Shown here: piece after piece, positions 1 to 64,000 of the stretch
How the letters are laid out: the number at the start of each line of letters is the position of its first letter
Numbering within the stretch: position 1 is the stretch's first letter
Assembly: GCF_004341235.1 (NCBI RefSeq)
Contig: NZ_SLUP01000002.1
Span: 558,001-622,000, forward strand
DNA length: 64,000 nucleotides
Source: Mariniflexile fucanivorans
GTDB lineage: Bacteria; Bacteroidota; Bacteroidia; Flavobacteriales; Flavobacteriaceae
Reading direction: 5' to 3'
The notes under the pieces: generated by a model
Told to the model about the DNA's origin: nothing
Databases searched by the model: none
Seen by the model: only the letters and a program-made list of their open reading frames with translations
Program-made: the position numbers and the translations under genes

Positions 1-2519
1 AATTTAACTAAATACTCAAAAACCCCATATGTAATAAGTATTACCAAAAACACCCATAGGGATATACTCCACCATCTTAAATACCATGGTGCTAAAACTT
101 TTATAGTGAAATTTTCTATGTTTGTGGTCCAAACCCCATCGCCGTTAGCGCCTTTATATATAAAATTGTAGGTACCTGGGCTTAAATTGGTGTAAGTTGC
201 AGTTGTTTTTCCTGCATCAACTTCAATCCAATCTTTATTGACACCTTCTAACTTATAAGCTAATTTATTTTTGTTTGGAGTTGCACTGTGCTGTACAATA
301 ATATCCAATGATATATTTCTACTATTATGCCCAAGAACTAATGTTTTAGTATCTGAAATTGAGCGTTCTAGTACCACTTTATTATTAACTTTTTTTCCAA
401 CTACAATGGGTTGGTTGTTTATTTTTAATCGAGAGATTAATATTTTTGGGGTGATCTCGTTTTTATGGATTTGATTTGGGTTGAAAATAGTTAAACCGCC
501 AACACCTCCCATTAACATCGTCCCTTTTTTTGTTTTTAAATAAGCCGATTGCCTAAAATTATTACTTAAAATACCGTTGTTTACATCATAAAAATCGAAT
601 GTTTCTTTTAAAGGATCAAAGTAGCCAATTCCCATATCGGTGCTTAACCATAGATGCCCTTTATCATCTTCTAATATACCGTATATAGCTTCATCACGAA
701 GACCTTCTTTTCTATGGTAATTCTTAATTTTTTTAGGTTCTCCCGAAAAATTTAATTGAATTCTTGTTAAACCTCCTCCAAATGTTCCCAGCCATATATC
801 TTTATTTGCACTTTTGTGTATAGACATAATACGGTTGTTGCCAATTTTTAATTTAGATGATGTTGACGTTATGTGGTTTTTTACTAACCAAGAACCGTTT
901 TTATTTACGACCCTGAAAACACCATTAACGGTTATAAACCAATAATTTCCAAAATCGTCTTTTAAATAATCATTAATTTGGTTATCGTTGCCTATGGCAA
1001 ACAATGGTTTTTCGGCTTCTAAAGGTGTGTTTCTTAAAATATTTTCCCAAGGATTATTTAATATAAATACTTGAGAGCCTCCTATTATAATTTGATTGGA
1101 TTGGATTTGATCAATTAACCGGTAAAAAATGGGATTTACTAGCTTTCCTTCAACCTTAATTTGTAGACTTTTTAGGTTATCATTTTTTTCATCATACACA
1201 TATAGTCCTTCGTTGGTGCTAATCCACCAATATCCTTTATGGTCTTGATAAATACGTAAGACCCATTGGTTCTTTAACTTACTCAACTGATTTTTGAACC
1301 GCTCAAAATGAATCTGATTTCCTGTTTGGATATTTAGTTTTTCCTCAGTTCTGCAAATGGTACTCTCGAAAAAGGAAATCCAAATTTTCCCGTCGGAAGC
1401 TTCTGTTATATCTGTAATTAAATTACTAGAGAGCGATTCGTCATCATAAGGATTATGATAATAATTTTGAAAAGGTTTTTGGTTTTTATCAAATTTATTC
1501 AACCCTCCTTGGGCTGTTCCAATCCATAAAACACCAAAAGCATCTTCAAAAAAACAATTTACTCGGTTACTCGTTAATCCATTGTTATATTTGGAATCGA
1601 ACTTAAAGGCTATGAATTCCGATTTGCTGACATCATAATATAAAGTACCATTTTTTCTGGTTCCAATCCATAATTTTTTCTCCTTATCCAGATATAATGA
1701 TAAAATATTATATGAAGTCTCAAAATCCTCTTGATCCGAAGTAAAATACGACCCTATGGTAATTAAACGACTGTTTTCTTGAAACGTTTGATAAAGCCCT
1801 GAATTTGTTCCAATCCATAATGTGTTATCAACCTCAAGTATTTTTTTTATGTTAACAATATTCGAGTCTAATTGAAGCTCTAAAATTCCGAAAGTATAAT
1901 TTTCGTTTTCATTAAAATCTAATTTATAAACTTTACTATTGGTGGCAACCAACAATCCTTTATTTGAGTGAAATACTAAATCTGTAATAGCATTTCTTCC
2001 CAATTCTTTTTCTAAATTGATTTCAGCAATTTTATCTACTTTTTCTAAGTCATTATTACCTGAGTCATATACCTCTATTTTACTATCTCCAGCTACCCAA
2101 ACCCGGTTTTTAGAATCTTCTATTATAAAAAGGCCTTTTTTAGTAGATTTTTTTATAGGTATAAACTGCTCTTTATCTGTTAAATACAAACATAAGCCTT
2201 CTCTTGTTCCAATCCATAACCGACCTTTAGAATCGGTAAAAAGATTTGACACATAGTTATTAATTAAAGATTCCGGTTCATCATAATTTTGGTAATAATA
2301 ATCAAATGAATATCCATCATACCTAACCAAACCATTTGGGGTGCCAATCCACAAATAACCTTTTGAATCTGAAGTAATTGCATGTATGGTATTTTGATAA
2401 AACCCTTGTTCACTCTTAAAGGACTCTATTCGTTGATTACTTAGCCTAACATTTTTTGTTTGCGCATAATTAAAGCTTATGTACAAAAATGTTAACAGAT
2501 AAATTATCCTTACTTTCAT
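1..2519 (-). CDS. Beta-propeller / triple-tyrosine sensor-regulator, 3' end cut by window (hybrid two-component or LuxR type)
   Basis: The reading frame is open from the ATG at 2519 to the window edge, about 839 codons, so the C-terminus is missing. It starts with a signal peptide ending near NYAQ. A long run of Reg_prop propeller repeats follows, with recurrent LWIGT-like motifs. Next comes a Y_Y_Y domain and one membrane helix (around WWSISLWVFLVILITYG) just before the edge. This is the periplasmic sensor half of hybrid two-component systems and related regulators that control polysaccharide utilisation loci in Bacteroidota; they usually bind an oligosaccharide released from the target glycan. 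The cytoplasmic half is outside the window, so I cannot tell a kinase-receiver-AraC protein from a simple LuxR-type one. It lies 141 bp downstream of the GH29 gene, and I infer it controls the sulfatase/fucosidase module. Confidence 0.85.
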   Translation of the reverse strand, partial: MKVRIIYLLTFLYISFNYAQTKNVRLSNQRIESFKSEQGFYQNTIHAITSDSKGYLWIGTPNGLVRYDGYSFDYYYQNYDEPESLINNYVSNLFTDSKGRLWIGTREGLCLYLTDKEQFIPIKKSTKKGLFIIEDSKNRVWVAGDSKIEVYDSGNNDLEKVDKIAEINLEKELGRNAITDLVFHSNKGLLVATNSKVYKLDFNENENYTFGILELQLDSNIVNIKKILEVDNTLWIGTNSGLYQTFQENSRLITIGSYFTSDQEDFETSYNILSLYLDKEKKLWIGTRKNGTLYYDVSKSEFIAFKFDSKYNNGLTSNRVNCFFEDAFGVLWIGTAQGGLNKFDKNQKPFQNYYHNPYDDESLSSNLITDITEASDGKIWISFFESTICRTEEKLNIQTGNQIHFERFKNQLSKLKNQWVLRIYQDHKGYWWISTNEGLYVYDEKNDNLKSLQIKVEGKLVNPIFYRLIDQIQSNQIIIGGSQVFILNNPWENILRNTPLEAEKPLFAIGNDNQINDYLKDDFGNYWFITVNGVFRVVNKNGSWLVKNHITSTSSKLKIGNNRIMSIHKSANKDIWLGTFGGGLTRIQLNFSGEPKKIKNYHRKEGLRDEAIYGILEDDKGHLWLSTDMGIGYFDPLKETFDFYDVNNGILSNNFRQSAYLKTKKGTMLMGGVGGLTIFNPNQIHKNEITPKILISRLKINNQPIVVGKKVNNKVVLERSISDTKTLVLGHNSRNISLDIIVQHSATPNKNKLAYKLEGVNKDWIEVDAGKTTATYTNLSPGTYNFIYKGANGDGVWTTNIENFTIKVLAPWYLRWWSISLWVFLVILITYGVFEYLVK

Positions 2520-2660
2520 GTTTTATACTGCATTAAAAACTAATATTTTATTCAATTAAAAGACAAAAAATTCTACCACTATTGCGTTACTTTAATAACT
2601 TTTTTAAAAGTTAAAGAACCTTTTTAAATAATTTAATTTGAACTCAAACTTACACATTAA

Positions 2661-4508
2661 TTACTTCAATGCCATTACAATTTTAACAACAAATCCATTT
2701 TCGTTACTTTCTATTCCTTTTAGGTTAACTTTAAGTCCGGTTTCGTTTTGATTCCATTCCACTTCATTATCATTTCCAAGAATTTTAACACCTGTAATTT
2801 TACCAATATCTTTTTTGAAAGACTTAATTGTAATTTCCCCCAAAGGTTTAACAAGTGAAATAGCATACACGTTATTTTCTTTAGTTGTGAACCAAAAATC
2901 ATTGGAAGTAAATGTTTTTTTAAATCCTTTTCCTTCCCTATGGGTTGTTCCGTCCAACAAAGTTTCTTCTTGCCCTTCGCTACTACTTATGCTCCATCTT
3001 TTTGTTCCATAAATAGCTTCGCCATTGGTGTGCATCCACGTTCCAACTTCCCTTAAGATATTTTTACTTTCTACAGGTACATCACCCTTTCCGTCTGGTC
3101 CAATATTCAACAAATAATTCCCACCTTTTGAAGCAATATCAACAATATAATACAGGGTTTCCTTGGTGCTTTTCCAATCGTGGTCGTAAGATTTGAATCC
3201 CCATGAATTATTGGTAGTACCACAGGTTTCCCAATATTTGTTTACAACTTCATTGGCTGATGGAATTTTATTGTCGCCCGCATCTTCATAATCACCAAAC
3301 CCCCAACCTATTCTTCGGTTTACTAAAATATGCGGGTTCAAATCATACACCATTTTATAGAATTTAAAAGATTGATCTTCGGTTATAAACCCTTCACCAT
3401 CAAACCAAATCAGCTTCAGTTCTGGTAACATACTAATCAATTCCTTTATTTGAGGATAGGCTTTACTTTCTAAATATTCAGCATGTGTATTCGGACTAGG
3501 ATCCCATAAATTTTTACCCGACGGATGTGTGTAAATGCCCAAAGAATCGTTTACTTTTTTAATGTTTGCGTAGTTTCCGTCTGTACCATCCATCCAATCG
3601 TTTCCATGCGAATAATATACCCCAAAATCCAATTCTTCCGCTAAACAAGCGTCGTACAGTTCTTTAACTAAATCTCCTTTATATGGAGTAGCATCTGCCA
3701 TGTCGTATTCAGAATATTTTGAATCGAATAAGGCAAAACCGTCGTGGTGTTTTGAGGTAATAACTACATATTTCATACCGGCATCTTTAGCTAGTTTTGC
3801 AATGTTTTGCGCGAAAGATTTATCAGGATTAAAGGTTTTTGCCAATTCTTTATACTCGTTACGAGAAATTTGAAATGCGTGCATTAACCATTCAGCTACT
3901 TTTGGCCCTGGCTGAGACACATCATTAATTTTCACACCATTCCAAATTCCACCCGCTTGGGAATACAGTCCCCAATGGATGAACATCCCAAACTTGGCTT
4001 CTTTGAACCAATTTAAAGCCGCTTTTTTTTCGGGTGATTGATGCATTGCCAACCATTCTTCATCATACTTTCCGGAGCCCATGGGGTTTTTATAATGGGG
4101 AATGATTCTTATTTTATTAAAATCTGATTTTGTCTCTATTGAAATAATCTGATTTCCTGTATTAGAGAATTTAACTGTTTTTTGAAACTCTGAAACTATT
4201 TTATTGGAATTGATTTTATAATCGGCATGTAATACTTCTTTAAACTTTTGTCCTGCAACTTCAACAGAAACGGTATCGGTTGGCAACTTATCGAACACCA
4301 TTTGAACAACATAATCGGCAGGATGTTTTACATCAAATTTCCAAGTGAATTTATCGGCTTCTTGAGTTGTGTTTGATTTTTCTAAAACTATCCAATTGGT
4401 GGTTTGATCAAACGGTTTTTCATTTACTGCTTCATTCTTTGGAGTATTTTTACAAGAAAAAATAGCGAAAATGAAGATTAAAACTGTTATATATTTTAGT
4501 GTTTTCAT
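2661..4508 (-). CDS. GH29 alpha-L-fucosidase family lipoprotein
   Basis: A 615-residue protein with a lipoprotein signal (FAIFSC, Cys19), so probably anchored in the outer membrane or periplasm. Residues about 30-150 form an extra N-terminal beta-rich region. The GH29 barrel starts near residue 163 with the family signatures FGMFIHWG, EWLM and VVITSKHHDGFALFDS. The expected catalytic nucleophile is Asp370 in LIWFDGEG. GH29 enzymes hydrolyse alpha-L-fucosyl linkages by a retaining mechanism. The general acid cannot be assigned from the sequence alone, and the exact linkage is unknown. It follows a sulfatase gene by 73 bp on the same strand and precedes a sensor-regulator, which fits depolymerisation of a sulfated fucose-containing glycan. 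Some GH29 members accept other sugars, so fucose specificity is inferred. Confidence 0.9.
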   Translation of the reverse strand: MKTLKYITVLIFIFAIFSCKNTPKNEAVNEKPFDQTTNWIVLEKSNTTQEADKFTWKFDVKHPADYVVQMVFDKLPTDTVSVEVAGQKFKEVLHADYKINSNKIVSEFQKTVKFSNTGNQIISIETKSDFNKIRIIPHYKNPMGSGKYDEEWLAMHQSPEKKAALNWFKEAKFGMFIHWGLYSQAGGIWNGVKINDVSQPGPKVAEWLMHAFQISRNEYKELAKTFNPDKSFAQNIAKLAKDAGMKYVVITSKHHDGFALFDSKYSEYDMADATPYKGDLVKELYDACLAEELDFGVYYSHGNDWMDGTDGNYANIKKVNDSLGIYTHPSGKNLWDPSPNTHAEYLESKAYPQIKELISMLPELKLIWFDGEGFITEDQSFKFYKMVYDLNPHILVNRRIGWGFGDYEDAGDNKIPSANEVVNKYWETCGTTNNSWGFKSYDHDWKSTKETLYYIVDIASKGGNYLLNIGPDGKGDVPVESKNILREVGTWMHTNGEAIYGTKRWSISSSEGQEETLLDGTTHREGKGFKKTFTSNDFWFTTKENNVYAISLVKPLGEITIKSFKKDIGKITGVKILGNDNEVEWNQNETGLKVNLKGIESNENGFVVKIVMALK

Positions 4509-4581
4509 TATATAAACTCACGTTGTTTATTGGTAAATGGCAACTAACCTTAACGGAATAATTCCCACAGACCCTTCTAAA

Positions 4582-6081
4582 TTAATTAAATTCAGGACTC
4601 CAATCTGGAATACCTTTTTCTTTTAATTGTTTACTATATCGAACATGCAAAGGTTGCTCATCCACTTTCGGACGGTTTTCATTTACCATTAAAGGAATGG
4701 ATTCATTCCACCAATTATCATAAGGAATTTTGAAAGTAGAAATAACCTCTGGATGCGCATCAAAAACGTTTGTTGTTTCCCCTGGGTCTGAAGCTATATC
4801 ATACAATTGATTGTTGTTAACAAAACGCCATTTTTGATTTCTTACTGCAAATGATTTATATTGAGCTTCATCGATTTCACCTGTAGCCCAACGTCCGCAA
4901 TGAGTAAACATCAAACGGTCTTCCCATTTAATATTCGAATTTTCCAATAAAGGAACTAAAGATCGTCCTTCCAATGGTTGCATCTTTTCTGGTAGTTTTA
5001 CCCCAGCTAATTCAACAAAAGTTTGATAAATATCAATGTGCGCAGCCAGTTGATCGATATCTTTCCCTTCGGAAAGTACACCTTTCCAATACCAAAAGAA
5101 AGGCACATGGTTTCCGCCTTCATAAGGTGAATTTTTCCCACCTTTTAAATTGGCATTGAAGTGTTTTATTTTTTCTCCATTCAAGGTTCCAGACAAATGT
5201 GTCGCCCCATTATCGGTGGTGAAAATTACCAATGTGTTTTCAAGTGCTTTCCACTCCTCTAATTTTTTCATTAGTCGGCCAAAATTATCATCTATATTTT
5301 CAATCATACCGTACCGTCCAGCTGTTCCTTCATCATAACCTAAATCTAAAAATCGTTTTTTATATTTTTCAGGAGCTATAAGTGGCGCATGTGGTGCATT
5401 TAATGAAATATATGTAAAATACGGTTGTTTGGAATCTATTTTCTTTTTAGTCCACGCCAATGCCGCATCGAAAAACACATCGGTACAAAAACCTTTTGTT
5501 TTTACAATCGTTTCGTTGTGCAATAACACATTATCAAAATATAAATTTTCACTATTGGGAGGAAAATCTCCAAAATTCACTTGACCAATGCCACCAGCGC
5601 CATGTATTAGTACTTCATCAAATCCTCGGTTTTGAGGTAGATACGCATCGGCATCACCTAAATGCCATTTTCCAAAAATACCAGTTTCGTATCCTCCCGC
5701 TTGCAAAGCTTGTGGCAAGGTATAAATATCCAATGCCATTCGTTCTCTTTCTAAAATGGTATGGGTAACACCCGTCCTAAATTCGTGGCGTCCACTCATT
5801 AAAGCGGCACGTGTTGGGGCGCATGTAGGGCTTACATGATATTCGGTAAAACGTGTAGATTTCTTGTAGAACTCATCAATATTTGGTGTTTTTACAACTT
5901 GGTTCCCCATACAGGACAAATCACCCATACCTTGGTCGTCCGTCATAACGAAAATGATATTAGGGCGACTATTTTCTAAAGTTTTTCCTTTCGATTGGGC
6001 AAAACTCACCTGTACCATTACCAAAAGCACAAGGAGTCTTAGGCTTATTTTATTGTTAAATTTCATGATATATTTTTTCAT
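4582..6081 (-). CDS. Family S1 sulfatase (formylglycine-dependent)
   Basis: A 499-residue type I sulfatase with an N-terminal signal peptide ending near SFAQ. The S1 signatures are in order: RPNIIFVMTDDQG (metal-binding aspartates), then CAPTR with Cys87, which is the C-x-P-x-R site converted to formylglycine, and GKWHLG about 50 residues later. The C-terminal metal-site motif FTTDNGATH is also present. It should remove sulfate esters from a glycan in the periplasm or at the cell surface. No maturation enzyme is encoded here, so activation must come from elsewhere in the genome. A second in-frame ATG five codons downstream is an equally good start. It lies between the propeller lipoprotein and the GH29 fucosidase, with gaps of 43 and 73 bp, suggesting one transcript. 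The sulfated sugar position cannot be read from the sequence. Confidence 0.92.
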   Translation of the reverse strand: MKKYIMKFNNKISLRLLVLLVMVQVSFAQSKGKTLENSRPNIIFVMTDDQGMGDLSCMGNQVVKTPNIDEFYKKSTRFTEYHVSPTCAPTRAALMSGRHEFRTGVTHTILERERMALDIYTLPQALQAGGYETGIFGKWHLGDADAYLPQNRGFDEVLIHGAGGIGQVNFGDFPPNSENLYFDNVLLHNETIVKTKGFCTDVFFDAALAWTKKKIDSKQPYFTYISLNAPHAPLIAPEKYKKRFLDLGYDEGTAGRYGMIENIDDNFGRLMKKLEEWKALENTLVIFTTDNGATHLSGTLNGEKIKHFNANLKGGKNSPYEGGNHVPFFWYWKGVLSEGKDIDQLAAHIDIYQTFVELAGVKLPEKMQPLEGRSLVPLLENSNIKWEDRLMFTHCGRWATGEIDEAQYKSFAVRNQKWRFVNNNQLYDIASDPGETTNVFDAHPEVISTFKIPYDNWWNESIPLMVNENRPKVDEQPLHVRYSKQLKEKGIPDWSPEFN

Positions 6082-6124
6082 TTTTTATGTTTGACTGAAT
6101 CAGCCTAATTATTTATATTCTATA

Positions 6125-7171
6125 TTATTTCCAGCCTTCAATTTTTAAGAAAAAACCAGCAGTTGGATCATCATCATGACATGCCAAAAAAAGACATTCC
6201 GGTTCTCCGTTTTTCCATAAAATATTGGGTCTTTCAGTTCTTGCCAACTCCTTATTAAAATAATGAGTATTTGTATTATACCCAATTTCTGGTCTTCCCC
6301 AATCTATACCATCTTTAGATTTATAGATTAATCCTGGACGATTTCCACCAGGTTTTATTTTATCTTGAGGTGTTGGGTTGCCTTCCAAAGCGCTTTTTAC
6401 ATCCATACGATCCTCAACAATCATGTAATACATGCCTTTATAGTAAAACGCATAAGGGTCTTCAATATCCAATTTTTCATTCGCATAACTAATTAAGGGA
6501 TTGTTAGGATAATTTACATAAGGACCTTCTAGCTTATCACTTGTTGCCATAGAAATTTCTCTGTATTGTTTGGGCGCATATTTATCGGAAATTGACTTAT
6601 AATAGATTCTAAACCTACCATCAGTATCTACTACAAAAGTAGGATTGGAAGCGTGGATAATATTGGAGCCATCGGACTGTTTTCCAGAAGCTTTAAGAAT
6701 AGGATTAAAGGGGCTTTCCGTCCAAGGACCATATAGTGATTTTGAAGTAGCTATCCCTATTTCTTGATTGACTCTTGGCGTTGATGCATTCTTGAGCAAA
6801 TAAACAAGAACATAAGTATCTTTAACCTTCGATATTTGTGGGTTATGGTATGTTGCGGTTTTACTAGCAAACGTAGTATCTACAAAAGTATAGGGACCTT
6901 CTGGTTTATCGGCTGTAAAATGCACTATTTTGCTATTTTTTATCCAACTACCATTATTAGGTATGGTAGACATAAATATGTGTAATTTTCCATTTTCATC
7001 ATACATGGGTGCCATACACCAGTTCCACCAACCATCTTCTGCAGGCAAAATGTATTTACCAGCTACAAGCGATTTACTAAAAGAGGATTCTTTTATCGAT
7101 AAATTTTGCTTACAGGAAAGTACTATTAGTATAATGCAAACTACACATATTATTTTAATGGCGTATTTCAT
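6125..7171 (-). CDS. Five-bladed beta-propeller glycoside hydrolase-like lipoprotein (GH43/GH117-type fold)
   Basis: A 348-residue protein with a lipoprotein signal (IVLSC, Cys20). Propeller-type glycosidase motifs recur: GPY and GPW blade signatures (EGPYTF, YGPWTE, EGPYVN), HASNPTF, and DIEDPYAFYYKGMYY, where the Asp of EDP may be catalytic. This is the fold of families GH43, GH117 and relatives. The usual N-terminal GH43 base motif is replaced by GWWNWCMAP, so I do not assign a family or substrate. It lies between two sulfatases and was probably transcribed with them. It is preceded by a 185-bp gap that carries a LacI-type operator-like palindrome. In such loci, proteins of this shape commonly act on anhydro-, deoxy- or sulfated sugars, which is inference here. 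Confidence 0.7.
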   Translation of the reverse strand: MKYAIKIICVVCIILIVLSCKQNLSIKESSFSKSLVAGKYILPAEDGWWNWCMAPMYDENGKLHIFMSTIPNNGSWIKNSKIVHFTADKPEGPYTFVDTTFASKTATYHNPQISKVKDTYVLVYLLKNASTPRVNQEIGIATSKSLYGPWTESPFNPILKASGKQSDGSNIIHASNPTFVVDTDGRFRIYYKSISDKYAPKQYREISMATSDKLEGPYVNYPNNPLISYANEKLDIEDPYAFYYKGMYYMIVEDRMDVKSALEGNPTPQDKIKPGGNRPGLIYKSKDGIDWGRPEIGYNTNTHYFNKELARTERPNILWKNGEPECLFLACHDDDPTAGFFLKIEGWK

Positions 7172-7206
7172 TTTTCATGATTTTCTACAAAATTTCGAAA
7201 AAATCA

Positions 7207-7221
7207 TTGAAAACGCTTACT
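7207..7221. promoter_or_regulatory. LacI-family operator-like palindrome
   Basis: TTGAAAACGCTTACT matches the general LacI/cre-type pattern WTGNAANCGNWNNCW at every fixed position and is centred on CG. It lies 36-50 bp upstream of the propeller lipoprotein start at 7171, in a 185-bp gap. A related but one-base-shorter sequence, ATGTAACGTTTTCAT, is at 7328-7342. No LacI-type gene is in the window, so a regulator from elsewhere would be needed. A chance match in AT-rich DNA is possible. Confidence 0.35.
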
Positions 7222-7356
7222 CAAATCCACCAATATTTTGCTCAATTTCTTATAAATGACATAAAACACATTGATTTTTAATAATTTGGCAATATTTTAT
7301 AGAATTCGACCTATGTACTTTTGAAATATGTAACGTTTTCATTAATCGCTCCATGA

Positions 7357-9048
7357 TTATAATTTTGTGTCTTTATCTGTTATAGGGTTGTAAGAAGTAC
7401 CTGTGTGCCCACGTAATTTTTCAAATTGTATATATGAGTTTTCAACTTTTTTTGATAGTGTTTCCTCAAATTCCTTGCTGGTAACTTGGTACTGGGTTTG
7501 TAAAGCCAGTAATTTTTTGTGAAGCATTGTTTTAACTTCGGTATATTCTGAATTATCAATAACATTTTTAAGCTCTTGTGGATCTTTTTCTAAGTCATAA
7601 AGTTCCCATTCATCAATATCATCATACACATGAATGAGTTTATAACGTTTTGTTCTAACGCCATACATTTTTTTTACCATATGAAATGCTGGATAATCAT
7701 AATAATGATAATAAATAGCATCTCTAAAATCGTCTGAATTTTGTTTTTGTTCCAGTAAGGGTCTTAACGATTTACCTTGCATATCTTCAGGGATTTGAAC
7801 ATGTGCGTAATCTAAAAATGTTTCGGCAAAATCGATATTTTGGGTTAATGCATTAATAACAGTACCTTTTTTTATGCCGTTGGGATATTTCATTACAAGA
7901 GGCATGCTTAAAGATTCTTCATACATAAAGCGCTTATCAAACCAACCTTTCTCACCTAAATAAAAACCTTGATCGGTGGTATATATCACAATGGTATTTT
8001 CAGATAAACCATTGGCTTCCAAATAATCAAGAATTTTGCCAACACCCTCATCAACCGAAGCTATTGTTGCCAAATAATCTTGCAGATAACGTTGCCCTTT
8101 CCACTCTGCCAATGCTTTCCCTGAAAGATTTGCATCATGAAATGCATCATTTTTTGGTTGATATGCTTTATCCCAAATGGCACGTTGTTCTGCGGTCATT
8201 CTGTCAAAATCTGTAGTCCATGGGTTGTGCGCCAATTCATTACTACCTTTTTCCTTGGTCATTTTAAGGTCATGACCTTCATACATGTCTTGATAAATTG
8301 TTTGTAGTTGCTCTTTAGAGGCCGTTGAACCTTCATGAGAAGTGAAATAAGTATCAGGAAGCGGAAATTTAACAGCATCATACTTATTTAAATGTCTCAA
8401 TGCTGGCATCCAATTTCTGTGCGGCGCTTTATGATGTAGCATAAGCATAAAAGGTTGCTTACTGTTTTTTACGTTGTCTAGATATTTTATGGCATCATCT
8501 GTAATAATATCGGTGGCATACCCTTCTATTCTTGTGGTATCAATTTTCTGGGTTTTTTCATTTATGGCAATAAAATCTGGATTATAATAATTGCCTTGAT
8601 CGGTTAAAATATGCCAGTAATTGAACCCTTGCGGAAGTCCGTCCAAATGCCATTTACCAATCATTCCTGTGTTATAACCTGCTTTTTGGAGTAATTTTGG
8701 AAATGTTTGTTGATTCCCATCAAAGGTATCACCATTCATTCTAAATCCGTTAATATGGCTGAACTTACCCGTTAAAACCACAGCTCTACTAGGGCCGCAA
8801 ATAGAATTGGTGCAAAAATTATTTTTAAACAAAGCACCTTCTTTAGCTATTCTATCAATATTGGGGGTTGGAGCTAATTTACTAATTGGGTGTTCATAGG
8901 CACTAATGGCTTGAGTTGCATGATCATCTGCCATGATGTATATGATATTGGGTTGTTTTAACTGTGGAATTTCAGCTTTTTGTACTGGTTTTTGTCCACA
9001 AGATTGCAGTATAAGCGCCATACAAACTACATAAATTGATGTCCTCAT
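7357..9048 (-). CDS. Family S1 sulfatase lipoprotein
   Basis: A 563-residue sulfatase with a lipoprotein signal (ILQSC, Cys17). It shows QPNIIYIMADDHA at the N-terminal metal site, the formylglycine motif CGPSR with Cys84, GKWHLDG, and the C-terminal metal site IYTTDQGFYLGEKGWFDKRF. This last motif, together with the late LYDLEKDPQELKN segment, is typical of the S1 group containing iduronate- and N-acetylglucosamine-6-sulfatases. Subfamily and regiospecificity are not certain. It overlaps the upstream esterase by four bases, so translation is probably coupled. It differs clearly from the other sulfatase in this locus, so the two probably remove sulfates at different positions. The 185-bp gap after it contains a possible operator for the next gene. 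Confidence 0.92.
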   Translation of the reverse strand: MRTSIYVVCMALILQSCGQKPVQKAEIPQLKQPNIIYIMADDHATQAISAYEHPISKLAPTPNIDRIAKEGALFKNNFCTNSICGPSRAVVLTGKFSHINGFRMNGDTFDGNQQTFPKLLQKAGYNTGMIGKWHLDGLPQGFNYWHILTDQGNYYNPDFIAINEKTQKIDTTRIEGYATDIITDDAIKYLDNVKNSKQPFMLMLHHKAPHRNWMPALRHLNKYDAVKFPLPDTYFTSHEGSTASKEQLQTIYQDMYEGHDLKMTKEKGSNELAHNPWTTDFDRMTAEQRAIWDKAYQPKNDAFHDANLSGKALAEWKGQRYLQDYLATIASVDEGVGKILDYLEANGLSENTIVIYTTDQGFYLGEKGWFDKRFMYEESLSMPLVMKYPNGIKKGTVINALTQNIDFAETFLDYAHVQIPEDMQGKSLRPLLEQKQNSDDFRDAIYYHYYDYPAFHMVKKMYGVRTKRYKLIHVYDDIDEWELYDLEKDPQELKNVIDNSEYTEVKTMLHKKLLALQTQYQVTSKEFEETLSKKVENSYIQFEKLRGHTGTSYNPITDKDTKL

Positions 9049-9932
9049 AATGTTTTAGTTTTTATAATTTTAGTTTGTACAACCTCGCTATTTAAAACAG
9101 TTTTCTCAAAGAATTCAAAAATTTCATCAAGTTCATCCATTGGAATTTTTGCAACCTCATGCATACCTCCTTTTACAATCTTGAAATAATATGAAGTTTC
9201 AAATGCATCAAGTTTTTCTGCTATAATTTTAGATCCATCCAGCATGAGATATCCAGGTTTTTCAGGGTCGCATAAATGATGTGGCGCACTAGCAAAAGGG
9301 ACCAATTGATCTGCAGTGCCATGAAACAGAACACTAGGTAAAGCATTAGCTTTTGTTATATAACTGGCATTAACCACCGCCCCAGCAAATGACAATACGC
9401 CGGCAAATTTCACGTCTTCATACTTATTAAGATTATCAACAAAATAAGGTTTCATATAAACTGAATTTAAAATTCCTTCAGCACCTGCACTACTGCCACC
9501 AGCAATAATTTTTGTAGTATCAACGTTTAACATTTCAGCATTTTCAACAACAAAAGCAGCGGCATCCAAATAATCGATAGTGGCTTGTTTGAAAGTCTCA
9601 ATTTTATCTACTTTTGGACATAAGCAACTAAATTGGGTCTCGCTACCTGTTCGCAACAATCTATAAGAAACAGAAATACCTATATAACCAAATTTTGTAA
9701 CCGCTCCACAAAGTTGTGCATCGTCTACATAATCTCTTGAACCTATTGAAAACCCACCACCATGCATCCAAAGCAATGTTGGCAATTTAGTATTAACCTC
9801 AATGTTTTCGGGTCTATACACATCCAATTTTAAGGTGTCTTTTTCTTTTATGTTATAGGTATAAGTTGTTTTAGTTTGAGCCAGGAATGGCGATGCAAAG
9901 CTTAAAAAAATAATTACTACAATATATTTCAT
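9045..9932 (-). CDS. Secreted alpha/beta-hydrolase, carboxylesterase type
   Basis: A 295-residue protein with a signal peptide ending at SPFLAQ. The HGGG oxyanion motif (LWMHGGGFSIG, residues 55-64) and the nucleophile elbow GGSSAG (Ser148) mark the hormone-sensitive-lipase/carboxylesterase type. The likely acid is the Asp of FHGTADQLVPF and the likely base is the His of GGMHEV. It probably removes acyl groups such as acetate or feruloyl from a glycan, but the substrate is not shown. It is the first gene after a strong terminator and overlaps the following sulfatase by four bases, so it opens a second transcription unit of the PUL. The Cys-containing insertion FSCLCP at about residues 101-106 is unusual for this family. 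Confidence 0.8.
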   Translation of the reverse strand: MKYIVVIIFLSFASPFLAQTKTTYTYNIKEKDTLKLDVYRPENIEVNTKLPTLLWMHGGGFSIGSRDYVDDAQLCGAVTKFGYIGISVSYRLLRTGSETQFSCLCPKVDKIETFKQATIDYLDAAAFVVENAEMLNVDTTKIIAGGSSAGAEGILNSVYMKPYFVDNLNKYEDVKFAGVLSFAGAVVNASYITKANALPSVLFHGTADQLVPFASAPHHLCDPEKPGYLMLDGSKIIAEKLDAFETSYYFKIVKGGMHEVAKIPMDELDEIFEFFEKTVLNSEVVQTKIIKTKTL

Positions 9933-9948
9933 CTCATCTAGATTTTCT

Positions 9949-9985
9949 TAAAAAACCCACAAGATTTGAATAAACCTTGCAGGTT
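9949..9985 (-). terminator. Rho-independent terminator after the GH43 gene
   Basis: On the minus strand a 14-bp fully paired stem (arms 9972-9985 and 9954-9967, three G-U pairs, loop of four) is followed by six T. It lies 70 bp after the GH43 stop. A second 10-bp inverted repeat (10019-10028 with 10041-10050) precedes it. It splits the PUL into two transcription units. Confidence 0.75.
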
Positions 9986-10054
9986 AGTCGCTATTAGTCA
10001 CTTCAATAAAAAGTTTTTAATTTGAAATTGATGTATTACTATTTCAAATTTGAT

Positions 10055-11809
10055 TTATTCAGATTTTTTAATTTCAGAACGTTCACTCATTCCATTAGCA
10101 TTAAATGCTTCTATTTGAAAATAATAGGCATCAGCTCTATCTGCTCCAGTAAAAAAGTATTCATTTTTCCCATAAACCATGATGCTTCCGTAAAGTTTAT
10201 CAGGCGATTTTCCCCAGTAAATTACATAGCCATCTGCTAAGGGATTTTGTTGCCATTTAAACCAGATGCTTCTGCGTTCACCATATTTTTTTGGACTGGA
10301 CCGTAATACAATAAAATTTTCGACCTTTTCGGGTTTCTCACTGTGTCCTTTTCCAAAAACGCGAAAACCACTTAATGCAAATTTACCTGTGGGCATGTGT
10401 AGATTTTCCATTTTTAAAAATCGGAATTCGACAGGTGTTTCCAATTCTATATAATCGTGAGGAACATCGGTTTGGTTTTTGCTTTTATCAATAACCACTT
10501 GCCATTTCTTCCCATCATTGGAACCATATATTTTGTACTGATGAAATTTGCCCAACGTTTTTCCTAAAAACTCAACATCTTGATCGGCATAATTAATTTG
10601 AATGGCGTTAATAGTAGAAACTTGACCTAAATCGGTTTGAAACCATTCCCCTTTAGTCCCTGTTTTTGCACTCCAGTACGTTTTTATATCTTCATCTACC
10701 ACAAAATTAGGATGATAACCGCCTAAGGTTGAAGAAACTTGAACTGGTTTTTGATAATTTAAAAGCATCCAACCTGTAAACAAACCTTTAGAAAAATCTT
10801 TTTCTTTTGCAAATTCTGGTAGCAGCGTTGGATAATCGCCATAGGCTGTATTGCAATACATAACATCATCGGCATCAAAACCTGCTGGCCAAATACCTAA
10901 GCGTCGTTCAAAATTATTTTTTGTAGAAATAAAAATCGTTGATACATGCCAGTAGTTTTCGAAATTATCTTGAAATGTTGCCCCATGACCAGCACCGCGA
11001 GCAAAACCACCCGGTTTATATGAAAACGGATTATGCTGTTGGTATTCAAACCCATGTAAAGGGTCTTTGCTTACGTAAACACCATCGGCATAACCACTAA
11101 ACTCTGTTGCTGGCGCGCCGTATTGCATGTAATATTTATTGTTGTGTTTGGTCATCCACGCGCCTTCTATAAAGGGTTGTAAAAATACATTATCATTATA
11201 TTCACCAAAACGCTCCCACCCGTGATCTTCGGGAAATAATCTAACAATAGGCACAGTATAACCTTCCGACTGCATGGTTTTGGTATTAATTTCGGTACCT
11301 AAAAGCGGCCACACATTACTGGATCCCCAATAGAGATATAGCTTGTCTTTATCGTCATCATAATGAAATGCAGGATCCCAAGCCCCAACTTTAAGTGTAT
11401 CTACGGCTATTTCCCAATCATTAACCGTAGGATTTGTGCTTTTGTAAATAGGAAAATCTGATTTCCATGTAGAACCATATACGTATAGAGCATCTTTCAT
11501 AACAAACGCAGCAGGAGCATTCAAATCGTGCGTATAAGTATCATCACGAAGAAATTTTCTGTAAACGAAATTCCAATTTAGCATATTATCACTCCACCAA
11601 TACCCTTCTTGGTTTGTTGAAAAAAGAAAGTATTTATTTCTAAAATTTACAATAACAGGATCTGCCGTAGCACGATGCTTTCCTTGAGTTGAAAAACGTT
11701 CAAAGGGTGTATATCCATAATCGACATTAATGGGATTGCAATAGGTTTTTTGCTGAGCAATAACCATTTGAAATGAACATAAAATTAATATGACAACTAT
11801 TTTTTTCAA
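10055..11809 (-). CDS. GH43-family glycosidase with F5/8C (CBM32-like) and fibronectin III domains
   Basis: A 584-residue secreted protein with a signal peptide ending MVIAQ. The propeller domain spans roughly residues 20-330 and has all three acidic positions of GH43: Asp in RATADPVIV (base), Asp in GAWDPAF (pKa modulator) and Glu in FIEGAW (acid). A discoidin-like F5/8C domain follows (about 350-480, WFQTDLGQV to FRVFGKG), probably carbohydrate-binding. A fibronectin III-like domain ends the protein. GH43 enzymes remove arabinofuranose, xylose or galactose from side chains; the subfamily is not assignable by eye. It is the last gene before the terminator and starts 10 bp after GH3, so it belongs to the SusCD operon. 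Its activity is not expected for a plain beta-1,2-glucan, so the real target may be a decorated polymer. Confidence 0.85.
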   Translation of the reverse strand: MKKIVVILILCSFQMVIAQQKTYCNPINVDYGYTPFERFSTQGKHRATADPVIVNFRNKYFLFSTNQEGYWWSDNMLNWNFVYRKFLRDDTYTHDLNAPAAFVMKDALYVYGSTWKSDFPIYKSTNPTVNDWEIAVDTLKVGAWDPAFHYDDDKDKLYLYWGSSNVWPLLGTEINTKTMQSEGYTVPIVRLFPEDHGWERFGEYNDNVFLQPFIEGAWMTKHNNKYYMQYGAPATEFSGYADGVYVSKDPLHGFEYQQHNPFSYKPGGFARGAGHGATFQDNFENYWHVSTIFISTKNNFERRLGIWPAGFDADDVMYCNTAYGDYPTLLPEFAKEKDFSKGLFTGWMLLNYQKPVQVSSTLGGYHPNFVVDEDIKTYWSAKTGTKGEWFQTDLGQVSTINAIQINYADQDVEFLGKTLGKFHQYKIYGSNDGKKWQVVIDKSKNQTDVPHDYIELETPVEFRFLKMENLHMPTGKFALSGFRVFGKGHSEKPEKVENFIVLRSSPKKYGERRSIWFKWQQNPLADGYVIYWGKSPDKLYGSIMVYGKNEYFFTGADRADAYYFQIEAFNANGMSERSEIKKSE

Positions 11810-11819
11810 TTGACAAGGA

Positions 11820-14150
11820 TTATTTAGTTAATTCAAATTGGGATGATAAACTAGCATTGGAATCGGTTCCTACAAATATTTGAAACATGCCAGGTTCTGC
11901 TATAAAATCTAAATTTGAATTATAGAATTTTAAATCTTCAACAGTCAATTTGAAAGTTACCGTTTTAGTTTCCCCTTTTTTAAGTTCAATTTTTTGAAAA
12001 CCTTTAAGTTCTTTTACGGGTCTTGTAACTGAACCTACAACGTCTCTCACATATAATTGAACCACTTCCTTTCCATCAAAATTTCCTGAATTTGTGACAT
12101 CGACTGAAATAGTTACACTGCCGCTAGTATCCATTTTTGTTGAATTCAATTGTAAATTATCATAATTAAATGTGGTGTAGCTTAACCCATAGCCAAAAGG
12201 ATATAGAGGTTCGTTACGAACATCTAAATAATTACTTTTGAATTTTTCAAACTTACCTTCATTATTACCTAATGGACGTCCTGTATTTTTATGATTGTAA
12301 AAAAGAGGCACTTGCCCCACATTCATAGGAAAAGTTGCTGTTAATTTTCCTGACGGATTTACATCACCAAACAACACATCTGAAATTGCTAAACCAGCTT
12401 CACTCCCCGGAAACCATACATTTAGAATGGCTGGAACGTTTTTATTTTCGTCAACAATCGCCAATGGTCTACCAGTAAACAAAACCAAAACCACTGGTTT
12501 TCCTGTTTTTAATAAGGCGTTCAACAAATCTTTTTGAACTTGTGGAATTTGTAAATTTGTTCTGCTACTACTTTCACCACTAAATTCAGCCGATTCACCT
12601 AAAGCAGCAATAATAACATCTGATTTTGATGCTATGGCTAAGGCTTCATCCATTAATTCTTTATCGGTTCTACCATCTCGAGGAATCTCTTTACCAAACA
12701 TGGTAGCCCGCTTTTCTAAATCTAAATCGTAATCTATATTACTTCCTTTTGCGTATTCAATTTTGGCTTTATCTCCCACAACCGTTTTTAATCCCTCCAA
12801 TAACGGGTTAGATAAATGCTGTTTTGTAGCCACACTCCAAGTACCTGCCATATTAACAGCCGTATTTGCCAAGGGGCCAATTAATGCAATAGTTCCCGTT
12901 TTTTTTAATGGCAGTAATTGGTTATCATTTTTTAAAAGCACCATAGATTCTGATGCTACTTTACGTGCAAAAAGCTTGTTTTCTTTGGTGAAAATTTCTT
13001 TTGTTGGTCTGCTAGTATCGCAATATTTATAAGGATTTTCGAATAAACCCAATTCATATTTTGCTGTTAGAATACGTTTTACGGCTGCATCAATATCTGC
13101 CATTTTCACTTTTCCGTTGTCAACAGATTGTTTCAATGTTTTAACAAAAGCTGCTGGAATTGTTGGCGAATCGCCAGCCATATCCATATCTACTCCTGCG
13201 TTTAACGCCAATGCCGCTACATCGTATTTATCGCCAACACCATGTTCTATCATTTCATAAATTCCTGTATAATCGGTTACTACAAAACCATTAAAGCCCC
13301 AATTGGTTCTCAATAAATCGGTAAGCAACCACTTGTTTCCTGTCGCAGGAACACCATCAATTTCGTTAAATGACGCCATTACCGAACCCACGCCAGCATC
13401 AATTGCTGCTTTATATGGCGGTAAATATTCGTTATACATGCGTATTTTACTCATATCCACCGTATTGTAATCTCTTCCTGCTTCTGGAGCACCATAAAGC
13501 GCAAAATGTTTAACACAAGCTAACATGGTGTTATTATTGGTTAAATCGTCTCCTTGGTAACCGTGTACCATGGCTTTCGCTATTTCGCTGCCTAAGTAAG
13601 GATCTTCGCCAGAACCTTCTGAAACACGTCCCCATCGTGGATCTCTGGAAATATCGACCATAGGAGAAAATGTCCAGTTAATACCATCGGCAGTGGCTTC
13701 TTTTGCTGCCATTTGAGCCGTTTTTTTAATCATTTCCATATCCCAAGAACAGGATAAGCCTAACGGAATTGGGAATGTGGTTTCGTAACCATGAATTACA
13801 TCCATCCCAAAAAGTAAAGGGATTTTTAATCGGCTTTTTTCAACAGCAATTTTTTGAATTTCTCTTATTTTTTCAACAGACTTCACATTGAACAAGCCGC
13901 CAACTTTACCTTCTTCAATTTTTTTGGCAACGTTAGAACTTTGTGCTTGCCCCGTAGTAATATCGCCCGAGGTTGGTAAATTTAATTGTCCTATTTTTTC
14001 TTCAATAGTCATTAAACTTATAATAGAATCTACTTTCGCTTCAAAAGGACCTTGATTTAGCGTTTTAATAGGAATGTTCGATTTACATGCCATAATAAAA
14101 ATGGTGGCAACTCCTAAAAGAGCGTATTTGATGTAATTTAGATGCTTCAT
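11820..14150 (-). CDS. GH3 beta-glucosidase lipoprotein
   Basis: A 776-residue full-length GH3 enzyme with a lipoprotein signal (IFIMAC, Cys22). The (beta/alpha)8 domain has the motifs FSPMVDISRDPRWGR, KH at 214-215 and the nucleophile Asp293 in FVVTDYTG. The alpha/beta-sandwich domain follows and a fibronectin III-like C-terminal domain ends it (VTNSGNFDGKEVVQLYV). GH3 enzymes remove terminal beta-glucose from oligosaccharides by retention. It overlaps the upstream esterase by four bases and shares an operon with two GH144-like proteins. A characterised Bacteroides GH3 enzyme next to GH144 (BT_3567) cleaves beta-1,2-gluco-oligosaccharides, so this gene is a candidate for the same role. The linkage preference is inferred from context only. 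Confidence 0.93.
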   Translation of the reverse strand: MKHLNYIKYALLGVATIFIMACKSNIPIKTLNQGPFEAKVDSIISLMTIEEKIGQLNLPTSGDITTGQAQSSNVAKKIEEGKVGGLFNVKSVEKIREIQKIAVEKSRLKIPLLFGMDVIHGYETTFPIPLGLSCSWDMEMIKKTAQMAAKEATADGINWTFSPMVDISRDPRWGRVSEGSGEDPYLGSEIAKAMVHGYQGDDLTNNNTMLACVKHFALYGAPEAGRDYNTVDMSKIRMYNEYLPPYKAAIDAGVGSVMASFNEIDGVPATGNKWLLTDLLRTNWGFNGFVVTDYTGIYEMIEHGVGDKYDVAALALNAGVDMDMAGDSPTIPAAFVKTLKQSVDNGKVKMADIDAAVKRILTAKYELGLFENPYKYCDTSRPTKEIFTKENKLFARKVASESMVLLKNDNQLLPLKKTGTIALIGPLANTAVNMAGTWSVATKQHLSNPLLEGLKTVVGDKAKIEYAKGSNIDYDLDLEKRATMFGKEIPRDGRTDKELMDEALAIASKSDVIIAALGESAEFSGESSSRTNLQIPQVQKDLLNALLKTGKPVVLVLFTGRPLAIVDENKNVPAILNVWFPGSEAGLAISDVLFGDVNPSGKLTATFPMNVGQVPLFYNHKNTGRPLGNNEGKFEKFKSNYLDVRNEPLYPFGYGLSYTTFNYDNLQLNSTKMDTSGSVTISVDVTNSGNFDGKEVVQLYVRDVVGSVTRPVKELKGFQKIELKKGETKTVTFKLTVEDLKFYNSNLDFIAEPGMFQIFVGTDSNASLSSQFELTK

Positions 14151-14953
14151 TTATATTCGTTTTTTGATTTTGAAAATAGCCATGTTAATAGTTTTGGTTC
14201 TGCAAAAGCAGAATCCCAACTATTATGATTGTCGTTAGCGTATATGGTTACATTAGGTTTTCCTCCAGCCTTTAAATAAGCCGAAACCATGTTGATTGAT
14301 AATTGCGGATCTACCACATCATCGTTAGCTCCATGAAACACCCAAAGTTCTGTGTTTTTGGCATAGGCTTTTGCACCATCCGGATTACCACCACCGCAAA
14401 TAGCAAAGGCTGCCGCAAACATATCTGGTTTTCTGTAAAGCATTTCAAAAGTACCCATACCACCCATGGAAAGTCCGCCTATATATACTTTTTGCTTATT
14501 GGCGTAAGGTTTGCTTAACATATCTTCCATTAAAAGCATGGTTAAATTTAAGGCCTTTGTTGGTGGATTATTTAAAGGAAATGTTAATGTGATAGGTTTT
14601 GTGCTTCTATCTACATCTGCATTGGCCCAATAGTCATTTTGAGGACATTGGGGAAAAATAACGATGGCAGGAAATGCACCTCTATTTGTTTCATCTGAAA
14701 ATAATTTACCACCATGTGTTAACTGTTTCGTATTATCATTGCCCCTTTCACCAGCACCATGAAGAAACAATACAACAGGATATTGTCTTGTTTCTGAAAA
14801 ATTATCAGGATACATGATTCGATACTTTAATGTATCTTGATTTTTAATAAAAAAAGCTTCTTTATATAGATTATTTTGTTGAGCACTTGTAAATTCAGAA
14901 AACAACATTAAAATAATAATTAAACAACAATTTATCTGTATTTTATACTTCAT
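14147..14953 (-). CDS. Secreted alpha/beta-hydrolase, prolyl-oligopeptidase/esterase-like
   Basis: A 268-residue protein with a signal peptide ending EFTSAQ. VVLFLHGAGERG gives the oxyanion region, GGLSMGG contains the nucleophile Ser162, FHGANDDVVDP carries the acid and DNHNSW the catalytic His. This matches the short single-domain 'prolyl oligopeptidase family' esterases often found beside GH3 genes in PULs. It probably removes an ester substituent from the glycan; a peptidase role is unlikely for so small a protein. It starts 11 bp after the GH144-like gene and overlaps GH3 by four bases, which indicates translational coupling in the SusCD operon. Confidence 0.8.
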   Translation of the reverse strand: MKYKIQINCCLIIILMLFSEFTSAQQNNLYKEAFFIKNQDTLKYRIMYPDNFSETRQYPVVLFLHGAGERGNDNTKQLTHGGKLFSDETNRGAFPAIVIFPQCPQNDYWANADVDRSTKPITLTFPLNNPPTKALNLTMLLMEDMLSKPYANKQKVYIGGLSMGGMGTFEMLYRKPDMFAAAFAICGGGNPDGAKAYAKNTELWVFHGANDDVVDPQLSINMVSAYLKAGGKPNVTIYANDNHNSWDSAFAEPKLLTWLFSKSKNEYK

Positions 14954-14964
14954 ATCACTATTTT

Positions 14965-16344
14965 TTAATAGTTAAACCCAAGTTTATTTAAGCCGTTTTT
15001 CACATCGGTATTTTGCATAAATAAGTCCCAGAGCAAACCTGTTCGGTGATTTTCAATCATAATAATTTGTGGCCCTTGGTCTATTGCCAAATACGCATCG
15101 GCAACCCAATAATTGTTTTGAGGACTGAAAGCATCATAAAAACCAGCAGGTCCTAATAATTTATCTTTTTTCTGATAAAGAAAATGCATCACACTTAAAG
15201 ATTCTGAAGGTGTATAAGGTATGGAACTGATAGCTGCTGTTGGTGAAATAACGCCCAAATCGTTTGAAGGACTATGCGCTGAGTAACCTATAGAGCCATC
15301 TGCATTTCTGGAATAACTAGCTGTTAATCCCCAACAGTTTGCACCATAATCTGTATACCCTTTGGGATTTGAAATACAATATTGACGGTTTATTTTCGTG
15401 TGATTTACCACTAAATTCCAATAATTACCATATTGATCGGTTAAATTTTTAGGATTTAAACCTAAAAAGGAATAATGACTGAAAAACAAAGGGCCTCCAA
15501 AATTAGAACCTCCAGCATGTTTTAACACTAATGGAAACCCATATTGAGAAGCTGAAGACACAATTGATCCATTAGAAGCCCACCCATTTTCATACACTGC
15601 TTTTGAAATGGTATAATTTGGAGATGCTGCCGCTAAAACATAGGTAATTAAAGTTTCATTATAACCCGTAAGCTTTAAATTAATGTCAAAACCGTAATTA
15701 GGACTCCAATGCCAATATAAGGCGTTTTGATTTTGAGTATACCAATTCCACTCGACACCTTTCCATAAATCATCCGCTTTTTGTGCTGTTTCTTTTTCAG
15801 TATCAGTTCCGTTTTTTAAATATTCTTTTACACAAATTAACCCTTGTACCAAAAAAGCCGTTTCCACTAAGTCACCGCCATTATCTTTAGTACTAAAAGG
15901 CAACACATCACCCGTTCCACCATCTAACCAATGTGGCCATGCCCCATGAAAGCGATTGGCATTTTCTAAAAAGGTTAAAATTTTATTTAATCTTGCAACA
16001 CCCAAATCTTTAGATACATAACCTCTTTCTATACCAACTAAAATAGCCATAAGTCCAAAACCAGTACCCCCTGTAGTGACTACATTTTGATTTAATGTTG
16101 GATTTGTTGGATGGTAGCGTTCCTTTGCTGCACCCGAATTTGTATTGGCAAAATCCCAAAAATATTTAAAGGTTTCCTTTTGGGTTAAATTCATCATTTC
16201 ATCATCCGTTAAAGGATCAACTGTTGGTTCGGTTGGTGTGGGAACATAGGGTTCTTGGTACCCTGGTCCATCATCAGACCCACATGACGAGATAAGTAAT
16301 ATGGTAAAAATGGTGTATATTAATTTAATCATGAGTTTCTTCAT
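14965..16344 (-). CDS. GH144-type glucanase-like lipoprotein, copy 2
   Basis: A 459-residue protein of the Glycoamylase family (Pfam PF10091), with a lipoprotein signal (LLISSC, Cys21). Conserved alpha/alpha-barrel motifs are visible: QKETFKYFWDFA, GFGLMAILVGIERG, GAWPHWLDG, DNGGDLVETAFLVQGL, YWHWSPNYGFD, GYNETLITYVLAA and AIDQGPQIIMIENHRTGLLW. The characterised members are GH144 endo-beta-1,2-glucanases, often annotated 'glucoamylase'. Its start overlaps the stop of the upstream paralogue by four bases. The two copies are clearly related but diverged, so they probably differ in chain length or in exo/endo action. A Thr/Pro-rich linker (about residues 33-43) follows the lipid anchor. Confidence 0.87.
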   Translation of the reverse strand: MKKLMIKLIYTIFTILLISSCGSDDGPGYQEPYVPTPTEPTVDPLTDDEMMNLTQKETFKYFWDFANTNSGAAKERYHPTNPTLNQNVVTTGGTGFGLMAILVGIERGYVSKDLGVARLNKILTFLENANRFHGAWPHWLDGGTGDVLPFSTKDNGGDLVETAFLVQGLICVKEYLKNGTDTEKETAQKADDLWKGVEWNWYTQNQNALYWHWSPNYGFDINLKLTGYNETLITYVLAAASPNYTISKAVYENGWASNGSIVSSASQYGFPLVLKHAGGSNFGGPLFFSHYSFLGLNPKNLTDQYGNYWNLVVNHTKINRQYCISNPKGYTDYGANCWGLTASYSRNADGSIGYSAHSPSNDLGVISPTAAISSIPYTPSESLSVMHFLYQKKDKLLGPAGFYDAFSPQNNYWVADAYLAIDQGPQIIMIENHRTGLLWDLFMQNTDVKNGLNKLGFNY

Positions 16345-17717
16345 TCATTATCAGTTTTAACCTTAAAACCTAATCGGCCCAACCCGATTTTCACATCCTG
16401 GTTATTCATAAATAATTTCCATAACAAACCGGTTCTGTAGTTTTCTATCATAACTGGTATAGGACCTTGATCTATAGCTAAATATCTTGGTAAAAACCAA
16501 TTATCTTGCAAACTAAAAGCATCATAAGGACCATATTTTCCTATTAAAGAGTCATGGTCTTTATACATTTTTTTAAGCATCTGCATACTTTCTTTTGGCG
16601 TATAAGGAAAAGACGATAAAGCTGCTGTAGGTGCAATGACGCCCAAATCATTACCAGGTCTGTGCCCTTTGTATCCTTTTACAGAATAACTTGAGGTTAA
16701 GCCCCATAAACTATCACCATAACCTTTATAATTTTTAGGATTATCAACCGCATATTTATAATGGATTTTAGCTTGATTTTGAACAAGTTTCCAATAATCG
16801 GCATAAGTATCTGAAAGTCCGTGAGGATTTAAACCTAGATAAGAATAATGTGCCCAGAATAGAGGGCCAATAGGCGATTCATCATGTTCATAATAATTTA
16901 ATACTAAATCTTCATCATATAATTTTTTAGAAGACACTATTTTTCCATCCTTAGCCCAACCTTTATGATACACTGATGGTTTTATAGGATGTGTTGGTGA
17001 TGAAGCAGCAAGCACATACATAATTAAGCATTCGTTATAACCACCTACGGGAAAATTCATATCCCATCCAAATTCTGGAGACCAATGCCAATAAAGCACA
17101 TCTTCACCATTTTTAGTGTACCAATCCCACTCAACTTCTTTCCATAATTTATCTATTTTAGCTACAAGATCTTTTTCTTGGGTATTACCATTTTTATAAT
17201 ATTCTGAAACTGTTAAAAGACCTTGAACTAAAAATGCGGTTTCAACTAAATCGCCACCATTATCTTTTTTGCTAAAAGGCACTACTTTTCCTGTTTCACC
17301 ATTTAACCAATGTGGCCAAACGCCATGATATTTATCAGAAGTTTCAAGAAAATCAACGATTTTATAATAACGCTCAACAGCCTGTTCTCTAGTTATAAAA
17401 CCTCTTTCGATGCCTACCAAAATGGCCATAACACCAAAACCGCTGCCTCCAATGGTTACTGTGTTTTTTGGCGAAGTTGGATAAATATCGTCCATATGTA
17501 TCCTTTCGCGCGCCATTCCTGAATTTGGTTCGGCTCCTTCCCAAAAATAATTAAAGGTTTGTTTTTGAACAGTATCTAATAACGAGTTGTTATTAATATC
17601 TATAACAGAAACTGATCCAATATTTACTTTCGTTTGTTTCTCAAATTTTTTACAATTCAAAAAGAGCAAAACAATAGCTGACAAAACCCAAAATATTTTG
17701 TTTGTTGAAAATACCAT
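16341..17717 (-). CDS. GH144-type glucanase-like lipoprotein, copy 1
   Basis: A 458-residue paralogue of the next gene, with a hydrophobic N-terminus ending LLFLNC, which looks like a lipobox although the residue before the lipid Cys is Asn. The same motifs are present: QKQTFNYFWEGA, GFGVMAILVGIERG, GVWPHWLNG, DNGGDLVETAFLVQGL, YWHWSPEFGWD, GYNECLIMYVLAA and AIDQGPIPVMIENYRTGLLW. It is the first enzyme gene after the SusCD and LamG genes and is separated from LamG by 116 bp containing a perfect hairpin. Likely role: cleavage of beta-1,2-glucan or a related glucan at the cell surface or in the periplasm. The family's catalytic acid cannot be located by eye. Confidence 0.87.
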   Translation of the reverse strand: MVFSTNKIFWVLSAIVLLFLNCKKFEKQTKVNIGSVSVIDINNNSLLDTVQKQTFNYFWEGAEPNSGMARERIHMDDIYPTSPKNTVTIGGSGFGVMAILVGIERGFITREQAVERYYKIVDFLETSDKYHGVWPHWLNGETGKVVPFSKKDNGGDLVETAFLVQGLLTVSEYYKNGNTQEKDLVAKIDKLWKEVEWDWYTKNGEDVLYWHWSPEFGWDMNFPVGGYNECLIMYVLAASSPTHPIKPSVYHKGWAKDGKIVSSKKLYDEDLVLNYYEHDESPIGPLFWAHYSYLGLNPHGLSDTYADYWKLVQNQAKIHYKYAVDNPKNYKGYGDSLWGLTSSYSVKGYKGHRPGNDLGVIAPTAALSSFPYTPKESMQMLKKMYKDHDSLIGKYGPYDAFSLQDNWFLPRYLAIDQGPIPVMIENYRTGLLWKLFMNNQDVKIGLGRLGFKVKTDNE

Positions 17718-17732
17718 TAGAAAAATTTTATA

Positions 17733-17764
17733 AACTCCAGCTGTAGTTTTATACAGCTGGAGTT
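17733..17764 (-). terminator. Perfect 13-bp hairpin between LamG and GH144 genes
   Basis: Arms 17733-17745 and 17752-17764 are perfectly complementary, with a six-base loop. On the minus strand the stem is followed by a broken T/A tract (TTTATAAAATTTTT). It may be a leaky terminator, or a 3'-protective hairpin that leaves the SusCD-LamG message more abundant than the enzyme message. Confidence 0.6.
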
Positions 17765-17833
17765 ATTGAAAAGATTAATTCAATATTTTAATAAAAGCTT
17801 GTTTAGAAATTTATAATTTAAGAATACTATTTC

Positions 17834-19561
17834 TTAATTATAAATAGCTTGCACCTCTTCTAGAGACAATGCCTTATTAAATATTCTTAGCTCATCCATG
17901 AGCCCTTTCTCTGTTTTATGATTCCATCCGTTAAAGTTAGGGTCGCCTGACATAATTGCCAAATCTCCTACACCTGTCCAATTCAACCCTGTAAAGACAG
18001 ATTCGCCAACCAATGCACCATTCATGTACAGAGTAGCTTTACTTTCTGAAATCGAGATTCCGAAATGTACCCACTCATTTAAGGTTGGATCAATTGTGGC
18101 AGGTGCACCTGGGTTAACCCATGTAGCGTTGGTTCCATTACCCACAAGTAGTATAAATTTCTGAGCAGTGGCACTCCCTTCACGAATCAATCCAAACCCA
18201 CTAGGCTTGTCTGAAGGACCTGCGGGTAACGCTGGGGCCATATTAATTATACTAGCTCTAGTATCCGACCCATCGATTTTTAACCAGAATGTGGTGCTAA
18301 ATTCATTTCCTTTTGCCAAATCTGTAGAAGGGAAGGTTAAATAGGAGTCCGCTGCACCTTTATAGGCACCATTTCCAACTTTAGCACTAGTACTAAACCC
18401 TGGTGATCCAACTTCTGTTGCATCCTCTTTTGAAACTTTATCGGTAAATGATCCTTCAAATGGCATGTAAAATTTTTGACTGCTTAAAGCTATCTGTTTT
18501 ACTATGTCCTGCTTTGTTAAGGCGACATTGAATAATCTCAACTCATCCATTAGCCCTTTCTCCGTTTTATGATTCCATCCGCTAAAGTTAGGTTCGCCTG
18601 ACATGATTGCCAAATTTCCTACACCTTCCCAATTCATCCCAGTAAAGGTAGATTCGCCAGCCAATTCTCCATTCATGTACAACGACGCTTTACTTTCTGA
18701 AATTGAGATTCCAAAGTGTACCCACTCTTCTAGGGTTGGATCAATTGTAGCAGGTGCACCTGGGTTCACCCATGTTGCATTTGTGCCATTACCCACTAGT
18801 AGTACAAATTTCTGAGAGGTGGCACTGCCTTCACGGATCAATCCGAACCCACTAGGCTTATCTGAAGGACCTGCAGGTAACGCTGGGGCCATATTAATTA
18901 TTCCTGCTCTAGTATCTGACGCATCGATTTTCAACCAGAATGTGGCACTAAATTCTTTGCCTTGAGCTAAACCTGCAGCAGGGTAGGTCAAGTAGGAGTT
19001 CGCTGCACCTTTATAGGCTCCACTTCCAACTTTAGGAATACTACTAAATCCTGGTGACCCAACTTCTGTTGCATCGGTTAGCGTTAACAAATTTGTGTAG
19101 CTACCGTCAAAGTTCATATAAAAAGTTTCACCATTAAAAAGAGGCGTATAAGGTGGTACTTTACTAAAGTTTACTGTTGAAATGGTTATATTGCCAACAA
19201 TGTCAGTTGCTTCTACGGTTAAAATGTGATCTCCTGTAGTTACATTATCATAAACCATTTCTTGATTCACAATTCTGTAATCTAGAAAATCACTATAACT
19301 TGCAATTTCTGCACCGTCTAATTTTATTGTAATTAAAGACAATTCTATATCATCTTGGGCATTAATCTGGATACTTACCGAAGTTATGGGCTCTGGAACT
19401 TGTATTTCAAAACCATTTAATGGCTTAATTATATTTACAACTGGTGCTCCAGCATCTGGTCCAGGATCGACCGCTGTTATTGGATCGATGCCTTCGTTGC
19501 AAGAAGATAATGCAAAAAATAACGCAAAGATTCCAATAAAATATTTATTTAATGTTTTCAT
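17834..19561 (-). CDS. Surface glycan-binding-type lipoprotein with two tandem LamG domains
   Basis: A 575-residue lipoprotein (FFALSSC, Cys21). Residues about 40-140 form an Ig-like domain (NIIKPLNGFEIQVP to VGNITISTVNFS). Two concanavalin-like LamG (Laminin_G_3) domains follow, about 145-355 and 362-575, with shared motifs such as GSGAYKGA/GNGAYKGA, FWLKID, WVHFGISISESKA, LAIMSG and NHKTEKGLMDELR. The two domains are nearly identical. Position directly after SusD (30 bp) is the usual place for a surface glycan-binding protein that feeds the SusCD transporter. LamG folds can also be catalytic (GH16-like), but no EXDXXE motif is seen, so binding is the better reading. The ligand is unknown. 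Confidence 0.8.
   Translation of the reverse strand: MKTLNKYFIGIFALFFALSSCNEGIDPITAVDPGPDAGAPVVNIIKPLNGFEIQVPEPITSVSIQINAQDDIELSLITIKLDGAEIASYSDFLDYRIVNQEMVYDNVTTGDHILTVEATDIVGNITISTVNFSKVPPYTPLFNGETFYMNFDGSYTNLLTLTDATEVGSPGFSSIPKVGSGAYKGAANSYLTYPAAGLAQGKEFSATFWLKIDASDTRAGIINMAPALPAGPSDKPSGFGLIREGSATSQKFVLLVGNGTNATWVNPGAPATIDPTLEEWVHFGISISESKASLYMNGELAGESTFTGMNWEGVGNLAIMSGEPNFSGWNHKTEKGLMDELRLFNVALTKQDIVKQIALSSQKFYMPFEGSFTDKVSKEDATEVGSPGFSTSAKVGNGAYKGAADSYLTFPSTDLAKGNEFSTTFWLKIDGSDTRASIINMAPALPAGPSDKPSGFGLIREGSATAQKFILLVGNGTNATWVNPGAPATIDPTLNEWVHFGISISESKATLYMNGALVGESVFTGLNWTGVGDLAIMSGDPNFNGWNHKTEKGLMDELRIFNKALSLEEVQAIYN
17837..19127 (-). repeat. 651-bp in-frame tandem duplication encoding two LamG domains
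   Basis: The segment near 17837-18476 repeats at 18488-19127 with an offset of exactly 651 bp (217 codons). For example, the ctcatccat at 17891 recurs at 18542, and long stretches on both sides differ at only occasional bases. The low divergence, including synonymous sites, indicates a recent duplication or gene conversion. Confidence 0.85.
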
Positions 19562-19591
19562 ATATATCTGTTTATTAATATTTTAAATTAA

Positions 19592-21139
19592 TTATCTAGG
19601 AACATTCGCCAATATAGGGAATTCGTCAATTTGATCTTGATGATACGTTACAAACGCTTTATCTTTAGTAAAGGTTCTACCTTCAAAACTTAACTCTTCA
19701 TATCTTTCCAACCTCACCATATCAAAAAATCGTTTGCCCCATTCCATGGCTAGTTCAGCATATTTTTCATCTACGATTTGATCTAAGGTAACACCACTTA
19801 AAGGAGCAAGACCTGCTCTTGTTCGCACTAAATTAACTGCGTCATCTTTGGTCATAGCAGAATTTGTTGCCCCGTGAGATAACGCTTCTGCATACATTAA
19901 AAGCGTTTCGGCATAACGATACACAATATAATTTTTATTACTTCCATAGTCAGTACGTCCTGTAATTAATTGATTACTTGGTAAATAGTGTTTTCCACTA
20001 CAAAATTTAGCTCTGGCATTATCTTTTAGAACATCTCCATCTCGCGTGGTTGGAGACACAAAAGATGGTAAGGTTGCCGCTGTATAGCTGGTTGTTGCTA
20101 TAATGTCGTTTATACCATTTTGTGTAAATAACACGGTGGTTTCCAAACGTTTTCTATCATTTCTATTCAACATAAACGTTACATATTTTAGAGTAGGTTC
20201 AAAAAAGCCCCACCCCGCACTTGCGCCGGCAACAGCAGGTGTCCAACCATTAGGACCATAAGGTGCATAAAGATGGCTTACTCTGATACCAGTACCTTGT
20301 CCAAAATCGGAATACTGAAATTCATAAAGACTTTCATTACTTAACTTCCCTGGGGTTTTAAATAATTGGTAATAATCGTCCATTAAGCTAAATTTTCCTG
20401 AACTAATAATTTGCCCAGCAGCATCTGCTACCGCTTGATAATTTTTAAGTTCTTGGTTTGCTAAAGCTTTAATGTGTAGTGCTGTGTATTTTGTAACACC
20501 GCCTTTTAAATCGGTGCGCTCATTGGGACGTTTATCCAATAAAAATGGAATAGCTTCATCCATCTGGTCTGATAGATGTTGCATAACTTCATCTTTTGTA
20601 GGGACAGACGTTACATTTGCAAAATCATTTAGATTTGAGGATGTTGGAATAAACACAGAGCCATATACTTGCGACAATTGAAAAAGCAATATAGCCCGAA
20701 GTACTTTTGCTTCAGCTACGTATTGATTTCCTAACGCAACGCCATTAGCATCTGCCAATTCCATGTATCTCCCAATTTGTTCCATACCTGTATGGGCTTT
20801 AATTATATCACCATAATACGTTTCCCATAAGGTTCTAGACCCAAAAAAGGAGTTATCGTATACATAGCGATCTTGATTTTTAAGACCTTGTTGATCTCCG
20901 GCAGCATTAACATCATCGCCTCTGGTGGAAACCACTAACGGTTGTTCCCATCCTCTATCGCCCACTGATTGATAGACACCAATGAGTGGAAAAATCATAT
21001 CGGAGGTTTTTGAAAAATCGGTACCACCAGCAAAATTATTATTAAGTTCGGGTTGGTCTAGCTCTGTAGAGCATCCTGTGAGCATCATACCGATTACGGC
21101 TAATAGCACAAGAAATTTATTTGTTTTTAAATGTATCAT
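19592..21139 (-). CDS. SusD/RagB family glycan-binding lipoprotein
   Basis: A 515-residue lipoprotein with signal GMMLTGC (Cys23). The SusD_RagB family is recognised by the N-terminal TPR-like region (ETYYGDIIKAHTGMEQI, YVAEAKVLRAILLFQLSQVYG) and the C-terminal signature LLMYAEALSHGATNSAMTKD with the following VNLVRTRAGLAPL and EWGKRFFDMVRLERYEEL. It acts as the lid of the SusC pore and captures oligosaccharides outside the cell. It begins 11 bp after susC. The length is normal for the family. The ligand follows from the operon: probably a beta-glucan-type chain, given two GH144-like proteins and a GH3. Confidence 0.95.
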   Translation of the reverse strand: MIHLKTNKFLVLLAVIGMMLTGCSTELDQPELNNNFAGGTDFSKTSDMIFPLIGVYQSVGDRGWEQPLVVSTRGDDVNAAGDQQGLKNQDRYVYDNSFFGSRTLWETYYGDIIKAHTGMEQIGRYMELADANGVALGNQYVAEAKVLRAILLFQLSQVYGSVFIPTSSNLNDFANVTSVPTKDEVMQHLSDQMDEAIPFLLDKRPNERTDLKGGVTKYTALHIKALANQELKNYQAVADAAGQIISSGKFSLMDDYYQLFKTPGKLSNESLYEFQYSDFGQGTGIRVSHLYAPYGPNGWTPAVAGASAGWGFFEPTLKYVTFMLNRNDRKRLETTVLFTQNGINDIIATTSYTAATLPSFVSPTTRDGDVLKDNARAKFCSGKHYLPSNQLITGRTDYGSNKNYIVYRYAETLLMYAEALSHGATNSAMTKDDAVNLVRTRAGLAPLSGVTLDQIVDEKYAELAMEWGKRFFDMVRLERYEELSFEGRTFTKDKAFVTYHQDQIDEFPILANVPR

Positions 21140-21150
21140 AGCTATTTTTT

Positions 21151-24100
21151 TTAAATTTTAATATTTACACCTAACGTATATACTCCTGGAATAGGATACG
21201 TTTGATCATCTCTTCCATCCCCAACCTCAGGCGTAAAGCCATTGTATTTAAAGAATGATAATGGTCTTTCAGCCGTTAGATAAAATCGAATATCAGGATT
21301 GAATTTTCCTTTTAATTCTGGTAGTGTGTACCCTATTGTTACGTTTTGTAATCGTACAAAATCTCCTTTTTCAACAAAGAAACTATTCAAAAACTGATTG
21401 CTCCAAGGATTTCTTATACCTCTTGCTGAAGGATAGGTGTTTGAAGTTCCTTCACCATGCCAACGATTCACCGCAAAATCTCTATCGATATTAGGATCTG
21501 AGGTTTGACGAATGGCAAATCGTTTCATGTTTGCTATTACGTTGCCCCCTTGACCAATAACATTCATTGAAAAATCCCAGGCCTTATAGTTAAGTCCAAA
21601 ATTAAATCCAAAATTATAAGTTGGTAAATAAGAGCCTAAATCTACGCGATCCTGAGCATCCAGTGTCGTGTCTCCATTTTGATTTACAAATTTAAAATCT
21701 CCTGGTAGTATCACCAATCCACGCCCTATGGCTTCCTGTGCTAAAGGGTCGGCAGTAATTTCTGCAGCTGTTTGATAGACTCCTGCTACTTCCAGTCCAT
21801 AAAAAGAATTTATAGCACCGCCTACAACAGAACGTTGTGCGGTATCACCACCAGAGGTTAAATTATCTTGTCCTGCTAAATCCAATATTTCATTTTTTAA
21901 GGTTGAAAAATTGGCTCCAATGCTATAACTGAAATCTTCTGATACGCGTTTATTCCAATCTAAAGCTATCTCAAATCCTGAGTTTCTTATAACACCTACG
22001 TTTTGGCGTGTTTCACCCGGCACTAACAGTCTTGAAACAGGAATGATGGCATCTCTGGTTTCTCTTGTAAAGTAATCAGATTCAATGGATAAATGATTAT
22101 CGAATAATTTAGCGGTAAGCCCAAAGTTTGTTTCTGCTGTCACTTCCCATTTTAAAGCTTCAAAGTCACTATTGGTAACCAATCCTGGATATAAAACATC
22201 GCCAAATGCAGCATTTACTTCCTCGGAAGTTATACCTCCAGTACTGGCATTAACATTGGCATTTCCTAATTCACCCCAACTTGCTCTTAATTTCAAAAAA
22301 TCGAAAATACCATTATTTTTCATAAAGGATTCCTCAGAAACAACCCAACCAGCACCTACAGTAGGGAAATAACCCCATTTTTCTTGATATTTACTGGTGC
22401 CATCTGCACGAAATGTACCATACAATAAATATTTATTATCATAATTATATGCCACACGTCCAAAATAAGAAAAGAAATATTGTCGAACGCCATTATCACC
22501 AACGCCGCTTATATCAATAGTTTTTGCTAAATCTAAATAATAAGATTCGTCACCAATTCCAGGTCCATTTGGAAAGTTTAATCCTTTGGCTTCTAATTGT
22601 TCAAAAGATCGATCTCTAAACGATGTACCTGCCAAAACTGTTAAATTGTGTTTTCCAAAATCATTATTATAAGTTAGTGTATTATCCCAAGTTTGTTCAG
22701 AAAACGTTTCGTTTTTCTTAACTAATTCGGCATTTTCTCTAAATGCATTTCCAACACCAAAAAAATAAGGGAGTCGTACATCTCTAACTTCAAGCGTTTC
22801 AAAATTATGAGAATACGCTGTTTTAAAAGTTAGGTTATCAGGTATAAGTTCATACTCAATATCAAAGGTCATTAAAGTATTTCTTGTTTTATTCCTGTTT
22901 TCAGTATTTTCCATTAACGGAAATGGGTTTTGAGTACCCCTATAGCCCAAATCATTAGCGTTTGCATAAGGTCTTGGATAGGCATCCGTTTTTGATAGAT
23001 CGAGAACAGGCATTATGGGTACCGCAAAATATGCGGAGCTAAATGCGCCTTCCTCTGGGCGGTATCTAGTTGCATTACTAAAAAGCGCAGAAACACCAAC
23101 CTTTAAACGATCACTAATATTTGCGTTTAATTTTGTTCTAATATTAAAACGCTCGTAGTCATTTTTCATTCTAAGAATACCTTCCTGTTCAAATTGGCTT
23201 AAACCCAATGAATAGGTAACACTTTCAGTTCCTCCAGTAACACCTAAACTATGGTTTTGTATTTGGGCATGGCGTAAAATCAAATCATACCAATCTGTAT
23301 TTACATCGGGGATATTAGGATTAACTCGACTACGACCATAACGTTGCATCGCATTATCTATAAAACTCGCTTCGGCTGCAGAACCAGACTCTCTAGCTAA
23401 TGTAGAAAATTGTTCAGAGTTTGCTAATTTAACTATGTTTTGTGCTATCTGAACACCTTGATAACCATTATAAGTAATTTGAGGTTTTTGATTTACTTTT
23501 CCAGACTTGGTTTGAATAAGCACTACCCCATTAGCAGCTCTTACTCCATAAATGGCAGATGCTGAGGCATCCTTAAGTACTGAAATGGTTTCAATATCTT
23601 CACTATTTAAAAAATCGATATCGTCATAAAACGTACCATCTACAACATAAAGTGGATTAGAAGCGTCGCCACTGTACGACCCAAGACCACGAACTCTAAT
23701 AGTAGGAGAAGTACCAGGTGCACCACTACTAACTACTTGAAGACCTGCAACTTTTCCTTGTAGTGACTGCATGGCAGCACTAGAGGGTGTTCTTGTAATG
23801 TCTTCTGCTTTAATGGTTGTAATAGACCCTGTTAAATCGGCTTTCTTTTGTGAACCGTAACCGATAACCACAATTTCATCTAACGAAGCTATATCTGTAT
23901 TCATAGCAACGTTGATGGTTTTTTGGGTTCCAACAGTTATATTAACTGTTTTAAGCCCCACAGAGCTAAACTCCAAAATTTCGCCAGCTTTAACCTCTAT
24001 GGAATAATTACCATCAAAATCTGTACTAACTCCCCGAGTTGTTCCTTTAACGATAACATTAACACCAGGGACTGGCATATTATCTTCTGAGCTAGTAACT

Positions 24101-24180
24101 ACTCCCGAAACTGTAATGTTTTGAGTAAAGCCACTAACTGAAAATAGAAAAAATAATAGTAAAATAATTTTCGCTTTCAT
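21151..24180 (-). CDS. SusC/RagA family TonB-dependent transporter
   Basis: A 1009-residue outer-membrane transporter. A signal peptide (to GFTQ) is followed by a carboxypeptidase-D regulatory-like domain (SGVVTSSEDNMPVPGVNVIVKG, about residues 24-98), the SusC-type TonB-box region DEIVVIGYGSQKK, a plug domain with RGLGSYSGDASNPLYVVDG and KDASASAIYGVRAANGVVLI, and a long beta-barrel ending with a hydrophobic strand (VYTLGVNIKI). It imports oligosaccharides into the periplasm using TonB energy. No extra STN domain is present, so no anti-sigma signalling is expected. It is the first gene of the operon, 227 bp downstream of the regulator gene; three TGACGTA heptamers lie in that gap. Confidence 0.96.
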   Translation of the reverse strand: MKAKIILLLFFLFSVSGFTQNITVSGVVTSSEDNMPVPGVNVIVKGTTRGVSTDFDGNYSIEVKAGEILEFSSVGLKTVNITVGTQKTINVAMNTDIASLDEIVVIGYGSQKKADLTGSITTIKAEDITRTPSSAAMQSLQGKVAGLQVVSSGAPGTSPTIRVRGLGSYSGDASNPLYVVDGTFYDDIDFLNSEDIETISVLKDASASAIYGVRAANGVVLIQTKSGKVNQKPQITYNGYQGVQIAQNIVKLANSEQFSTLARESGSAAEASFIDNAMQRYGRSRVNPNIPDVNTDWYDLILRHAQIQNHSLGVTGGTESVTYSLGLSQFEQEGILRMKNDYERFNIRTKLNANISDRLKVGVSALFSNATRYRPEEGAFSSAYFAVPIMPVLDLSKTDAYPRPYANANDLGYRGTQNPFPLMENTENRNKTRNTLMTFDIEYELIPDNLTFKTAYSHNFETLEVRDVRLPYFFGVGNAFRENAELVKKNETFSEQTWDNTLTYNNDFGKHNLTVLAGTSFRDRSFEQLEAKGLNFPNGPGIGDESYYLDLAKTIDISGVGDNGVRQYFFSYFGRVAYNYDNKYLLYGTFRADGTSKYQEKWGYFPTVGAGWVVSEESFMKNNGIFDFLKLRASWGELGNANVNASTGGITSEEVNAAFGDVLYPGLVTNSDFEALKWEVTAETNFGLTAKLFDNHLSIESDYFTRETRDAIIPVSRLLVPGETRQNVGVIRNSGFEIALDWNKRVSEDFSYSIGANFSTLKNEILDLAGQDNLTSGGDTAQRSVVGGAINSFYGLEVAGVYQTAAEITADPLAQEAIGRGLVILPGDFKFVNQNGDTTLDAQDRVDLGSYLPTYNFGFNFGLNYKAWDFSMNVIGQGGNVIANMKRFAIRQTSDPNIDRDFAVNRWHGEGTSNTYPSARGIRNPWSNQFLNSFFVEKGDFVRLQNVTIGYTLPELKGKFNPDIRFYLTAERPLSFFKYNGFTPEVGDGRDDQTYPIPGVYTLGVNIKI

Positions 24181-24297
24181 ATAGTTTTAGTTTAATATTT
24201 AGTTAGGTACAAGATAAAACCAATTTTATATTTTAAACAAAATACGCTTACACTTTAAATACGCCATAAGGTACCAAAAGTTCTAAATAGCTTTATT

Positions 24298-24370
24298 TGA
24301 CGTAAGTTAATTTAATAAAAAAGTGAGTAAAACACCAAACGAAAACGCTGTATGACGTAGTAATGACGTA
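24298..24370. promoter_or_regulatory. Three TGACGTA heptamers upstream of susC
   Basis: Identical heptamers start at 24298, 24353 and 24364, that is 55 and 11 bp apart, so all three lie near the same helical face if the repeat is about 11 bp. They are 118-190 bp upstream of the susC start, between it and the LuxR-type regulator gene. They are candidate binding sites for that regulator. I found no exact TANNTTTG -7 element in this gap. Confidence 0.4.
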
Positions 24371-24407
24371 AAAATAATTATGAAAAACGTATTTTTTGAA
24401 GTAATTT

Positions 24408-27197
24408 TTAAAGATTTATCAAATAATCAGACACAGAAATATCATTTTCTAAATCCAATTTCTTTTTTAATCTATATCTGTGTGTCTCTAAGCCTCTTAC
24501 AGATACATTCATTAAAGGTGCAATTTCTTTATTTGAAAGGTTCATTTTGATGTATGCACAAATTTTTAAATCTTTTGGAGTTAAAGTGACATGTTTGGTT
24601 TTAAGTATCTTGAAAAAGTCTTCATGAACTTGATTAAAGTTATGTTCAAAAACTTTCCATTCATCCTTATGCGCAATAGAACTGTCAACTTTTTTAAGAA
24701 TCTTTTTAAAGGCGTATTGATTATCAAAGCTATCCTTATTGACCGATAACTCCTTTTTAATATCTTGTAAAGTCTCATTCTTCTTAACCAGTGCCATAGC
24801 TGTATTGGCCAATTGTTTACTCTTTAATTTAATTTCATTTCTTAAAGATTCATTTTTTAATTGAACTATTCTCTTTTCATTTTCTAAACCTTTCTCCCTA
24901 ACAATTTCTTGTTGCTCCTTAGCATATTTAATTTTTAACAAACGCTGTTCTCTTTTAACTTTTTGTTGATTGAAGTAATAAAATAAACCTAAACCAATTA
25001 CTGCAAGCACAAGATAAAGAAGCATACCAATAGTATCTTTATACCAAGGAGGCAATACTTTTATTTGAATTTTTGTTGGTTCGGATGTTTTTCCCAAATA
25101 ATTACTTGTTCTAAACGAAATAGTATAAGTACCATCTTTAAGACTGGAAAGCTCTAATTTATTTTTATCCAACTTTTGCCATTTATTTGAATCTAATTCT
25201 GAAATGGTGTATTCGAAAAAATGATTATTGGATTTTGGTGATGAAATAGAGACGCCAAAACTGCTATTTAACTTGATTGATACTGGTTTATTTGGTTTAA
25301 TTTCTATTAATTGTTTATCTATTTCAATGTGGTCTATTATTGGTTTATCTAACACTGCTTTAGAATAGGACTTGCTGTCTACCAACATAAATCCGTTATT
25401 TAAATTGAGCGCAAAGGTTGAATCGTTTATTTTAGATACATTTTCATTCCCAACTATCAGTCTGTTTTTATAATAATTATTTGATAGCGATATTTCTTTT
25501 TTATCATCAATTAAAGATTTAAAATTAATAGCATCGTTCGCCCCTTTTAAAACCAACTGATCGATATCGTCTTCAGAAATTATATAAGAACTTCTACCAA
25601 AATTTTTATTTAACAAATCGTATGGAACTATACTGTCTAATATTGGTTGATACCTTAACCAACCGTCATTGGTTTGAAAGCATATATCACTTTTTATTTT
25701 ATAAACCCTCACATTAAAATCAGAGAAGACTCCTTTTTTATTGTAGTTTTCTATATGTGTTATGGTATCGTAATTTTTATCAAACTTAATTTTATATAAG
25801 CCTTTGTATGCATGAGCTGCCCAAGCGGTATATTGATCTTCAAAAACCAAATGTTTAATTGGCATCGTGGTTTCTCCTAAATGTTTAGAAAACCATATAT
25901 TGTTTTCTTTTTTAAATTTAACCAGACCTGTATATGTACCTTGAATGTATAAATTATTTTGCTCAGGCACTTTTTTTATAACCCAACCACCTGTTACAGA
26001 AGATAAGGGCTTAAGTGAAAAATCTTTAACCAAAAAGGTACCTTCATTATGTCCGCAAAACAACTCGCCCTCAATTTCCTTTAAGTTCCAAACTTGTCCT
26101 TGAGAGCCTTTAATAAACTGTAGTTTATTTTCTTTATCTATATAAAATAGCCCTGTATTACTCCCTAAATAAACAATGCCTTTATATTCAATTACATCGT
26201 AAACAGCCCCTAACCTTCCGGAAACATCGTTAAAAAAGTAATTATGGTTATTTAAATCAACACTTGCAATACCATTATCCAACCCTAGCCATAGTTTGTT
26301 ATCTTTATCTAAACATTGGCTTAATATGGTGTTGTTTATAAGGCCATTTTCTTTATTTACATGCGAAATAACCTTACCTGCTTTATTTGTAAAATATATC
26401 CCATCTTTAATAGTTCCAAAAGCCATGTTTCCATTTTTAAGAACAGAAAAACCGTTTAATAAATGTTGTTTAATTAAATTATTGATTTCAAAATCTATTG
26501 GCTTGAGCGTATAGTTTTCATAAATAAAACAACCTTTTAGAGATGTTATTAAAAGTAACTTTCCATTATAGTTAGTTATGAATAAGACTTTAGTATTCTC
26601 TATGGTCTTATCCATTATTTTTAAGACCAATTCATCGTTTTTCAATTCAAAAATACCATTATGAAGCGTTGCTACATATAACTTACCATCAACTACATTA
26701 CAAGAAATAACTATGGATTTGGGCTTAATCTTCTTTATTTCACCATTCAATTTATATATGTAAATGTTTAAAAAAGACCTAAAAACAATACCTTCTTTAA
26801 ATGGTAAAATTTGCCAAATTTCTTCATTTGGAGAAATCTGTTCTTGAATTAAATTACTTAAGGAATTATAAATTAATACTCCCTTGGCATCTTTTTTCCA
26901 ATAACCAAATTCTTCGTAAGATCCTGTGTATATTCGTTCTTTATACGCTAAAACAGATCGGATGACCGTTTTGTTTGGGAGTTCCATAAAATCCCATTTA
27001 AGACCGTCATATTCTAATAAACCATTATTATTTGCAGCATAGAGCATGCCGTTCTCGGATCTTGAAACACCCCAATTTTGATTTCCAGCATTATATTCAG
27101 ACAATGAAAAATTTTGAAAAAAGGGTGTGTATTGCGCATGCACACGGCTAAAAAAAGACATTAAAAACATTAAAACAAAAACAGACTTGTATTGCAT
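24408..27197 (-). CDS. Triple-tyrosine one-component regulator with LuxR-type HTH
   Basis: I start at the ATG at 27197 (929 codons) rather than the TTG two codons upstream, because a signal peptide follows it directly (MQYKSVFVLMFLMSFFSRVHA). The rest of the N-terminal 700 residues is a Reg_prop-type beta-propeller, then a Y_Y_Y domain (YTISELDSNKWQKLD to ISFRTSNYLG, KVLPPWYK). One membrane helix follows (IGMLLYLVLAVIGLGLFYYF), then a coiled coil, and the C-terminal 65 residues form a LuxR/GerE HTH (LTPKDLKICAYIKMNLSNKE, VRGLETHRYRLKKKL). There is no kinase domain. A signal sensed in the periplasm is therefore passed directly to a membrane-tethered DNA-binding domain, as in SusR-like control. 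Divergence from the 1-2519 sensor suggests a different ligand. It most likely activates the susCD operon next to it. Confidence 0.88.
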   Translation of the reverse strand: MQYKSVFVLMFLMSFFSRVHAQYTPFFQNFSLSEYNAGNQNWGVSRSENGMLYAANNNGLLEYDGLKWDFMELPNKTVIRSVLAYKERIYTGSYEEFGYWKKDAKGVLIYNSLSNLIQEQISPNEEIWQILPFKEGIVFRSFLNIYIYKLNGEIKKIKPKSIVISCNVVDGKLYVATLHNGIFELKNDELVLKIMDKTIENTKVLFITNYNGKLLLITSLKGCFIYENYTLKPIDFEINNLIKQHLLNGFSVLKNGNMAFGTIKDGIYFTNKAGKVISHVNKENGLINNTILSQCLDKDNKLWLGLDNGIASVDLNNHNYFFNDVSGRLGAVYDVIEYKGIVYLGSNTGLFYIDKENKLQFIKGSQGQVWNLKEIEGELFCGHNEGTFLVKDFSLKPLSSVTGGWVIKKVPEQNNLYIQGTYTGLVKFKKENNIWFSKHLGETTMPIKHLVFEDQYTAWAAHAYKGLYKIKFDKNYDTITHIENYNKKGVFSDFNVRVYKIKSDICFQTNDGWLRYQPILDSIVPYDLLNKNFGRSSYIISEDDIDQLVLKGANDAINFKSLIDDKKEISLSNNYYKNRLIVGNENVSKINDSTFALNLNNGFMLVDSKSYSKAVLDKPIIDHIEIDKQLIEIKPNKPVSIKLNSSFGVSISSPKSNNHFFEYTISELDSNKWQKLDKNKLELSSLKDGTYTISFRTSNYLGKTSEPTKIQIKVLPPWYKDTIGMLLYLVLAVIGLGLFYYFNQQKVKREQRLLKIKYAKEQQEIVREKGLENEKRIVQLKNESLRNEIKLKSKQLANTAMALVKKNETLQDIKKELSVNKDSFDNQYAFKKILKKVDSSIAHKDEWKVFEHNFNQVHEDFFKILKTKHVTLTPKDLKICAYIKMNLSNKEIAPLMNVSVRGLETHRYRLKKKLDLENDISVSDYLINL

Positions 27198-27410
27198 TCT
27201 CAAAGTTTATAATTTTTTAGCGGAACTAAACAAAACTAGTAAATTTAAAAAATAAAAGAGCTTATGAAAAAAGATTTCCATCGCTTTGGATCATTCTTTT
27301 TATATTTATGCTAAATCACATATTGCTGATTTTTATGTGATACATGACAAATATACAATAACAAAGAAAAAACTTATGGCTAGTTTCAACCTACTACAAT
27401 AGATTTAATA

Positions 27411-27453
27411 AAATAGATTCTACGTTCTAGTATGTAGAAGGTAGAATCTATTT
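27411..27453 (-). terminator. Terminator-like hairpin after the PLP-enzyme gene
   Basis: Perfect 13-bp arms (27411-27423 and 27441-27453) flank a 17-base spacer, 25 bp after the PLP gene stop at 27478. The minus-strand stem runs into TATTTTATTAAAT. The stem is AT-rich and the loop long, so a regulatory palindrome is an alternative. Confidence 0.5.
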
Positions 27454-27477
27454 AGTTGTTTTTTATATAATCTTGTA

Positions 27478-29550
27478 CTAATCCAACAATTCTGGATTAC
27501 TAAGAATCAATTCTATCTTTTTAATAATTACAGTAATTTGATTCATTTGTGTTTCTATATTTCTGAAATAGAGGCTTATATCTCTGTTAACCCAACTTTC
27601 TGAGATAACTCTTGCACCCAAACTAATTCTTAAAATAGCACTTTCAATATCATTTCCATATTTAACATTAACTGCTTGTCCAATATGGCATTTTTGAGCA
27701 GCAAGCCTAATGATTTCTAAGGGAGCATCTTTAAATTGATCTGACAAATCAGAATTCAACAATGTGTAAAGTTTTTTTACTTTATCAACCGATAATGCTT
27801 CATTGTTCTTAATGATAAAGAAAGGGAAAATGGTACGAATATTACGTATTCCAAATTCTTTACTATTATAACTATTTGTTTTTGTTTCATCCCCATAAAT
27901 AGGTTCTAGAAAAGTAGCTTCTTTAATGGAATCATCAACAAAATTGCAGAACATTTCAATACCCATATTTCTATATAAAATTGGGGTTCTGAAATATCTG
28001 TCCATTTCAACTATAGCAGCATTCCAACGCATATAAGAACCATAATTATAACCATCGGACAAATCATTTGAACAGAACCAAGAGGTTGGCCAATCGGAAT
28101 GGTTATAATATTTTGTCAACCCTTTTGGTAATGAATTTTTTACCGAATGGATTAATTTACTAACGCTTTTTGGCAAAATTAAGGCTCCAGAGTATGGAGG
28201 TCCTGTAAAGTATTTACTTCCTGTAATACTTACTATATAGCCTTTATTTAAATAATTTTGAATATCAGCAGGATCCAACCTAAGTTGTGCTGCATCTACA
28301 ATAACTTGTAGTGATAAATTTTTGATTGAGTTTAAATTTTGCATTAATTTTTCACTTGGCGATTGATAGCCTAGTTTTGATTGATCCATGGTATGCAAAA
28401 CCACATGCCTGCCTAATTCGTTGGTTTTTGATATGGCATTAAATACTTCTTCATCTAATTTGGCAGTAGATTTTAATGCACCGTTTTCATCTCTAAAAGG
28501 AATTTTAATTAAATCGATATCACGGAAGCCCTCAATTTTATCGCCTTTTTTAACAGGATGATTTAAGGCGGTATTATTTTCAAAATGACATCCTTTTAAC
28601 GCAGCAGGCACACCACTTCCAGTTTCATCTGAAGCGACTAAAACATGCGTAATATTTTTATCGGAAATAATTTGAGTGATTGCCGCTATTTGAAGTGCTG
28701 AATCGGTACCCGATGGGGAAAAAATTATTTGACACTCATCATTTAATTTGAATATTTTTTTGAGGTTGTTTTTTAGTAATTCAGAAAACTCAAGAGTGGC
28801 ATCTTTGAAACCGTTTTTTAAGCTATTTCTTATTAATATACTTCTAACTTTGTCTGTTTTGTCGAACGCAAAATTGGAAACGCTTGTTGCCGTAGATGAC
28901 GCAAAAGTAAATGCTTCGGGTCTTGGAAATGGCCTGCAACCATATTTATTCAACAAATTAATTTCATCTATATTCAATCGAAGATCGCCACCGTCCATTA
29001 ATAAATATTCGGTAGGTTTTGCTAAGTTTTCAATAATAGGTTTCCATGATTCTTTAAAGCTTTTGGTAATGCTTTTTAGCCCATGAAAATCTTGCAGTGG
29101 TTCATATTTCGATAATGATTCCGTGTTTAAACCTTCATCATTTTTGATTAAATTCAATAAAAAATAATTAAGAGGCTCTAATTTTTCTTTATCATCTTGA
29201 GGCAATAATTTATAAAATATTTTAGTTACTTCAAGCGCAGCTATATCACACAAAACAGTATCATTTTTTTCGCTACTTAAAGCCTTATACCACAGCTGCC
29301 ACTCAATACCATAACGCAAATAAACTAAAGCTAAAACGGGTTGGTTTAAAAATGAAGTTCCAATAATAATAGATTTGTTTGGAACAATTTTAAAAGCATC
29401 GGGCACACTTGTTGAAGTAATAATATTTATGTTGTTTATTTTAGGTACGGTATTAAATCTCTTTAAAACACGAACCAAATAATTCACATTTTCTTTTTCA
29501 AATAAACTTGTTCTTTTATATTGATCTTCAATAAGAATATTATTCGTCAT
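27478..29550 (-). CDS. PLP-dependent fold-type-I enzyme with unassigned N-terminal domain
   Basis: A 690-residue protein that I cannot assign to a named family. From about residue 210 it looks like a fold-type-I PLP enzyme of the aminotransferase class V/cysteine-desulfurase style. IIFSPSGTDSALQ (276-287) would bind the cofactor phosphate, the Asp419-Ala-Ala-Gln motif would bind the pyridine ring, and SITGSKYFTGPP has the candidate Schiff-base lysine, Lys446. Residues 1-200 form a domain without a motif I recognise. There is no signal peptide or membrane segment, so it is cytoplasmic. It lies 89 bp downstream of a stand-alone GTP cyclohydrolase II gene and ends the cluster before a terminator-like hairpin. 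A role in making or modifying a GTP-derived pyrimidine or a sulfur/amino-containing metabolite is possible but not shown. Confidence 0.75.
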   Translation of the reverse strand: MTNNILIEDQYKRTSLFEKENVNYLVRVLKRFNTVPKINNINIITSTSVPDAFKIVPNKSIIIGTSFLNQPVLALVYLRYGIEWQLWYKALSSEKNDTVLCDIAALEVTKIFYKLLPQDDKEKLEPLNYFLLNLIKNDEGLNTESLSKYEPLQDFHGLKSITKSFKESWKPIIENLAKPTEYLLMDGGDLRLNIDEINLLNKYGCRPFPRPEAFTFASSTATSVSNFAFDKTDKVRSILIRNSLKNGFKDATLEFSELLKNNLKKIFKLNDECQIIFSPSGTDSALQIAAITQIISDKNITHVLVASDETGSGVPAALKGCHFENNTALNHPVKKGDKIEGFRDIDLIKIPFRDENGALKSTAKLDEEVFNAISKTNELGRHVVLHTMDQSKLGYQSPSEKLMQNLNSIKNLSLQVIVDAAQLRLDPADIQNYLNKGYIVSITGSKYFTGPPYSGALILPKSVSKLIHSVKNSLPKGLTKYYNHSDWPTSWFCSNDLSDGYNYGSYMRWNAAIVEMDRYFRTPILYRNMGIEMFCNFVDDSIKEATFLEPIYGDETKTNSYNSKEFGIRNIRTIFPFFIIKNNEALSVDKVKKLYTLLNSDLSDQFKDAPLEIIRLAAQKCHIGQAVNVKYGNDIESAILRISLGARVISESWVNRDISLYFRNIETQMNQITVIIKKIELILSNPELLD

Positions 29551-29569
29551 AGGTATTATAATTTAAAAA

Positions 29570-29620
29570 CGTTCAGTTGAACGAAGTTTTTTAATTAGGT
29601 ATTATTGGATTAAAATCCAA
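29570..29620. promoter_or_regulatory. Two palindromes between ribA-like and PLP genes
   Basis: The 89-bp gap contains CGTTCAGTTGAACG (29570-29583) and TTGGATTAAAATCCAA (29605-29620), both perfect. On the minus strand the first is followed by five T and could form a weak hairpin (five-base stem, four-base loop). Its GTTCA/TGAAC half-sites are the same as those in the palindrome upstream of the DUF134 gene. Confidence 0.4.
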
Positions 29621-29639
29621 TGGTCAGGTTTAATATTTG

Positions 29640-30260
29640 TTATAATTTCTGCTTTTCTTCACTAAGTTGATGTCCCATTTGGACTTCTTTTGTATTTAAA
29701 TAGTACTTATTATAAGGATTTGATGGTATAATGATAGGTATACGTTTTACAACCTCAATTCCATTTTTTTCCAATCTAATAATTTTGTCTGGATTATTGG
29801 TTAACAACTTTATCTTTTTTATGCCTAAAACACTAAGCATTTCAGCAGCTATATTATAGTCTCTTTCATCTGGCGCAAAACCTAAATGTACATTTGCCTG
29901 TATCGTATCCATACCTTCTTCTTGGAGCTTATAGGCCTTCATTTTATTCATAAGCCCAATACCTCTTCCTTCTTGTTGCAAATATACTATTATTCCGTTT
30001 CCTTCGCTCTCAATTAATTTCATAGCTGCTATTAATTGATCTCCACAATCGCATTTTAACGAGCCAAATAAATCTCCGGTAGCACAAGCTGAGTGAATTC
30101 GTGTTAAAACAGTCGTATTTGGCACAAAATTCCCTTTAATTAATGCGATATGTTCGATACCGTTTAATTTTTCCTGAAAGGGAATAAGTTCGAAGTGACC
30201 ATATTTTGTTGGAAGTTTAACCCGCTCTCCTATTAAAATATTTGTATTTGTATCAATCAT
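29640..30260 (-). CDS. ribA: Stand-alone GTP cyclohydrolase II
   Basis: A 206-residue protein with all GTP cyclohydrolase II signatures. The zinc site is Cys59, Cys70 and Cys72 in HSACATGDLFGSLKCDCG. LQQEGRGIGLMNKMKAYKLQ, the DERDY motif with the catalytic Arg and Tyr, and LLTNNPDKI also match. The length equals that of monofunctional RibA, so no RibB domain is fused; many Bacteroidota use fused RibBA for riboflavin synthesis. The enzyme converts GTP to 2,5-diamino-6-ribosylamino-4(3H)-pyrimidinone 5'-phosphate, formate and pyrophosphate in the cytoplasm. No other riboflavin gene is near; the neighbours are a NifX-type protein and a PLP enzyme. It may be an extra copy serving another pathway, or simply the riboflavin gene in an unusual place. 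Confidence 0.92.
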   Translation of the reverse strand: MIDTNTNILIGERVKLPTKYGHFELIPFQEKLNGIEHIALIKGNFVPNTTVLTRIHSACATGDLFGSLKCDCGDQLIAAMKLIESEGNGIIVYLQQEGRGIGLMNKMKAYKLQEEGMDTIQANVHLGFAPDERDYNIAAEMLSVLGIKKIKLLTNNPDKIIRLEKNGIEVVKRIPIIIPSNPYNKYYLNTKEVQMGHQLSEEKQKL

Positions 30261-30333
30261 TGATTAATTTTTTTCTTAATGAATTCAAACATATAAAAAA
30301 TATAAATGCCGAAAGGAAACATGCTTGCATTTG

Positions 30334-30723
30334 TTAATTTGATGAATGATGACAAAGATTATTTTTATGGTTTTGGCTATGTTTTAAACAACTAATACCG
30401 CTATCGGAAATTTTTCCTTCTATGAACTTCAAAATAACATCAGCAGAATCGCCCGAGCACCCTCTCACCACATTAATACCTGCTTTTTTTAATTTATCAA
30501 CTGCTTTATAGCCCATGCTGTCCGATAGCATAAATGAAACCCCTCCCTTTGCTAAAAGGCTAATGATATTTGATTCGCAGAAGCATCCATTTTTCGATTC
30601 TAACAATTGCAAGTCTAAAATTTCATTAGTATTGGAAAACGTGTAAATTTCATAAAACTGACTATGCCCAAAATGTGTTTCTATCTGGTTATCTCTTGTT
30701 ATTGGTACCGCAATTTTTTTCAT
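30334..30723 (-). CDS. NifB/NifX-type dinitrogenase cofactor-binding domain protein
   Basis: A 129-residue small protein with the RNase H-like fold of the NifX/NafY/NifB-C family (Pfam PF02579). KIAVPITRDNQIETHFGHSQFYEIYTF has the family's conserved HFGHS motif, and LLAKGGVSFMLSDSMGYKAVDKLKKAGINVVRG follows. The tail is rich in Cys and His (CLKHSQNHKNNLCHH), and another CFC motif occurs near residue 47, so metal or Fe-S binding is likely. No nitrogenase genes are present. In many anaerobes and archaea such proteins pair with DUF134 regulators, as here (57 bp downstream of the DUF134 gene). Function beyond cofactor carriage or metal sensing is unknown. Confidence 0.85.
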   Translation of the reverse strand: MKKIAVPITRDNQIETHFGHSQFYEIYTFSNTNEILDLQLLESKNGCFCESNIISLLAKGGVSFMLSDSMGYKAVDKLKKAGINVVRGCSGDSADVILKFIEGKISDSGISCLKHSQNHKNNLCHHSSN

Positions 30724-30780
30724 TATTTTAAATTTAATCTTAAAACCTTATTTAAATTCTTTTTTAAACTGAATTTGGCT

Positions 30781-31191
30781 TTAATCATTCAGATTAATTA
30801 ATTCCTCTTTATCAGAAGTAGAACAATCACCACATTTTATACTATTTTCAACCCCTGTGACTAATTTGAAACACCGCTTGCATTTGTACCAATCTTTATC
30901 AAACTCAAATTCGCCACCATCAATTAAAAGTGATTTACCTTCAACAAAGGCCTGCCCAATTTTCTTTAAAGCACTATTATAAATCCTAGTAAGCGTAGGT
31001 CTGGAAACCTCCATTTTATCTGCCGCCACATCTTGCGATAGGTCATCATATATAACTAATTTAATCGTTTCGAATTCCTCGTATTGCATAATAACATGCT
31101 CCGTATCGCAAAATGCAATACCAAATGGTTTAAAACCTTGCATTTTTGGTGGATTATTAACTTTTCTCTTCTTTTTTGGGCGTGTCATCAA
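30781..31191 (-). CDS. DUF134 family HTH DNA-binding protein
   Basis: A 136-residue DUF134 (PF02001) protein. The basic N-terminus RPKKKRK is followed by a sigma-like HTH (EEFETIKLVIYDDLSQDVAADKM, SRPTLTRIYNSALKKIG). A late Cys cluster (CKRC at about residues 116-119, then CGDC) may bind metal. It is the first gene of the four-gene cluster and carries a promoter-like region immediately upstream with an embedded palindrome. Autoregulation and control of the NifX-like, RibA and PLP genes is therefore likely, although no DUF134 target has been established from this sequence. Two ATG codons are adjacent (31191 and 31188); either would serve. Confidence 0.88.
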   Translation of the reverse strand: MMTRPKKKRKVNNPPKMQGFKPFGIAFCDTEHVIMQYEEFETIKLVIYDDLSQDVAADKMEVSRPTLTRIYNSALKKIGQAFVEGKSLLIDGGEFEFDKDWYKCKRCFKLVTGVENSIKCGDCSTSDKEELINLND

Positions 31192-31203
31192 TCAAATTTT
31201 AAG

Positions 31204-31238
31204 CAAATATAATGAACTTACGTTCATAATACTGTTAA
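31204..31238 (-). promoter_or_regulatory. Promoter with embedded palindrome, DUF134 cluster
   Basis: The minus strand reads TTAACA (31238-31233), 21 bp, then TATATTTG (31211-31204), which matches the Bacteroidota -7 consensus TANNTTTG. The palindrome ATGAAC-TTAC-GTTCAT (31212-31227) lies directly between the two elements, the classic location of a repressor operator. The ATG at 31191 is only about 12 bp further, so the leader would be very short. Confidence 0.5.
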
Positions 31239-31485
31239 TCTTTTTAAAAAAAACTAAACTATAGCAATATAAATACTTGGTAAATTGGACTAGTGATAAT
31301 AATACTACAAGAATAAAAGTGATAAGTATTAAAACTGTTTAATTTCGTCCATGGAAGTGACTAGAGAAAAATGCACCCATTGGTAAATTCAAAATAATTA
31401 AGTGCAATTATAACCTTCAAATACGGAATTGGCAATATAACAACCGAAATATTGATTATTATTGGTGAGTAAATTAATAGTTTTT

Positions 31486-32529
31486 TTATTCAACAAAGGC
31501 TAATCCATCTGGAATTTTTCCCGTTCCTATAGTGCTAACCAATGTTAAGGTTTTCATGTCTATAACTTCAATTTTATTAGCATTTGAATTGGTAACAAAA
31601 GCATACAACCCATTGGGATGCATTAAAATGTTAACGGGTCGTGGTGTATGGTAAAGTACTCTTTCAAGGATCGATCCTTTTCCATGAAGATGAATGGTTT
31701 TAATCTTTTTCTTAGATTTTTGATTGAAAACAGAAACAACACCTTCAGTAGAATTTACAATAAAACAATATTTTCCGTCTATTGAAAAATTTAATTTTAT
31801 GGCTTCATTCCCTGAATTTAAAGTTTCAATAACTTCGTAAGTGTTAGTATTTATAATAGAAATTGTATTCAGTTTTGTGTTTGTAACCCATAATTCTGAA
31901 CCATCGGGTGTAATAGCAATGCCTTTTCTACCCAATCCGCAATTAATAATTTTAATCACCTTATTTAAGTTTAAATCGATAACACTAATTGAACCCGAAT
32001 CAATATTGGTTACATAAACAATTGCTTGGTTGGGATGATGCACCAAAAGATGACTCTTTTTTTGCTTGGTAGATATTTGTTTTTCAATGCTATCGGTTTC
32101 AACATTAAGTACTAATAAATCATCATTATGATAATCAACTAAAGCCACCTTATTGGCTTCTGGAAGAGCTATAATACCATTAACTTTATATCCTTCTAAA
32201 CCAATAGTTTTTTCAACTTCGTTGTTTTTGGTATTTAAAATTTTAACGGCGAACCCTCCATCAGATTCATAATTTGTAGCAACAATTCTACGTTCATCTG
32301 CTGTGGTAATTGCTTCATACGACAACATATCGATTGGAATTTCGGCTATTTCTTTTCCATTAGACAAATCAATGACCTGAACATCTCTACTCCCCTTATT
32401 TACAACATATAATTTACCTGTGGTACTTATAGTGTAAGATGGTAATCTAAAAACATAAATTGATAACCTGAATAAAAGGAAGATGACTCCAAATGATAGA
32501 AATAAATATTTTATACGCTTCTTAAACAT
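31486..32529 (-). CDS. YVTN-repeat beta-propeller membrane-anchored protein, copy 2
   Basis: A 347-residue protein with one N-terminal hydrophobic segment (about residues 8-27, YLFLSFGVIFLLFRLSIYVF) and a seven-bladed YVTN-type propeller. Blade motifs include YVVNKGSRDVQVIDL, YVTNIDSGSISVIDL, WVTNTKLNTISIINT and FVTNSNANKIEVIDM. The signal lacks a lipobox, so it is probably held in the inner membrane with the propeller in the periplasm. It is the last gene of the EPS/oxidoreductase operon and a tandem paralogue of the gene before it, 32 bp upstream. Propellers of this type bind partner proteins or cofactors. A role in supporting the neighbouring GMC dehydrogenase is inferred from position only. 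Confidence 0.8.
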   Translation of the reverse strand: MFKKRIKYLFLSFGVIFLLFRLSIYVFRLPSYTISTTGKLYVVNKGSRDVQVIDLSNGKEIAEIPIDMLSYEAITTADERRIVATNYESDGGFAVKILNTKNNEVEKTIGLEGYKVNGIIALPEANKVALVDYHNDDLLVLNVETDSIEKQISTKQKKSHLLVHHPNQAIVYVTNIDSGSISVIDLNLNKVIKIINCGLGRKGIAITPDGSELWVTNTKLNTISIINTNTYEVIETLNSGNEAIKLNFSIDGKYCFIVNSTEGVVSVFNQKSKKKIKTIHLHGKGSILERVLYHTPRPVNILMHPNGLYAFVTNSNANKIEVIDMKTLTLVSTIGTGKIPDGLAFVE

Positions 32530-32561
32530 TTCAAAATAATATAATAATAGCCGTTATAGTG

Positions 32562-33608
32562 CTACTCAACAATAGTTAATCCATCAGGAATTTTTCCAGC
32601 TCCAATGGTACTAACCAATGCTAAGGTTTTCATATCAATAACTTCAATTTTATTTGCATTTGAATTTGAAACAAAAGCATACAACCCATTAGGATGCATT
32701 AAAATACCAACAGGACGAGGTGTATGATATAAAATTTTTTCAAATAAATGTTTTTTTCCTGGAATATCAATTATTTTAATTTGTTTTTTTGATTTTTGAT
32801 TGTAAACTGAAATAGTACCATCTAAAGCATTAGTAACCAAACAATAAGTACCATCAATAGAAAATTTCAATCTTAATGATTGATTTCCAGCAGCTAAAGT
32901 ATGTGTCACCTCATTTGTAACTGTACTAATAACATTCACCGTATTTGCTTTATTATTTGATACCCAAACTTCCGAGCCATCGGGCGTTATATCAATCCCT
33001 TCCGTTCCTAAACCACAGGGAATAATTTTAATTACTTTACCCAAATCAATATCTATAACACTTACCGAACTTGAAACCATATTGGTTACATAAACCCACG
33101 GTTTTTTAGGGTGAAGCACCAATAAATGACTCACTTTTTGCCCAACAGGTATTTTCTTTTCAATGATGCCAGTTTCTACATTAACAACCAATAAATGGTT
33201 TCCACTATCTGTAACAACCCCCACAGTATTTGAGTTGGGAAACGCCATAATGCCATGAGGCCTTAAACTTTCATCAAGCGCTATCTCTTTTTCTATGGTG
33301 TTATTTTTTGCATTAATTACGGTAACACTTTTACCATCAACCGTAGCGTCACCATAATTAGTAACGACAATATTTTTTTGGTCGCTTAACGTAACAGCTT
33401 CATGGGGTTCTATTTTAATAGGTAATCTGGTTATTTCTTCACCTTTAAATAAATCGAAAACCGTAATATCACTACTAAGTTTATTAACAATATACAATTT
33501 GCCATTTGTTTTAATAGTGTACGAAGGACTTCTAACCACTAATAATGCAATGATTGCAGAAGCAGCAAGTAAAACAAATAAAAACGATGCTATTTTAATT
33601 TTTTTCAT
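32562..33608 (-). CDS. YVTN-repeat beta-propeller membrane-anchored protein, copy 1
   Basis: A 348-residue paralogue of the following gene, colinear over its full length. It has an N-terminal hydrophobic anchor (about residues 8-25) and blades with YIVNKLSSDITVFDL, YVTNMVSSSVSVIDI, WVSNNKANTVNVIST and FVSNSNANKIEVIDM. The last 45 residues are nearly identical between the copies, while the first half is more diverged. Its ATG overlaps the stop of the GMC oxidoreductase gene by four bases, so the two are probably translationally coupled; this supports a functional link. No catalytic motif is seen. I do not assign a function beyond a periplasmic scaffold, sensor or redox-partner propeller. Confidence 0.82.
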   Translation of the reverse strand: MKKIKIASFLFVLLAASAIIALLVVRSPSYTIKTNGKLYIVNKLSSDITVFDLFKGEEITRLPIKIEPHEAVTLSDQKNIVVTNYGDATVDGKSVTVINAKNNTIEKEIALDESLRPHGIMAFPNSNTVGVVTDSGNHLLVVNVETGIIEKKIPVGQKVSHLLVLHPKKPWVYVTNMVSSSVSVIDIDLGKVIKIIPCGLGTEGIDITPDGSEVWVSNNKANTVNVISTVTNEVTHTLAAGNQSLRLKFSIDGTYCLVTNALDGTISVYNQKSKKQIKIIDIPGKKHLFEKILYHTPRPVGILMHPNGLYAFVSNSNANKIEVIDMKTLALVSTIGAGKIPDGLTIVE

Positions 33609-35290
33609 GATGGATTTGAATGAAATTGATCAATAGCAAATTTGCATGCTCTTGCCGTAATTGCCATATAAGTTAAGGATGGGTTTTGACTTGCTGAAGA
33701 TGTCATGCAACTTCCGTCGGTTATAAATACATTTTTAACATCATGCATTTGATTGTGTTTATTTAAAACCGAGGTTTTAGGGTCATGCCCCATGCGTGCC
33801 GTTCCCATTTCGTGTACTGCCGATCCTGGTGGTGGACTGTTACGGTAACTACCAACATTTTTAAAACCTGCTTTTACCAACATTTCTTCGCTCGTTTTAG
33901 TCATATGCTCCATCATTGCTAATTCGTTGGAACCGTATTCAAAATGAACTTTAACGATGGGTAAACCCCATGAATCTCGATTTTGATAATCTAATGAAAT
34001 TTTATTTTCATAATTAGGAAGTACCTCACCACGACCGCCAAGTGAAATTTTCCATTCACCAGGAGTTTGTAATTGTGCTTTTAACGAAGCTCCAAAACCA
34101 GTTGTAGCTTTCGTTTCCCAATTTTCTCTTTCACCTTTTCCTTGAATGCCGTAACCTCGAACAAAATCGGTGTTTTTAGTTTCGTTATTTAAATTTTGAA
34201 ATCTTGGTATAAAAATAGTTCCTGGCGATCTGCCTTCATAATACTTATCTTGTAAACCATCAAAAGTACCATAAGTCCCCTCGTTTACCACATGATCCAT
34301 TAAATTGTGACCAACTTGCTGGCTAGAGTTCCCTAACCCATTTGGAAACGATTCGGAAACAGAGTTTAACAATATTGCAGCTGTTGCAATTGCCGAGGCA
34401 TTTAGGAAAATTATTTTAGCGTAATAGCTAATTTCTTCTTTAGTAATCGCATCAATTATTTTAACTCCAACGGCTTCTTTTTTGGTTTCATCATAAATAA
34501 CTTCTTTTACAACCGAATTTTCTCTTAACGTTAAATTACCTGAGTTATAAGCATCGAGCAAGGTTGAAGAATTACTACTAAAATAGCCTGAAAAAGGACA
34601 ACCTCTACTGCACAAATTACAGTACATACACTGGCCTCTACCCTTCTTCCGTTCTGTGAGGTTTGCTACTCGACCGTTAATAATAAGCCTATCGGAATAT
34701 TGCTTACTTACACTTTCTTTTAAATATTTCTCGATAGCATTCATTGGTATTGGTGGTAAAAAAACACCATCTGGCAAATGAGGCAGAGATTCTAAACTGC
34801 CGCTAATGCCCACATAATCTTCCACATAATCGTACCATTCTTTTAAATCGTTATATCGTATTGGCCAATCTACACCATGGCCATCTTTTTTATTGGCTTC
34901 AAAATCTAAATCTGAGAAACGATAACTTTGTCTCCCCCACGTAAGTGAACGCCCCCCCACTTGATAGCCACGAATCCATTTAAATGGATTAACCTGAACA
35001 TACGGATGCTCACTATCTTTAACATAAAAATGCATATCGGCAGCATTACAATGGCTACTTTGAACGGGTCTTTCATCTAATTCTTCATTAGTTAAATGCG
35101 TTCTATGTTTAAAATCCCAAGGATTTTTAAAAGCTGTTGTATAGTCTACAATATGCTCTACGTTACGTCCTCTTTCTAAAACGAGTGTTTTTAATCCCCC
35201 TTCGGTAAGCTCTTTTGCAGCCCAACCACCACTTATTCCAGAGCCTACAACTATAGCATCAAAAGTGTTTTTTTCTGTTTGGTTTTTCAT
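33605..35290 (-). CDS. GMC oxidoreductase with CxxCxxCxxxC motif (sugar dehydrogenase large subunit-like)
   Basis: A 561-residue FAD-dependent GMC oxidoreductase. The nucleotide-binding motif [15 protein letters not shown] is at residues 14-28 and the GMC signature [14 protein letters not shown] at about 108-121. A C-terminal HEMGTARMG and SASQNPSLT segment supplies the usual active-site His and Asn. Residues 221-231 contain Cys221, Cys224, Cys227 and Cys231 (CxxCxxCxxxC). This resembles an iron-sulfur binding motif, as in membrane-associated sugar dehydrogenases that pass electrons to another carrier. It lacks a signal peptide, whereas the next-door subunit-3 protein has a Tat signal, so co-export of the folded pair is likely. 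No cytochrome c subunit is encoded nearby. The substrate is probably a sugar or polyol; this is not proven. Confidence 0.88.
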
Positions 35291-35297
35291 AGTATCA

Positions 35298-35870
35298 TTA
35301 TCTTGTAGCCCAAGCTTTTTGATTTGTATTTATTGTTGTAATAGCTTCGTATTTACCAGGAACTGGTGCATAATTTAAATGTACCGTGGTGCCGAGTTCT
35401 GAAGTGCAATAACCTTCAATAGTTAATGTTTTTAATAAATTGAAGAAAGAACGCCCTCTTAGTTTGTTATTGATTTTTGAAAATAGACTGTTTGAACCTG
35501 AGTTATTATCCAAATCTTCTAGTAGTACCATTTTCTGTTCCATGGTACAATTCTCAAAAGAGGCATCGTAAGTATTTAAACAAGTTTCCTGAAGATCATT
35601 CAACCCGTTGAAAAAATTATTATACTCTTTGTTTGAAGCGCACGATTCCATAAAATCAACAATGTAATCTTGAACTTTGGCTTCTTTAGCTCCAGGGGTT
35701 TCGGTGGGCGGAATTATAACGTCTACTAATTCTGCGATTAAATTTAAATATTTAGGAAGCTGCCCCTTATTGGATGCCGAGTTTCCTGAAACATATTTTA
35801 AACCAACATAAGAAACGATGCCAATACCTGTAAGTCCTAAAATGCTGCCTAAGGCTTTTCTTCTGTTCAT
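35298..35870 (-). CDS. Gluconate 2-dehydrogenase subunit 3 family protein, Tat signal
   Basis: A 190-residue protein of the gluconate 2-dehydrogenase subunit 3 family (PF13618), which forms the small chaperone-like subunit of GMC sugar dehydrogenases. The N-terminus MNRRKALGSILGLTGIGIVSYVG is a twin-arginine-type signal (RRKAL followed by a hydrophobic segment). The characteristic VDVIIPPTETPGAKEAKVQ motif is at about residues 50-67, and a late FFNLLKTLTIEGYCTSELG is also typical. It lies seven bases upstream of the GMC gene. It is expected to escort the folded flavoprotein across the inner membrane. There is no haem-binding CXXCH motif. Confidence 0.9.
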   Translation of the reverse strand: MNRRKALGSILGLTGIGIVSYVGLKYVSGNSASNKGQLPKYLNLIAELVDVIIPPTETPGAKEAKVQDYIVDFMESCASNKEYNNFFNGLNDLQETCLNTYDASFENCTMEQKMVLLEDLDNNSGSNSLFSKINNKLRGRSFFNLLKTLTIEGYCTSELGTTVHLNYAPVPGKYEAITTINTNQKAWATR

Positions 35871-35906
35871 AATTTTGAAGTGTTTTATTTCCTTATTCTT
35901 TTAAAA

Positions 35907-37097
35907 TTAAATAGCACGTTGTGCACGCTCCCAGTTTACCGATTGCGATTTTTTCATATACCTAAAAAACCCTAACACAACTGATAAATTCATAATAAAA
36001 AAATAATAGGGCACGAATAACAATTTTACTTTTATTGATTTATTTTCTAAAAACCAACCCGTTAATGCTGCTACATAAAAAAGTATTTGCAGCCAAAATA
36101 ATAGAGAATAAAGACCAAAATTTAAAAGCCCTTCATTTAAAGCCAATAAAAATGATACTGGAATTAAGAGCAATAAACTAAGAGGTGTTAAAGTCCAGCG
36201 TAATACACGGTGCGATATGTATTGAAAAGAAAGCGTTCCGTATTTAAAAATGTTTAATAATGAACGTAGCCTAACAACCGATTGAATACCACCTGCGGAA
36301 ATTCGTATTTTTCGTTTCAATTCTTCTTTCACATTAGCTGAAGCTGATTCTATAGCGTAAGCTTCCGGATCGTATTGAATGGTATAACCATCTTGTGCAA
36401 CTCGTAATGACACCATAAAATCGTCTAACAAAGTGTCTTTTTCAACATGGCGGTAAAGTGCTGTTCTAATAGCAAACAATTCACCCGCTGCACCTACTAC
36501 GGAATATAGTTCGGCATCCCATTTTTTTAGAGCCGATTCATATTTCCAATATAAACCTTCACCAGCACCCGATGCCACATCGCTTTCCTTATCAATTATG
36601 CGTTTTTCACCAGAAACACAACCTACTTTTGGGCTACTAAATAAATTTACAATACGCCGTATTGACTCTTTACCAAGATTTGTGTTCGCATCACTAAAAA
36701 TGACGATAGGTGTTTTTACAAATTGCATACCACGGTTCATGGCGCCAATTTTACCATTACGCTCGTCTAAATGATGAACGGTTGTATTTGGATAATCTTT
36801 TAATAGATTGGGCGTACCATCATCTGAACCATCTGTAACCCAAACAATGTTTAGTTTTTCCTTAGGATATTCTAGAGCCAATGTATTTTTCATTTTGGCA
36901 TGCACATAATCTTTCTCATTATATGCTGCAATAAATAAAGTAACTTCGGGTTCGTAAGACGTATCTATTTCTGCTTTTTTTCCAATATTGAAAGCTCTTC
37001 TTATTTTGATAATTAAGAATAACAAAATACCATAACCAACGTATGTATAAACTATTATAAATAATAATATCCAGAATACTATTTTTAAAACCATCAT
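35907..37097 (-). CDS. Membrane glycosyltransferase, GT2 family
   Basis: A 396-residue GT2 enzyme with an N-terminal membrane helix (residues about 4-28) and two or three C-terminal helices (about 305-375). The catalytic domain has FIAAYNEKDY, VWVTDGSDDGT, the metal-binding FSDANTN, a likely acceptor-activating motif LLDDFMVSLRVAQDG and RKIRISAGGIQSVVR, which resembles the QxxRW region of processive transferases. It probably transfers a sugar to a lipid-linked or nascent polysaccharide chain at the inner membrane. It sits between the frameshifted acyltransferase gene and the oxidoreductase pair, 36 bp from the latter. The donor sugar is unknown. Confidence 0.87.
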   Translation of the reverse strand: MMVLKIVFWILLFIIVYTYVGYGILLFLIIKIRRAFNIGKKAEIDTSYEPEVTLFIAAYNEKDYVHAKMKNTLALEYPKEKLNIVWVTDGSDDGTPNLLKDYPNTTVHHLDERNGKIGAMNRGMQFVKTPIVIFSDANTNLGKESIRRIVNLFSSPKVGCVSGEKRIIDKESDVASGAGEGLYWKYESALKKWDAELYSVVGAAGELFAIRTALYRHVEKDTLLDDFMVSLRVAQDGYTIQYDPEAYAIESASANVKEELKRKIRISAGGIQSVVRLRSLLNIFKYGTLSFQYISHRVLRWTLTPLSLLLLIPVSFLLALNEGLLNFGLYSLLFWLQILFYVAALTGWFLENKSIKVKLLFVPYYFFIMNLSVVLGFFRYMKKSQSVNWERAQRAI

Positions 37098-37119
37098 ATC
37101 TCTTATTTTTTATAATTAT

Positions 37120-37250
37120 TTATCGGCTTCCTAAAAACAAAACCCTTGTTATTTTAAATTTATTTAGAATTTTTTCAGCTAAAATGGGTAGCAAAATACC
37201 TGCTGTTAGTGACATTGCGAATATTAACGCTATGTAATTTTTGAGGTAAA
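37120..37250 (-). other. Out-of-frame C-terminal remainder of the acyltransferase
   Basis: In the other frame this stretch encodes KNYIALIFAMSLTAGILL, then PILAEKILNKFKI and an LFLGSR end. It is the final helix and tail expected of an acyltransferase-3 protein. Joining it to the preceding frame requires removal of one base, best at TTTT or AAAAA near 37238-37250, which gives a continuous protein ending at 37120. A sequencing error in a homopolymer or a true frameshift could explain it. Confidence 0.6.
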
Positions 37251-38113
37251 ATCCTTCCGCCTGCTGTTCCAAATGCATGGAATAAATAAATTGAATATGC
37301 AAAACCACCAACCCATACTAACCAGTTTATTTCAATTTTTGAACTTAGCAACACCATAGTTGCCGTAAAACCAATAGTTAGCCCAACGATATTATCTTTA
37401 TGCACCACATAATCAATCACCTTAAACCAAGATAACTGCTGAATAATAACACAACCAACTAATAAAATAATGGAAGCATATAACACTTTTTTACTTTGGA
37501 AGACTTCTTTAAATCTGTTTAAACCTACGCCTAAAATAAAAGAAGGCAATAGGTAAAGTGTGCCTTTATAGCTCAAGTAATTTGGCACTTCAAAAGGAAT
37601 AAACACATCTCTTAATAATAATGCTAGTACAGAAATACAAAAAATTAATATCCAATTTGTTATTGAATTCATCTTATTAAACGCATCAATTAAAGCTACA
37701 ATTATGAACACTATAAACAATGAATACAAGTACCAGAATAAGGTGTATGGAAAAAACACTAACTTCCAAATAGCAGTTAATTCTCCTTTATTATTTGTTC
37801 CTGGTGTAAAATATTGGAGTAAAAAATAACAAGCACCAACTACTAACATTGGGATAAGAAGACGTGATACTTTTTTTGAAATAAATTTTTTAACACTACC
37901 GTAAACGGGAGGCCTTAAACTGTAAACCCAACCTGCTAGAATCGTGAAAAGTGGCATTTGTATTGGGTCTATAAAGGTGTCGTAGAAATATCGAAAAAAT
38001 GAATCGTCACTAACTTTCATGCCTCCATCTGAACCAGAACCAATAACATGACCTATAACCACCAACAAAATGACAGCGCCTCGAAGTGTTTCTACAGTTT
38101 GATCTTTTTTCAT
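37175..38113 (-). CDS. Acyltransferase-3 family membrane protein, apparently frameshifted at 3' end
   Basis: As read, a 312-residue multi-pass membrane protein of the acyltransferase 3 family (OafA/NodX type, PF01757). MKKDQTVETLRGAVILLVVIGHVIG has the family's RGAVILLVVIGH segment with its conserved His, and around nine hydrophobic segments follow, ending with FAYSIYLFHAFGTA. These proteins O-acetylate or succinylate exopolysaccharide. The last 20 residues (from about PQKLHSV) look non-native, and the expected final helix is intact in another frame just downstream. The full-length protein would end at 37120. It is 20 bp after a hexapeptide acetyltransferase gene in the EPS operon. Confidence 0.8.
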   Translation of the reverse strand: MKKDQTVETLRGAVILLVVIGHVIGSGSDGGMKVSDDSFFRYFYDTFIDPIQMPLFTILAGWVYSLRPPVYGSVKKFISKKVSRLLIPMLVVGACYFLLQYFTPGTNNKGELTAIWKLVFFPYTLFWYLYSLFIVFIIVALIDAFNKMNSITNWILIFCISVLALLLRDVFIPFEVPNYLSYKGTLYLLPSFILGVGLNRFKEVFQSKKVLYASIILLVGCVIIQQLSWFKVIDYVVHKDNIVGLTIGFTATMVLLSSKIEINWLVWVGGFAYSIYLFHAFGTAGGRILPQKLHSVNIRNVTNSRYFATHFS

Positions 38114-38133
38114 AATTCGAACACGTTAAAATA

Positions 38134-38757
38134 TTATACTTTATTTACCTTTTCCCAAACCTTGGTATCGGGGTTATATTGTTTTAAAACGCGTGCAGGA
38201 TTACCAACAGCAACCGAATAGGATGGTATATCTTTGGTTACCACACTTCCTGCGGCTATTACACAATTTTTACCAATGGTTACACCTGCCAAAACAACAA
38301 CGTTTGCACCAATCCAAGTTCCATCTTCAATAGTTATAGCAGATGTAGAAACACCTTGCACATGGATAGGGCGAGATACATCTTCGTAATTATGATTTAA
38401 TCCTGAAAGGGTAATGTTTTGCGCCAAACGAATATCATTTCCAATAGTTACAGGTCCAATAATGGTATTACTTAAACCAATTTTAGTTCTATCTCCAATT
38501 ATAACGGGGCCAACACCATTGTTTATAGCTGAAAAATCTTCGATGGTAGAATCTATTCCTAATTCAAATTTATTCCATGGCACTACATCCATTCTTGTAC
38601 GGAATCTTACAATAGCACCTTTACCTTTTTTATGATAAAATGGGTTTACAAACCATTTTATCCATAATCTTGGTCTGGTTTGTTTTGGAATTAGAATAGA
38701 CCAATGAACCAGTTTTTTTAAACCTTCATTCGATTTTATTTTTTCTTTTAATCCCAT
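38134..38757 (-). CDS. Hexapeptide-repeat (left-handed beta-helix) acyltransferase
   Basis: A 207-residue LbH acyltransferase. Hexapeptide repeats run from about residue 85 onwards (VIIGDRTKIG, NTIIGPVTIGN, TWIGANVVVLAGVTIGKNCVIAAGSVVTKD). The expected catalytic His is in SGLNHNYED. The C-terminal motif VAVGNPARVLKQY is typical of sugar O-acetyltransferases such as maltose, serine or EPS acetyltransferases. It acts in the cytoplasm with acetyl-CoA, probably on a nucleotide sugar or lipid-linked repeat unit of the EPS. It lies one base after the GT gene upstream, indicating coupled expression. The exact sugar is unknown. Confidence 0.9.
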   Translation of the reverse strand: MGLKEKIKSNEGLKKLVHWSILIPKQTRPRLWIKWFVNPFYHKKGKGAIVRFRTRMDVVPWNKFELGIDSTIEDFSAINNGVGPVIIGDRTKIGLSNTIIGPVTIGNDIRLAQNITLSGLNHNYEDVSRPIHVQGVSTSAITIEDGTWIGANVVVLAGVTIGKNCVIAAGSVVTKDIPSYSVAVGNPARVLKQYNPDTKVWEKVNKV

Positions 38758-38758
38758 A

Positions 38759-39961
38759 TCATACTTTGTTAGTTACTTTTTCAATGGCTTTGTAAATGGC
38801 ATTCACATTATTTTCCCAAGTATGGCTTTTTGCGAAATTGGCTCGTTTTTCTGAAAGTTCATTGCTATTTTCTGCTAAGGCCTTTTCAGTTAAACTGATG
38901 TAATCTTCTTTTGTTGAACCCAAATAAACATGCTCCTTAAACATATCCATAGCTTTGGTTTTAGTAGCGATAATTGGTTTTCCCATCGCTAAATACTCAT
39001 CAATTTTTCGAGGATAATTCCCTATGGTTAAATTGTTGGTTAACTGCGGATTCATAGCCACATCAAAACCTTTTACATAATTTGGAAGATCCTGACTGTT
39101 CTTGCTTCCAAGAAAATAAACATTGGACAACTTGTGTAAATATGAGTTTTTAAAATCTTCATCTTCAGGCCCAACTAAAACTATACTCCAATCTTTTCTT
39201 TCTTTCGCCATAAATTCTAACAAACCGATATCCAATCTTAAACTTGTTAAAGAACCTACATAACCAATAACTGGATGTGGAATATTTTTAAATTCTGCTG
39301 GAATAGGAATGGCATTATTTTCGTCACTAAAATGAGACACATCGCAACCTTGACCAACCATATAGCTATTGGGATTGTATTGACGACAAAACGCTTCAAA
39401 AAACTCAGAATTAGTTAAAACCACATCGGCATTTTTTACAACTTGAGGCTCTATACGCTCACCATGTTTTTGCCAATACGGTACTTTTACAAGATAATCG
39501 CGCATATAATACGCATAGGTTTTTGGCTGTAAAAGTGCTTTTAAATGAAGTCCTAAAAACATAGAACTGTCGTTAAAAATAATAATGTTATTGAAATTCA
39601 ACCTATCTGCGCCTGCTTTTATATCCTTTGCAAATACGTTGGCATTTTTTTTATTTAAAAGTTTGAAAATAGCGTGAATTGGCATCCAGTTAATGGACTC
39701 CACCATGTTTTTTGGGTATAAATTCCAAAGATTTTTACTTATTTCAACTAAATTATCTTCTTCACCATTTTTAATTCGGATTCTTTTTTGAATGGTTTCT
39801 TTATGTTTTTGTTTTCGCATAACCGACCTAACCATGGGCGGATTCACATACAAAACACGATTGTTTTTAGAAAACTCTAAAGCAATGTTTTTACAGTTAC
39901 TGCCAATTTCTATATCCCACGCCTGTATACCTACAACTATAATGTCTCTACCTTGTATCAT
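38759..39961 (-). CDS. Glycosyltransferase, GT-B fold (GT4-like)
   Basis: A 400-residue cytoplasmic glycosyltransferase. The N-terminal half has IIVVGIQAWDIEIGSN and a long donor-independent Rossmann domain. The C-terminal half has IGYVGSLTSLRLDIGLL, WSIVLVGPED, FLGSKNSQDLPNYVKGFDVAMNPQ and KIDEYLAMGKPIIAT, the GT4-type donor-binding region with its Glu. It resembles the TuaH/Wca-type glycosyltransferases. It overlaps the upstream GT4 gene by four bases (39958-39961) and is followed one base later by the hexapeptide acetyltransferase. It probably adds one sugar of the EPS repeat unit. Confidence 0.88.
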   Translation of the reverse strand: MIQGRDIIVVGIQAWDIEIGSNCKNIALEFSKNNRVLYVNPPMVRSVMRKQKHKETIQKRIRIKNGEEDNLVEISKNLWNLYPKNMVESINWMPIHAIFKLLNKKNANVFAKDIKAGADRLNFNNIIIFNDSSMFLGLHLKALLQPKTYAYYMRDYLVKVPYWQKHGERIEPQVVKNADVVLTNSEFFEAFCRQYNPNSYMVGQGCDVSHFSDENNAIPIPAEFKNIPHPVIGYVGSLTSLRLDIGLLEFMAKERKDWSIVLVGPEDEDFKNSYLHKLSNVYFLGSKNSQDLPNYVKGFDVAMNPQLTNNLTIGNYPRKIDEYLAMGKPIIATKTKAMDMFKEHVYLGSTKEDYISLTEKALAENSNELSEKRANFAKSHTWENNVNAIYKAIEKVTNKV

Positions 39962-41127
39962 GCTTTTATTTTTTTAGAATGTTCGGCTTCAATTAATTCA
40001 TAAAGCTTTAAATAATCGGTTGCCATTTGTTTCCAAGAAAACTGTTTACTTCGCTCTAAACCTTTTTCACAAAGTGAAATTCTATAAACATCATCATTTA
40101 ATATTTTAATGATTGCTTTTGTTATTTCATTTGGATTAAAAGGGTCGATTATATGTGCAGCTTCACCAGCAACTTCTGGCATTGATGATGTGTTTGATGT
40201 AATAACCGGAACGCCACAAGCCATAGCTTCCAGCATTGGAATACCAAAACTTTCTCTTAACGATGGGTATAAAAACACATCGCATTGCGAGTAAATAGCT
40301 GGCAAATCGGTATTTACAACATAGCCTGTTAAAACAATATGGTTAATAAGATTTGTATCTTCAATTTCTACTAAAAGCTTATTTAACTCGGTTTTATCGT
40401 AATCGAGCATCACCAATTTATGATTCGATTTTGATTGTTTTAAAAAATCTGAAAATGCTTTTAAAGTTCCTTTTGTATTCTTTTTTGGATCTGTATTTCC
40501 TAAGAAAAAGAAAAAATTATCGGGTAAATGATATTGATCCTTAACTCTTTTAAGCTCTTCTTTATTGGCTATTGGTTTAAAATGCTCGCTTACGCCATTA
40601 TAAATAGCATCTAGTTTATTGTTGTTATCAATACCAAAAAACTCACCAATTCTGTTTTTTTCAAAATGGGAAACTGTAATTACCTTTTTGCTGTTTTTCA
40701 CAACACGTGGCACGACTAATTTTCTATATATATTTCCGAATTTTTGATAGGTACTCGCGCTACTTGTAAGTATTTTTGAATAACTACTTTCCATATAAAT
40801 AATATCGTGAAGAATGGTAATTAACGGAATATTCGTAAAAAATGGTGCCGTATTACTAGTGCAATGCAAAACATCGCAACCATATTTTTTTGCCGCTTTT
40901 GGTAATGCTATCTGCTCCCAAGTTGGGTATGGACCACCTTCTAGCTGAATAATTTTAAAGTTTGAAGTTTCTTTAAGAACAGAAGAGTCTTCATCTGGTT
41001 TCACAAAAATAAAGTACTCATTTTTATGATCTATAAGCTGAAGATTTTTAATAAGCTCCAATGCAACCATATCCATTCCATGCTTTTTTTTCCTAAAAAG
41101 TCGTTGTCCTTCTATACCTATTTTCAT
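39958..41127 (-). CDS. Glycosyltransferase family 4 (mannosyltransferase-like)
   Basis: A 389-residue GT4 enzyme with a full GT-B architecture. MKIGIEGQRLF begins the N-terminal domain. VITVSHFEKNRIGEFFG and YNGVSEHFKPI are typical acceptor-side and hinge segments, and FFLGNTDPKKNTKGTLKAF begins the donor domain. Catalytic EX7E-type residues occur in LRESFGIPMLEAMACGVPVIT. RESFGIPMLEAMACG is the strongest family motif and is common in mannosyl- and rhamnosyltransferases. It probably builds the EPS repeat unit on undecaprenyl pyrophosphate at the cytoplasmic face of the inner membrane. Confidence 0.92.
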   Translation of the reverse strand: MKIGIEGQRLFRKKKHGMDMVALELIKNLQLIDHKNEYFIFVKPDEDSSVLKETSNFKIIQLEGGPYPTWEQIALPKAAKKYGCDVLHCTSNTAPFFTNIPLITILHDIIYMESSYSKILTSSASTYQKFGNIYRKLVVPRVVKNSKKVITVSHFEKNRIGEFFGIDNNNKLDAIYNGVSEHFKPIANKEELKRVKDQYHLPDNFFFFLGNTDPKKNTKGTLKAFSDFLKQSKSNHKLVMLDYDKTELNKLLVEIEDTNLINHIVLTGYVVNTDLPAIYSQCDVFLYPSLRESFGIPMLEAMACGVPVITSNTSSMPEVAGEAAHIIDPFNPNEITKAIIKILNDDVYRISLCEKGLERSKQFSWKQMATDYLKLYELIEAEHSKKIKA

Positions 41128-41162
41128 AATTATATATTTAAAATAGCAGTTGCTTAAAATTT

Positions 41163-42359
41163 TTAGTGCGTGTTTTTAGTGCTTGATGTATGTTGCGTAT
41201 GTATAAATGTTTTATTCGCACCTTTAATTTTTAATAAAGACAACAGCATCATAAACATACCTTTAGGCAAATTAGCCAGCGCATTTAAGGTTTTTAAATT
41301 GTAAAATGATTTTGGAACCGAAAAAACAAAAGACAACACACAAGCTATCAATAAACTAATCCAGTAATTTGAGTATGAAACTTCATTATTTATAAAGTAG
41401 TTTGCTACCACAAAACCAACACTAAATAGTATAACAGCACCTAATAATAATATTCTGGGTGGTTGAATAAATTGGATGGCTTTATCAAAATAATCTACAT
41501 TGCCTTTAAGTACTAAATGTTTAAAAGCGTTTAAAATGTCTTTTTTGAAATAATGAATTTGTGCAGACAACCATCTACGACGTTGATTACCAAATACTTC
41601 AGATTTTTGAATTTTTTCATCGTAAACAATAGCATCATCTAGATACACTATTTTACGACCTTCTTTAAGCATTTTTAACTCAATTTCTTTATCAAAACCA
41701 CCAACAGCTGTAACGGTTGCCATAAGGGTTTTAAAATAATTATATCTAAAAGCCATTCCTGAACCTATAATAGCAGATGAAAGCCCCAAAACACGATGCC
41801 CTTTTCTAAATATATTATTATTTATTTCTTCACTAATCGCATCAAGAATTGCCCAAGAATTGTTTGTGTTTTTTGCAGTACGATGCCCTTGTACCGCAAT
41901 AAAATCATGCTCGAAAGCAGCATTAATTTTCTTTAAAAAATCGGGAGCCATCACATTATCTGCATCTAAAACCACCGCAATATCATACGCATTTTCAAGT
42001 GCAGCCATTGCTTTGTTTAAAGCCTTTGATTTGGTGCTTTTTTCAAAACTTACCTCAATTAATTTTATTGGTAATGCTTTTAAAGTATTTAAGGTTTCTT
42101 GTTTAAATGAATCTGCTATAATAACAACATCATATAAATTTGAAGGATACTCTTGCTTTAAAGCTGCATTTGCTACTTCTACAATAACCTCATCTTCCTT
42201 ATAGCCAGGAATAAGCACCGCCATTTTTTTTATATTTCCATTATCTGAATACTTTTTTTGTTTGTAAAAAAGACTCGCTATTGAAAATATTAAAATGTAT
42301 AAAGTTGCTAAACCTAAAAGGCTTAGTATTACAATTTGTAGGATGTTAAATAGTAGCAT
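41163..42359 (-). CDS. Membrane glycosyltransferase, GT2 family
   Basis: A 398-residue GT2 protein with an N-terminal hydrophobic helix (IVILSLLGLATLYILIFSIA) and C-terminal helices (about residues 300-370). Catalytic motifs are AVLIPGYKEDEV, VVIIADSF, VVLDADNVM (metal site), ELKMLKEGRKIVYLDDAIVYDE and RRRWLSAQIHY, which is an R/QxxRW-like motif. It may be a processive or a polysaccharide-extending enzyme. It follows the phosphoribosyltransferase-HAD fusion by 37 bp and precedes two GT4 genes. The donor is not determined. Confidence 0.88.
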   Translation of the reverse strand: MLLFNILQIVILSLLGLATLYILIFSIASLFYKQKKYSDNGNIKKMAVLIPGYKEDEVIVEVANAALKQEYPSNLYDVVIIADSFKQETLNTLKALPIKLIEVSFEKSTKSKALNKAMAALENAYDIAVVLDADNVMAPDFLKKINAAFEHDFIAVQGHRTAKNTNNSWAILDAISEEINNNIFRKGHRVLGLSSAIIGSGMAFRYNYFKTLMATVTAVGGFDKEIELKMLKEGRKIVYLDDAIVYDEKIQKSEVFGNQRRRWLSAQIHYFKKDILNAFKHLVLKGNVDYFDKAIQFIQPPRILLLGAVILFSVGFVVANYFINNEVSYSNYWISLLIACVLSFVFSVPKSFYNLKTLNALANLPKGMFMMLLSLLKIKGANKTFIHTQHTSSTKNTH

Positions 42360-42396
42360 GATTAAAAGGATTTGGGGTTGGGCTTCGTTATAATTC

Positions 42397-43335
42397 TTAT
42401 TTTAACTTTCTTATTTTGTCTCTTATCTTTAATCCATATTTTCTTAAAAAAGGTAAATGTTTACCGCTTTTTAGATTGTACATGAAGGATTCCGATTCAA
42501 AAATCATTTCAAAATTTGCAGTACACAAAACTGGTTTTTTTGATAGTCTGTTAATTTCAATAGCTTGATTTAATTCACTTTCAATAAACAATACATACGG
42601 TTTAGCCATGTAAGCTTTCGCTTTATGGTCGCCATGATTATTAGCACGCTGTCTTGCTTCCATATTGGGCAAATCGAGCATAACCAAATCGTTATATTTA
42701 ATATTATTGGCCGCTAACCAAGTTTCGGTTTCTTTACGATACTTTTCTAAACGAGACGTTACAATAGTGCCTATTTTACTTCCAGGAATAAATAATGGTG
42801 GTGCATTTAAAATGAAATCGATGTACTTTTCGCCATCATCATTTTGTTCTGGCAATGGGTCTGCACATAAAACACCATCAATATCAAAACATGCTTTTTC
42901 AAGCGTGGTATGGTTAAGGATGTTCCATTGAAAATAGCGTGGTAATGGTACATTTTCAAAATAATAATCAACCATTTTTTCTTTACCAGGAATAACATAA
43001 ATGGCACAATATTTAATATCGAACTTATCTTCAAGGTGTTTTAAACTTTCTTTTACTTCTATCATAGCAGAACCCGAAGCAATACTATCGTCAACAACTA
43101 GTACTTTTTTATGTTCACCTGAATCAAAAAACTGACTCCTAGCACCCGATTTGTATATGTGTCCGTTTAAAAATGAGTGAATATCGGTATAAGGCTTATT
43201 AAGGTATAATGCCAATAAATTCGCAGGAAGCATTCCACTTCGTGGAACACCAACTATGAGATCGAAATCACGAGGAATGATACTTAATCTTTGAAGTATG
43301 ACATTGTTTAAATCTTTTATATTTCTGTAATTCAT
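42397..43335 (-). CDS. Phosphoribosyltransferase-HAD phosphatase fusion
   Basis: A 312-residue two-domain protein. The N-terminal domain is a type I phosphoribosyltransferase: LIVGVPRSGMLPANLLALYL at the pyrophosphate loop and the PRPP-binding VLVVDDSIASGSAM at residues 78-91. The C-terminal domain is HAD-like, with CFDIDGVLCADP containing Asp151 and Asp153. The fusion suggests transfer of a base or other group from PRPP followed by dephosphorylation, or the reverse. PRTase and HAD proteins are known together in some ter-linked stress operons thought to make nucleoside-like metabolites. Its presence inside an EPS operon, between the Wzy-like gene (51 bp) and a GT2 (37 bp), is unexpected. Function unknown. 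Confidence 0.82.
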   Translation of the reverse strand: MNYRNIKDLNNVILQRLSIIPRDFDLIVGVPRSGMLPANLLALYLNKPYTDIHSFLNGHIYKSGARSQFFDSGEHKKVLVVDDSIASGSAMIEVKESLKHLEDKFDIKYCAIYVIPGKEKMVDYYFENVPLPRYFQWNILNHTTLEKACFDIDGVLCADPLPEQNDDGEKYIDFILNAPPLFIPGSKIGTIVTSRLEKYRKETETWLAANNIKYNDLVMLDLPNMEARQRANNHGDHKAKAYMAKPYVLFIESELNQAIEINRLSKKPVLCTANFEMIFESESFMYNLKSGKHLPFLRKYGLKIRDKIRKLK

Positions 43336-43386
43336 AGTGTTAAGGTTTAAGGTTTTGGGGTTATAACTATTTGTTCACTATACTTT

Positions 43387-44868
43387 TTATGCCTTAATTA
43401 ATTCTGGCGTTTCTTCTATATTGGGGTTTTCAAAAATTTCTGGATTCGACATAATTGCCATAGATGCATATATTAATAAGGCTGTAGGCATACCGCCTAA
43501 TATGGCATTACCATATGAAGCCAACATAACTCCTGCCATTCCTGAAATTAGGGCACTCATTTTAAATTTTGTTATAGGATCTCGAATTTTAAACATCACT
43601 TTATAAGATGCTTTCCCTATAACATAAAACAAAATAAATAAATGAAATGTTAAACCAATAATTCCTAATTCTGCCCATATTAAAACGTACCAACTATCTG
43701 TAGCAACATTAGATAGAAATGCATTGGGTAAAAAACGCTGTGCCTTATCTCCTGCATGTCCAATACCACCTCCAAAAGGTCTAGAGGCAAGATATCCTTT
43801 AAGTATTTGTTGGTTGGCTTTTCTAACCATTAAGGAGGGTTCATTGGGGTCAAAAGCGCTTCGCATTCTTCTTATTTGATCATTCCCATTAGCAATCAAC
43901 GTGAACTTAAAAAATATAAAAATTAAGGCAAGAAATATAACACCTGTGCTAAGTACTCTAACATTTTTTCTTAGAATAAAAAATGTCATAAAACCTGCTA
44001 ATGGTACAGCTATAGATCCTCTGGTGCCCGATATCATCATTCCATAAATACCCAATATACTAACGGTAAGAAAGAAAATTTTAGTAAACCCTTTTTTTGC
44101 CATAGAGTATATAAAAAACACAACTCCTGCATATCCTTGATTTCCACCAAATTGTCCTGCATCACTAAAAAATGAAAACACCCTGAGTTTACCAAATAAT
44201 ATATGTGTTTCTGCCCCACCATTATCCAACCAAGCTTGTTCTGCATAATCAACTCCAAAAATCATCTGCACCGTTCCTTTCAATGTTGCAAGTATAGAGA
44301 ACACGCCCCAAACATATAGAAATGTATCTAATTTTTGGTTCGTATTGATAAGCATAAACGTAAGAATGATAAAGAAGAAAAAATAAAAACCTATACCTCT
44401 ACCGGCAATCCATGGTTCTATCATTCTTGCTTCAGGATTTACGATTTGAAATATGCAATATCCCAACCAAATACCTGCTAAAATTGTTATATCCTTATTA
44501 GCTGGAGACCAATCGACCCTTTCTTTAAATCTAGAAAAAATGATCGCTAAAAAAGTTATAACCATAATACCATCTATACCAAAGCCTAGTGGTAAACCTT
44601 GAATATAGCGTGCCATACCAAGTAGTACAAAATTAAGACCAATTGCAGTATAAAAGCCAATAACGGGGTTTTTGAATAAAAGATATAAATAGACTGCCCC
44701 AAATAAAAGTGCAAACAATATACCTGCTCCTGCCACTTCTAATTTTTTAAGCATTAATGCGATAACTACTAATCCTATAAGCAATAATATAATAGCCTTA
44801 GGCTTTGCAATGCCTGCAGAACCAGATATCTTATCAAAAGGGTTTATATTATTATCGTTTGTATTCAA
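43387..44868 (-). CDS. O-antigen ligase / Wzy-like polymerase
   Basis: A 493-residue integral membrane protein with about 11-12 hydrophobic segments and a large periplasmic loop. The family signature is MISGTRGSIAVPLAGF with its conserved Arg, in Pfam PF04932 (O-antigen ligase/Wzy). A second typical motif is the loop FGGGIGHAGDKAQRFLPNAFLSNVATDSWYVLIWAELGIIGL, with the His and Asp that characterise these enzymes. It either polymerises the EPS repeat unit or ligates the chain. With Wzx directly upstream, polymerisation in the Wzx/Wzy route is most likely. It lies eight bases after the flippase gene. Confidence 0.88.
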   Translation of the reverse strand: MNTNDNNINPFDKISGSAGIAKPKAIILLLIGLVVIALMLKKLEVAGAGILFALLFGAVYLYLLFKNPVIGFYTAIGLNFVLLGMARYIQGLPLGFGIDGIMVITFLAIIFSRFKERVDWSPANKDITILAGIWLGYCIFQIVNPEARMIEPWIAGRGIGFYFFFFIILTFMLINTNQKLDTFLYVWGVFSILATLKGTVQMIFGVDYAEQAWLDNGGAETHILFGKLRVFSFFSDAGQFGGNQGYAGVVFFIYSMAKKGFTKIFFLTVSILGIYGMMISGTRGSIAVPLAGFMTFFILRKNVRVLSTGVIFLALIFIFFKFTLIANGNDQIRRMRSAFDPNEPSLMVRKANQQILKGYLASRPFGGGIGHAGDKAQRFLPNAFLSNVATDSWYVLIWAELGIIGLTFHLFILFYVIGKASYKVMFKIRDPITKFKMSALISGMAGVMLASYGNAILGGMPTALLIYASMAIMSNPEIFENPNIEETPELIKA

Positions 44869-44876
44869 TTGGTTTT

Positions 44877-46253
44877 TTATTGATTTTTATAAGATTCAGT
44901 AAAACGCTTGTTAGTTACTTTATTAATAATGTTCGAATAGAAATTTATTCCGCTAGAAAAAATTTCTTTGTAAGACAAGGTTAATTCTTTATTTAAAAAG
45001 TACATGCCCATCCATATGCCAATTAATGTGAACAGTATAGATGCAACGGCTACAAGAATTAAAGATTTGAATATAAAAATGGCTATAATATCGCCTATAA
45101 TATTGGCAGCAACCATAACAAACACTTTTACGGCGTTAATATTTGGTTTATTTATACTATCAAGCCCAATACCCGTCATTCTATCAATTGGTAATAAAAG
45201 ACCGTAAATAGAAAATACTCGAACAATATCAACAGCGTTAAAACCTGTAATGGGATCTACTTTTAAATATTGTTCACCAGACAGAATCAACACTAAAAAT
45301 TCAGCAAAAACAAAAGTGAATAAACTCATCGCTACAAATAAATAAGTAAGTGCTCCAGAATAAGTGTAAAATAAGTCTCTAACCTCACTAATTTTTCCTT
45401 GAACACTTGCTTTAGACATTTTTGGAAATGCCGTAGCAACAAAACTTCGCAATGGGATTTGTTGTAATTCGGTAAGTTTTAAAGGAATACTGTAAAGTGC
45501 CACAGCAGCATTTCCTAAAGGGCTTAAACTAATAATTAAAGTATCTGCACTTCTTAATAAATTAGTACCTATAAGTGTAAAAGTGGTATATTTCCCAAAA
45601 TCCAGTAGTGTTTTATTGGTTACTGCACTTGCTTTGGTGATGTGTTTTGTACCGTCCCATCCTAAAACTATAGTTATTAACGATGTAAACGCATTTATAA
45701 CAATTAAAGCAATAACCAACTGATTTAAAGTTAATTCCATAAAAAGGAAATTAATTAAAACCACTAAAAAAAACAGGCCGCTGTTAATGGATTTTACAAT
45801 TAATATTTTTCCGTATTTTCTATCTGCCTGTAAAACTACAAGCGCATTGTTCCAAGGAAGATTTAAAAACGCCAATAATGGATACCATTTAAAGAATAAA
45901 TGATAACCAGAATTACTAATAGCATCATTAAAAAAAGTGTTGCAACACACTAAAATAATGGCTATTACAACAGTAGCACCTAAACCTATTAAAGCGTTAG
46001 ATCCTATTAGTTTTGTTCTGGAATCTTCATCTGCGCCCGATAGAAACCGAATTAAACCCGTATTGGTAATACCAAAGCGAAACATTTCAACAAAAGAACC
46101 TCCTGTTATAAATAATACCCATTCACCAAAAACGTTTAAAGATAAACTTCTAGCTAAAAAAGCAAAACCACCAATGCCTAAAATAGCAATAACGACATTG
46201 CCTGTTAAGGACAGGAAATTATCTTCGCGTATTATTTTTTTAAACGTTTTCAT
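44877..46253 (-). CDS. Polysaccharide flippase (Wzx/PST family)
   Basis: A 458-residue multi-pass membrane protein with about 12-14 hydrophobic segments, of the oligosaccharide flippase / MATE-like PST family. FARSLSLNVFGEWVLFI near the start and the paired segments VALYSIPLKLTEL and VATAFPKMSKA are characteristic of Wzx proteins. It should flip the lipid-linked repeat unit to the periplasmic face. It lies nine bases after the Wzc-like gene and eight bases before the Wzy-like gene, as in typical Wzx/Wzy clusters. Confidence 0.9.
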   Translation of the reverse strand: MKTFKKIIREDNFLSLTGNVVIAILGIGGFAFLARSLSLNVFGEWVLFITGGSFVEMFRFGITNTGLIRFLSGADEDSRTKLIGSNALIGLGATVVIAIILVCCNTFFNDAISNSGYHLFFKWYPLLAFLNLPWNNALVVLQADRKYGKILIVKSINSGLFFLVVLINFLFMELTLNQLVIALIVINAFTSLITIVLGWDGTKHITKASAVTNKTLLDFGKYTTFTLIGTNLLRSADTLIISLSPLGNAAVALYSIPLKLTELQQIPLRSFVATAFPKMSKASVQGKISEVRDLFYTYSGALTYLFVAMSLFTFVFAEFLVLILSGEQYLKVDPITGFNAVDIVRVFSIYGLLLPIDRMTGIGLDSINKPNINAVKVFVMVAANIIGDIIAIFIFKSLILVAVASILFTLIGIWMGMYFLNKELTLSYKEIFSSGINFYSNIINKVTNKRFTESYKNQ

Positions 46254-46262
46254 TGATTGCTT

Positions 46263-48644
46263 TTATATTTGGTTTTTAGATAAAAATTGAAACCTGAACA
46301 TTGCTTTTATTTTTTTTCTGAATTTGGTGCGCTTTTTTGGTAGCTCACCTAAAACAGATTCAATTTCATTTATATTAACTCCATTCACAACAATGTTGAT
46401 TTTAGAAGCCGAAGTATTTAATAAATTACTCATGGCAGTCTTATCAGATTCAGACCAAACTCTGTTAGAGCGGCATACAAGAATTCCTAAATCTGATTGG
46501 GTAATTAACTCAGTAGGGTAATTGTGATAAATTAAAGCAGGTAATTCTATAATTACAAAATCTGGCTCATTACTTAATGAAATATTGTTTTTATGAATAA
46601 TATCAGAATAGCTTTTAGCATTATAAAACGTATTGTCTAACTTATAATTAGCATATTCTGTGCTATCTAAATATGTGGATGCATGTGCTAAAAAAGGATT
46701 ATTAAAATCTATTCGCGGATCTGAATACCCTAAAATTTTATTTATAATTGGTAGTTTAGCTTGCTGTTTTAATGGTTCTTGTACACCATCATAATTAAGT
46801 AGCAATAAATTTTTACCTTCTTGTTTTAATGTTTTGGCAATATTTCCAGCTATTACTGATTTACCTTCCATTTTTTGAGTACTAAATACCACAATGGTCT
46901 TAACCTTTTTTTCTGAAACCTGATTACCAAAAAACAGCAGAATATTTTGAGTAATTATCTCAATTAATCTATTTTGGATGAAAGGTAAATTGATACTTCC
47001 TGGGTCTAATATCATTTTAGGTATCATACCTAAAGATGGTAATCCTATTTTTTTACTGGCTCTGGTAGAATTTCTTAAGGTATCATCAAAATACTCCATT
47101 ACAAAAATAATAGCCAATGTTAAAATACCTCCTAAAAATGCTGCTGCAATTATTAATATGCTACGTTTTGTTGGGTTTGGAGATAACGGATAAAAAGGCA
47201 TATCAATAGCTTTTAAATTTGATGACATTTCATTGTCTTGTAATTTAAGCTTCGCTAAATTTAGTCCATGTAGAATTTCTAAATACCCTTGTTCTGATAC
47301 CGAAATTTCTCTCTCAATCCTTTTTATTGTGGCTCCAGCTGGAGCATATTTTGCATATTTTTCTTGAAAATCATTATTTTGACCACCCATTATTTCAATT
47401 GTAGCTTTTAGATTTTCAGATTCAATTACATTATTCATCCAATCTGGAAGCACTTTAGAAACTGGCATTCCATCTATTGTATTTTGATAAGTGTACAATT
47501 CATCAACACCTATTTTTATGTCTTTATTTAGACTTTCTGATCGATTTTTTAATTCTGCTATTTTAGAAAAAGACGCTTCGTTATTGTTTGATTCTATTTC
47601 TGCTTGCGTTAATGCTATTTTAAAATTTAAATCGCCTAATTCCTTCTTTTTATCAAGAATATTGTTACTCTTTTCTTGAATTATATCTTGTATTTTTAAT
47701 TTTTCTTCTAATCGTTTTGTTGCAGCTTCAAGACCTGCTAAGTCAGCCTTTTTTTTCTTAAAATTAACCTCCATATCTTCTTTTACAACGGCGACGGCCT
47801 TACTTTGTTCGTAGTAATTTATAATATTGGAGCTTTTATTAAATTCAAGAAGTTTGTCTTCTGCTTCTTTTAAATTTTCTCTAGCTTTTTCCAGTTCACC
47901 TTGAAAATATTTAACAACAGCGTCCGATCGGTTTTCTTTTACATATTTATAATTATTTATGCAAACTCGGTTGTAAATAGCAAGTGTTTGCTGGCAAATA
48001 CCGGGATCATTCGATGTATATGTTAATTTTATTAAATCGCTACTTGAAATTCTAATCGCATTTATTTTTGAAATAGCTTTTAGGGAATAATGTTTATCAT
48101 CGTCATAATTAAGTAATTCATAAACAAAATTATCGCTACTACTTTTCATTAAAGCAGTTAAATTTTGTACAGTTTTCTCGTAGTCATTTCTATTTATTTC
48201 TTTAGGAAATAATGTGTTTTCATAATCATTTAATTCTACAGGAGCAACATCTGCACTGTTACCAGTTTCTACATAATTATATAAATCTTTCGGAATTTTC
48301 TTTTTAAATTCATCAAAGTAAGGTTTCGAAATGTATTTAGGGTTTGCCTCTTTCAACATTAAATGTTGTGCTAATAACCTAATGGCCACTTCCTCTTGAG
48401 TCTCTCTTGAAAGAATAATATTAATTAAATTATCAAAGGCAGTATTTGTTGCTTGATAGTTAAAAGTTTTATCCATTTCAATGGATGAACCCGTAGCTAG
48501 CCCAGTATATAAAATAGTTTGGGAAGAATACTCAAATGAAGGATTCATTGTAAGTAGTATAACCATGGACGCCAATAAAATTGGCACCATTATTAATAGC
48601 ATCAAATGCTTTAAAACAAGTCTTACAAAATCAATTATTGTCAT
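46263..48644 (-). CDS. Wzc-like chain-length determinant protein with P-loop domain
   Basis: A 793-residue inner-membrane protein with two transmembrane segments (about 13-33 and 495-517), a Wzz domain and a long coiled-coil region (about 240-470), and a proline-containing SPNPTKR motif before the second segment. The cytoplasmic domain has a Walker A-like STQKMEGKSVIAGN at about 588-601. Walker A' normally DxD is replaced by LLLNYDG (about 614-620). There is no C-terminal tyrosine cluster: the tail is MFRFQFLSKNQI. It probably sets chain length and couples Wzy to export, but autophosphorylation looks doubtful. It lies 5 bp after the TolC-like gene. Confidence 0.85.
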   Translation of the reverse strand: MTIIDFVRLVLKHLMLLIMVPILLASMVILLTMNPSFEYSSQTILYTGLATGSSIEMDKTFNYQATNTAFDNLINIILSRETQEEVAIRLLAQHLMLKEANPKYISKPYFDEFKKKIPKDLYNYVETGNSADVAPVELNDYENTLFPKEINRNDYEKTVQNLTALMKSSSDNFVYELLNYDDDKHYSLKAISKINAIRISSSDLIKLTYTSNDPGICQQTLAIYNRVCINNYKYVKENRSDAVVKYFQGELEKARENLKEAEDKLLEFNKSSNIINYYEQSKAVAVVKEDMEVNFKKKKADLAGLEAATKRLEEKLKIQDIIQEKSNNILDKKKELGDLNFKIALTQAEIESNNNEASFSKIAELKNRSESLNKDIKIGVDELYTYQNTIDGMPVSKVLPDWMNNVIESENLKATIEIMGGQNNDFQEKYAKYAPAGATIKRIEREISVSEQGYLEILHGLNLAKLKLQDNEMSSNLKAIDMPFYPLSPNPTKRSILIIAAAFLGGILTLAIIFVMEYFDDTLRNSTRASKKIGLPSLGMIPKMILDPGSINLPFIQNRLIEIITQNILLFFGNQVSEKKVKTIVVFSTQKMEGKSVIAGNIAKTLKQEGKNLLLLNYDGVQEPLKQQAKLPIINKILGYSDPRIDFNNPFLAHASTYLDSTEYANYKLDNTFYNAKSYSDIIHKNNISLSNEPDFVIIELPALIYHNYPTELITQSDLGILVCRSNRVWSESDKTAMSNLLNTSASKINIVVNGVNINEIESVLGELPKKRTKFRKKIKAMFRFQFLSKNQI

Positions 48645-48649
48645 TTCCT

Positions 48650-49399
48650 TTAATTTGAATGGTTTAAATCAAACACAAATCCAGCTAAGTCTTCTAACAG
48701 TTGTTTGGCGGTAATAAATTCAGATTTAGCCAATTCATAATCTGCCTCCATATTAGAAGCCATTCCAGTTATCCTAACATACTCTGAAATTGCTACAACA
48801 CCGTTTCTAAATTCTTTTTCAACCATTTCCATATTCACTCTACCATCACCTAGGCTTTTCGATTTTATTCGAAGTATTTTTTGTTTTAAAAGTAAATCCT
48901 GATACATTCTTATAACCGTTTGTCTTATTTCCTCTTCTTGAAAATCTGCCATACTCCTAGCCTCATCAAGTTCCAATCTAGCTAGTTTAACTTGGTGTTT
49001 TCTATTCAAATAATCAAATACCGGAAACTTTAAATAAAGTCCAACACTGTAGTTAAGCTGTTCAGTTGTTACTAAAGCAGAAGAGCTAATGGCACCGTCA
49101 CTATCGGTCGAAAAACTATTAATGTTTCCATATTTTGATTCCGCTTGTATTCCAAAATTTTTAGTCCAATAGATGCGTTCAGATTTTAGGGTAGATTCCA
49201 TAACCCCTATATGATGCTTTCTAAAGTTAAGCATGCCACTACGTTTCAACACAGAATCTATAACAGTTTTAAGTGGCGGAAAGTTAAATTCATCACCATT
49301 CAATCTACCAGAATTGAGTTCTTCTGTTTGCGCTTGAGCATTGTTAAAAAACACAACAATGAAACTAATAATTGATATTATTTTAAAAAATTTAGTCAT
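48650..49399 (-). CDS. Short TolC-family outer membrane protein
   Basis: A 249-residue secreted protein with a signal peptide ending NNAQAQ. Long helical stretches with the Glu/Gln/Leu-rich pattern of the TolC family fill the rest (DLLLKQKILRIKSKSL, NMEADYELAKSEFITAKQLLEDL). Full-length TolC-type efflux proteins have two such repeats and 430-500 residues; this one has only one, and the flanking genes leave no room for a second. It occupies the position where Wza-type exporters occur in many EPS operons. It may be a periplasmic or outer-membrane component of EPS export. Function inferred from position. Confidence 0.72.
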   Translation of the reverse strand: MTKFFKIISIISFIVVFFNNAQAQTEELNSGRLNGDEFNFPPLKTVIDSVLKRSGMLNFRKHHIGVMESTLKSERIYWTKNFGIQAESKYGNINSFSTDSDGAISSSALVTTEQLNYSVGLYLKFPVFDYLNRKHQVKLARLELDEARSMADFQEEEIRQTVIRMYQDLLLKQKILRIKSKSLGDGRVNMEMVEKEFRNGVVAISEYVRITGMASNMEADYELAKSEFITAKQLLEDLAGFVFDLNHSN

Positions 49400-49426
49400 A
49401 CTTTTTGGGGCATATAAACTTTAAAA

Positions 49427-50629
49427 TTAAACAGAACCTTTTTGAAGAAGCGCCGGAATGGTTCTTAAAATGAGTTTAATATCGTACCAAAACGAGAAAT
49501 TATCTCCTTTAAAATGCTCTGCATATTCACTATCTAGTCGCATTCTTTCTTCTTCAGACATTTTTCCGCCTTTACCTCGTAGCTCCACTTGCCATAAACC
49601 TGTGATTCCTGGAGGTGCTAAAAAACGTTTTGATAAGGCATCGGCTGTAAGCATTTCGGCCTCATACACTGGCAACGGTCTGTTGCCAACAATGGACATA
49701 TCGCCTTTAATCACATTTATTAACTGCGGTAATTCATCAATACTTGTGTTTCTTATAAATTTCCCAACTTTGGTAACTCTTGGATCATCCACAATTTTTA
49801 CAAATGTTGAATTGTTTTTCGCAGCTTCTATTTTTTGAACATTAAACCAATAATCGCATATTTGGTGCGTATCTATGTACATTAATGGCGAGCAAGTTTC
49901 ACCTTCTGGCAACTTACTACATCTTGGACAAGGAATACCTAACGGATTATCTTGAGTTTTTGTTTCCTCTTTTTTGTACTGATTTTTTTCTAAAGCTAAT
50001 TTTTTTAGAAGTTCATCCGATCCCGTACGCATGGATCTTAACTTGTAAAAATCGAACGTTTTTCTTCCTACACGTTTAGATATGTAATACACTTTTCCTT
50101 TAGATTCTAAACGGATGGCAAGAATGATAAGCAATAAAAAAGGAGATGCGACTAGAAGTACTGAAGATGCAACGGCTATATCAAAAAAACGTTTTGATAT
50201 AGGCATTTTATAAACTTCTTCATTTAATACTGGTTCTTTTTTAGTACTTGTTGGTAATTTATAGTTACAAAGAAATTCTATTCTACTTATAATATCTTTT
50301 GCATTTGTTACAGAAGCTACATAAAAATCGTCAATATGTTTTTTGAAGGCTTGCTTATAAACTTCTACATTAAATTCTTTAGATAACAATACAAACGGAA
50401 TCACATCAAATTCATGATGTGTTCTTAACCAATCATAAAAAAATATGCCATTATTACCCGGTAAATTATAATCGCATATAATAGCATCGGGCTTTGGGTT
50501 CGATTTTAAATAATTGGTTGCTTTAGCACTATTTTGAATTGGTGTGATTGACCAATTTTTTTTATCCTCTTCTATGTTAAAGTAATCTTCTGTACTACCA
50601 ATATATAAGATGTTAAGATTTGGGCTCAT
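49427..50629 (-). CDS. Initiating sugar-phosphate transferase fused to receiver-like domain and Cys insertion
   Basis: A 400-residue fusion. Residues 1-120 resemble a response-regulator receiver with Asp53 in AIICDYNLPGN, but the usual N-terminal acidic pair and the later Lys are absent, so phosphorylation is uncertain. From about residue 144 it is a monotopic phosphoglycosyl transferase of the WcaJ/PglC type: one hydrophobic helix (about 150-172), RVGRKTFDFYKLRSM, the catalytic Asp298-Glu299 in SIDELPQL, and GDMSIVGNRPLP. An insertion holds Cys234, Cys237, Cys246 and Cys258, which could bind zinc. The enzyme loads the first sugar phosphate onto undecaprenyl phosphate. It is 31 bp after a CheY-like gene. 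Confidence 0.85.
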   Translation of the reverse strand: MSPNLNILYIGSTEDYFNIEEDKKNWSITPIQNSAKATNYLKSNPKPDAIICDYNLPGNNGIFFYDWLRTHHEFDVIPFVLLSKEFNVEVYKQAFKKHIDDFYVASVTNAKDIISRIEFLCNYKLPTSTKKEPVLNEEVYKMPISKRFFDIAVASSVLLVASPFLLLIILAIRLESKGKVYYISKRVGRKTFDFYKLRSMRTGSDELLKKLALEKNQYKKEETKTQDNPLGIPCPRCSKLPEGETCSPLMYIDTHQICDYWFNVQKIEAAKNNSTFVKIVDDPRVTKVGKFIRNTSIDELPQLINVIKGDMSIVGNRPLPVYEAEMLTADALSKRFLAPPGITGLWQVELRGKGGKMSEEERMRLDSEYAEHFKGDNFSFWYDIKLILRTIPALLQKGSV

Positions 50630-50660
50630 AATTAACTTTTATTAGGTGTATTTTGAATAA

Positions 50661-51047
50661 TTACCATTCAATGGCATAGTGAATGGGGTTTAGGTTTTTC
50701 TTTACCAATTCATCAAGTTCTTCGGGGTTAAATGGTTTTGTAAGATAGTCTTGTGCACCAAGCCTATAGCACTTAATGCGCTCTTTACTTTCTGAATGAC
50801 CAGATAGCATAATAAAAGGTGTGTGTTTGGTAAAACCTCTTTGGCGTAGTTTGGTTAAAAACTCAAACCCGTCCATATTAGACATTTGGATATCACTAAT
50901 AATTAAATCGGGAATATTATCTTCAAGCCATTTTAAGGCTTCTAAGGCGTCGTGAATTGAAACAACCTCATAGTTTTTGGAAAGGAAATTCTCTAGTAAA
51001 AGACAAATACTTATTTCGTCATCTACAACTAATATTTTTTTCTTCAT
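50661..51047 (-). CDS. CheY-like single-domain response regulator
   Basis: A 128-residue receiver domain with no output domain. The full active site is present: the acidic pair at residues 9-11 (VVDDE), phosphoacceptor Asp52 in IISDIQMSN, the Ser of FIMLSGHSES and Lys in YLTKPFNP. It is the first gene of the EPS operon, 31 bp upstream of the transferase that carries a receiver-like domain. It may regulate that enzyme or a motility or polysaccharide-secretion component. No histidine kinase lies in the same operon; the phosphorelay operon 2-8 kb upstream could supply phosphate, as an inference only. Confidence 0.9.
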   Translation of the reverse strand: MKKKILVVDDEISICLLLENFLSKNYEVVSIHDALEALKWLEDNIPDLIISDIQMSNMDGFEFLTKLRQRGFTKHTPFIMLSGHSESKERIKCYRLGAQDYLTKPFNPEELDELVKKNLNPIHYAIEW

Positions 51048-51589
51048 TTTTTTAATTTTTAGATATTACAAAAATATTTTATAGGGAATATTGCTTTATA
51101 AGACAATAAACCCATGGTTATTCTGAAAATGTGAGAGAAAAACAGAATAATTTTTTATTAAATATACTCTAGCAATTTACATTGTAACAGCTTCAATTAT
51201 CTGAAGCTTTTGTATTCATTATCTTCTATTTGATTTTTAATTATTCTTTATCAATATGTACCTTAGATTACCTGTTTAGTTCATTATTATTAAGATAAAC
51301 ACCTGATTATCATTATTTAAAATATATCTAACGGTAAAAGTTTGTATCTAGTTTTTTGATTTAAAACCTGTAACCTCTTTACTATTTAGGGCTATTTAAG
51401 AATTGTATACTCGTTAGGGTTCCAAATAATAACATGGTTATAAATCCGTCTCTTAAAGCCATAAGTTTTGTAATGCCTTTAATTAAGCCATGGACATATT
51501 TTCGTTAAAAAATGTTCGTTTAAATAAGAACCAACAAAACCATTGCAGTAAGTATTAAAGTTTTCTTACTGCCCTAAATAAAATAAGCT
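51048..51589. other. 542-bp intergenic region between ugd and the EPS operon
   Basis: No open reading frame of note. It should hold the promoter of the EPS operon, though I find only a CAAAAATA (51069-51076; TATTTTTG on the minus strand) at the right distance from the ATG and no clear -33 element. A 7-bp hairpin AGCTTCA...TGAAGCT at 51189-51195 and 51102-51108 read on the plus strand (51189-51208 in full) and a near-palindrome TTACATTGTAA (51177-51187) are present. The ugd terminator is at its upstream end. Confidence 0.5.
51545..51572 (-). terminator. Terminator-like hairpin after ugd
   Basis: Perfect 8-bp arms GCAGTAAG (51545-51552) and CTTACTGC (51565-51572), 12-base loop, 18 bp after the ugd stop. 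The following minus-strand tract is AATGGTTTTG, not a long T run, so termination may be partial. Confidence 0.45.
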
Positions 51590-52933
51590 TTATACAAGCA
51601 CTCCTTTATTTTCGTTGGTATTAACTCCTATACAGTAATATTCAAAACCTTCTTTTTTCATTTCTTCTCTATCATAAATATTTCGACCATCAAAAATGGT
51701 TGGTTTATTTAATAATTTAGTCATGATTTTAAAGCTCGGGATTTTAAACTCTGGCCATTCTGTAAGTATAGCCAAACAATCTGCATCAATTAAAGCTTCA
51801 TATTGATCTTCAAAATAAGATATAGTATCTCCAAAATGGTGTTTAGCCTCAGGGATTGCAACAGGATCGTAAGCCTTAACAACGGCGCCAGCTTCCAGTA
51901 AGTTGTTAATAATACTTAAGGACGGAGCTTCACGCATATCATCTGTTTGAGGTTTAAATGAAAGCCCCCAAACACCAATGGTTTTGCCTTTTAAATCGCC
52001 ATCAAAATAATTATTGATTTTGTTGAATAACACTAATTTTTGTAGTTTGTTAACTGCCTCAACAGCTTGAAGCACCTTTAAATCGTAATTATTTTCGCTA
52101 GCTGTTCTTATTAAAGCTTGAACATCTTTAGGAAAGCATGAACCACCATAACCAATTCCTGGGTATATAAATTTGGTACCAATTCTAGAATCAGATCCTA
52201 TGCCCTTTCTTACTTTGTTAATATCGGCTCCAACAATTTCGCATAAGTTTGCGATGTCGTTTATAAAACTAATTTTTGTAGCCAACATAGCATTAGCTGC
52301 ATATTTTGTCATTTCAGCAGAAACAATATCCATAAAAATAACGGGGTGCCCGTTTAATGTGAAAGGTTTGTATAAACTTTTCATTAAATCTTCGGCTCTT
52401 TGGCTATCTAGCCCTACAACAATTCTATCTGGTTTTAAAAAGTCGTTAATAGCAGCTCCTTCCTTTAAAAATTCAGGATTTGAAGCTACATCAAATTCTA
52501 TATTAGCATTTCGTTTGTCTAATTCTTCTTGAACCGCCTGCTTCACTTTTTTTGATGTTCCTACAGGCACCGTACTTTTAGTTACAATAAGCATATAATC
52601 GTTCATGTGCTTACCACAATCTCTTGCCACGGCAACAACGTATTTAAGGTCTGCACTACCATCTTCATCTGGCGGTGTTCCTACAGAAATAAACAATACT
52701 TCGGCATCTTTTAAAGCTTCCTTAATATTGGTTGTAAAACTTAATCGACCTTTATCCATATTCCTGGTAATCATATTTTCTAAACCAGGCTCATAGATAG
52801 GAATAATTCCATTGTTAAGGTTATCAATTTTCTTCTTATCAATATCAACACAGGTGACATTAATACCCACTTCGGAAAAACATGCGCCCGTAACTAGGCC
52901 TACATATCCACTTCCAACAATTACGATTTTCAT
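51590..52933 (-). CDS. ugd: UDP-glucose/GDP-mannose 6-dehydrogenase family enzyme
   Basis: A 447-residue NAD-dependent sugar-nucleotide dehydrogenase. The Rossmann motif [16 protein letters not shown] occupies residues 6-21, STVPVGTSK and NPEFLKEG follow, and the catalytic Cys266 is in YGGSCFPKD. The C-terminal UDP-binding domain contains [17 protein letters not shown]. Length and motifs fit UDP-glucose 6-dehydrogenase, which supplies UDP-glucuronate for EPS; GDP-mannose dehydrogenase cannot be excluded. It is a separate unit upstream of the EPS operon, with a hairpin after it. A glucuronic acid-containing polymer is therefore likely. Confidence 0.93.
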
Positions 52934-53198
52934 TCTTTATAGATTTTAGGGGTTAATTTGCATCTAAATTTTTAAAAAAAACTAACTGATTTTAAACAAC
53001 TAATTCCAAATTGGTTAAGATTTATCATGTTTTGTCAAGCCAATTTTTTAAAAGAATTTATTTTTCAAATGTAACATTTTTTTTCTATAATATCGATGTA
53101 ATACAAAAAAAATCAGTTAATATGTATATTTTTTTGAAATTATTAAAGAATTTAATTACAATCTTTTGAAATAATAGATTTTTAGAAGTTTAGTTTTA

Positions 53199-53912
53199 CT
53201 ATAATAAATTAAGACGCTTCATTAATTCAGGTCTATTTGAGCGACTTACCGGAACTATATCTTTTTTAACAAGCACACTATTATCTTTAATATCAATAAT
53301 TTTTTTAATATTGATTATATAGGAACGATGCACTTTTAAAAATAGACTCTCTGGTAATTTATCTTCAATTTTTTTTAGTGTAGAATGAACTGTGTAATTT
53401 TTTTCTTCGGTTTTAACTAAAATATAATCGCCTTTGGCCTCCACCAAACAGATACTTGGAATATCAATTTTTATTAATCTTCTATCAATATTTATATACA
53501 AATCATTTCCTGATGCAGAAACATCTTTATCATCTGTAATAGTGTCTGGAACATTTTTAATATCTATTTTTTCAGCTTTTTGAATTGCTTTTTCAAAACG
53601 TGGCAATGAAATGGGTTTCACTAAATAATCTATAATACAATCGTACTCATAGGCTTCAATGGCTAACTTAGAATCTGAAGTTATTAGAATAATTTTTGGA
53701 GGATTTTTTAAAGTTTGAATAAAATCGAAACCATTAAAATCTGGCATGTGAATGTCTAAGAAGATTAAATCGACATCGTTTTGGTTTAAAAATTTTATAG
53801 CCTGAATTGCATTGGGAAATTCTTCAAGAACTTGAAGTCCTTTTATAGTTGAACACAATTGAAAAATTATAGCTCTGGCTGTAGCCTCATCATCAATAAT
53901 AATACAATTCAT
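53199..53912 (-). CDS. LytTR-family response regulator
   Basis: A 237-residue response regulator. The receiver domain (residues 1-120) has the acidic pair at residues 7-9, phosphoacceptor Asp53 in IFLDIHMPD, the Thr/Ser of ILITSD and Lys in DYLVKPI. The LytTR DNA-binding domain follows (about 138-235), recognisable by IDIPSICLVEAKGDYILVKT and SLFLKVHRSYIINIKKI. It is the output of the phosphorelay operon and is the last gene, ten bases after the Hpt gene. LytTR proteins bind two short direct repeats one or two helical turns apart; two 16-bp repeats 21 bp apart lie upstream of this operon, so autoregulation is likely. Confidence 0.95.
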   Translation of the reverse strand: MNCIIIDDEATARAIIFQLCSTIKGLQVLEEFPNAIQAIKFLNQNDVDLIFLDIHMPDFNGFDFIQTLKNPPKIILITSDSKLAIEAYEYDCIIDYLVKPISLPRFEKAIQKAEKIDIKNVPDTITDDKDVSASGNDLYINIDRRLIKIDIPSICLVEAKGDYILVKTEEKNYTVHSTLKKIEDKLPESLFLKVHRSYIINIKKIIDIKDNSVLVKKDIVPVSRSNRPELMKRLNLL

Positions 53913-53921
53913 ATATACTAA

Positions 53922-54239
53922 TTATACTGTAGATAAATAATTAGTTATGTTATTTAATATAGATTCGAATTCTTCACTAAGGTCTGTATTACCTTCCAAT
54001 AAATTATTTTCAAATACAACTGCAACAGCATAACTTTTTTCAAGCCCTAAAATACTAATTTTATGTTTAAGTTTGTGCACATTTTCTGAAGCTAGTTTAA
54101 AATTGTTCGATTTTAAATTTTGGTAGTATACTTCTTTTTCTGCTGGGAACTCTAATTTAATAATTGATAGCAGTTTATCTTCAAATGATTTTTCACCATT
54201 AGAGAATTGTTTTATATAATTTAAGTTTGGTTTTTCCAT
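53922..54239 (-). CDS. Hpt phosphotransfer domain protein
   Basis: A 105-residue stand-alone histidine phosphotransfer protein. The signature VHKLKHKISILGL, with His55 as the phosphoacceptor, matches the H-x-L-K-x5-LG pattern of Hpt domains. It carries no other domain. It lies between a histidine kinase and the LytTR regulator with gaps of two and nine bases. It probably relays phosphate from the receiver RR or kinases of the same operon to the LytTR regulator. Hpt proteins are small and easy to overlook, but the codon frame, the motif and its place make this secure. Confidence 0.9.
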   Translation of the reverse strand: MEKPNLNYIKQFSNGEKSFEDKLLSIIKLEFPAEKEVYYQNLKSNNFKLASENVHKLKHKISILGLEKSYAVAVVFENNLLEGNTDLSEEFESILNNITNYLSTV

Positions 54240-54241
54240 CG

Positions 54242-55291
54242 TTATTTTTTTATTGTAAAATAAAATACAGTTCCTTTTCCAATTTCAGATTCTAACCAAA
54301 TTTTTCCTTCAAAGGCTGATACAATTTTTTTTGCAATAGACAATCCTATCCCTGTAGCATTGGAGTTGTTTTCTAGTTTTTGAAATGGTTTGAATATTTT
54401 ATCAAAATAAGCTTTTTCAATACCTATACCATTATCTTTTACATAAAATTTCCAATGAGTTGGTTGTTCTAAAAATCCAATTTCTAGTAAACCCTGTTCT
54501 TTATTATTGTATTTAATTGCATTATCTATTAAGTTTTGAAACAATTGTTTAACCCTAAATTTATCGCCCTTTATTATTGGCAGACTGGAAGGGAGATTAA
54601 CTTTGATGTGCTCGGGTATTTTAACAGAAATTAATATGTCATTAATAATTTCATTTAAATCTAAATCGTATGTTGTAGTTTGGTTTTTATTGATTGTTGA
54701 ATAATTTAAAATGCCACTAATTAAATTATCCATTTTTTCAACATTACCTCTTATTAAATTTAAACTTTCAGACACATTGCCTTTTTGGTTTCCTGCAGCG
54801 TCTTCTTTTAACCAAGCAGATAAGGCATCTATAGTTCGTAGTGGTGATTTTAAGTCGTGAGATACTAAATAGGCATAATCGCTCAATTCTTCGTTTTGCG
54901 TTTCCAATTCAATCATAAGCTGTTCTCTTTGCTTATTCATCTCGATGAGTTCTTCTGTTTGTTTATCAATAAATTCTGATAATTTAACACCATCTAAATC
55001 TTTTGGACTTATTTTTTTACTTCCAGATTCATCTTGAACTCTTATACTTTCTATTAATTTATTTAATTTGTCTATTAGGTTTCTTTGTACAAGTGTTTCT
55101 TGCCTTAATTTTTCATTAGATTCAGATAACTCATCTGAATTAACAGAGATTGCTCTCTGTTGCATTTTATATTGTTCATCAAAATTATCGTAAGCTCTAT
55201 TAACGGCATCAATAAATGCCATCAAATCTTTCTCTGAGTTTGTTCCATTGCTCAAATATTTACTAATTTGATGTTTTAATAATGAGTTCAT
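54242..55291 (-). CDS. Sensor histidine kinase without membrane segment (partner of FIST protein)
   Basis: A 349-residue cytoplasmic histidine kinase. The first 130 residues are a coiled coil without a membrane segment. The dimerisation box has His145 in YLVSHDLKSPL. The ATPase domain follows with N (LFQNLIDNAIKY), G1 (VKDNGIGIE) and G2 (GIGLSIAKKI) boxes. Its start overlaps the FIST gene by one base, and such an arrangement is common for kinases that receive a signal from a FIST protein. Its kinase core is close to that of the PAS kinase in the same operon (HDLKSPL and WLKED motifs shared), so the two appear to be paralogues. It probably phosphorylates the Hpt or a receiver. Confidence 0.92.
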   Translation of the reverse strand: MNSLLKHQISKYLSNGTNSEKDLMAFIDAVNRAYDNFDEQYKMQQRAISVNSDELSESNEKLRQETLVQRNLIDKLNKLIESIRVQDESGSKKISPKDLDGVKLSEFIDKQTEELIEMNKQREQLMIELETQNEELSDYAYLVSHDLKSPLRTIDALSAWLKEDAAGNQKGNVSESLNLIRGNVEKMDNLISGILNYSTINKNQTTTYDLDLNEIINDILISVKIPEHIKVNLPSSLPIIKGDKFRVKQLFQNLIDNAIKYNNKEQGLLEIGFLEQPTHWKFYVKDNGIGIEKAYFDKIFKPFQKLENNSNATGIGLSIAKKIVSAFEGKIWLESEIGKGTVFYFTIKK

Positions 55292-56424
55292 TATTCACTT
55301 ATTAGGGTTACTGCCATGGTTTGATTATGTAACTGACACATATTTTCTTCATGATATGGTGCAATTTCTCCATATGAATAAAATCCACACATGGTAATTC
55401 CGTTTGGCAAAACTTTTTTAGCTTCTTCAACTTCTTCTATAGTGCGTTGGTCTAATATAAGTTTTCTGCCTATACAACTTACTAATAAAGCAAGTTGTGG
55501 TTTACTAACCATTTGATCTAAAGCTTGTTTGGTTGCTGTTTCTGATGCTCTTACTAAACTATCTACATTGGTCATCATGAGTTGTGCTTTTGAATTTAGA
55601 GGTATATCACCTGCAAGTATCATAGCATTGTACTCATCATTAATATTTAAGATGGTTCTTATTTTGGATTGTTCTTCTTTTTCAGATTTAATTTGGAGTG
55701 GATAATATAAAGCCACTCCTGGCAATTCTGATGATTTATCGCCTAAATAGCGTTTGTACAAATCTAAAGCTGGTTTGTTATCTAGCTCATACAAAAAATT
55801 TGATTTAGATTTTGTTACAATACGTTCTGGACCAAATGCTGTCCATCCGCCATCTACAGATGATGTCACCTCAAAAGAATCACCATAAAATCCTATAGCA
55901 ACTATTTCTCCATCTTTAGGGTTTTCGTTGTATGAAACTAATGTTCTTTCAAACCTGTTATCATCTGCGCTTAAACCTCCTGTAATTAACACATTACTAT
56001 CAACAGTATCATTCATTCCATTTGCCAACTCACTACCATTAACAAAACTACCGTTTGATAAAACTAAAATATATTTTAAATCCTTTCCTTTTAATTTCTT
56101 AACTAGATTAGATCCTGCTTTAAAGCTATCTAAATTTGTATCAGAAAGATTTATTTTTTCTACTTTGAATGTACTACGCTCAAATTCAATTGCTGTAATA
56201 GAGATGCAATTGTTCTCTACGGAATTACCTATTACGTTTCCTCCTGTTGAAGCAAATACAATATGTCCTTTAGGAAATATTTTTTTTATATCTTTATAGA
56301 TGTTTACATCTTCTAAAAAAAATCGATCTCCAAAAACCAAAACTAAGGGAGCATTTAATTTTTTTTCAGGAGTTAAATACTTCCAATCTTTATCTTTAAA
56401 TTTTATTAATTGTACCGTGTTCAT
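55291..56424 (-). CDS. FIST signal-transduction protein (possible NosP-type sensor)
   Basis: A 377-residue protein with FIST_N and FIST_C domains. Recognisable motifs are LVFGDRFF, FASTGGNVIG, LITGGLSADD and the C-terminal GFYSYGEIAPY, which is typical of FIST_C. FIST domains bind small ligands. One subgroup, NosP, binds haem and senses nitric oxide, and is usually encoded beside a histidine kinase. Haem binding cannot be read off this sequence. The gene starts five bases after the PAS kinase stop and overlaps the next kinase by one base. In the same operon an H-NOX sensor is encoded, which makes the NosP reading attractive; amino-acid sensing is an alternative. Confidence 0.88.
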   Translation of the reverse strand: MNTVQLIKFKDKDWKYLTPEKKLNAPLVLVFGDRFFLEDVNIYKDIKKIFPKGHIVFASTGGNVIGNSVENNCISITAIEFERSTFKVEKINLSDTNLDSFKAGSNLVKKLKGKDLKYILVLSNGSFVNGSELANGMNDTVDSNVLITGGLSADDNRFERTLVSYNENPKDGEIVAIGFYGDSFEVTSSVDGGWTAFGPERIVTKSKSNFLYELDNKPALDLYKRYLGDKSSELPGVALYYPLQIKSEKEEQSKIRTILNINDEYNAMILAGDIPLNSKAQLMMTNVDSLVRASETATKQALDQMVSKPQLALLVSCIGRKLILDQRTIEEVEEAKKVLPNGITMCGFYSYGEIAPYHEENMCQLHNQTMAVTLISE

Positions 56425-56428
56425 CCAT

Positions 56429-58405
56429 CTATTTTTTTAAGGTGAAAAAAAATGTTGTTCCTATACCTGGCTCACTTTCTAGCCAAATTTTTCCTTGATG
56501 TAATTCAACTATTTTTTGAACTATGGATAAGCCAATACCCGATGAATCTTTACTTTTTTTAAGTGAATGAAATACTTTAAATATTTTATCGTGGAACTGC
56601 TTTTCTATTCCCATACCGTTATCATGCACTGAGAATTGATAATATTCACCTTGATCTTCTGCCGCAATATTTATGATGCCTTTTTCTTTATCGATAAACT
56701 TAACAGAATTGCTTATCAAATTTTGGAACAACTGCTGCAACTTTGTTTTATGGCCAAAAATGATAGGTAGTGTACTAGCAATTTCTACGGAAATATGCTC
56801 TGGTATATATAATACTTTAACTAAATCAATAAGTAAATCGTTTGTATGAATTTCAATTTTTTCGCCATCATCTGAACCTACACTAGAATAATCTAAAATA
56901 TCGGTTATTAATTGATCCATTTTTTCTAAAGTCTTTTCAATCAAATCAATAGTTTGAATGCTTACGCCATCCAATTTGCTCGCATTATCTTCTTTAAGCC
57001 AACTAAATAAGGCATTAATACTGCGTAAAGGTGATTTTAAATCGTGCGACACAATATGGGCATATTCTTGTAAATCGTTATTGCTTTTTTCTAATTCCTT
57101 TAAAAGACTTTCTTTTTGAATTTCAAGGTTTTTAAATTCTGTAATATCTAAATTTACACCAATGGAGCCAATAATTTTTCCTTCCAAATCATAATTTGGC
57201 GCGCCACTAATAAGCCAATGTCTTAATTCTCCTTTTTTATTATTTATTCTTAATTCATACGAATCTGTTCTGCCTTTTTTACGATTTTTAGCTTGCTCCG
57301 CCATAAGTTCCCTATCATCATTAATAGGTAGCAATTCTTTACCCTTTACACCAATAAGTTCTTTTTCAGAATAACCCGTCATGGCAGCAAAACTTTTATT
57401 TACCATCAAAATTTTGTCGTCAAGATCTAGTTCTAAAAGTCCTAAATTTATGTTAGAAATAATATTATAATATTTCTGTTTTTCGGCTTTTAAAGTTCTT
57501 TCATAAGATATGTTGGTTGTAATATCTTTAAACGTCCATAAAAACCCTTTAGATTGTTGATCTATAACAATTGGCATATAGTTTCTTTCTAAAACTTTTC
57601 CATCAATCATTTCTAGTTCATCGGCTAGAACCGTTTGCTTTTTATGCTCTATTTCCCTCATTCTAGATAAAAAAGCATCTGGGTTTTTAAATAAAACGCT
57701 GTTTTGCTCTGAGGCCTCTTTACAATCCATTCCAATCAATTCTGTTGGAGACGCATCAATATTAAAAAGCTCGGTAAATTTTTTATTCGTAAGTATAATT
57801 TTTCGATTTTCGTCTTCAAGAACCACACCACTATCTAGATTAAGAATTAAGGTAGCTAATCTATTTTCAGACTCTATTAGCTTTTCTTCCGCTTCTTTAT
57901 TTTTGGTAATATCTCTTATAATGCCCTGTGCTGCTACAGCAATTCCATTATCGTAGATAATACTGGCATTTATATGAATTAGTTTTTCAATATTATCATT
58001 GGTTGTGATTTTTATTTCAAAATTGGTTAATACCCCATCATTTAATAATTCCTTAAAAGAATTTGCCACTCTTTCATAATCATTAGGGCTAACCATTTTC
58101 ATTAGGTTAAAATCTACCTTATCGTTTTCAAAACCAAACAATCTTAACGCAGCATCGTTCATTTTTAAAATATTACCAAATAAATCCATAATTAAATAGG
58201 CGTCAACTATATTTTCAAAAACGCCTTGTAATTGAGAGTCTTTTTTGGTAAGCAGCATTTCGAGTTCTGAATACGATTTTTCAAGCCTTTGATTTGTTTC
58301 GTATAATTGAGCCGCTTTTTGCTCTAGAATGGATTCTGCCTGCTTTCTAGCCGCTTTTTCGCGGTCAAGTGCCCGTTGCAATATGTCAATTTTTTCTTGA
58401 CTCAT
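56429..58405 (-). CDS. Multi-PAS sensor histidine kinase (partner of H-NOX)
   Basis: A 658-residue kinase without a membrane segment. An N-terminal coiled coil (1-55) is followed by three PAS domains: about 58-165, 180-300 and 310-425 (LGLLELDLDDKILMVNKSF, AMTGYSEKELIG). The kinase core has His454 in IVSHDLKSPL, then N (LFQNLISNSVKF), G1 (VHDNGMGIE) and G2 (GIGLSIVQKI) boxes. Its ATG overlaps the H-NOX stop (TAATG), which is the usual arrangement for H-NOX with its kinase. NO bound to H-NOX would control its activity. It is a paralogue, in the catalytic half, of the shorter kinase downstream. Confidence 0.93.
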   Translation of the reverse strand: MSQEKIDILQRALDREKAARKQAESILEQKAAQLYETNQRLEKSYSELEMLLTKKDSQLQGVFENIVDAYLIMDLFGNILKMNDAALRLFGFENDKVDFNLMKMVSPNDYERVANSFKELLNDGVLTNFEIKITTNDNIEKLIHINASIIYDNGIAVAAQGIIRDITKNKEAEEKLIESENRLATLILNLDSGVVLEDENRKIILTNKKFTELFNIDASPTELIGMDCKEASEQNSVLFKNPDAFLSRMREIEHKKQTVLADELEMIDGKVLERNYMPIVIDQQSKGFLWTFKDITTNISYERTLKAEKQKYYNIISNINLGLLELDLDDKILMVNKSFAAMTGYSEKELIGVKGKELLPINDDRELMAEQAKNRKKGRTDSYELRINNKKGELRHWLISGAPNYDLEGKIIGSIGVNLDITEFKNLEIQKESLLKELEKSNNDLQEYAHIVSHDLKSPLRSINALFSWLKEDNASKLDGVSIQTIDLIEKTLEKMDQLITDILDYSSVGSDDGEKIEIHTNDLLIDLVKVLYIPEHISVEIASTLPIIFGHKTKLQQLFQNLISNSVKFIDKEKGIINIAAEDQGEYYQFSVHDNGMGIEKQFHDKIFKVFHSLKKSKDSSGIGLSIVQKIVELHQGKIWLESEPGIGTTFFFTLKK

Positions 58406-58944
58406 TAATTTTTGGTAATTATAAACTTAACTTCTGTTCCGTCTTTTTTTAGTTTTTCAAGTAGAATAGTTGCGGTAGCATTAAAGTGTTCAAAGGTTTT
58501 ATTCATTAAACCAAGTCCGAAATGATGCATCGCCCTACTTGATTTATAAATTAAAGTTATTGAATTTTTACTTTTCTCAACTACTTCAAAGGTTGGCAAT
58601 TCTGCGTCTGGATAAATTTTTCTAACCTCAACATGAATATGATTCTCTATGGAAGACAGCATTTCTATAGGGTCTGTATAAGTTACAAATAGCCCTGGAT
58701 AGCTTTTTTTTAAAACACTAAAAAAATGTTCGGCGTAAACTAATAATAAATCATCTATTGAAATTCCTGTATTTTCACTTAAGTGTTGAAGCAATTGAAG
58801 CATTTCTGAAAATTCATACGTTCCTACTGCCGTATAAGCACCATTTGATTCTAGATTTGATTGATTGATAATTTTATCAACCATTTCCAAACCAAATTTA
58901 GCTTCAACTAAATCTAAAAACTCAGTAAAAACAATACCTTTCAT
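58405..58944 (-). CDS. H-NOX haem nitric oxide/oxygen-binding sensor protein
   Basis: A 179-residue stand-alone H-NOX (HNOB) domain. The proximal haem ligand His102 lies in the family's ENHIHVEVRKIYPDAELP segment and the porphyrin-binding YxSxR motif is YKSSR at residues 133-137. The length is normal for bacterial H-NOX. Near residues 138-142 (AMHHF) there is no tyrosine at the position that hydrogen-bonds oxygen in the anaerobe-type proteins, so a nitric oxide-selective sensor is expected. It overlaps the preceding response-regulator gene by one base and the following kinase gene by a TAATG. It probably inhibits or alters the PAS kinase on NO binding. Confidence 0.94.
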   Translation of the reverse strand: MKGIVFTEFLDLVEAKFGLEMVDKIINQSNLESNGAYTAVGTYEFSEMLQLLQHLSENTGISIDDLLLVYAEHFFSVLKKSYPGLFVTYTDPIEMLSSIENHIHVEVRKIYPDAELPTFEVVEKSKNSITLIYKSSRAMHHFGLGLMNKTFEHFNATATILLEKLKKDGTEVKFIITKN

Positions 58945-59357
58945 TATATTTTTTTTAGTTCATTTATGCTCCAGTATGCTAAAAGTTTTTCAATTTTAGA
59001 AACATACTCTTCATATTTAAGTGGTTTCAATACATAACCCGCTATGCCAATTTTATAACATTCTAATAAATCTTTTTGATTACTAGATGTTGTTAAAATA
59101 ATAGTAGGTATATATTTTAAAACCTCATCTTTTTTAAGGATACTTAAAAATTCAATGCCATTTATTTTTGGCATGTTTAAATCTAATAAAATAATGTCAG
59201 GTAAGTCTTCTTTTTTTTCTAAAATTTTTAAAGCATCTTCTCCATTGTTTGCTTCAATAATTTTATGATTGAGTTTAAGTGACGAAACTGTTCTGTTTAG
59301 TTTCATTATTTCAATCATATCATCTTCAATAAGTAGTATCTTAAGAATATTTGTCAT
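58944..59357 (-). CDS. CheY-like single-domain response regulator
   Basis: A 137-residue receiver domain, first gene of the signalling operon. Acidic pair at residues 11-13 (IEDDM), phosphoacceptor Asp59 in IILLDLNMP, Thr-rich IILTTSS, and Lys in YVLKPLKYEE, so phosphorylation is expected. No DNA-binding domain. The stop overlaps the H-NOX start by one base. It probably receives phosphate from one of the two kinases and may act as a phosphate sink or a protein-binding switch; it cannot itself bind DNA. The ATG at 59357 is preceded by a TATATTTG element 24 bp upstream. Confidence 0.92.
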   Translation of the reverse strand: MTNILKILLIEDDMIEIMKLNRTVSSLKLNHKIIEANNGEDALKILEKKEDLPDIILLDLNMPKINGIEFLSILKKDEVLKYIPTIILTTSSNQKDLLECYKIGIAGYVLKPLKYEEYVSKIEKLLAYWSINELKKI

Positions 59358-59380
59358 TATTTAGAAATTTAAGTCATTTC

Positions 59381-59388
59381 CAAATATA
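59381..59388 (-). promoter_or_regulatory. Candidate -7 element (TATATTTG) of the H-NOX operon
   Basis: CAAATATA on the plus strand gives TATATTTG on the minus strand, an exact TANNTTTG match, 24 bp upstream of the first ATG. It is the same octamer as in the DUF134 promoter. A TTTG lies only 12 bp further, closer than the usual spacing, so the upstream element is unclear. Confidence 0.45.
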
Positions 59389-59430
59389 ATTTTAATTACT
59401 CAAAATTACTTTTTCATTTCGCTAGTAAGG

Positions 59431-59487
59431 CATTAAGTATCGATGAATGGTAGAAAAGTATAGACGAATGGCATTATATACTTAATG
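59431..59487. promoter_or_regulatory. LytTR-like direct repeats inside an inverted repeat
   Basis: AAGTATCGATGAATGG (59435-59450) and AAGTATAGACGAATGG (59456-59471) are 14/16 identical and exactly 21 bp apart, two helical turns. They are enclosed by a perfect 10-bp inverted repeat (CATTAAGTAT at 59431-59440, ATACTTAATG at 59478-59487). They lie 43-90 bp upstream of the -7 element of an operon that ends with a LytTR regulator. Confidence 0.55.
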
Positions 59488-59652
59488 AACACAAATTCTT
59501 TTGCGAAAGTTATTAATATTTTAACACAAAAACTAACCAATTAACATCAAATATTATGAATTAATCCAATAGGTGAACTAAACCATAAATTTGATTTTTA
59601 CTTTATAATAGCAAATGAAGGCCACCTTCTTTTTATCTTTAAGCAATTAACC

Positions 59653-59686
59653 AAAAGCCCATAAACATTATGCTTATGGGCTTTTT
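59653..59686 (-). terminator. Terminator after the amylase gene
   Basis: The stem AAAAGCCCATAA...TTATGGGCTTTT (arms about 59653-59664 and 59674-59685, nine-base loop) lies 55 bp after the amylase stop and ends in T on either strand, so it can act bidirectionally. The GGGC core makes it strong. Confidence 0.7.
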
Positions 59687-59741
59687 ATCTGTTATAGCTC
59701 TTTATAATATTAAGTAAAATAAGGCTTTATGTTATTCATAA

Positions 59742-62615
59742 TTAATCAATTATTAAACGCTTGGTTTCATAACCAAAAACACCTTCAATTTTTACTACAT
59801 AGAATCCTTGGTTTATATTTGAAATATTAAATTCGTGATATTTTTCAAAATTGCCATTAAACCTTGAAATTTCTTTTCCTGTATAATCATAAATGGTGAC
59901 TGTTTTTACAGATTCATTTAATTGAAAAAATGATTTTGCTGGATTTGGGTATAATACCAAATCTGAAGCAGTTTCAAAATATTGGTTGCTCAATGTTAAT
60001 GATTTTTGATTTCCATACATTTTAAATGCTCCAGGACTCAAGGTCACAGAAGTTGTAGCACCATTAATTGTTGTATTTCCAGTAGCATCCATTAAATCGT
60101 ACCAAGTGCCCGTATAGGGGAAATTGGGATTTACATTTTGACTCGTCACAGAAAAATTAGCGATGATTATCACATTTTTAAGGTTTGTATCAGACGTATT
60201 TTCATTACCTGTATAAATACTTATTCTAGGTGTTTGCGTTCCTGAACTGATAGAATAATTACCTTCAAAAACAGGCTCGTTAATTTTTAATGCATTTAAT
60301 CTGGACCAATCACTATAAATTTTATTTCTATTAGCATCTCCCAACCAATTGTTTACCCATTGTGGTTGTGGTTTAGTAGATAATTTACAATCTCCATCAT
60401 TATTACCATCGTAATCTGTATTAACAACGCCATTATCACAGGTCCAAATAGAATTTTCCATTCCTAAATCGGCGAAATGCCACAACATTTTAGGTCCTGG
60501 AATCGGTATGGTTACAGCGCCAAGAGCCGACATTCTTGATAGCGCCGTATTCAAATCCCTCACATTATGTGATGGATTGGTAGTGACACCAAATTGAGTC
60601 ATTTCATACATAATACGGTCTTTATCATGGCTTTCTGGGTATCCTAAAGTACGTTTTGCTGTAAAACCGTGCGCTGTATTCCCCATTCTGTCAAAATTAA
60701 TATTTCCAGACTGTCCTTGCGCTAGGTTTTTATAAGGTGTCCACATTTCGCTCCACATCATCACACCTTTTGGAATGGCATCGGTAATTCTGTAATTTGC
60801 CCATTGTTGCTCTTCATTGTCCGGACCTAAATGCTCAAAAATAACATAGTGTGTTTCATCTAAACTCCAAGAATAATCTGCATACGCTTTTAATACATCC
60901 ACACGATCTTGTTGGTATGAATTTGTACAAGTTTCATTTGTAGAGGTACAGTTTTGAGTAAAACCTTTAGTTAAATCCCAACGGAAACCATCAATTTTAT
61001 ATTCTGAAATCCAATGATTTACAACACGTTTTACATAGTTTTGAGTATAAGTGCTTTGATGATTAAAATCTTCACCTACATTATAACTGTGTTTTGCAGT
61101 CGTATTGAAATATGGGTTTTCGGTAGATGGACTACCCCAACCGTCTTTATCAGCGTCGCTCATCCACATTCTAACCATGGGATTTCTTCCAAAAGCATGA
61201 TTTAAAGCAACATCTAAAATAACGGCAATACCATTTTGGTGACATACATCTACCAATTCTTTAAACTTATCTGAGGTTCCATAAAACTTATCAAGCGCCA
61301 TGTGGAATGATGTATTGTAACCCCAACTTTCATTACCTTCAAATTCCATAATAGGCATCAATTCAATAGCATTGATGTTTAAGTTTTTGAAGTAACTTAT
61401 TTTATCAATTATATCCTGAAAATTTCTATCGGCATCAAAATCTCTAATAAGCACTTCATAAATAATTAAATCCTCTTTTTTAGGTTTTGAAAAATTTGTG
61501 ACTTGCCACGAATAATTTGTTTGCCCTGTTTGAAGCACAGTAACTTCACGCTCCTGCCCTATTGGATATGTGGGCAAATTAGGATACGTGGCACTAGGAA
61601 TATATGGATCATCATAAGGCGATAAAACAAGCGTAGAATAAGGGTCGGCCGTTTTTACCAAACTAGGTGAATTGGAAATAGGGGTTTGATCTACCACCCA
61701 ATATTGATAGGTTTCAATTTTACCAGATGTTAATCCTGTTAATTCTAACCAAAACTTGTTGCTAGAAGGATCTTTTTTCATGGCGTACCCCGAAGTTGGT
61801 TGCCAATTATTGAAACTTCCTGCTACATATATATAATCTTTAAAAGGTGCATTAATAACCAAGGTGGCTTTAGTGGCATCGGTAGCATTGTAATTGATTC
61901 CTTCTACTAAGCCTGTAGGAAGTACTTCATATATAACGCTTGGATTAACAACTACTGAAAATTTCTTTACTATGGTTGTAGCATTTTGAGTAATTTCCAA
62001 TTCATAATTTTGATTGGAAGTAATGTTTGTGTGATTAAATGCGTAATTGGAAGTTGCAGCATTCGTATTTATACTAACGCCATTGGACTTTAAGTTATAA
62101 CTAGCGTTCCCATTGGTGTTTGTGGCTGTAATGTTTAAGCTGCCACCAGATGCTAATAACGTTGAACTATTTTCAACAGGATTGGTTAAGTTTACTTGAA
62201 ATGAACCAACTTCAGAATAAATATCTTGACTTTGTCCATTACCAGTTTTCGTTTTTATTAAAAACCCTATGCGTCCAATATTAGTTCTTGCATAGAACGT
62301 TGTTGGAACAAACGTGATGCTATAAGTATCTGAGCCAGAATTGTAAGTTAGCTTATTGGCTTCATTAGAACTTCCCCAAGCCCCATTAGTTGGACAATCA
62401 AGAGAATTAGCATCATTTAAATCATAAGACCAAGCCCATAAATAAAGTGCATTATCACTTACTCCCCAAGTTGCTTCGTTAATGCTATTTCCATTAAACG
62501 TAATAGTGATCGCATCCGTTTCATTAAAAGTTGTTGGATTAACGCTATACGTGACCGTTTGTGAAAGTGCAGATAACGATAAAAATAAGAATACTATAAA
62601 TGTAATTTTTTTCAT
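59742..62615 (-). CDS. GH13 alpha-amylase with T9SS C-terminal sorting domain
   Basis: A 957-residue secreted amylase-family enzyme. It has a signal peptide (to ALSQ), an N-terminal DUF4961-like beta-sandwich (about 20-145), an Ig-like segment (150-225), a CBM48-like domain (about 230-330, YIYVAGSFNNWQP) and then the GH13 barrel. Conserved regions are DVALNH (468-473), GFRWDLTK with nucleophile Asp547, VIFEHL with acid/base Glu594 and ESHDKDR with Asp664. The last ~75 residues (VLYPNPAKSFFQLNE... to KRLIID) are a type A type IX secretion sorting domain, so it is exported to the surface or medium. It degrades starch or another alpha-glucan. It is preceded by the SusE/F-like gene and a hairpin, and followed by a strong terminator. 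Confidence 0.95.
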   Translation of the reverse strand: MKKITFIVFLFLSLSALSQTVTYSVNPTTFNETDAITITFNGNSINEATWGVSDNALYLWAWSYDLNDANSLDCPTNGAWGSSNEANKLTYNSGSDTYSITFVPTTFYARTNIGRIGFLIKTKTGNGQSQDIYSEVGSFQVNLTNPVENSSTLLASGGSLNITATNTNGNASYNLKSNGVSINTNAATSNYAFNHTNITSNQNYELEITQNATTIVKKFSVVVNPSVIYEVLPTGLVEGINYNATDATKATLVINAPFKDYIYVAGSFNNWQPTSGYAMKKDPSSNKFWLELTGLTSGKIETYQYWVVDQTPISNSPSLVKTADPYSTLVLSPYDDPYIPSATYPNLPTYPIGQEREVTVLQTGQTNYSWQVTNFSKPKKEDLIIYEVLIRDFDADRNFQDIIDKISYFKNLNINAIELMPIMEFEGNESWGYNTSFHMALDKFYGTSDKFKELVDVCHQNGIAVILDVALNHAFGRNPMVRMWMSDADKDGWGSPSTENPYFNTTAKHSYNVGEDFNHQSTYTQNYVKRVVNHWISEYKIDGFRWDLTKGFTQNCTSTNETCTNSYQQDRVDVLKAYADYSWSLDETHYVIFEHLGPDNEEQQWANYRITDAIPKGVMMWSEMWTPYKNLAQGQSGNINFDRMGNTAHGFTAKRTLGYPESHDKDRIMYEMTQFGVTTNPSHNVRDLNTALSRMSALGAVTIPIPGPKMLWHFADLGMENSIWTCDNGVVNTDYDGNNDGDCKLSTKPQPQWVNNWLGDANRNKIYSDWSRLNALKINEPVFEGNYSISSGTQTPRISIYTGNENTSDTNLKNVIIIANFSVTSQNVNPNFPYTGTWYDLMDATGNTTINGATTSVTLSPGAFKMYGNQKSLTLSNQYFETASDLVLYPNPAKSFFQLNESVKTVTIYDYTGKEISRFNGNFEKYHEFNISNINQGFYVVKIEGVFGYETKRLIID

Positions 62616-62637
62616 GATCTATTTGTTTTTTTTTGAC

Positions 62638-62667
62638 AAAAAAGGCTGATGTAAATCAGCCTTTTTT
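62638..62667 (-). terminator. Perfect 13-bp hairpin between SusE/F-like and amylase genes
   Basis: AAAAAAGGCTGAT-GTAA-ATCAGCCTTTTTT is a textbook rho-independent terminator usable in both directions. It starts 18 bp after the SusE/F-like stop and ends only 22 bp before the amylase ATG. Since no room is left for a separate amylase promoter, it probably works as a leaky terminator or mRNA-end stabiliser between the two genes. Confidence 0.75.
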
Positions 62668-62684
62668 AATATAATCTAAATAAC

Positions 62685-64000
62685 TTAATTTACCGTATAG
62701 GTTCCTTTATTGAAATCTACCGTTATCGTATAGGTGCCAGTTCCAGGAGATGCTACATTGTTTTCATCATCTCTTACAATCATGCCATTATACTTTTTAC
62801 TTGCTCCCCAATCATTATCCCAAGAGCCTTGTACAGGAAGGAATTTGAATTCATCAGTCGCTACTAATGCTTGACTTAAAGTAAATAACCCTTCAGACAC
62901 TTTAGTAAAAGCAGGTGCGGTAGCATTATTCCATCCATTAGGTGAGCCTACTAAATATAAGTTTTGAGGCACTTCTAATAATGAATATGTTAAGGTATTA
63001 AAATCGATAGTTACCATATAGGTCCCTGCTGTTGCAACTTTAATATTTTGCTCATCATCTTGTACTAAACTGTTAGCTGTAGTTTTACTTTCTCCCCAAT
63101 CTCCATCCCAAGAGCCTGATACTGGCAGGAGTTTAAACTCTGCATCTGCATCAAAAGCTTGTAATTTTGTAAATACGCCATTTCCTGTGGTGTTAAATTT
63201 TTGAGTTGCATCTGCGTTATTCCATCCATTGTGAGCCCCTACCATATATAGGTTATCAATTTTAGCTATTTTAAAACTTAATGTATTAAAGTTTACAATT
63301 ACCACATAATTACCAGCTTCGGTTATTTTAATGTTTTGTTCTCCATCTTGAAGAATTTTACCTGGGTTTGCAGGATCTTCACCGTAATCATTATCCCAAG
63401 AACCAGAAACCGGAATCATTTTAAATTCATCATTAACGCTAAATGCCTGAACTCTTGAAAATATACCGCTTCCATTGTTATAAAATTGTTGCGTAGGGTC
63501 GCCATTGTTCCAACCATTGTGTTGACCAACCATGTATAAATTGTCTGGTATTGCAACTTTATAAGCGGTAAGTGAAATGGTTATTTTATCTGAAGTTCTA
63601 GTTAATTCACCTGCTGCCGAGTTTACAATAGCCTTAACCCTAAAGTCAAAGCTTGAAGCAACATCTGCTGCGCCACCACTAGCAATAACCAAATCGTTAA
63701 GTGCCTCGTGGCTAATTGAAAATGTAGTTTCCGTGGTTGTACCTATCGCTATGGCAGATGCAAAATCTGTTCCAGCAAGAGCCATTTCTACTTCATAATC
63801 TATGGTAATATTACTGTTATCACCAATTTCAGGATCATTCCAAGTTAATGTTAACGCAGTTTCACCAGCAGTTGCATCCTGCAAAATAGCTGTAAAGGAA
63901 TTATCTGGACTTGTTATAATTGGTGCTGTTATGGGGAATTTTGATACTTGAAACAAAATAAAGTTTGAAGGAACACTACCCGCAACAACCCGCATATAAA
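62685..64000 (-). CDS. SusE/SusF-like outer-membrane starch-binding protein, 5' end cut by window
   Basis: The frame is open through the window edge; the Met at 63995 is internal and the true start lies outside. At least 436 residues. An Ig-like SusE domain (about 25-145, APIITSPDNSF to ISLTAYKV) is preceded by the end of another such domain. Three tandem ~95-residue repeats follow, each starting NLYMVG/NLYLVG...NGWNN and containing an EFK(M/L/F)(I/L)PV.GSWD(N/G)D motif. These are SusE/SusF-type starch-binding modules with their conserved Trp. The protein would be a surface lipoprotein binding alpha-glucan for the SusCD transporter expected upstream of the window, and it precedes the amylase by 69 bp including a hairpin. 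Confidence 0.9.
   Translation of the reverse strand, partial: YMRVVAGSVPSNFILFQVSKFPITAPIITSPDNSFTAILQDATAGETALTLTWNDPEIGDNSNITIDYEVEMALAGTDFASAIAIGTTTETTFSISHEALNDLVIASGGAADVASSFDFRVKAIVNSAAGELTRTSDKITISLTAYKVAIPDNLYMVGQHNGWNNGDPTQQFYNNGSGIFSRVQAFSVNDEFKMIPVSGSWDNDYGEDPANPGKILQDGEQNIKITEAGNYVVIVNFNTLSFKIAKIDNLYMVGAHNGWNNADATQKFNTTGNGVFTKLQAFDADAEFKLLPVSGSWDGDWGESKTTANSLVQDDEQNIKVATAGTYMVTIDFNTLTYSLLEVPQNLYLVGSPNGWNNATAPAFTKVSEGLFTLSQALVATDEFKFLPVQGSWDNDWGASKKYNGMIVRDDENNVASPGTGTYTITVDFNKGTYTVN

Follow-up and report, generated by a model that had tools for sequence, protein, structure and literature searches.

An H-NOX and FIST operon of Flavobacteriaceae with a proposed phosphorelay to a LytTR regulator and a conserved tandem repeat

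Introduction

Why would one operon encode two sensor proteins, an H-NOX and a FIST protein, each ahead of its own histidine kinase, and where would their signals go? The question is raised by a locus of Mariniflexile fucanivorans in the 64,000-nucleotide stretch of DNA analyzed here (the window). In the cited parts of the literature, H-NOX and NosP pathways come mainly from proteobacteria and have c-di-GMP or quorum sensing as their endpoint (PMC12570481, PMC6769237). FIST genes had already been noted in the vicinity of hnox for one group of H-NOX proteins: a review has them in the neighborhood network of H-NOX group 1, where a neighbor counts if it falls no more than five genes away in 20% or more of the genomes, and the cited part of that account is silent on operon order, cassette, relay, targets and the taxa of the group (PMC8738867). 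New here is a tandem direct repeat with a period of 21 bp, which lies ahead of the operon in almost every relative. The family is large, with many marine species among its named members, and it maintains an H-NOX operon that has what looks like its own relay, an exchangeable second sensor and a set of predicted target genes; through these the role of NO in Bacteroidota becomes testable.

Results and Discussion

The operon consists of seven open reading frames, all on the minus strand. RR1 (58,944–59,357) is a single-domain receiver (Pfam Response_reg) and a candidate Spo0F-like intermediate. It is followed by the H-NOX gene (58,405–58,944), a PAS histidine kinase (PASHK; 56,429–58,405) with three PAS stretches and HisKA/HATPase_c domains, the FIST gene (55,291–56,424), a second kinase without PAS domains (HK2; 54,242–55,291; HisKA/HATPase_c), an Hpt gene (53,922–54,239) and a LytTR response regulator (53,199–53,912; Response_reg and LytTR). 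The gaps between successive genes are −1, −1, 4, −1, 2 and 9 bp. An earlier reading of this DNA from its sequence alone had described seven genes that overlap or touch, two sensors each directly before its own kinase, and one DNA-binding output; the gaps, the gene order with the Pfam assignments, and the single LytTR regulator that ends the operon agree with it on all three counts.

Comparison across Flavobacteriaceae, proposed as a check in that reading, showed the order to be conserved and thus did not refute the reading on this point. All seven genes occur in the window order at 51 of 80 named flavobacterial loci, and a further 25 of the 80 have the same operon minus the FIST–HK2 pair, with RR1, H-NOX, PASHK, Hpt and LytTR retained. 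Of 397 family genomes, 146 have H-NOX, at 149 places in all. Among the matches listed, and with one sub-cut-off H-NOX row and FIST rows below 65 bits left out of the count, a FIST gene lies within 15 kb at 79 of the 149 places, always on the same strand, and in 78 of these 79 it is downstream at 1.9–3.3 kb. This co-location is more than chance, and we rejected the idea that the combined operon is a one-off, since so many H-NOX places have a nearby FIST and the order recurs in relatives. The expectation that H-NOX and FIST in one operon would be unusual held outside the family, where none of 26 genomes with both genes has them within 15 kb (many of these assemblies are fragmented), but not inside it, where the arrangement is common.

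The FIST–HK2 pair may be an optional plug-in to the relay. Among the three genomes of the window's genus, the full set is present in the window genome only; one (G323) lacks FIST and another (G134) lacks H-NOX. In G002 and G320 the pair lies apart from H-NOX with no Hpt–LytTR match beside it, and therefore a relay common to both kinases would have to work in trans in these genomes; in G320, moreover, neither Hpt nor LytTR was seen in the vicinity of H-NOX. G050 encodes FIST, HK2 and a kinase resembling PASHK on a contig other than that of H-NOX, with no Hpt–LytTR match beside them, and G160 (L014) and G253 have other gene arrangements. On the tree, FIST presence takes 13 changes, or 15 under a three-state coding; many branches are weak, and those with strong support force only 3 changes.

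We then consider what the two sensors might perceive. The HNOB domain of the H-NOX protein scores 137.7 bits (Pfam cut-off 25.5), and the protein matches PDB entries 6bdd and 6bde end to end (E = 5e-94 and 2e-93). The YxSxR motif noted in the sequence-only reading is Y133-S135-R137, with all three residues conserved in the flavobacterial alignment. The heme histidine proposed alongside it, His102, did not hold: H102 faces a non-histidine residue in both structures compared, whereas H104 aligns with the histidine of Shewanella H-NOX 4u99 (position 103) and of 6ocv (position 104). Both H102 and H104 are conserved across the flavobacterial H-NOX set, and H104 is most likely the proximal ligand. 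The same reading had found no oxygen-stabilizing tyrosine and taken NO as the likely ligand; this was borne out by residues 134–150, which contain no tyrosine as read from the protein's own sequence alone. An MD study of the Ka H-NOX sets it against Cs with Tyr140 (PMC7356049). The presumed role as a probable heme-based NO sensor is well supported, because the protein is a relative of the crystallized H-NOX of 6bdd/6bde, which is from Kordia algicida (PMC7356049).

H-NOX would bind NO and modulate the adjoining PASHK. In the Shewanella H-NOX/kinase system, a stand-alone H-NOX governs a cytosolic kinase. The arrangement proposed here is alike, as is that of Vibrio HqsK–LuxU, in which V. harveyi HqsK relays through the Hpt protein LuxU (PMC6769237). 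HqsK differs in being a hybrid kinase; here the kinases lack a receiver, RR1 is separate and the output is a LytTR regulator.

The FIST protein, a putative second sensor, has both domains of its family (FIST 141.4 bits, FIST_C 112 bits; Pfam), and its neighbor HK2 is a kinase without a sensory domain, with HisKA and HATPase_c alone above cut-off. This pairing resembles NosP/NosK/NosR and V. cholerae NosP–VpsS–LuxU, where a FIST protein is likewise found beside a kinase that lacks its own sensory domain (PMC12570481, PMC6769237). The window FIST, however, is far below the NosP model, and NosR is an HD-GYP regulator, whereas here we find Hpt and LytTR. An AlphaFold2 model (pLDDT 90.9) confirmed the fold, with FBXO22 as the nearest solved structure, and gave no information on a heme pocket. 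When PDB sequences were searched with a FIST profile, one doubtful match came back and no other.

FIST would modulate HK2 in answer to a second signal. It is quite possible, if somewhat short of an even chance, that this is a thiol-reactive compound, the redox state or a metabolite sensed through Cys317, which would make the operon an integrator of two signals. Of 53 aligned FIST rows, 52 carry C317, and the remaining one, from a truncated sequence, has a gap there. A different FIST subfamily occupies the same operon slot in 4 of 80 loci, and in FBXO22 the FIST-domain Cys326 reacts with aldehydes (PMC13316043), although this reactivity concerns a human protein and synthetic ligands and is a weak analogy for C317. 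We regard as rather unlikely that the FIST protein is itself a NosP-like heme sensor of NO, with one gas read through two receptors, for example at differing concentrations. NosP proteins belong to the FIST proteins and their genes often accompany that of a kinase (PMC12570481), FIST recurs near H-NOX at the 79 places given above, and 48 of the 53 rows retain both H366 and C363, all of which would fit such a role. Against it, the window FIST scores 53.2 bits with the curated NCBIfam NosP equivalog model (cut-off 450) and three other operon FISTs score 31, 48 and 64 bits; no histidine is conserved in all 53 rows, and position 366 is a tyrosine in four divergent FISTs. The link to NosP drawn in the sequence-only reading was accordingly not upheld by the curated model. 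FIST proteins of Legionella and of an Azospirillum plasmid, 36–40% identical to that of the window and in other gene contexts, score 75 and 55 bits with the same model.

The next question is how two kinases could reach one output. PASHK and HK2 have in common an SHDLKSPL/WLKED core and are 49% identical over 221 aa, in line with the nearly identical catalytic cores noted previously. They are mutual best matches (222 bits versus at most 112 bits for 30 of the 34 own-genome HisKA matches compared) and branch together as a clade to the exclusion of 16 further own-genome kinases (support 93; HK2 96, PASHK 82), and they look like products of one duplication. Convergence of such duplicated modules on a single Hpt had been suggested. 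The kinship of the kinases agrees with this, but direct phosphotransfer from both to Hpt was rejected: it would pass from histidine to histidine, so that an intermediate receiver is needed, and Pfam detected no receiver domain on either kinase. RR1 is the only candidate within the operon besides the LytTR regulator, and therefore probably links both kinases to Hpt.

The operon contains a separate receiver, an Hpt and a DNA-binding receiver with conserved phosphorylation sites. At least 97% of the 81 RR1 rows keep E11, D12, D59, T90 and K111, and at least 97% of the 78 rows of the LytTR regulator keep D7, D8, D53, T78 and K99. The Hpt assignment is below the Pfam cut-off (20.1 versus 24.6 bits); its AlphaFold2 model is a confident helical bundle (pLDDT 92.8) for which Foldseek ranks HPT domains highest (best E = 0.039, TM 0.78/0.73), and the proposed phospho-acceptor His55 is invariant in 48 rows. 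Gene order, presence or absence of the cassette, kinase kinship, these conserved residues and the conservation and distribution of the upstream repeat are computed; we infer the ligands and all phosphotransfer steps: both kinases would phosphorylate RR1, RR1 would hand the phosphate to His55 of Hpt, and Hpt would pass it to Asp53 of the LytTR regulator. Such a two-input phosphorelay with a tandem-repeat regulon is the reading we favor and think probable. The flow recalls Spo0F–Spo0B–Spo0A, in which several kinases act on one single receiver, then a phosphotransferase and a DNA-binding regulator; the analogy differs here in an Hpt-type phosphotransferase, a LytTR output and sensors that are proteins distinct from the kinases they adjoin.

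A single receiver can also function by itself, and two separate pathways might have only the promoter in common, with one kinase acting on nothing but RR1 while its counterpart, or a hybrid kinase encoded elsewhere, feeds Hpt and LytTR. The FIST–HK2 pairs without adjoining Hpt–LytTR in G002 and G320 would suit this. We consider it improbable, as RR1, Hpt and LytTR stay with H-NOX–PASHK at the 25 loci where FIST–HK2 is absent and the phospho-acceptor regions of the two kinases are alike (51–53% identity over 66–69 aa).

Under the favored phosphorelay, the phosphorylated LytTR regulator would bind tandem repeats of 21-bp period and control its own operon. A tandem direct repeat, CCATTCGTCTATACTT-N5-CCATTCATCGATACTT, lies upstream of RR1 (59,433–59,475, minus strand), located by copies with 0 mismatches and by PWM. 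It scores 46.9, whereas the next non-overlapping site in the 64 kb is below −8, and its own genome has no other match when up to 3 mismatches are allowed. In relatives, 80 of 81 regions ahead of RR1 hold at least one repeat copy at that tolerance and 35 hold two; a partner matched less strictly (11 or more of 16 letters) lies exactly 21 bp downstream in 65 of the 81 and exactly 21 bp upstream in 7 others. A PWM built from half of the named loci recovered the site in 39 of the 40 loci kept aside, with scores exceeding those of 2000 shuffles, whereas the strict site pattern recovered only 32 of 80 operons; in G323 the top-scoring site ahead of RR1 is weak (PWM 11.9). Canonical LytTR sites are 9-bp direct repeats 10–13 bp apart, and the 21-bp period fits the LytTR-type promoter as defined there, a direct-repeat pair with a period of 19–22 bp (PMC11347149). 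We infer a probable LytTR site, with the operon's own regulator as its binder, and likewise the sign of regulation. That the repeat is instead a general flavobacterial LytTR site or belongs to another regulator is very unlikely: other LytTR proteins exist (for example L159, 13,162–13,869) and the site occurs with 3 mismatches in 3 of 80 H-NOX-less genomes, but it is present in 38 of 80 with the H-NOX system (Fisher tests on these counts ignore kinship among genomes), and the one own-genome match points the same way.

Finally, we asked what else the site might control. An EPS cluster lies beside the operon, beginning after a 265-bp gap with a UDP-glucose dehydrogenase-like gene (51,590–52,933, minus strand; named from its sequence). 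Neither a copy search nor the PWM found a LytTR-type tandem site before the EPS operon in the window, and it was rejected as a target of the site there. The NO-controlled polysaccharide switch proposed earlier is therefore not borne out for the window, and is supported indirectly in relatives, where EPS-cluster genes are preceded by a tandem site in 2 of 80 loci and the repeat stands before a receiver–glycosyltransferase (REC-GT2) gene, usually 8–32 kb away. Of the 80 named loci, 4 have parts of a similar EPS cluster no more than 10 kb from the operon. The own genome gave no target besides the operon promoter (pattern with up to 3 mismatches; homolog searches), no REC-GT2 (search at 1e-60) and no DUF6923 gene (search at 1e-20).

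In relatives, the tandem repeat also stands before a downstream gene for a DUF6923 type IX-secreted protein. A PWM scan of the 80 loci (1.57 Mb) gave 201 matches above 10, compared with 0 in the reversed sequence, and 62 of the 201 precede DUF6923 genes. There the LytTR regulator may also control this protein and the receiver–glycosyltransferase, that is, functions in adhesion or the extracellular matrix. No c-di-GMP enzyme domain was above the Pfam cut-off among the seven operon proteins. As a tentative picture, to which we give less than even odds, a family-specific relay would integrate NO, through H-NOX, with a different chemical signal, through FIST, and act without c-di-GMP on a self-reinforcing LytTR regulon that includes the type IX-secreted surface protein and REC-GT2, the latter perhaps phosphorylated by the same Hpt. 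Kordia algicida, whose H-NOX is an end-to-end homolog of that in the window, brings the crystallized protein and the operon together in one organism: the operon context is absent from the cited part of the published account (PMC7356049), and strain OT-1 (L103) has the seven-gene operon itself.

A conserved seven-gene operon with H-NOX and FIST

Seven genes on the minus strand at 53199-59357 are separated by successive gaps of -1, -1, 4, -1, 2 and 9 bp, and this tight packing makes a single transcript likely. By Pfam, their products are, in order, a protein consisting of a receiver only (RR1), an H-NOX protein, a histidine kinase with PAS domains (PASHK), a protein with FIST N and C domains, a second kinase without PAS (HK2), a sub-threshold Hpt, and a response regulator with receiver and LytTR domains. 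The Hpt score of 20.1 bits lies below the cut-off of 24.6. Built from 48 sequences, its AlphaFold2 model shows a helical bundle with high confidence (pLDDT 92.8), and His55 is invariant across the 48 rows; the closest solved folds are HPT domains, with E-values that are modest (0.039 at best, none reaching 0.001).

The H-NOX protein matches the crystal entries 6bdd and 6bde end to end. 6BDD is the Kordia algicida H-NOX, according to an excerpt of PMC7356049; the PDB molecule name of both entries is aldolase, evidently a mislabel. The sequence-only reading had named His102, but the histidine shared in the alignment with two other H-NOX structures is H104. Across 81 rows, Y133, S135 and R137 are each conserved in 97% or more, no Cys reaches that level, and residues 134-150 contain no Tyr. 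NO is our best guess for the ligand.

Among 397 Flavobacteriaceae genomes, H-NOX is present in 146, FIST_C in 114 and both in 91, a co-presence above chance (Fisher odds ratio 16, p ~1e-29, kinship ignored). FIST lies within 15 kb of H-NOX in 79 genomes, always on the same strand and in 78 downstream; 12 genomes carry both genes apart, and 23 have FIST without H-NOX. The H-NOX-to-FIST distances are mostly about 1.93, 2.31, 2.70 and 3.08 kb. These steps of ~385 bp fit the gain or loss of whole PAS domains in PASHK, a reading that agrees with the range of PASHK lengths, 397-826 aa, among the named loci (the best 80 of 314 confirmed, and thus the nearest relatives). The lengths vary mostly by about one PAS domain, and a form of ~400 aa occurs in 11 of the 80.

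The order described from sequence alone recurs in relatives: all seven genes are found in 51/80 named loci. RR1, H-NOX, PASHK, Hpt and LytTR occur without FIST-HK2 in 25, and four loci (L044, L058, L069, L070) hold a partial operon. Kordia algicida OT-1 (L103) has the complete set. Within the window's own genus, FIST-HK2 is missing from the operon of one genome (G323), and another (G134) lacks H-NOX. In a class-wide sample of 295 genomes, both domains lay within 15 kb in two, both family members, and in none of the 26 non-family genomes with both domains, where fragmented assemblies could hide some pairs. The pairing, thought unusual at first reading, is therefore unusual outside the family but not within it. 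The operon is real and conserved, and it seems to be a variant of H-NOX signalling peculiar to the family, with two inputs and a predicted regulon.

Searches of open PMC text on NosP, H-NOX and FIST, on H-NOX in Bacteroidetes including Kordia algicida, and on flavobacterial LytTR returned no title or abstract opening, among those listed, that describes the operon; this does not establish its absence from print. FIST genes are reported in the hnox neighbourhood of H-NOX group 1 in an excerpt that does not state the group's taxa (PMC8738867). A pairing that looks independent of the seven-gene operon occurs in L158 (G253:C16:863000-880000) at 4156-10887, where FIST, an H-NOX of a different subfamily and a hybrid kinase (HNOBA, PAS, HisKA, REC and weak Hpt) follow one another with a sigma-54-type regulator, adjoining an EPS cluster with ugd (a UDP-glucose dehydrogenase-like gene).

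FIST and HK2 as a probable plug-in sensor pair

FIST and HK2 are jointly present or jointly absent in all 76 complete named loci, and so behave as a plug-in pair. In G002 and G320 the pair is located elsewhere in the genome, away from H-NOX; G002 keeps Hpt and LytTR in the remaining H-NOX operon, and neither was seen beside H-NOX in G320. In G050 a PASHK-like kinase, FIST and HK2 are consecutive (L144, G050:C1:89000-105000, at 5711-9512), with H-NOX on another contig. Seven further genomes with both domains apart have a more distant FIST adjoining a different, longer kinase. In L036, L050, L057 and L081 a different, distant FIST subfamily (50-54 bits and 23% identity to the window FIST) occupies the slot before HK2. 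On a tree of RR1, H-NOX and LytTR built by a quick method, FIST presence requires at least 13 changes, three of them forced by strongly supported branches.

The suggested link from this FIST to the NosP group of haem NO sensors gains no support from the NosP model, against which it scores 53.2 bits where the cut-off is 450. Other operon FISTs score 30.9 (L036), 48.2 (L103) and 63.8 bits (L033), and the detached FIST of L141 55.7. The predicted FIST fold is confident (pLDDT 90.9) and closest to human FBXO22. C317 is kept in 52/53 rows, the remaining row being truncated, and H366 and C363 in 48/53. Runs of three or four adjacent FIST genes were seen in genomes without an H-NOX match (G261:C7, G101:C1, G069:C15, G225:C68).

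Two related kinases and a proposed relay

PASHK and HK2 share 49% identity over a 221-residue core and are mutual best matches, about twofold in bits over other kinases of the genome (30 loci from 34 HisKA matches; these loci are sequence stretches that may truncate long kinases). A quick tree with several long branches, drawn from cores of the window, of every third named locus and of 16 other kinases from the window's genome, groups the two in a single clade (support 93), with PASHK (82) and HK2 (96) on opposite sides of a branch. Similarity and tree fit one old duplication, in line with the duplicated modules suggested at first reading.

Convergence of both kinases on one Hpt needs amending. 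Pfam finds no receiver on either kinase, we know of no relay in which a kinase His passes phosphate to an Hpt His, and the phospho-residues of RR1 are conserved; RR1 is therefore the natural intermediate. Both kinases would phosphorylate RR1, which would pass phosphate to Hpt in place of the direct transfer envisaged before. Kinase kinship and gene order suggest that both use RR1. Hpt and LytTR are not HK2's alone, since loci lacking FIST-HK2 keep them together with the H-NOX kinase.

A tandem site upstream of RR1

A direct repeat with a 21-bp period, CCATTCGTCTATACTT-N5-CCATTCATCGATACTT, lies upstream of RR1 in the window. In 81 such regions (80 named loci and the window), at least one copy with up to three mismatches is found in 80, the exception being L058, and two copies in 35; a looser partner, matching 11 or more of 16 letters, is found exactly 21 bp downstream in 65 and upstream in seven. 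With a weight matrix trained on half of the named loci, 39/40 held-out regions exceed the best of 2000 mononucleotide shuffles. LytTR sites are described as 9-bp repeats 10-13 bp apart in an excerpt of PMC11347149, and the period of the predicted site fits this.

At up to three mismatches, the only match in the window's whole genome is at the operon promoter, and the reversed pattern gives none. A strict pattern found 43 sites in 38 of 80 genomes (79 with FIST near H-NOX, plus G323) versus 3/80 randomly drawn H-NOX-less family genomes, each with three mismatches (Fisher p ~7e-11, kinship ignored). Thirty-three sites, in only 32 genomes, are upstream of H-NOX, so the strict pattern misses many operons.

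Predicted targets and a possible polysaccharide link

The ten strict-pattern sites not upstream of H-NOX lie 52-85 bp upstream of a receiver-glycosyltransferase gene (REC-GT2; G348, G374, G338), upstream of a DUF6923 gene whose product carries a type IX sorting tail (G346, and G265, where it comes right after LytTR), upstream of a second RR1-LytTR pair (G172, G347), and upstream of large secreted-looking proteins, one with a lectin-type domain (95 bp, G143) and one with a sub-threshold sorting tail (316 bp, G213); the site in G075 has no gene close by on its strand. The second RR1-LytTR pairs behind a tandem site in L165 and L166 have no H-NOX or FIST matches alongside.

REC-GT2 (E <=1e-120, top candidates per genome scored) is present in 29/40 H-NOX genomes versus 1/80 H-NOX-less ones. 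Shared synteny may explain part of this, since in 28 of the 29 (all except G196) it lies on the H-NOX contig, ~8-32 kb off. Its upstream site exceeds the shuffled maximum at 18/30 loci, three of which are the genomes that revealed the target. In its receiver, D7, D8, D51, S80 and K102 are each conserved in 97% or more of 31 rows. DUF6923 relatives occur in 63/80 named loci, in 62 downstream of LytTR, and 54 of these 62 have a site within 400 bp.

Scanning all 80 loci with the matrix gave 201 matches above 10 versus none in reversed sequence, overlapping matches being counted separately. Sorted by the gene they precede, 97 belong to RR1 (from which the training sites of the matrix came), 62 to DUF6923 genes, 16 to other ORFs, two to ugd-like genes and one to RR8; 23 have no gene within 350 bp.

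Own-genome searches found neither REC-GT2 nor DUF6923, and the EPS cluster downstream of the operon has no tandem site; the operon is thus the only predicted target in the window's genome. Four of the 80 named loci carry parts of a similar EPS cluster no more than 10 kb from the operon. In L094 and L046 alike, a site precedes the Wzc-like gene; a further one stands 51 bp upstream of ugd in L094, and RR8 of L046 has a weak one in front of it. The weak site of L048 is 742 bp upstream of ugd, and in L052 only the operon's site exceeded 10. The proposed polysaccharide switch is thus plausible for the family but unproven in the window's genome. Within the window's EPS cluster, the gene at 49427-50629 fuses a weak receiver domain to a bacterial sugar transferase, echoing the REC-GT2 of relatives.
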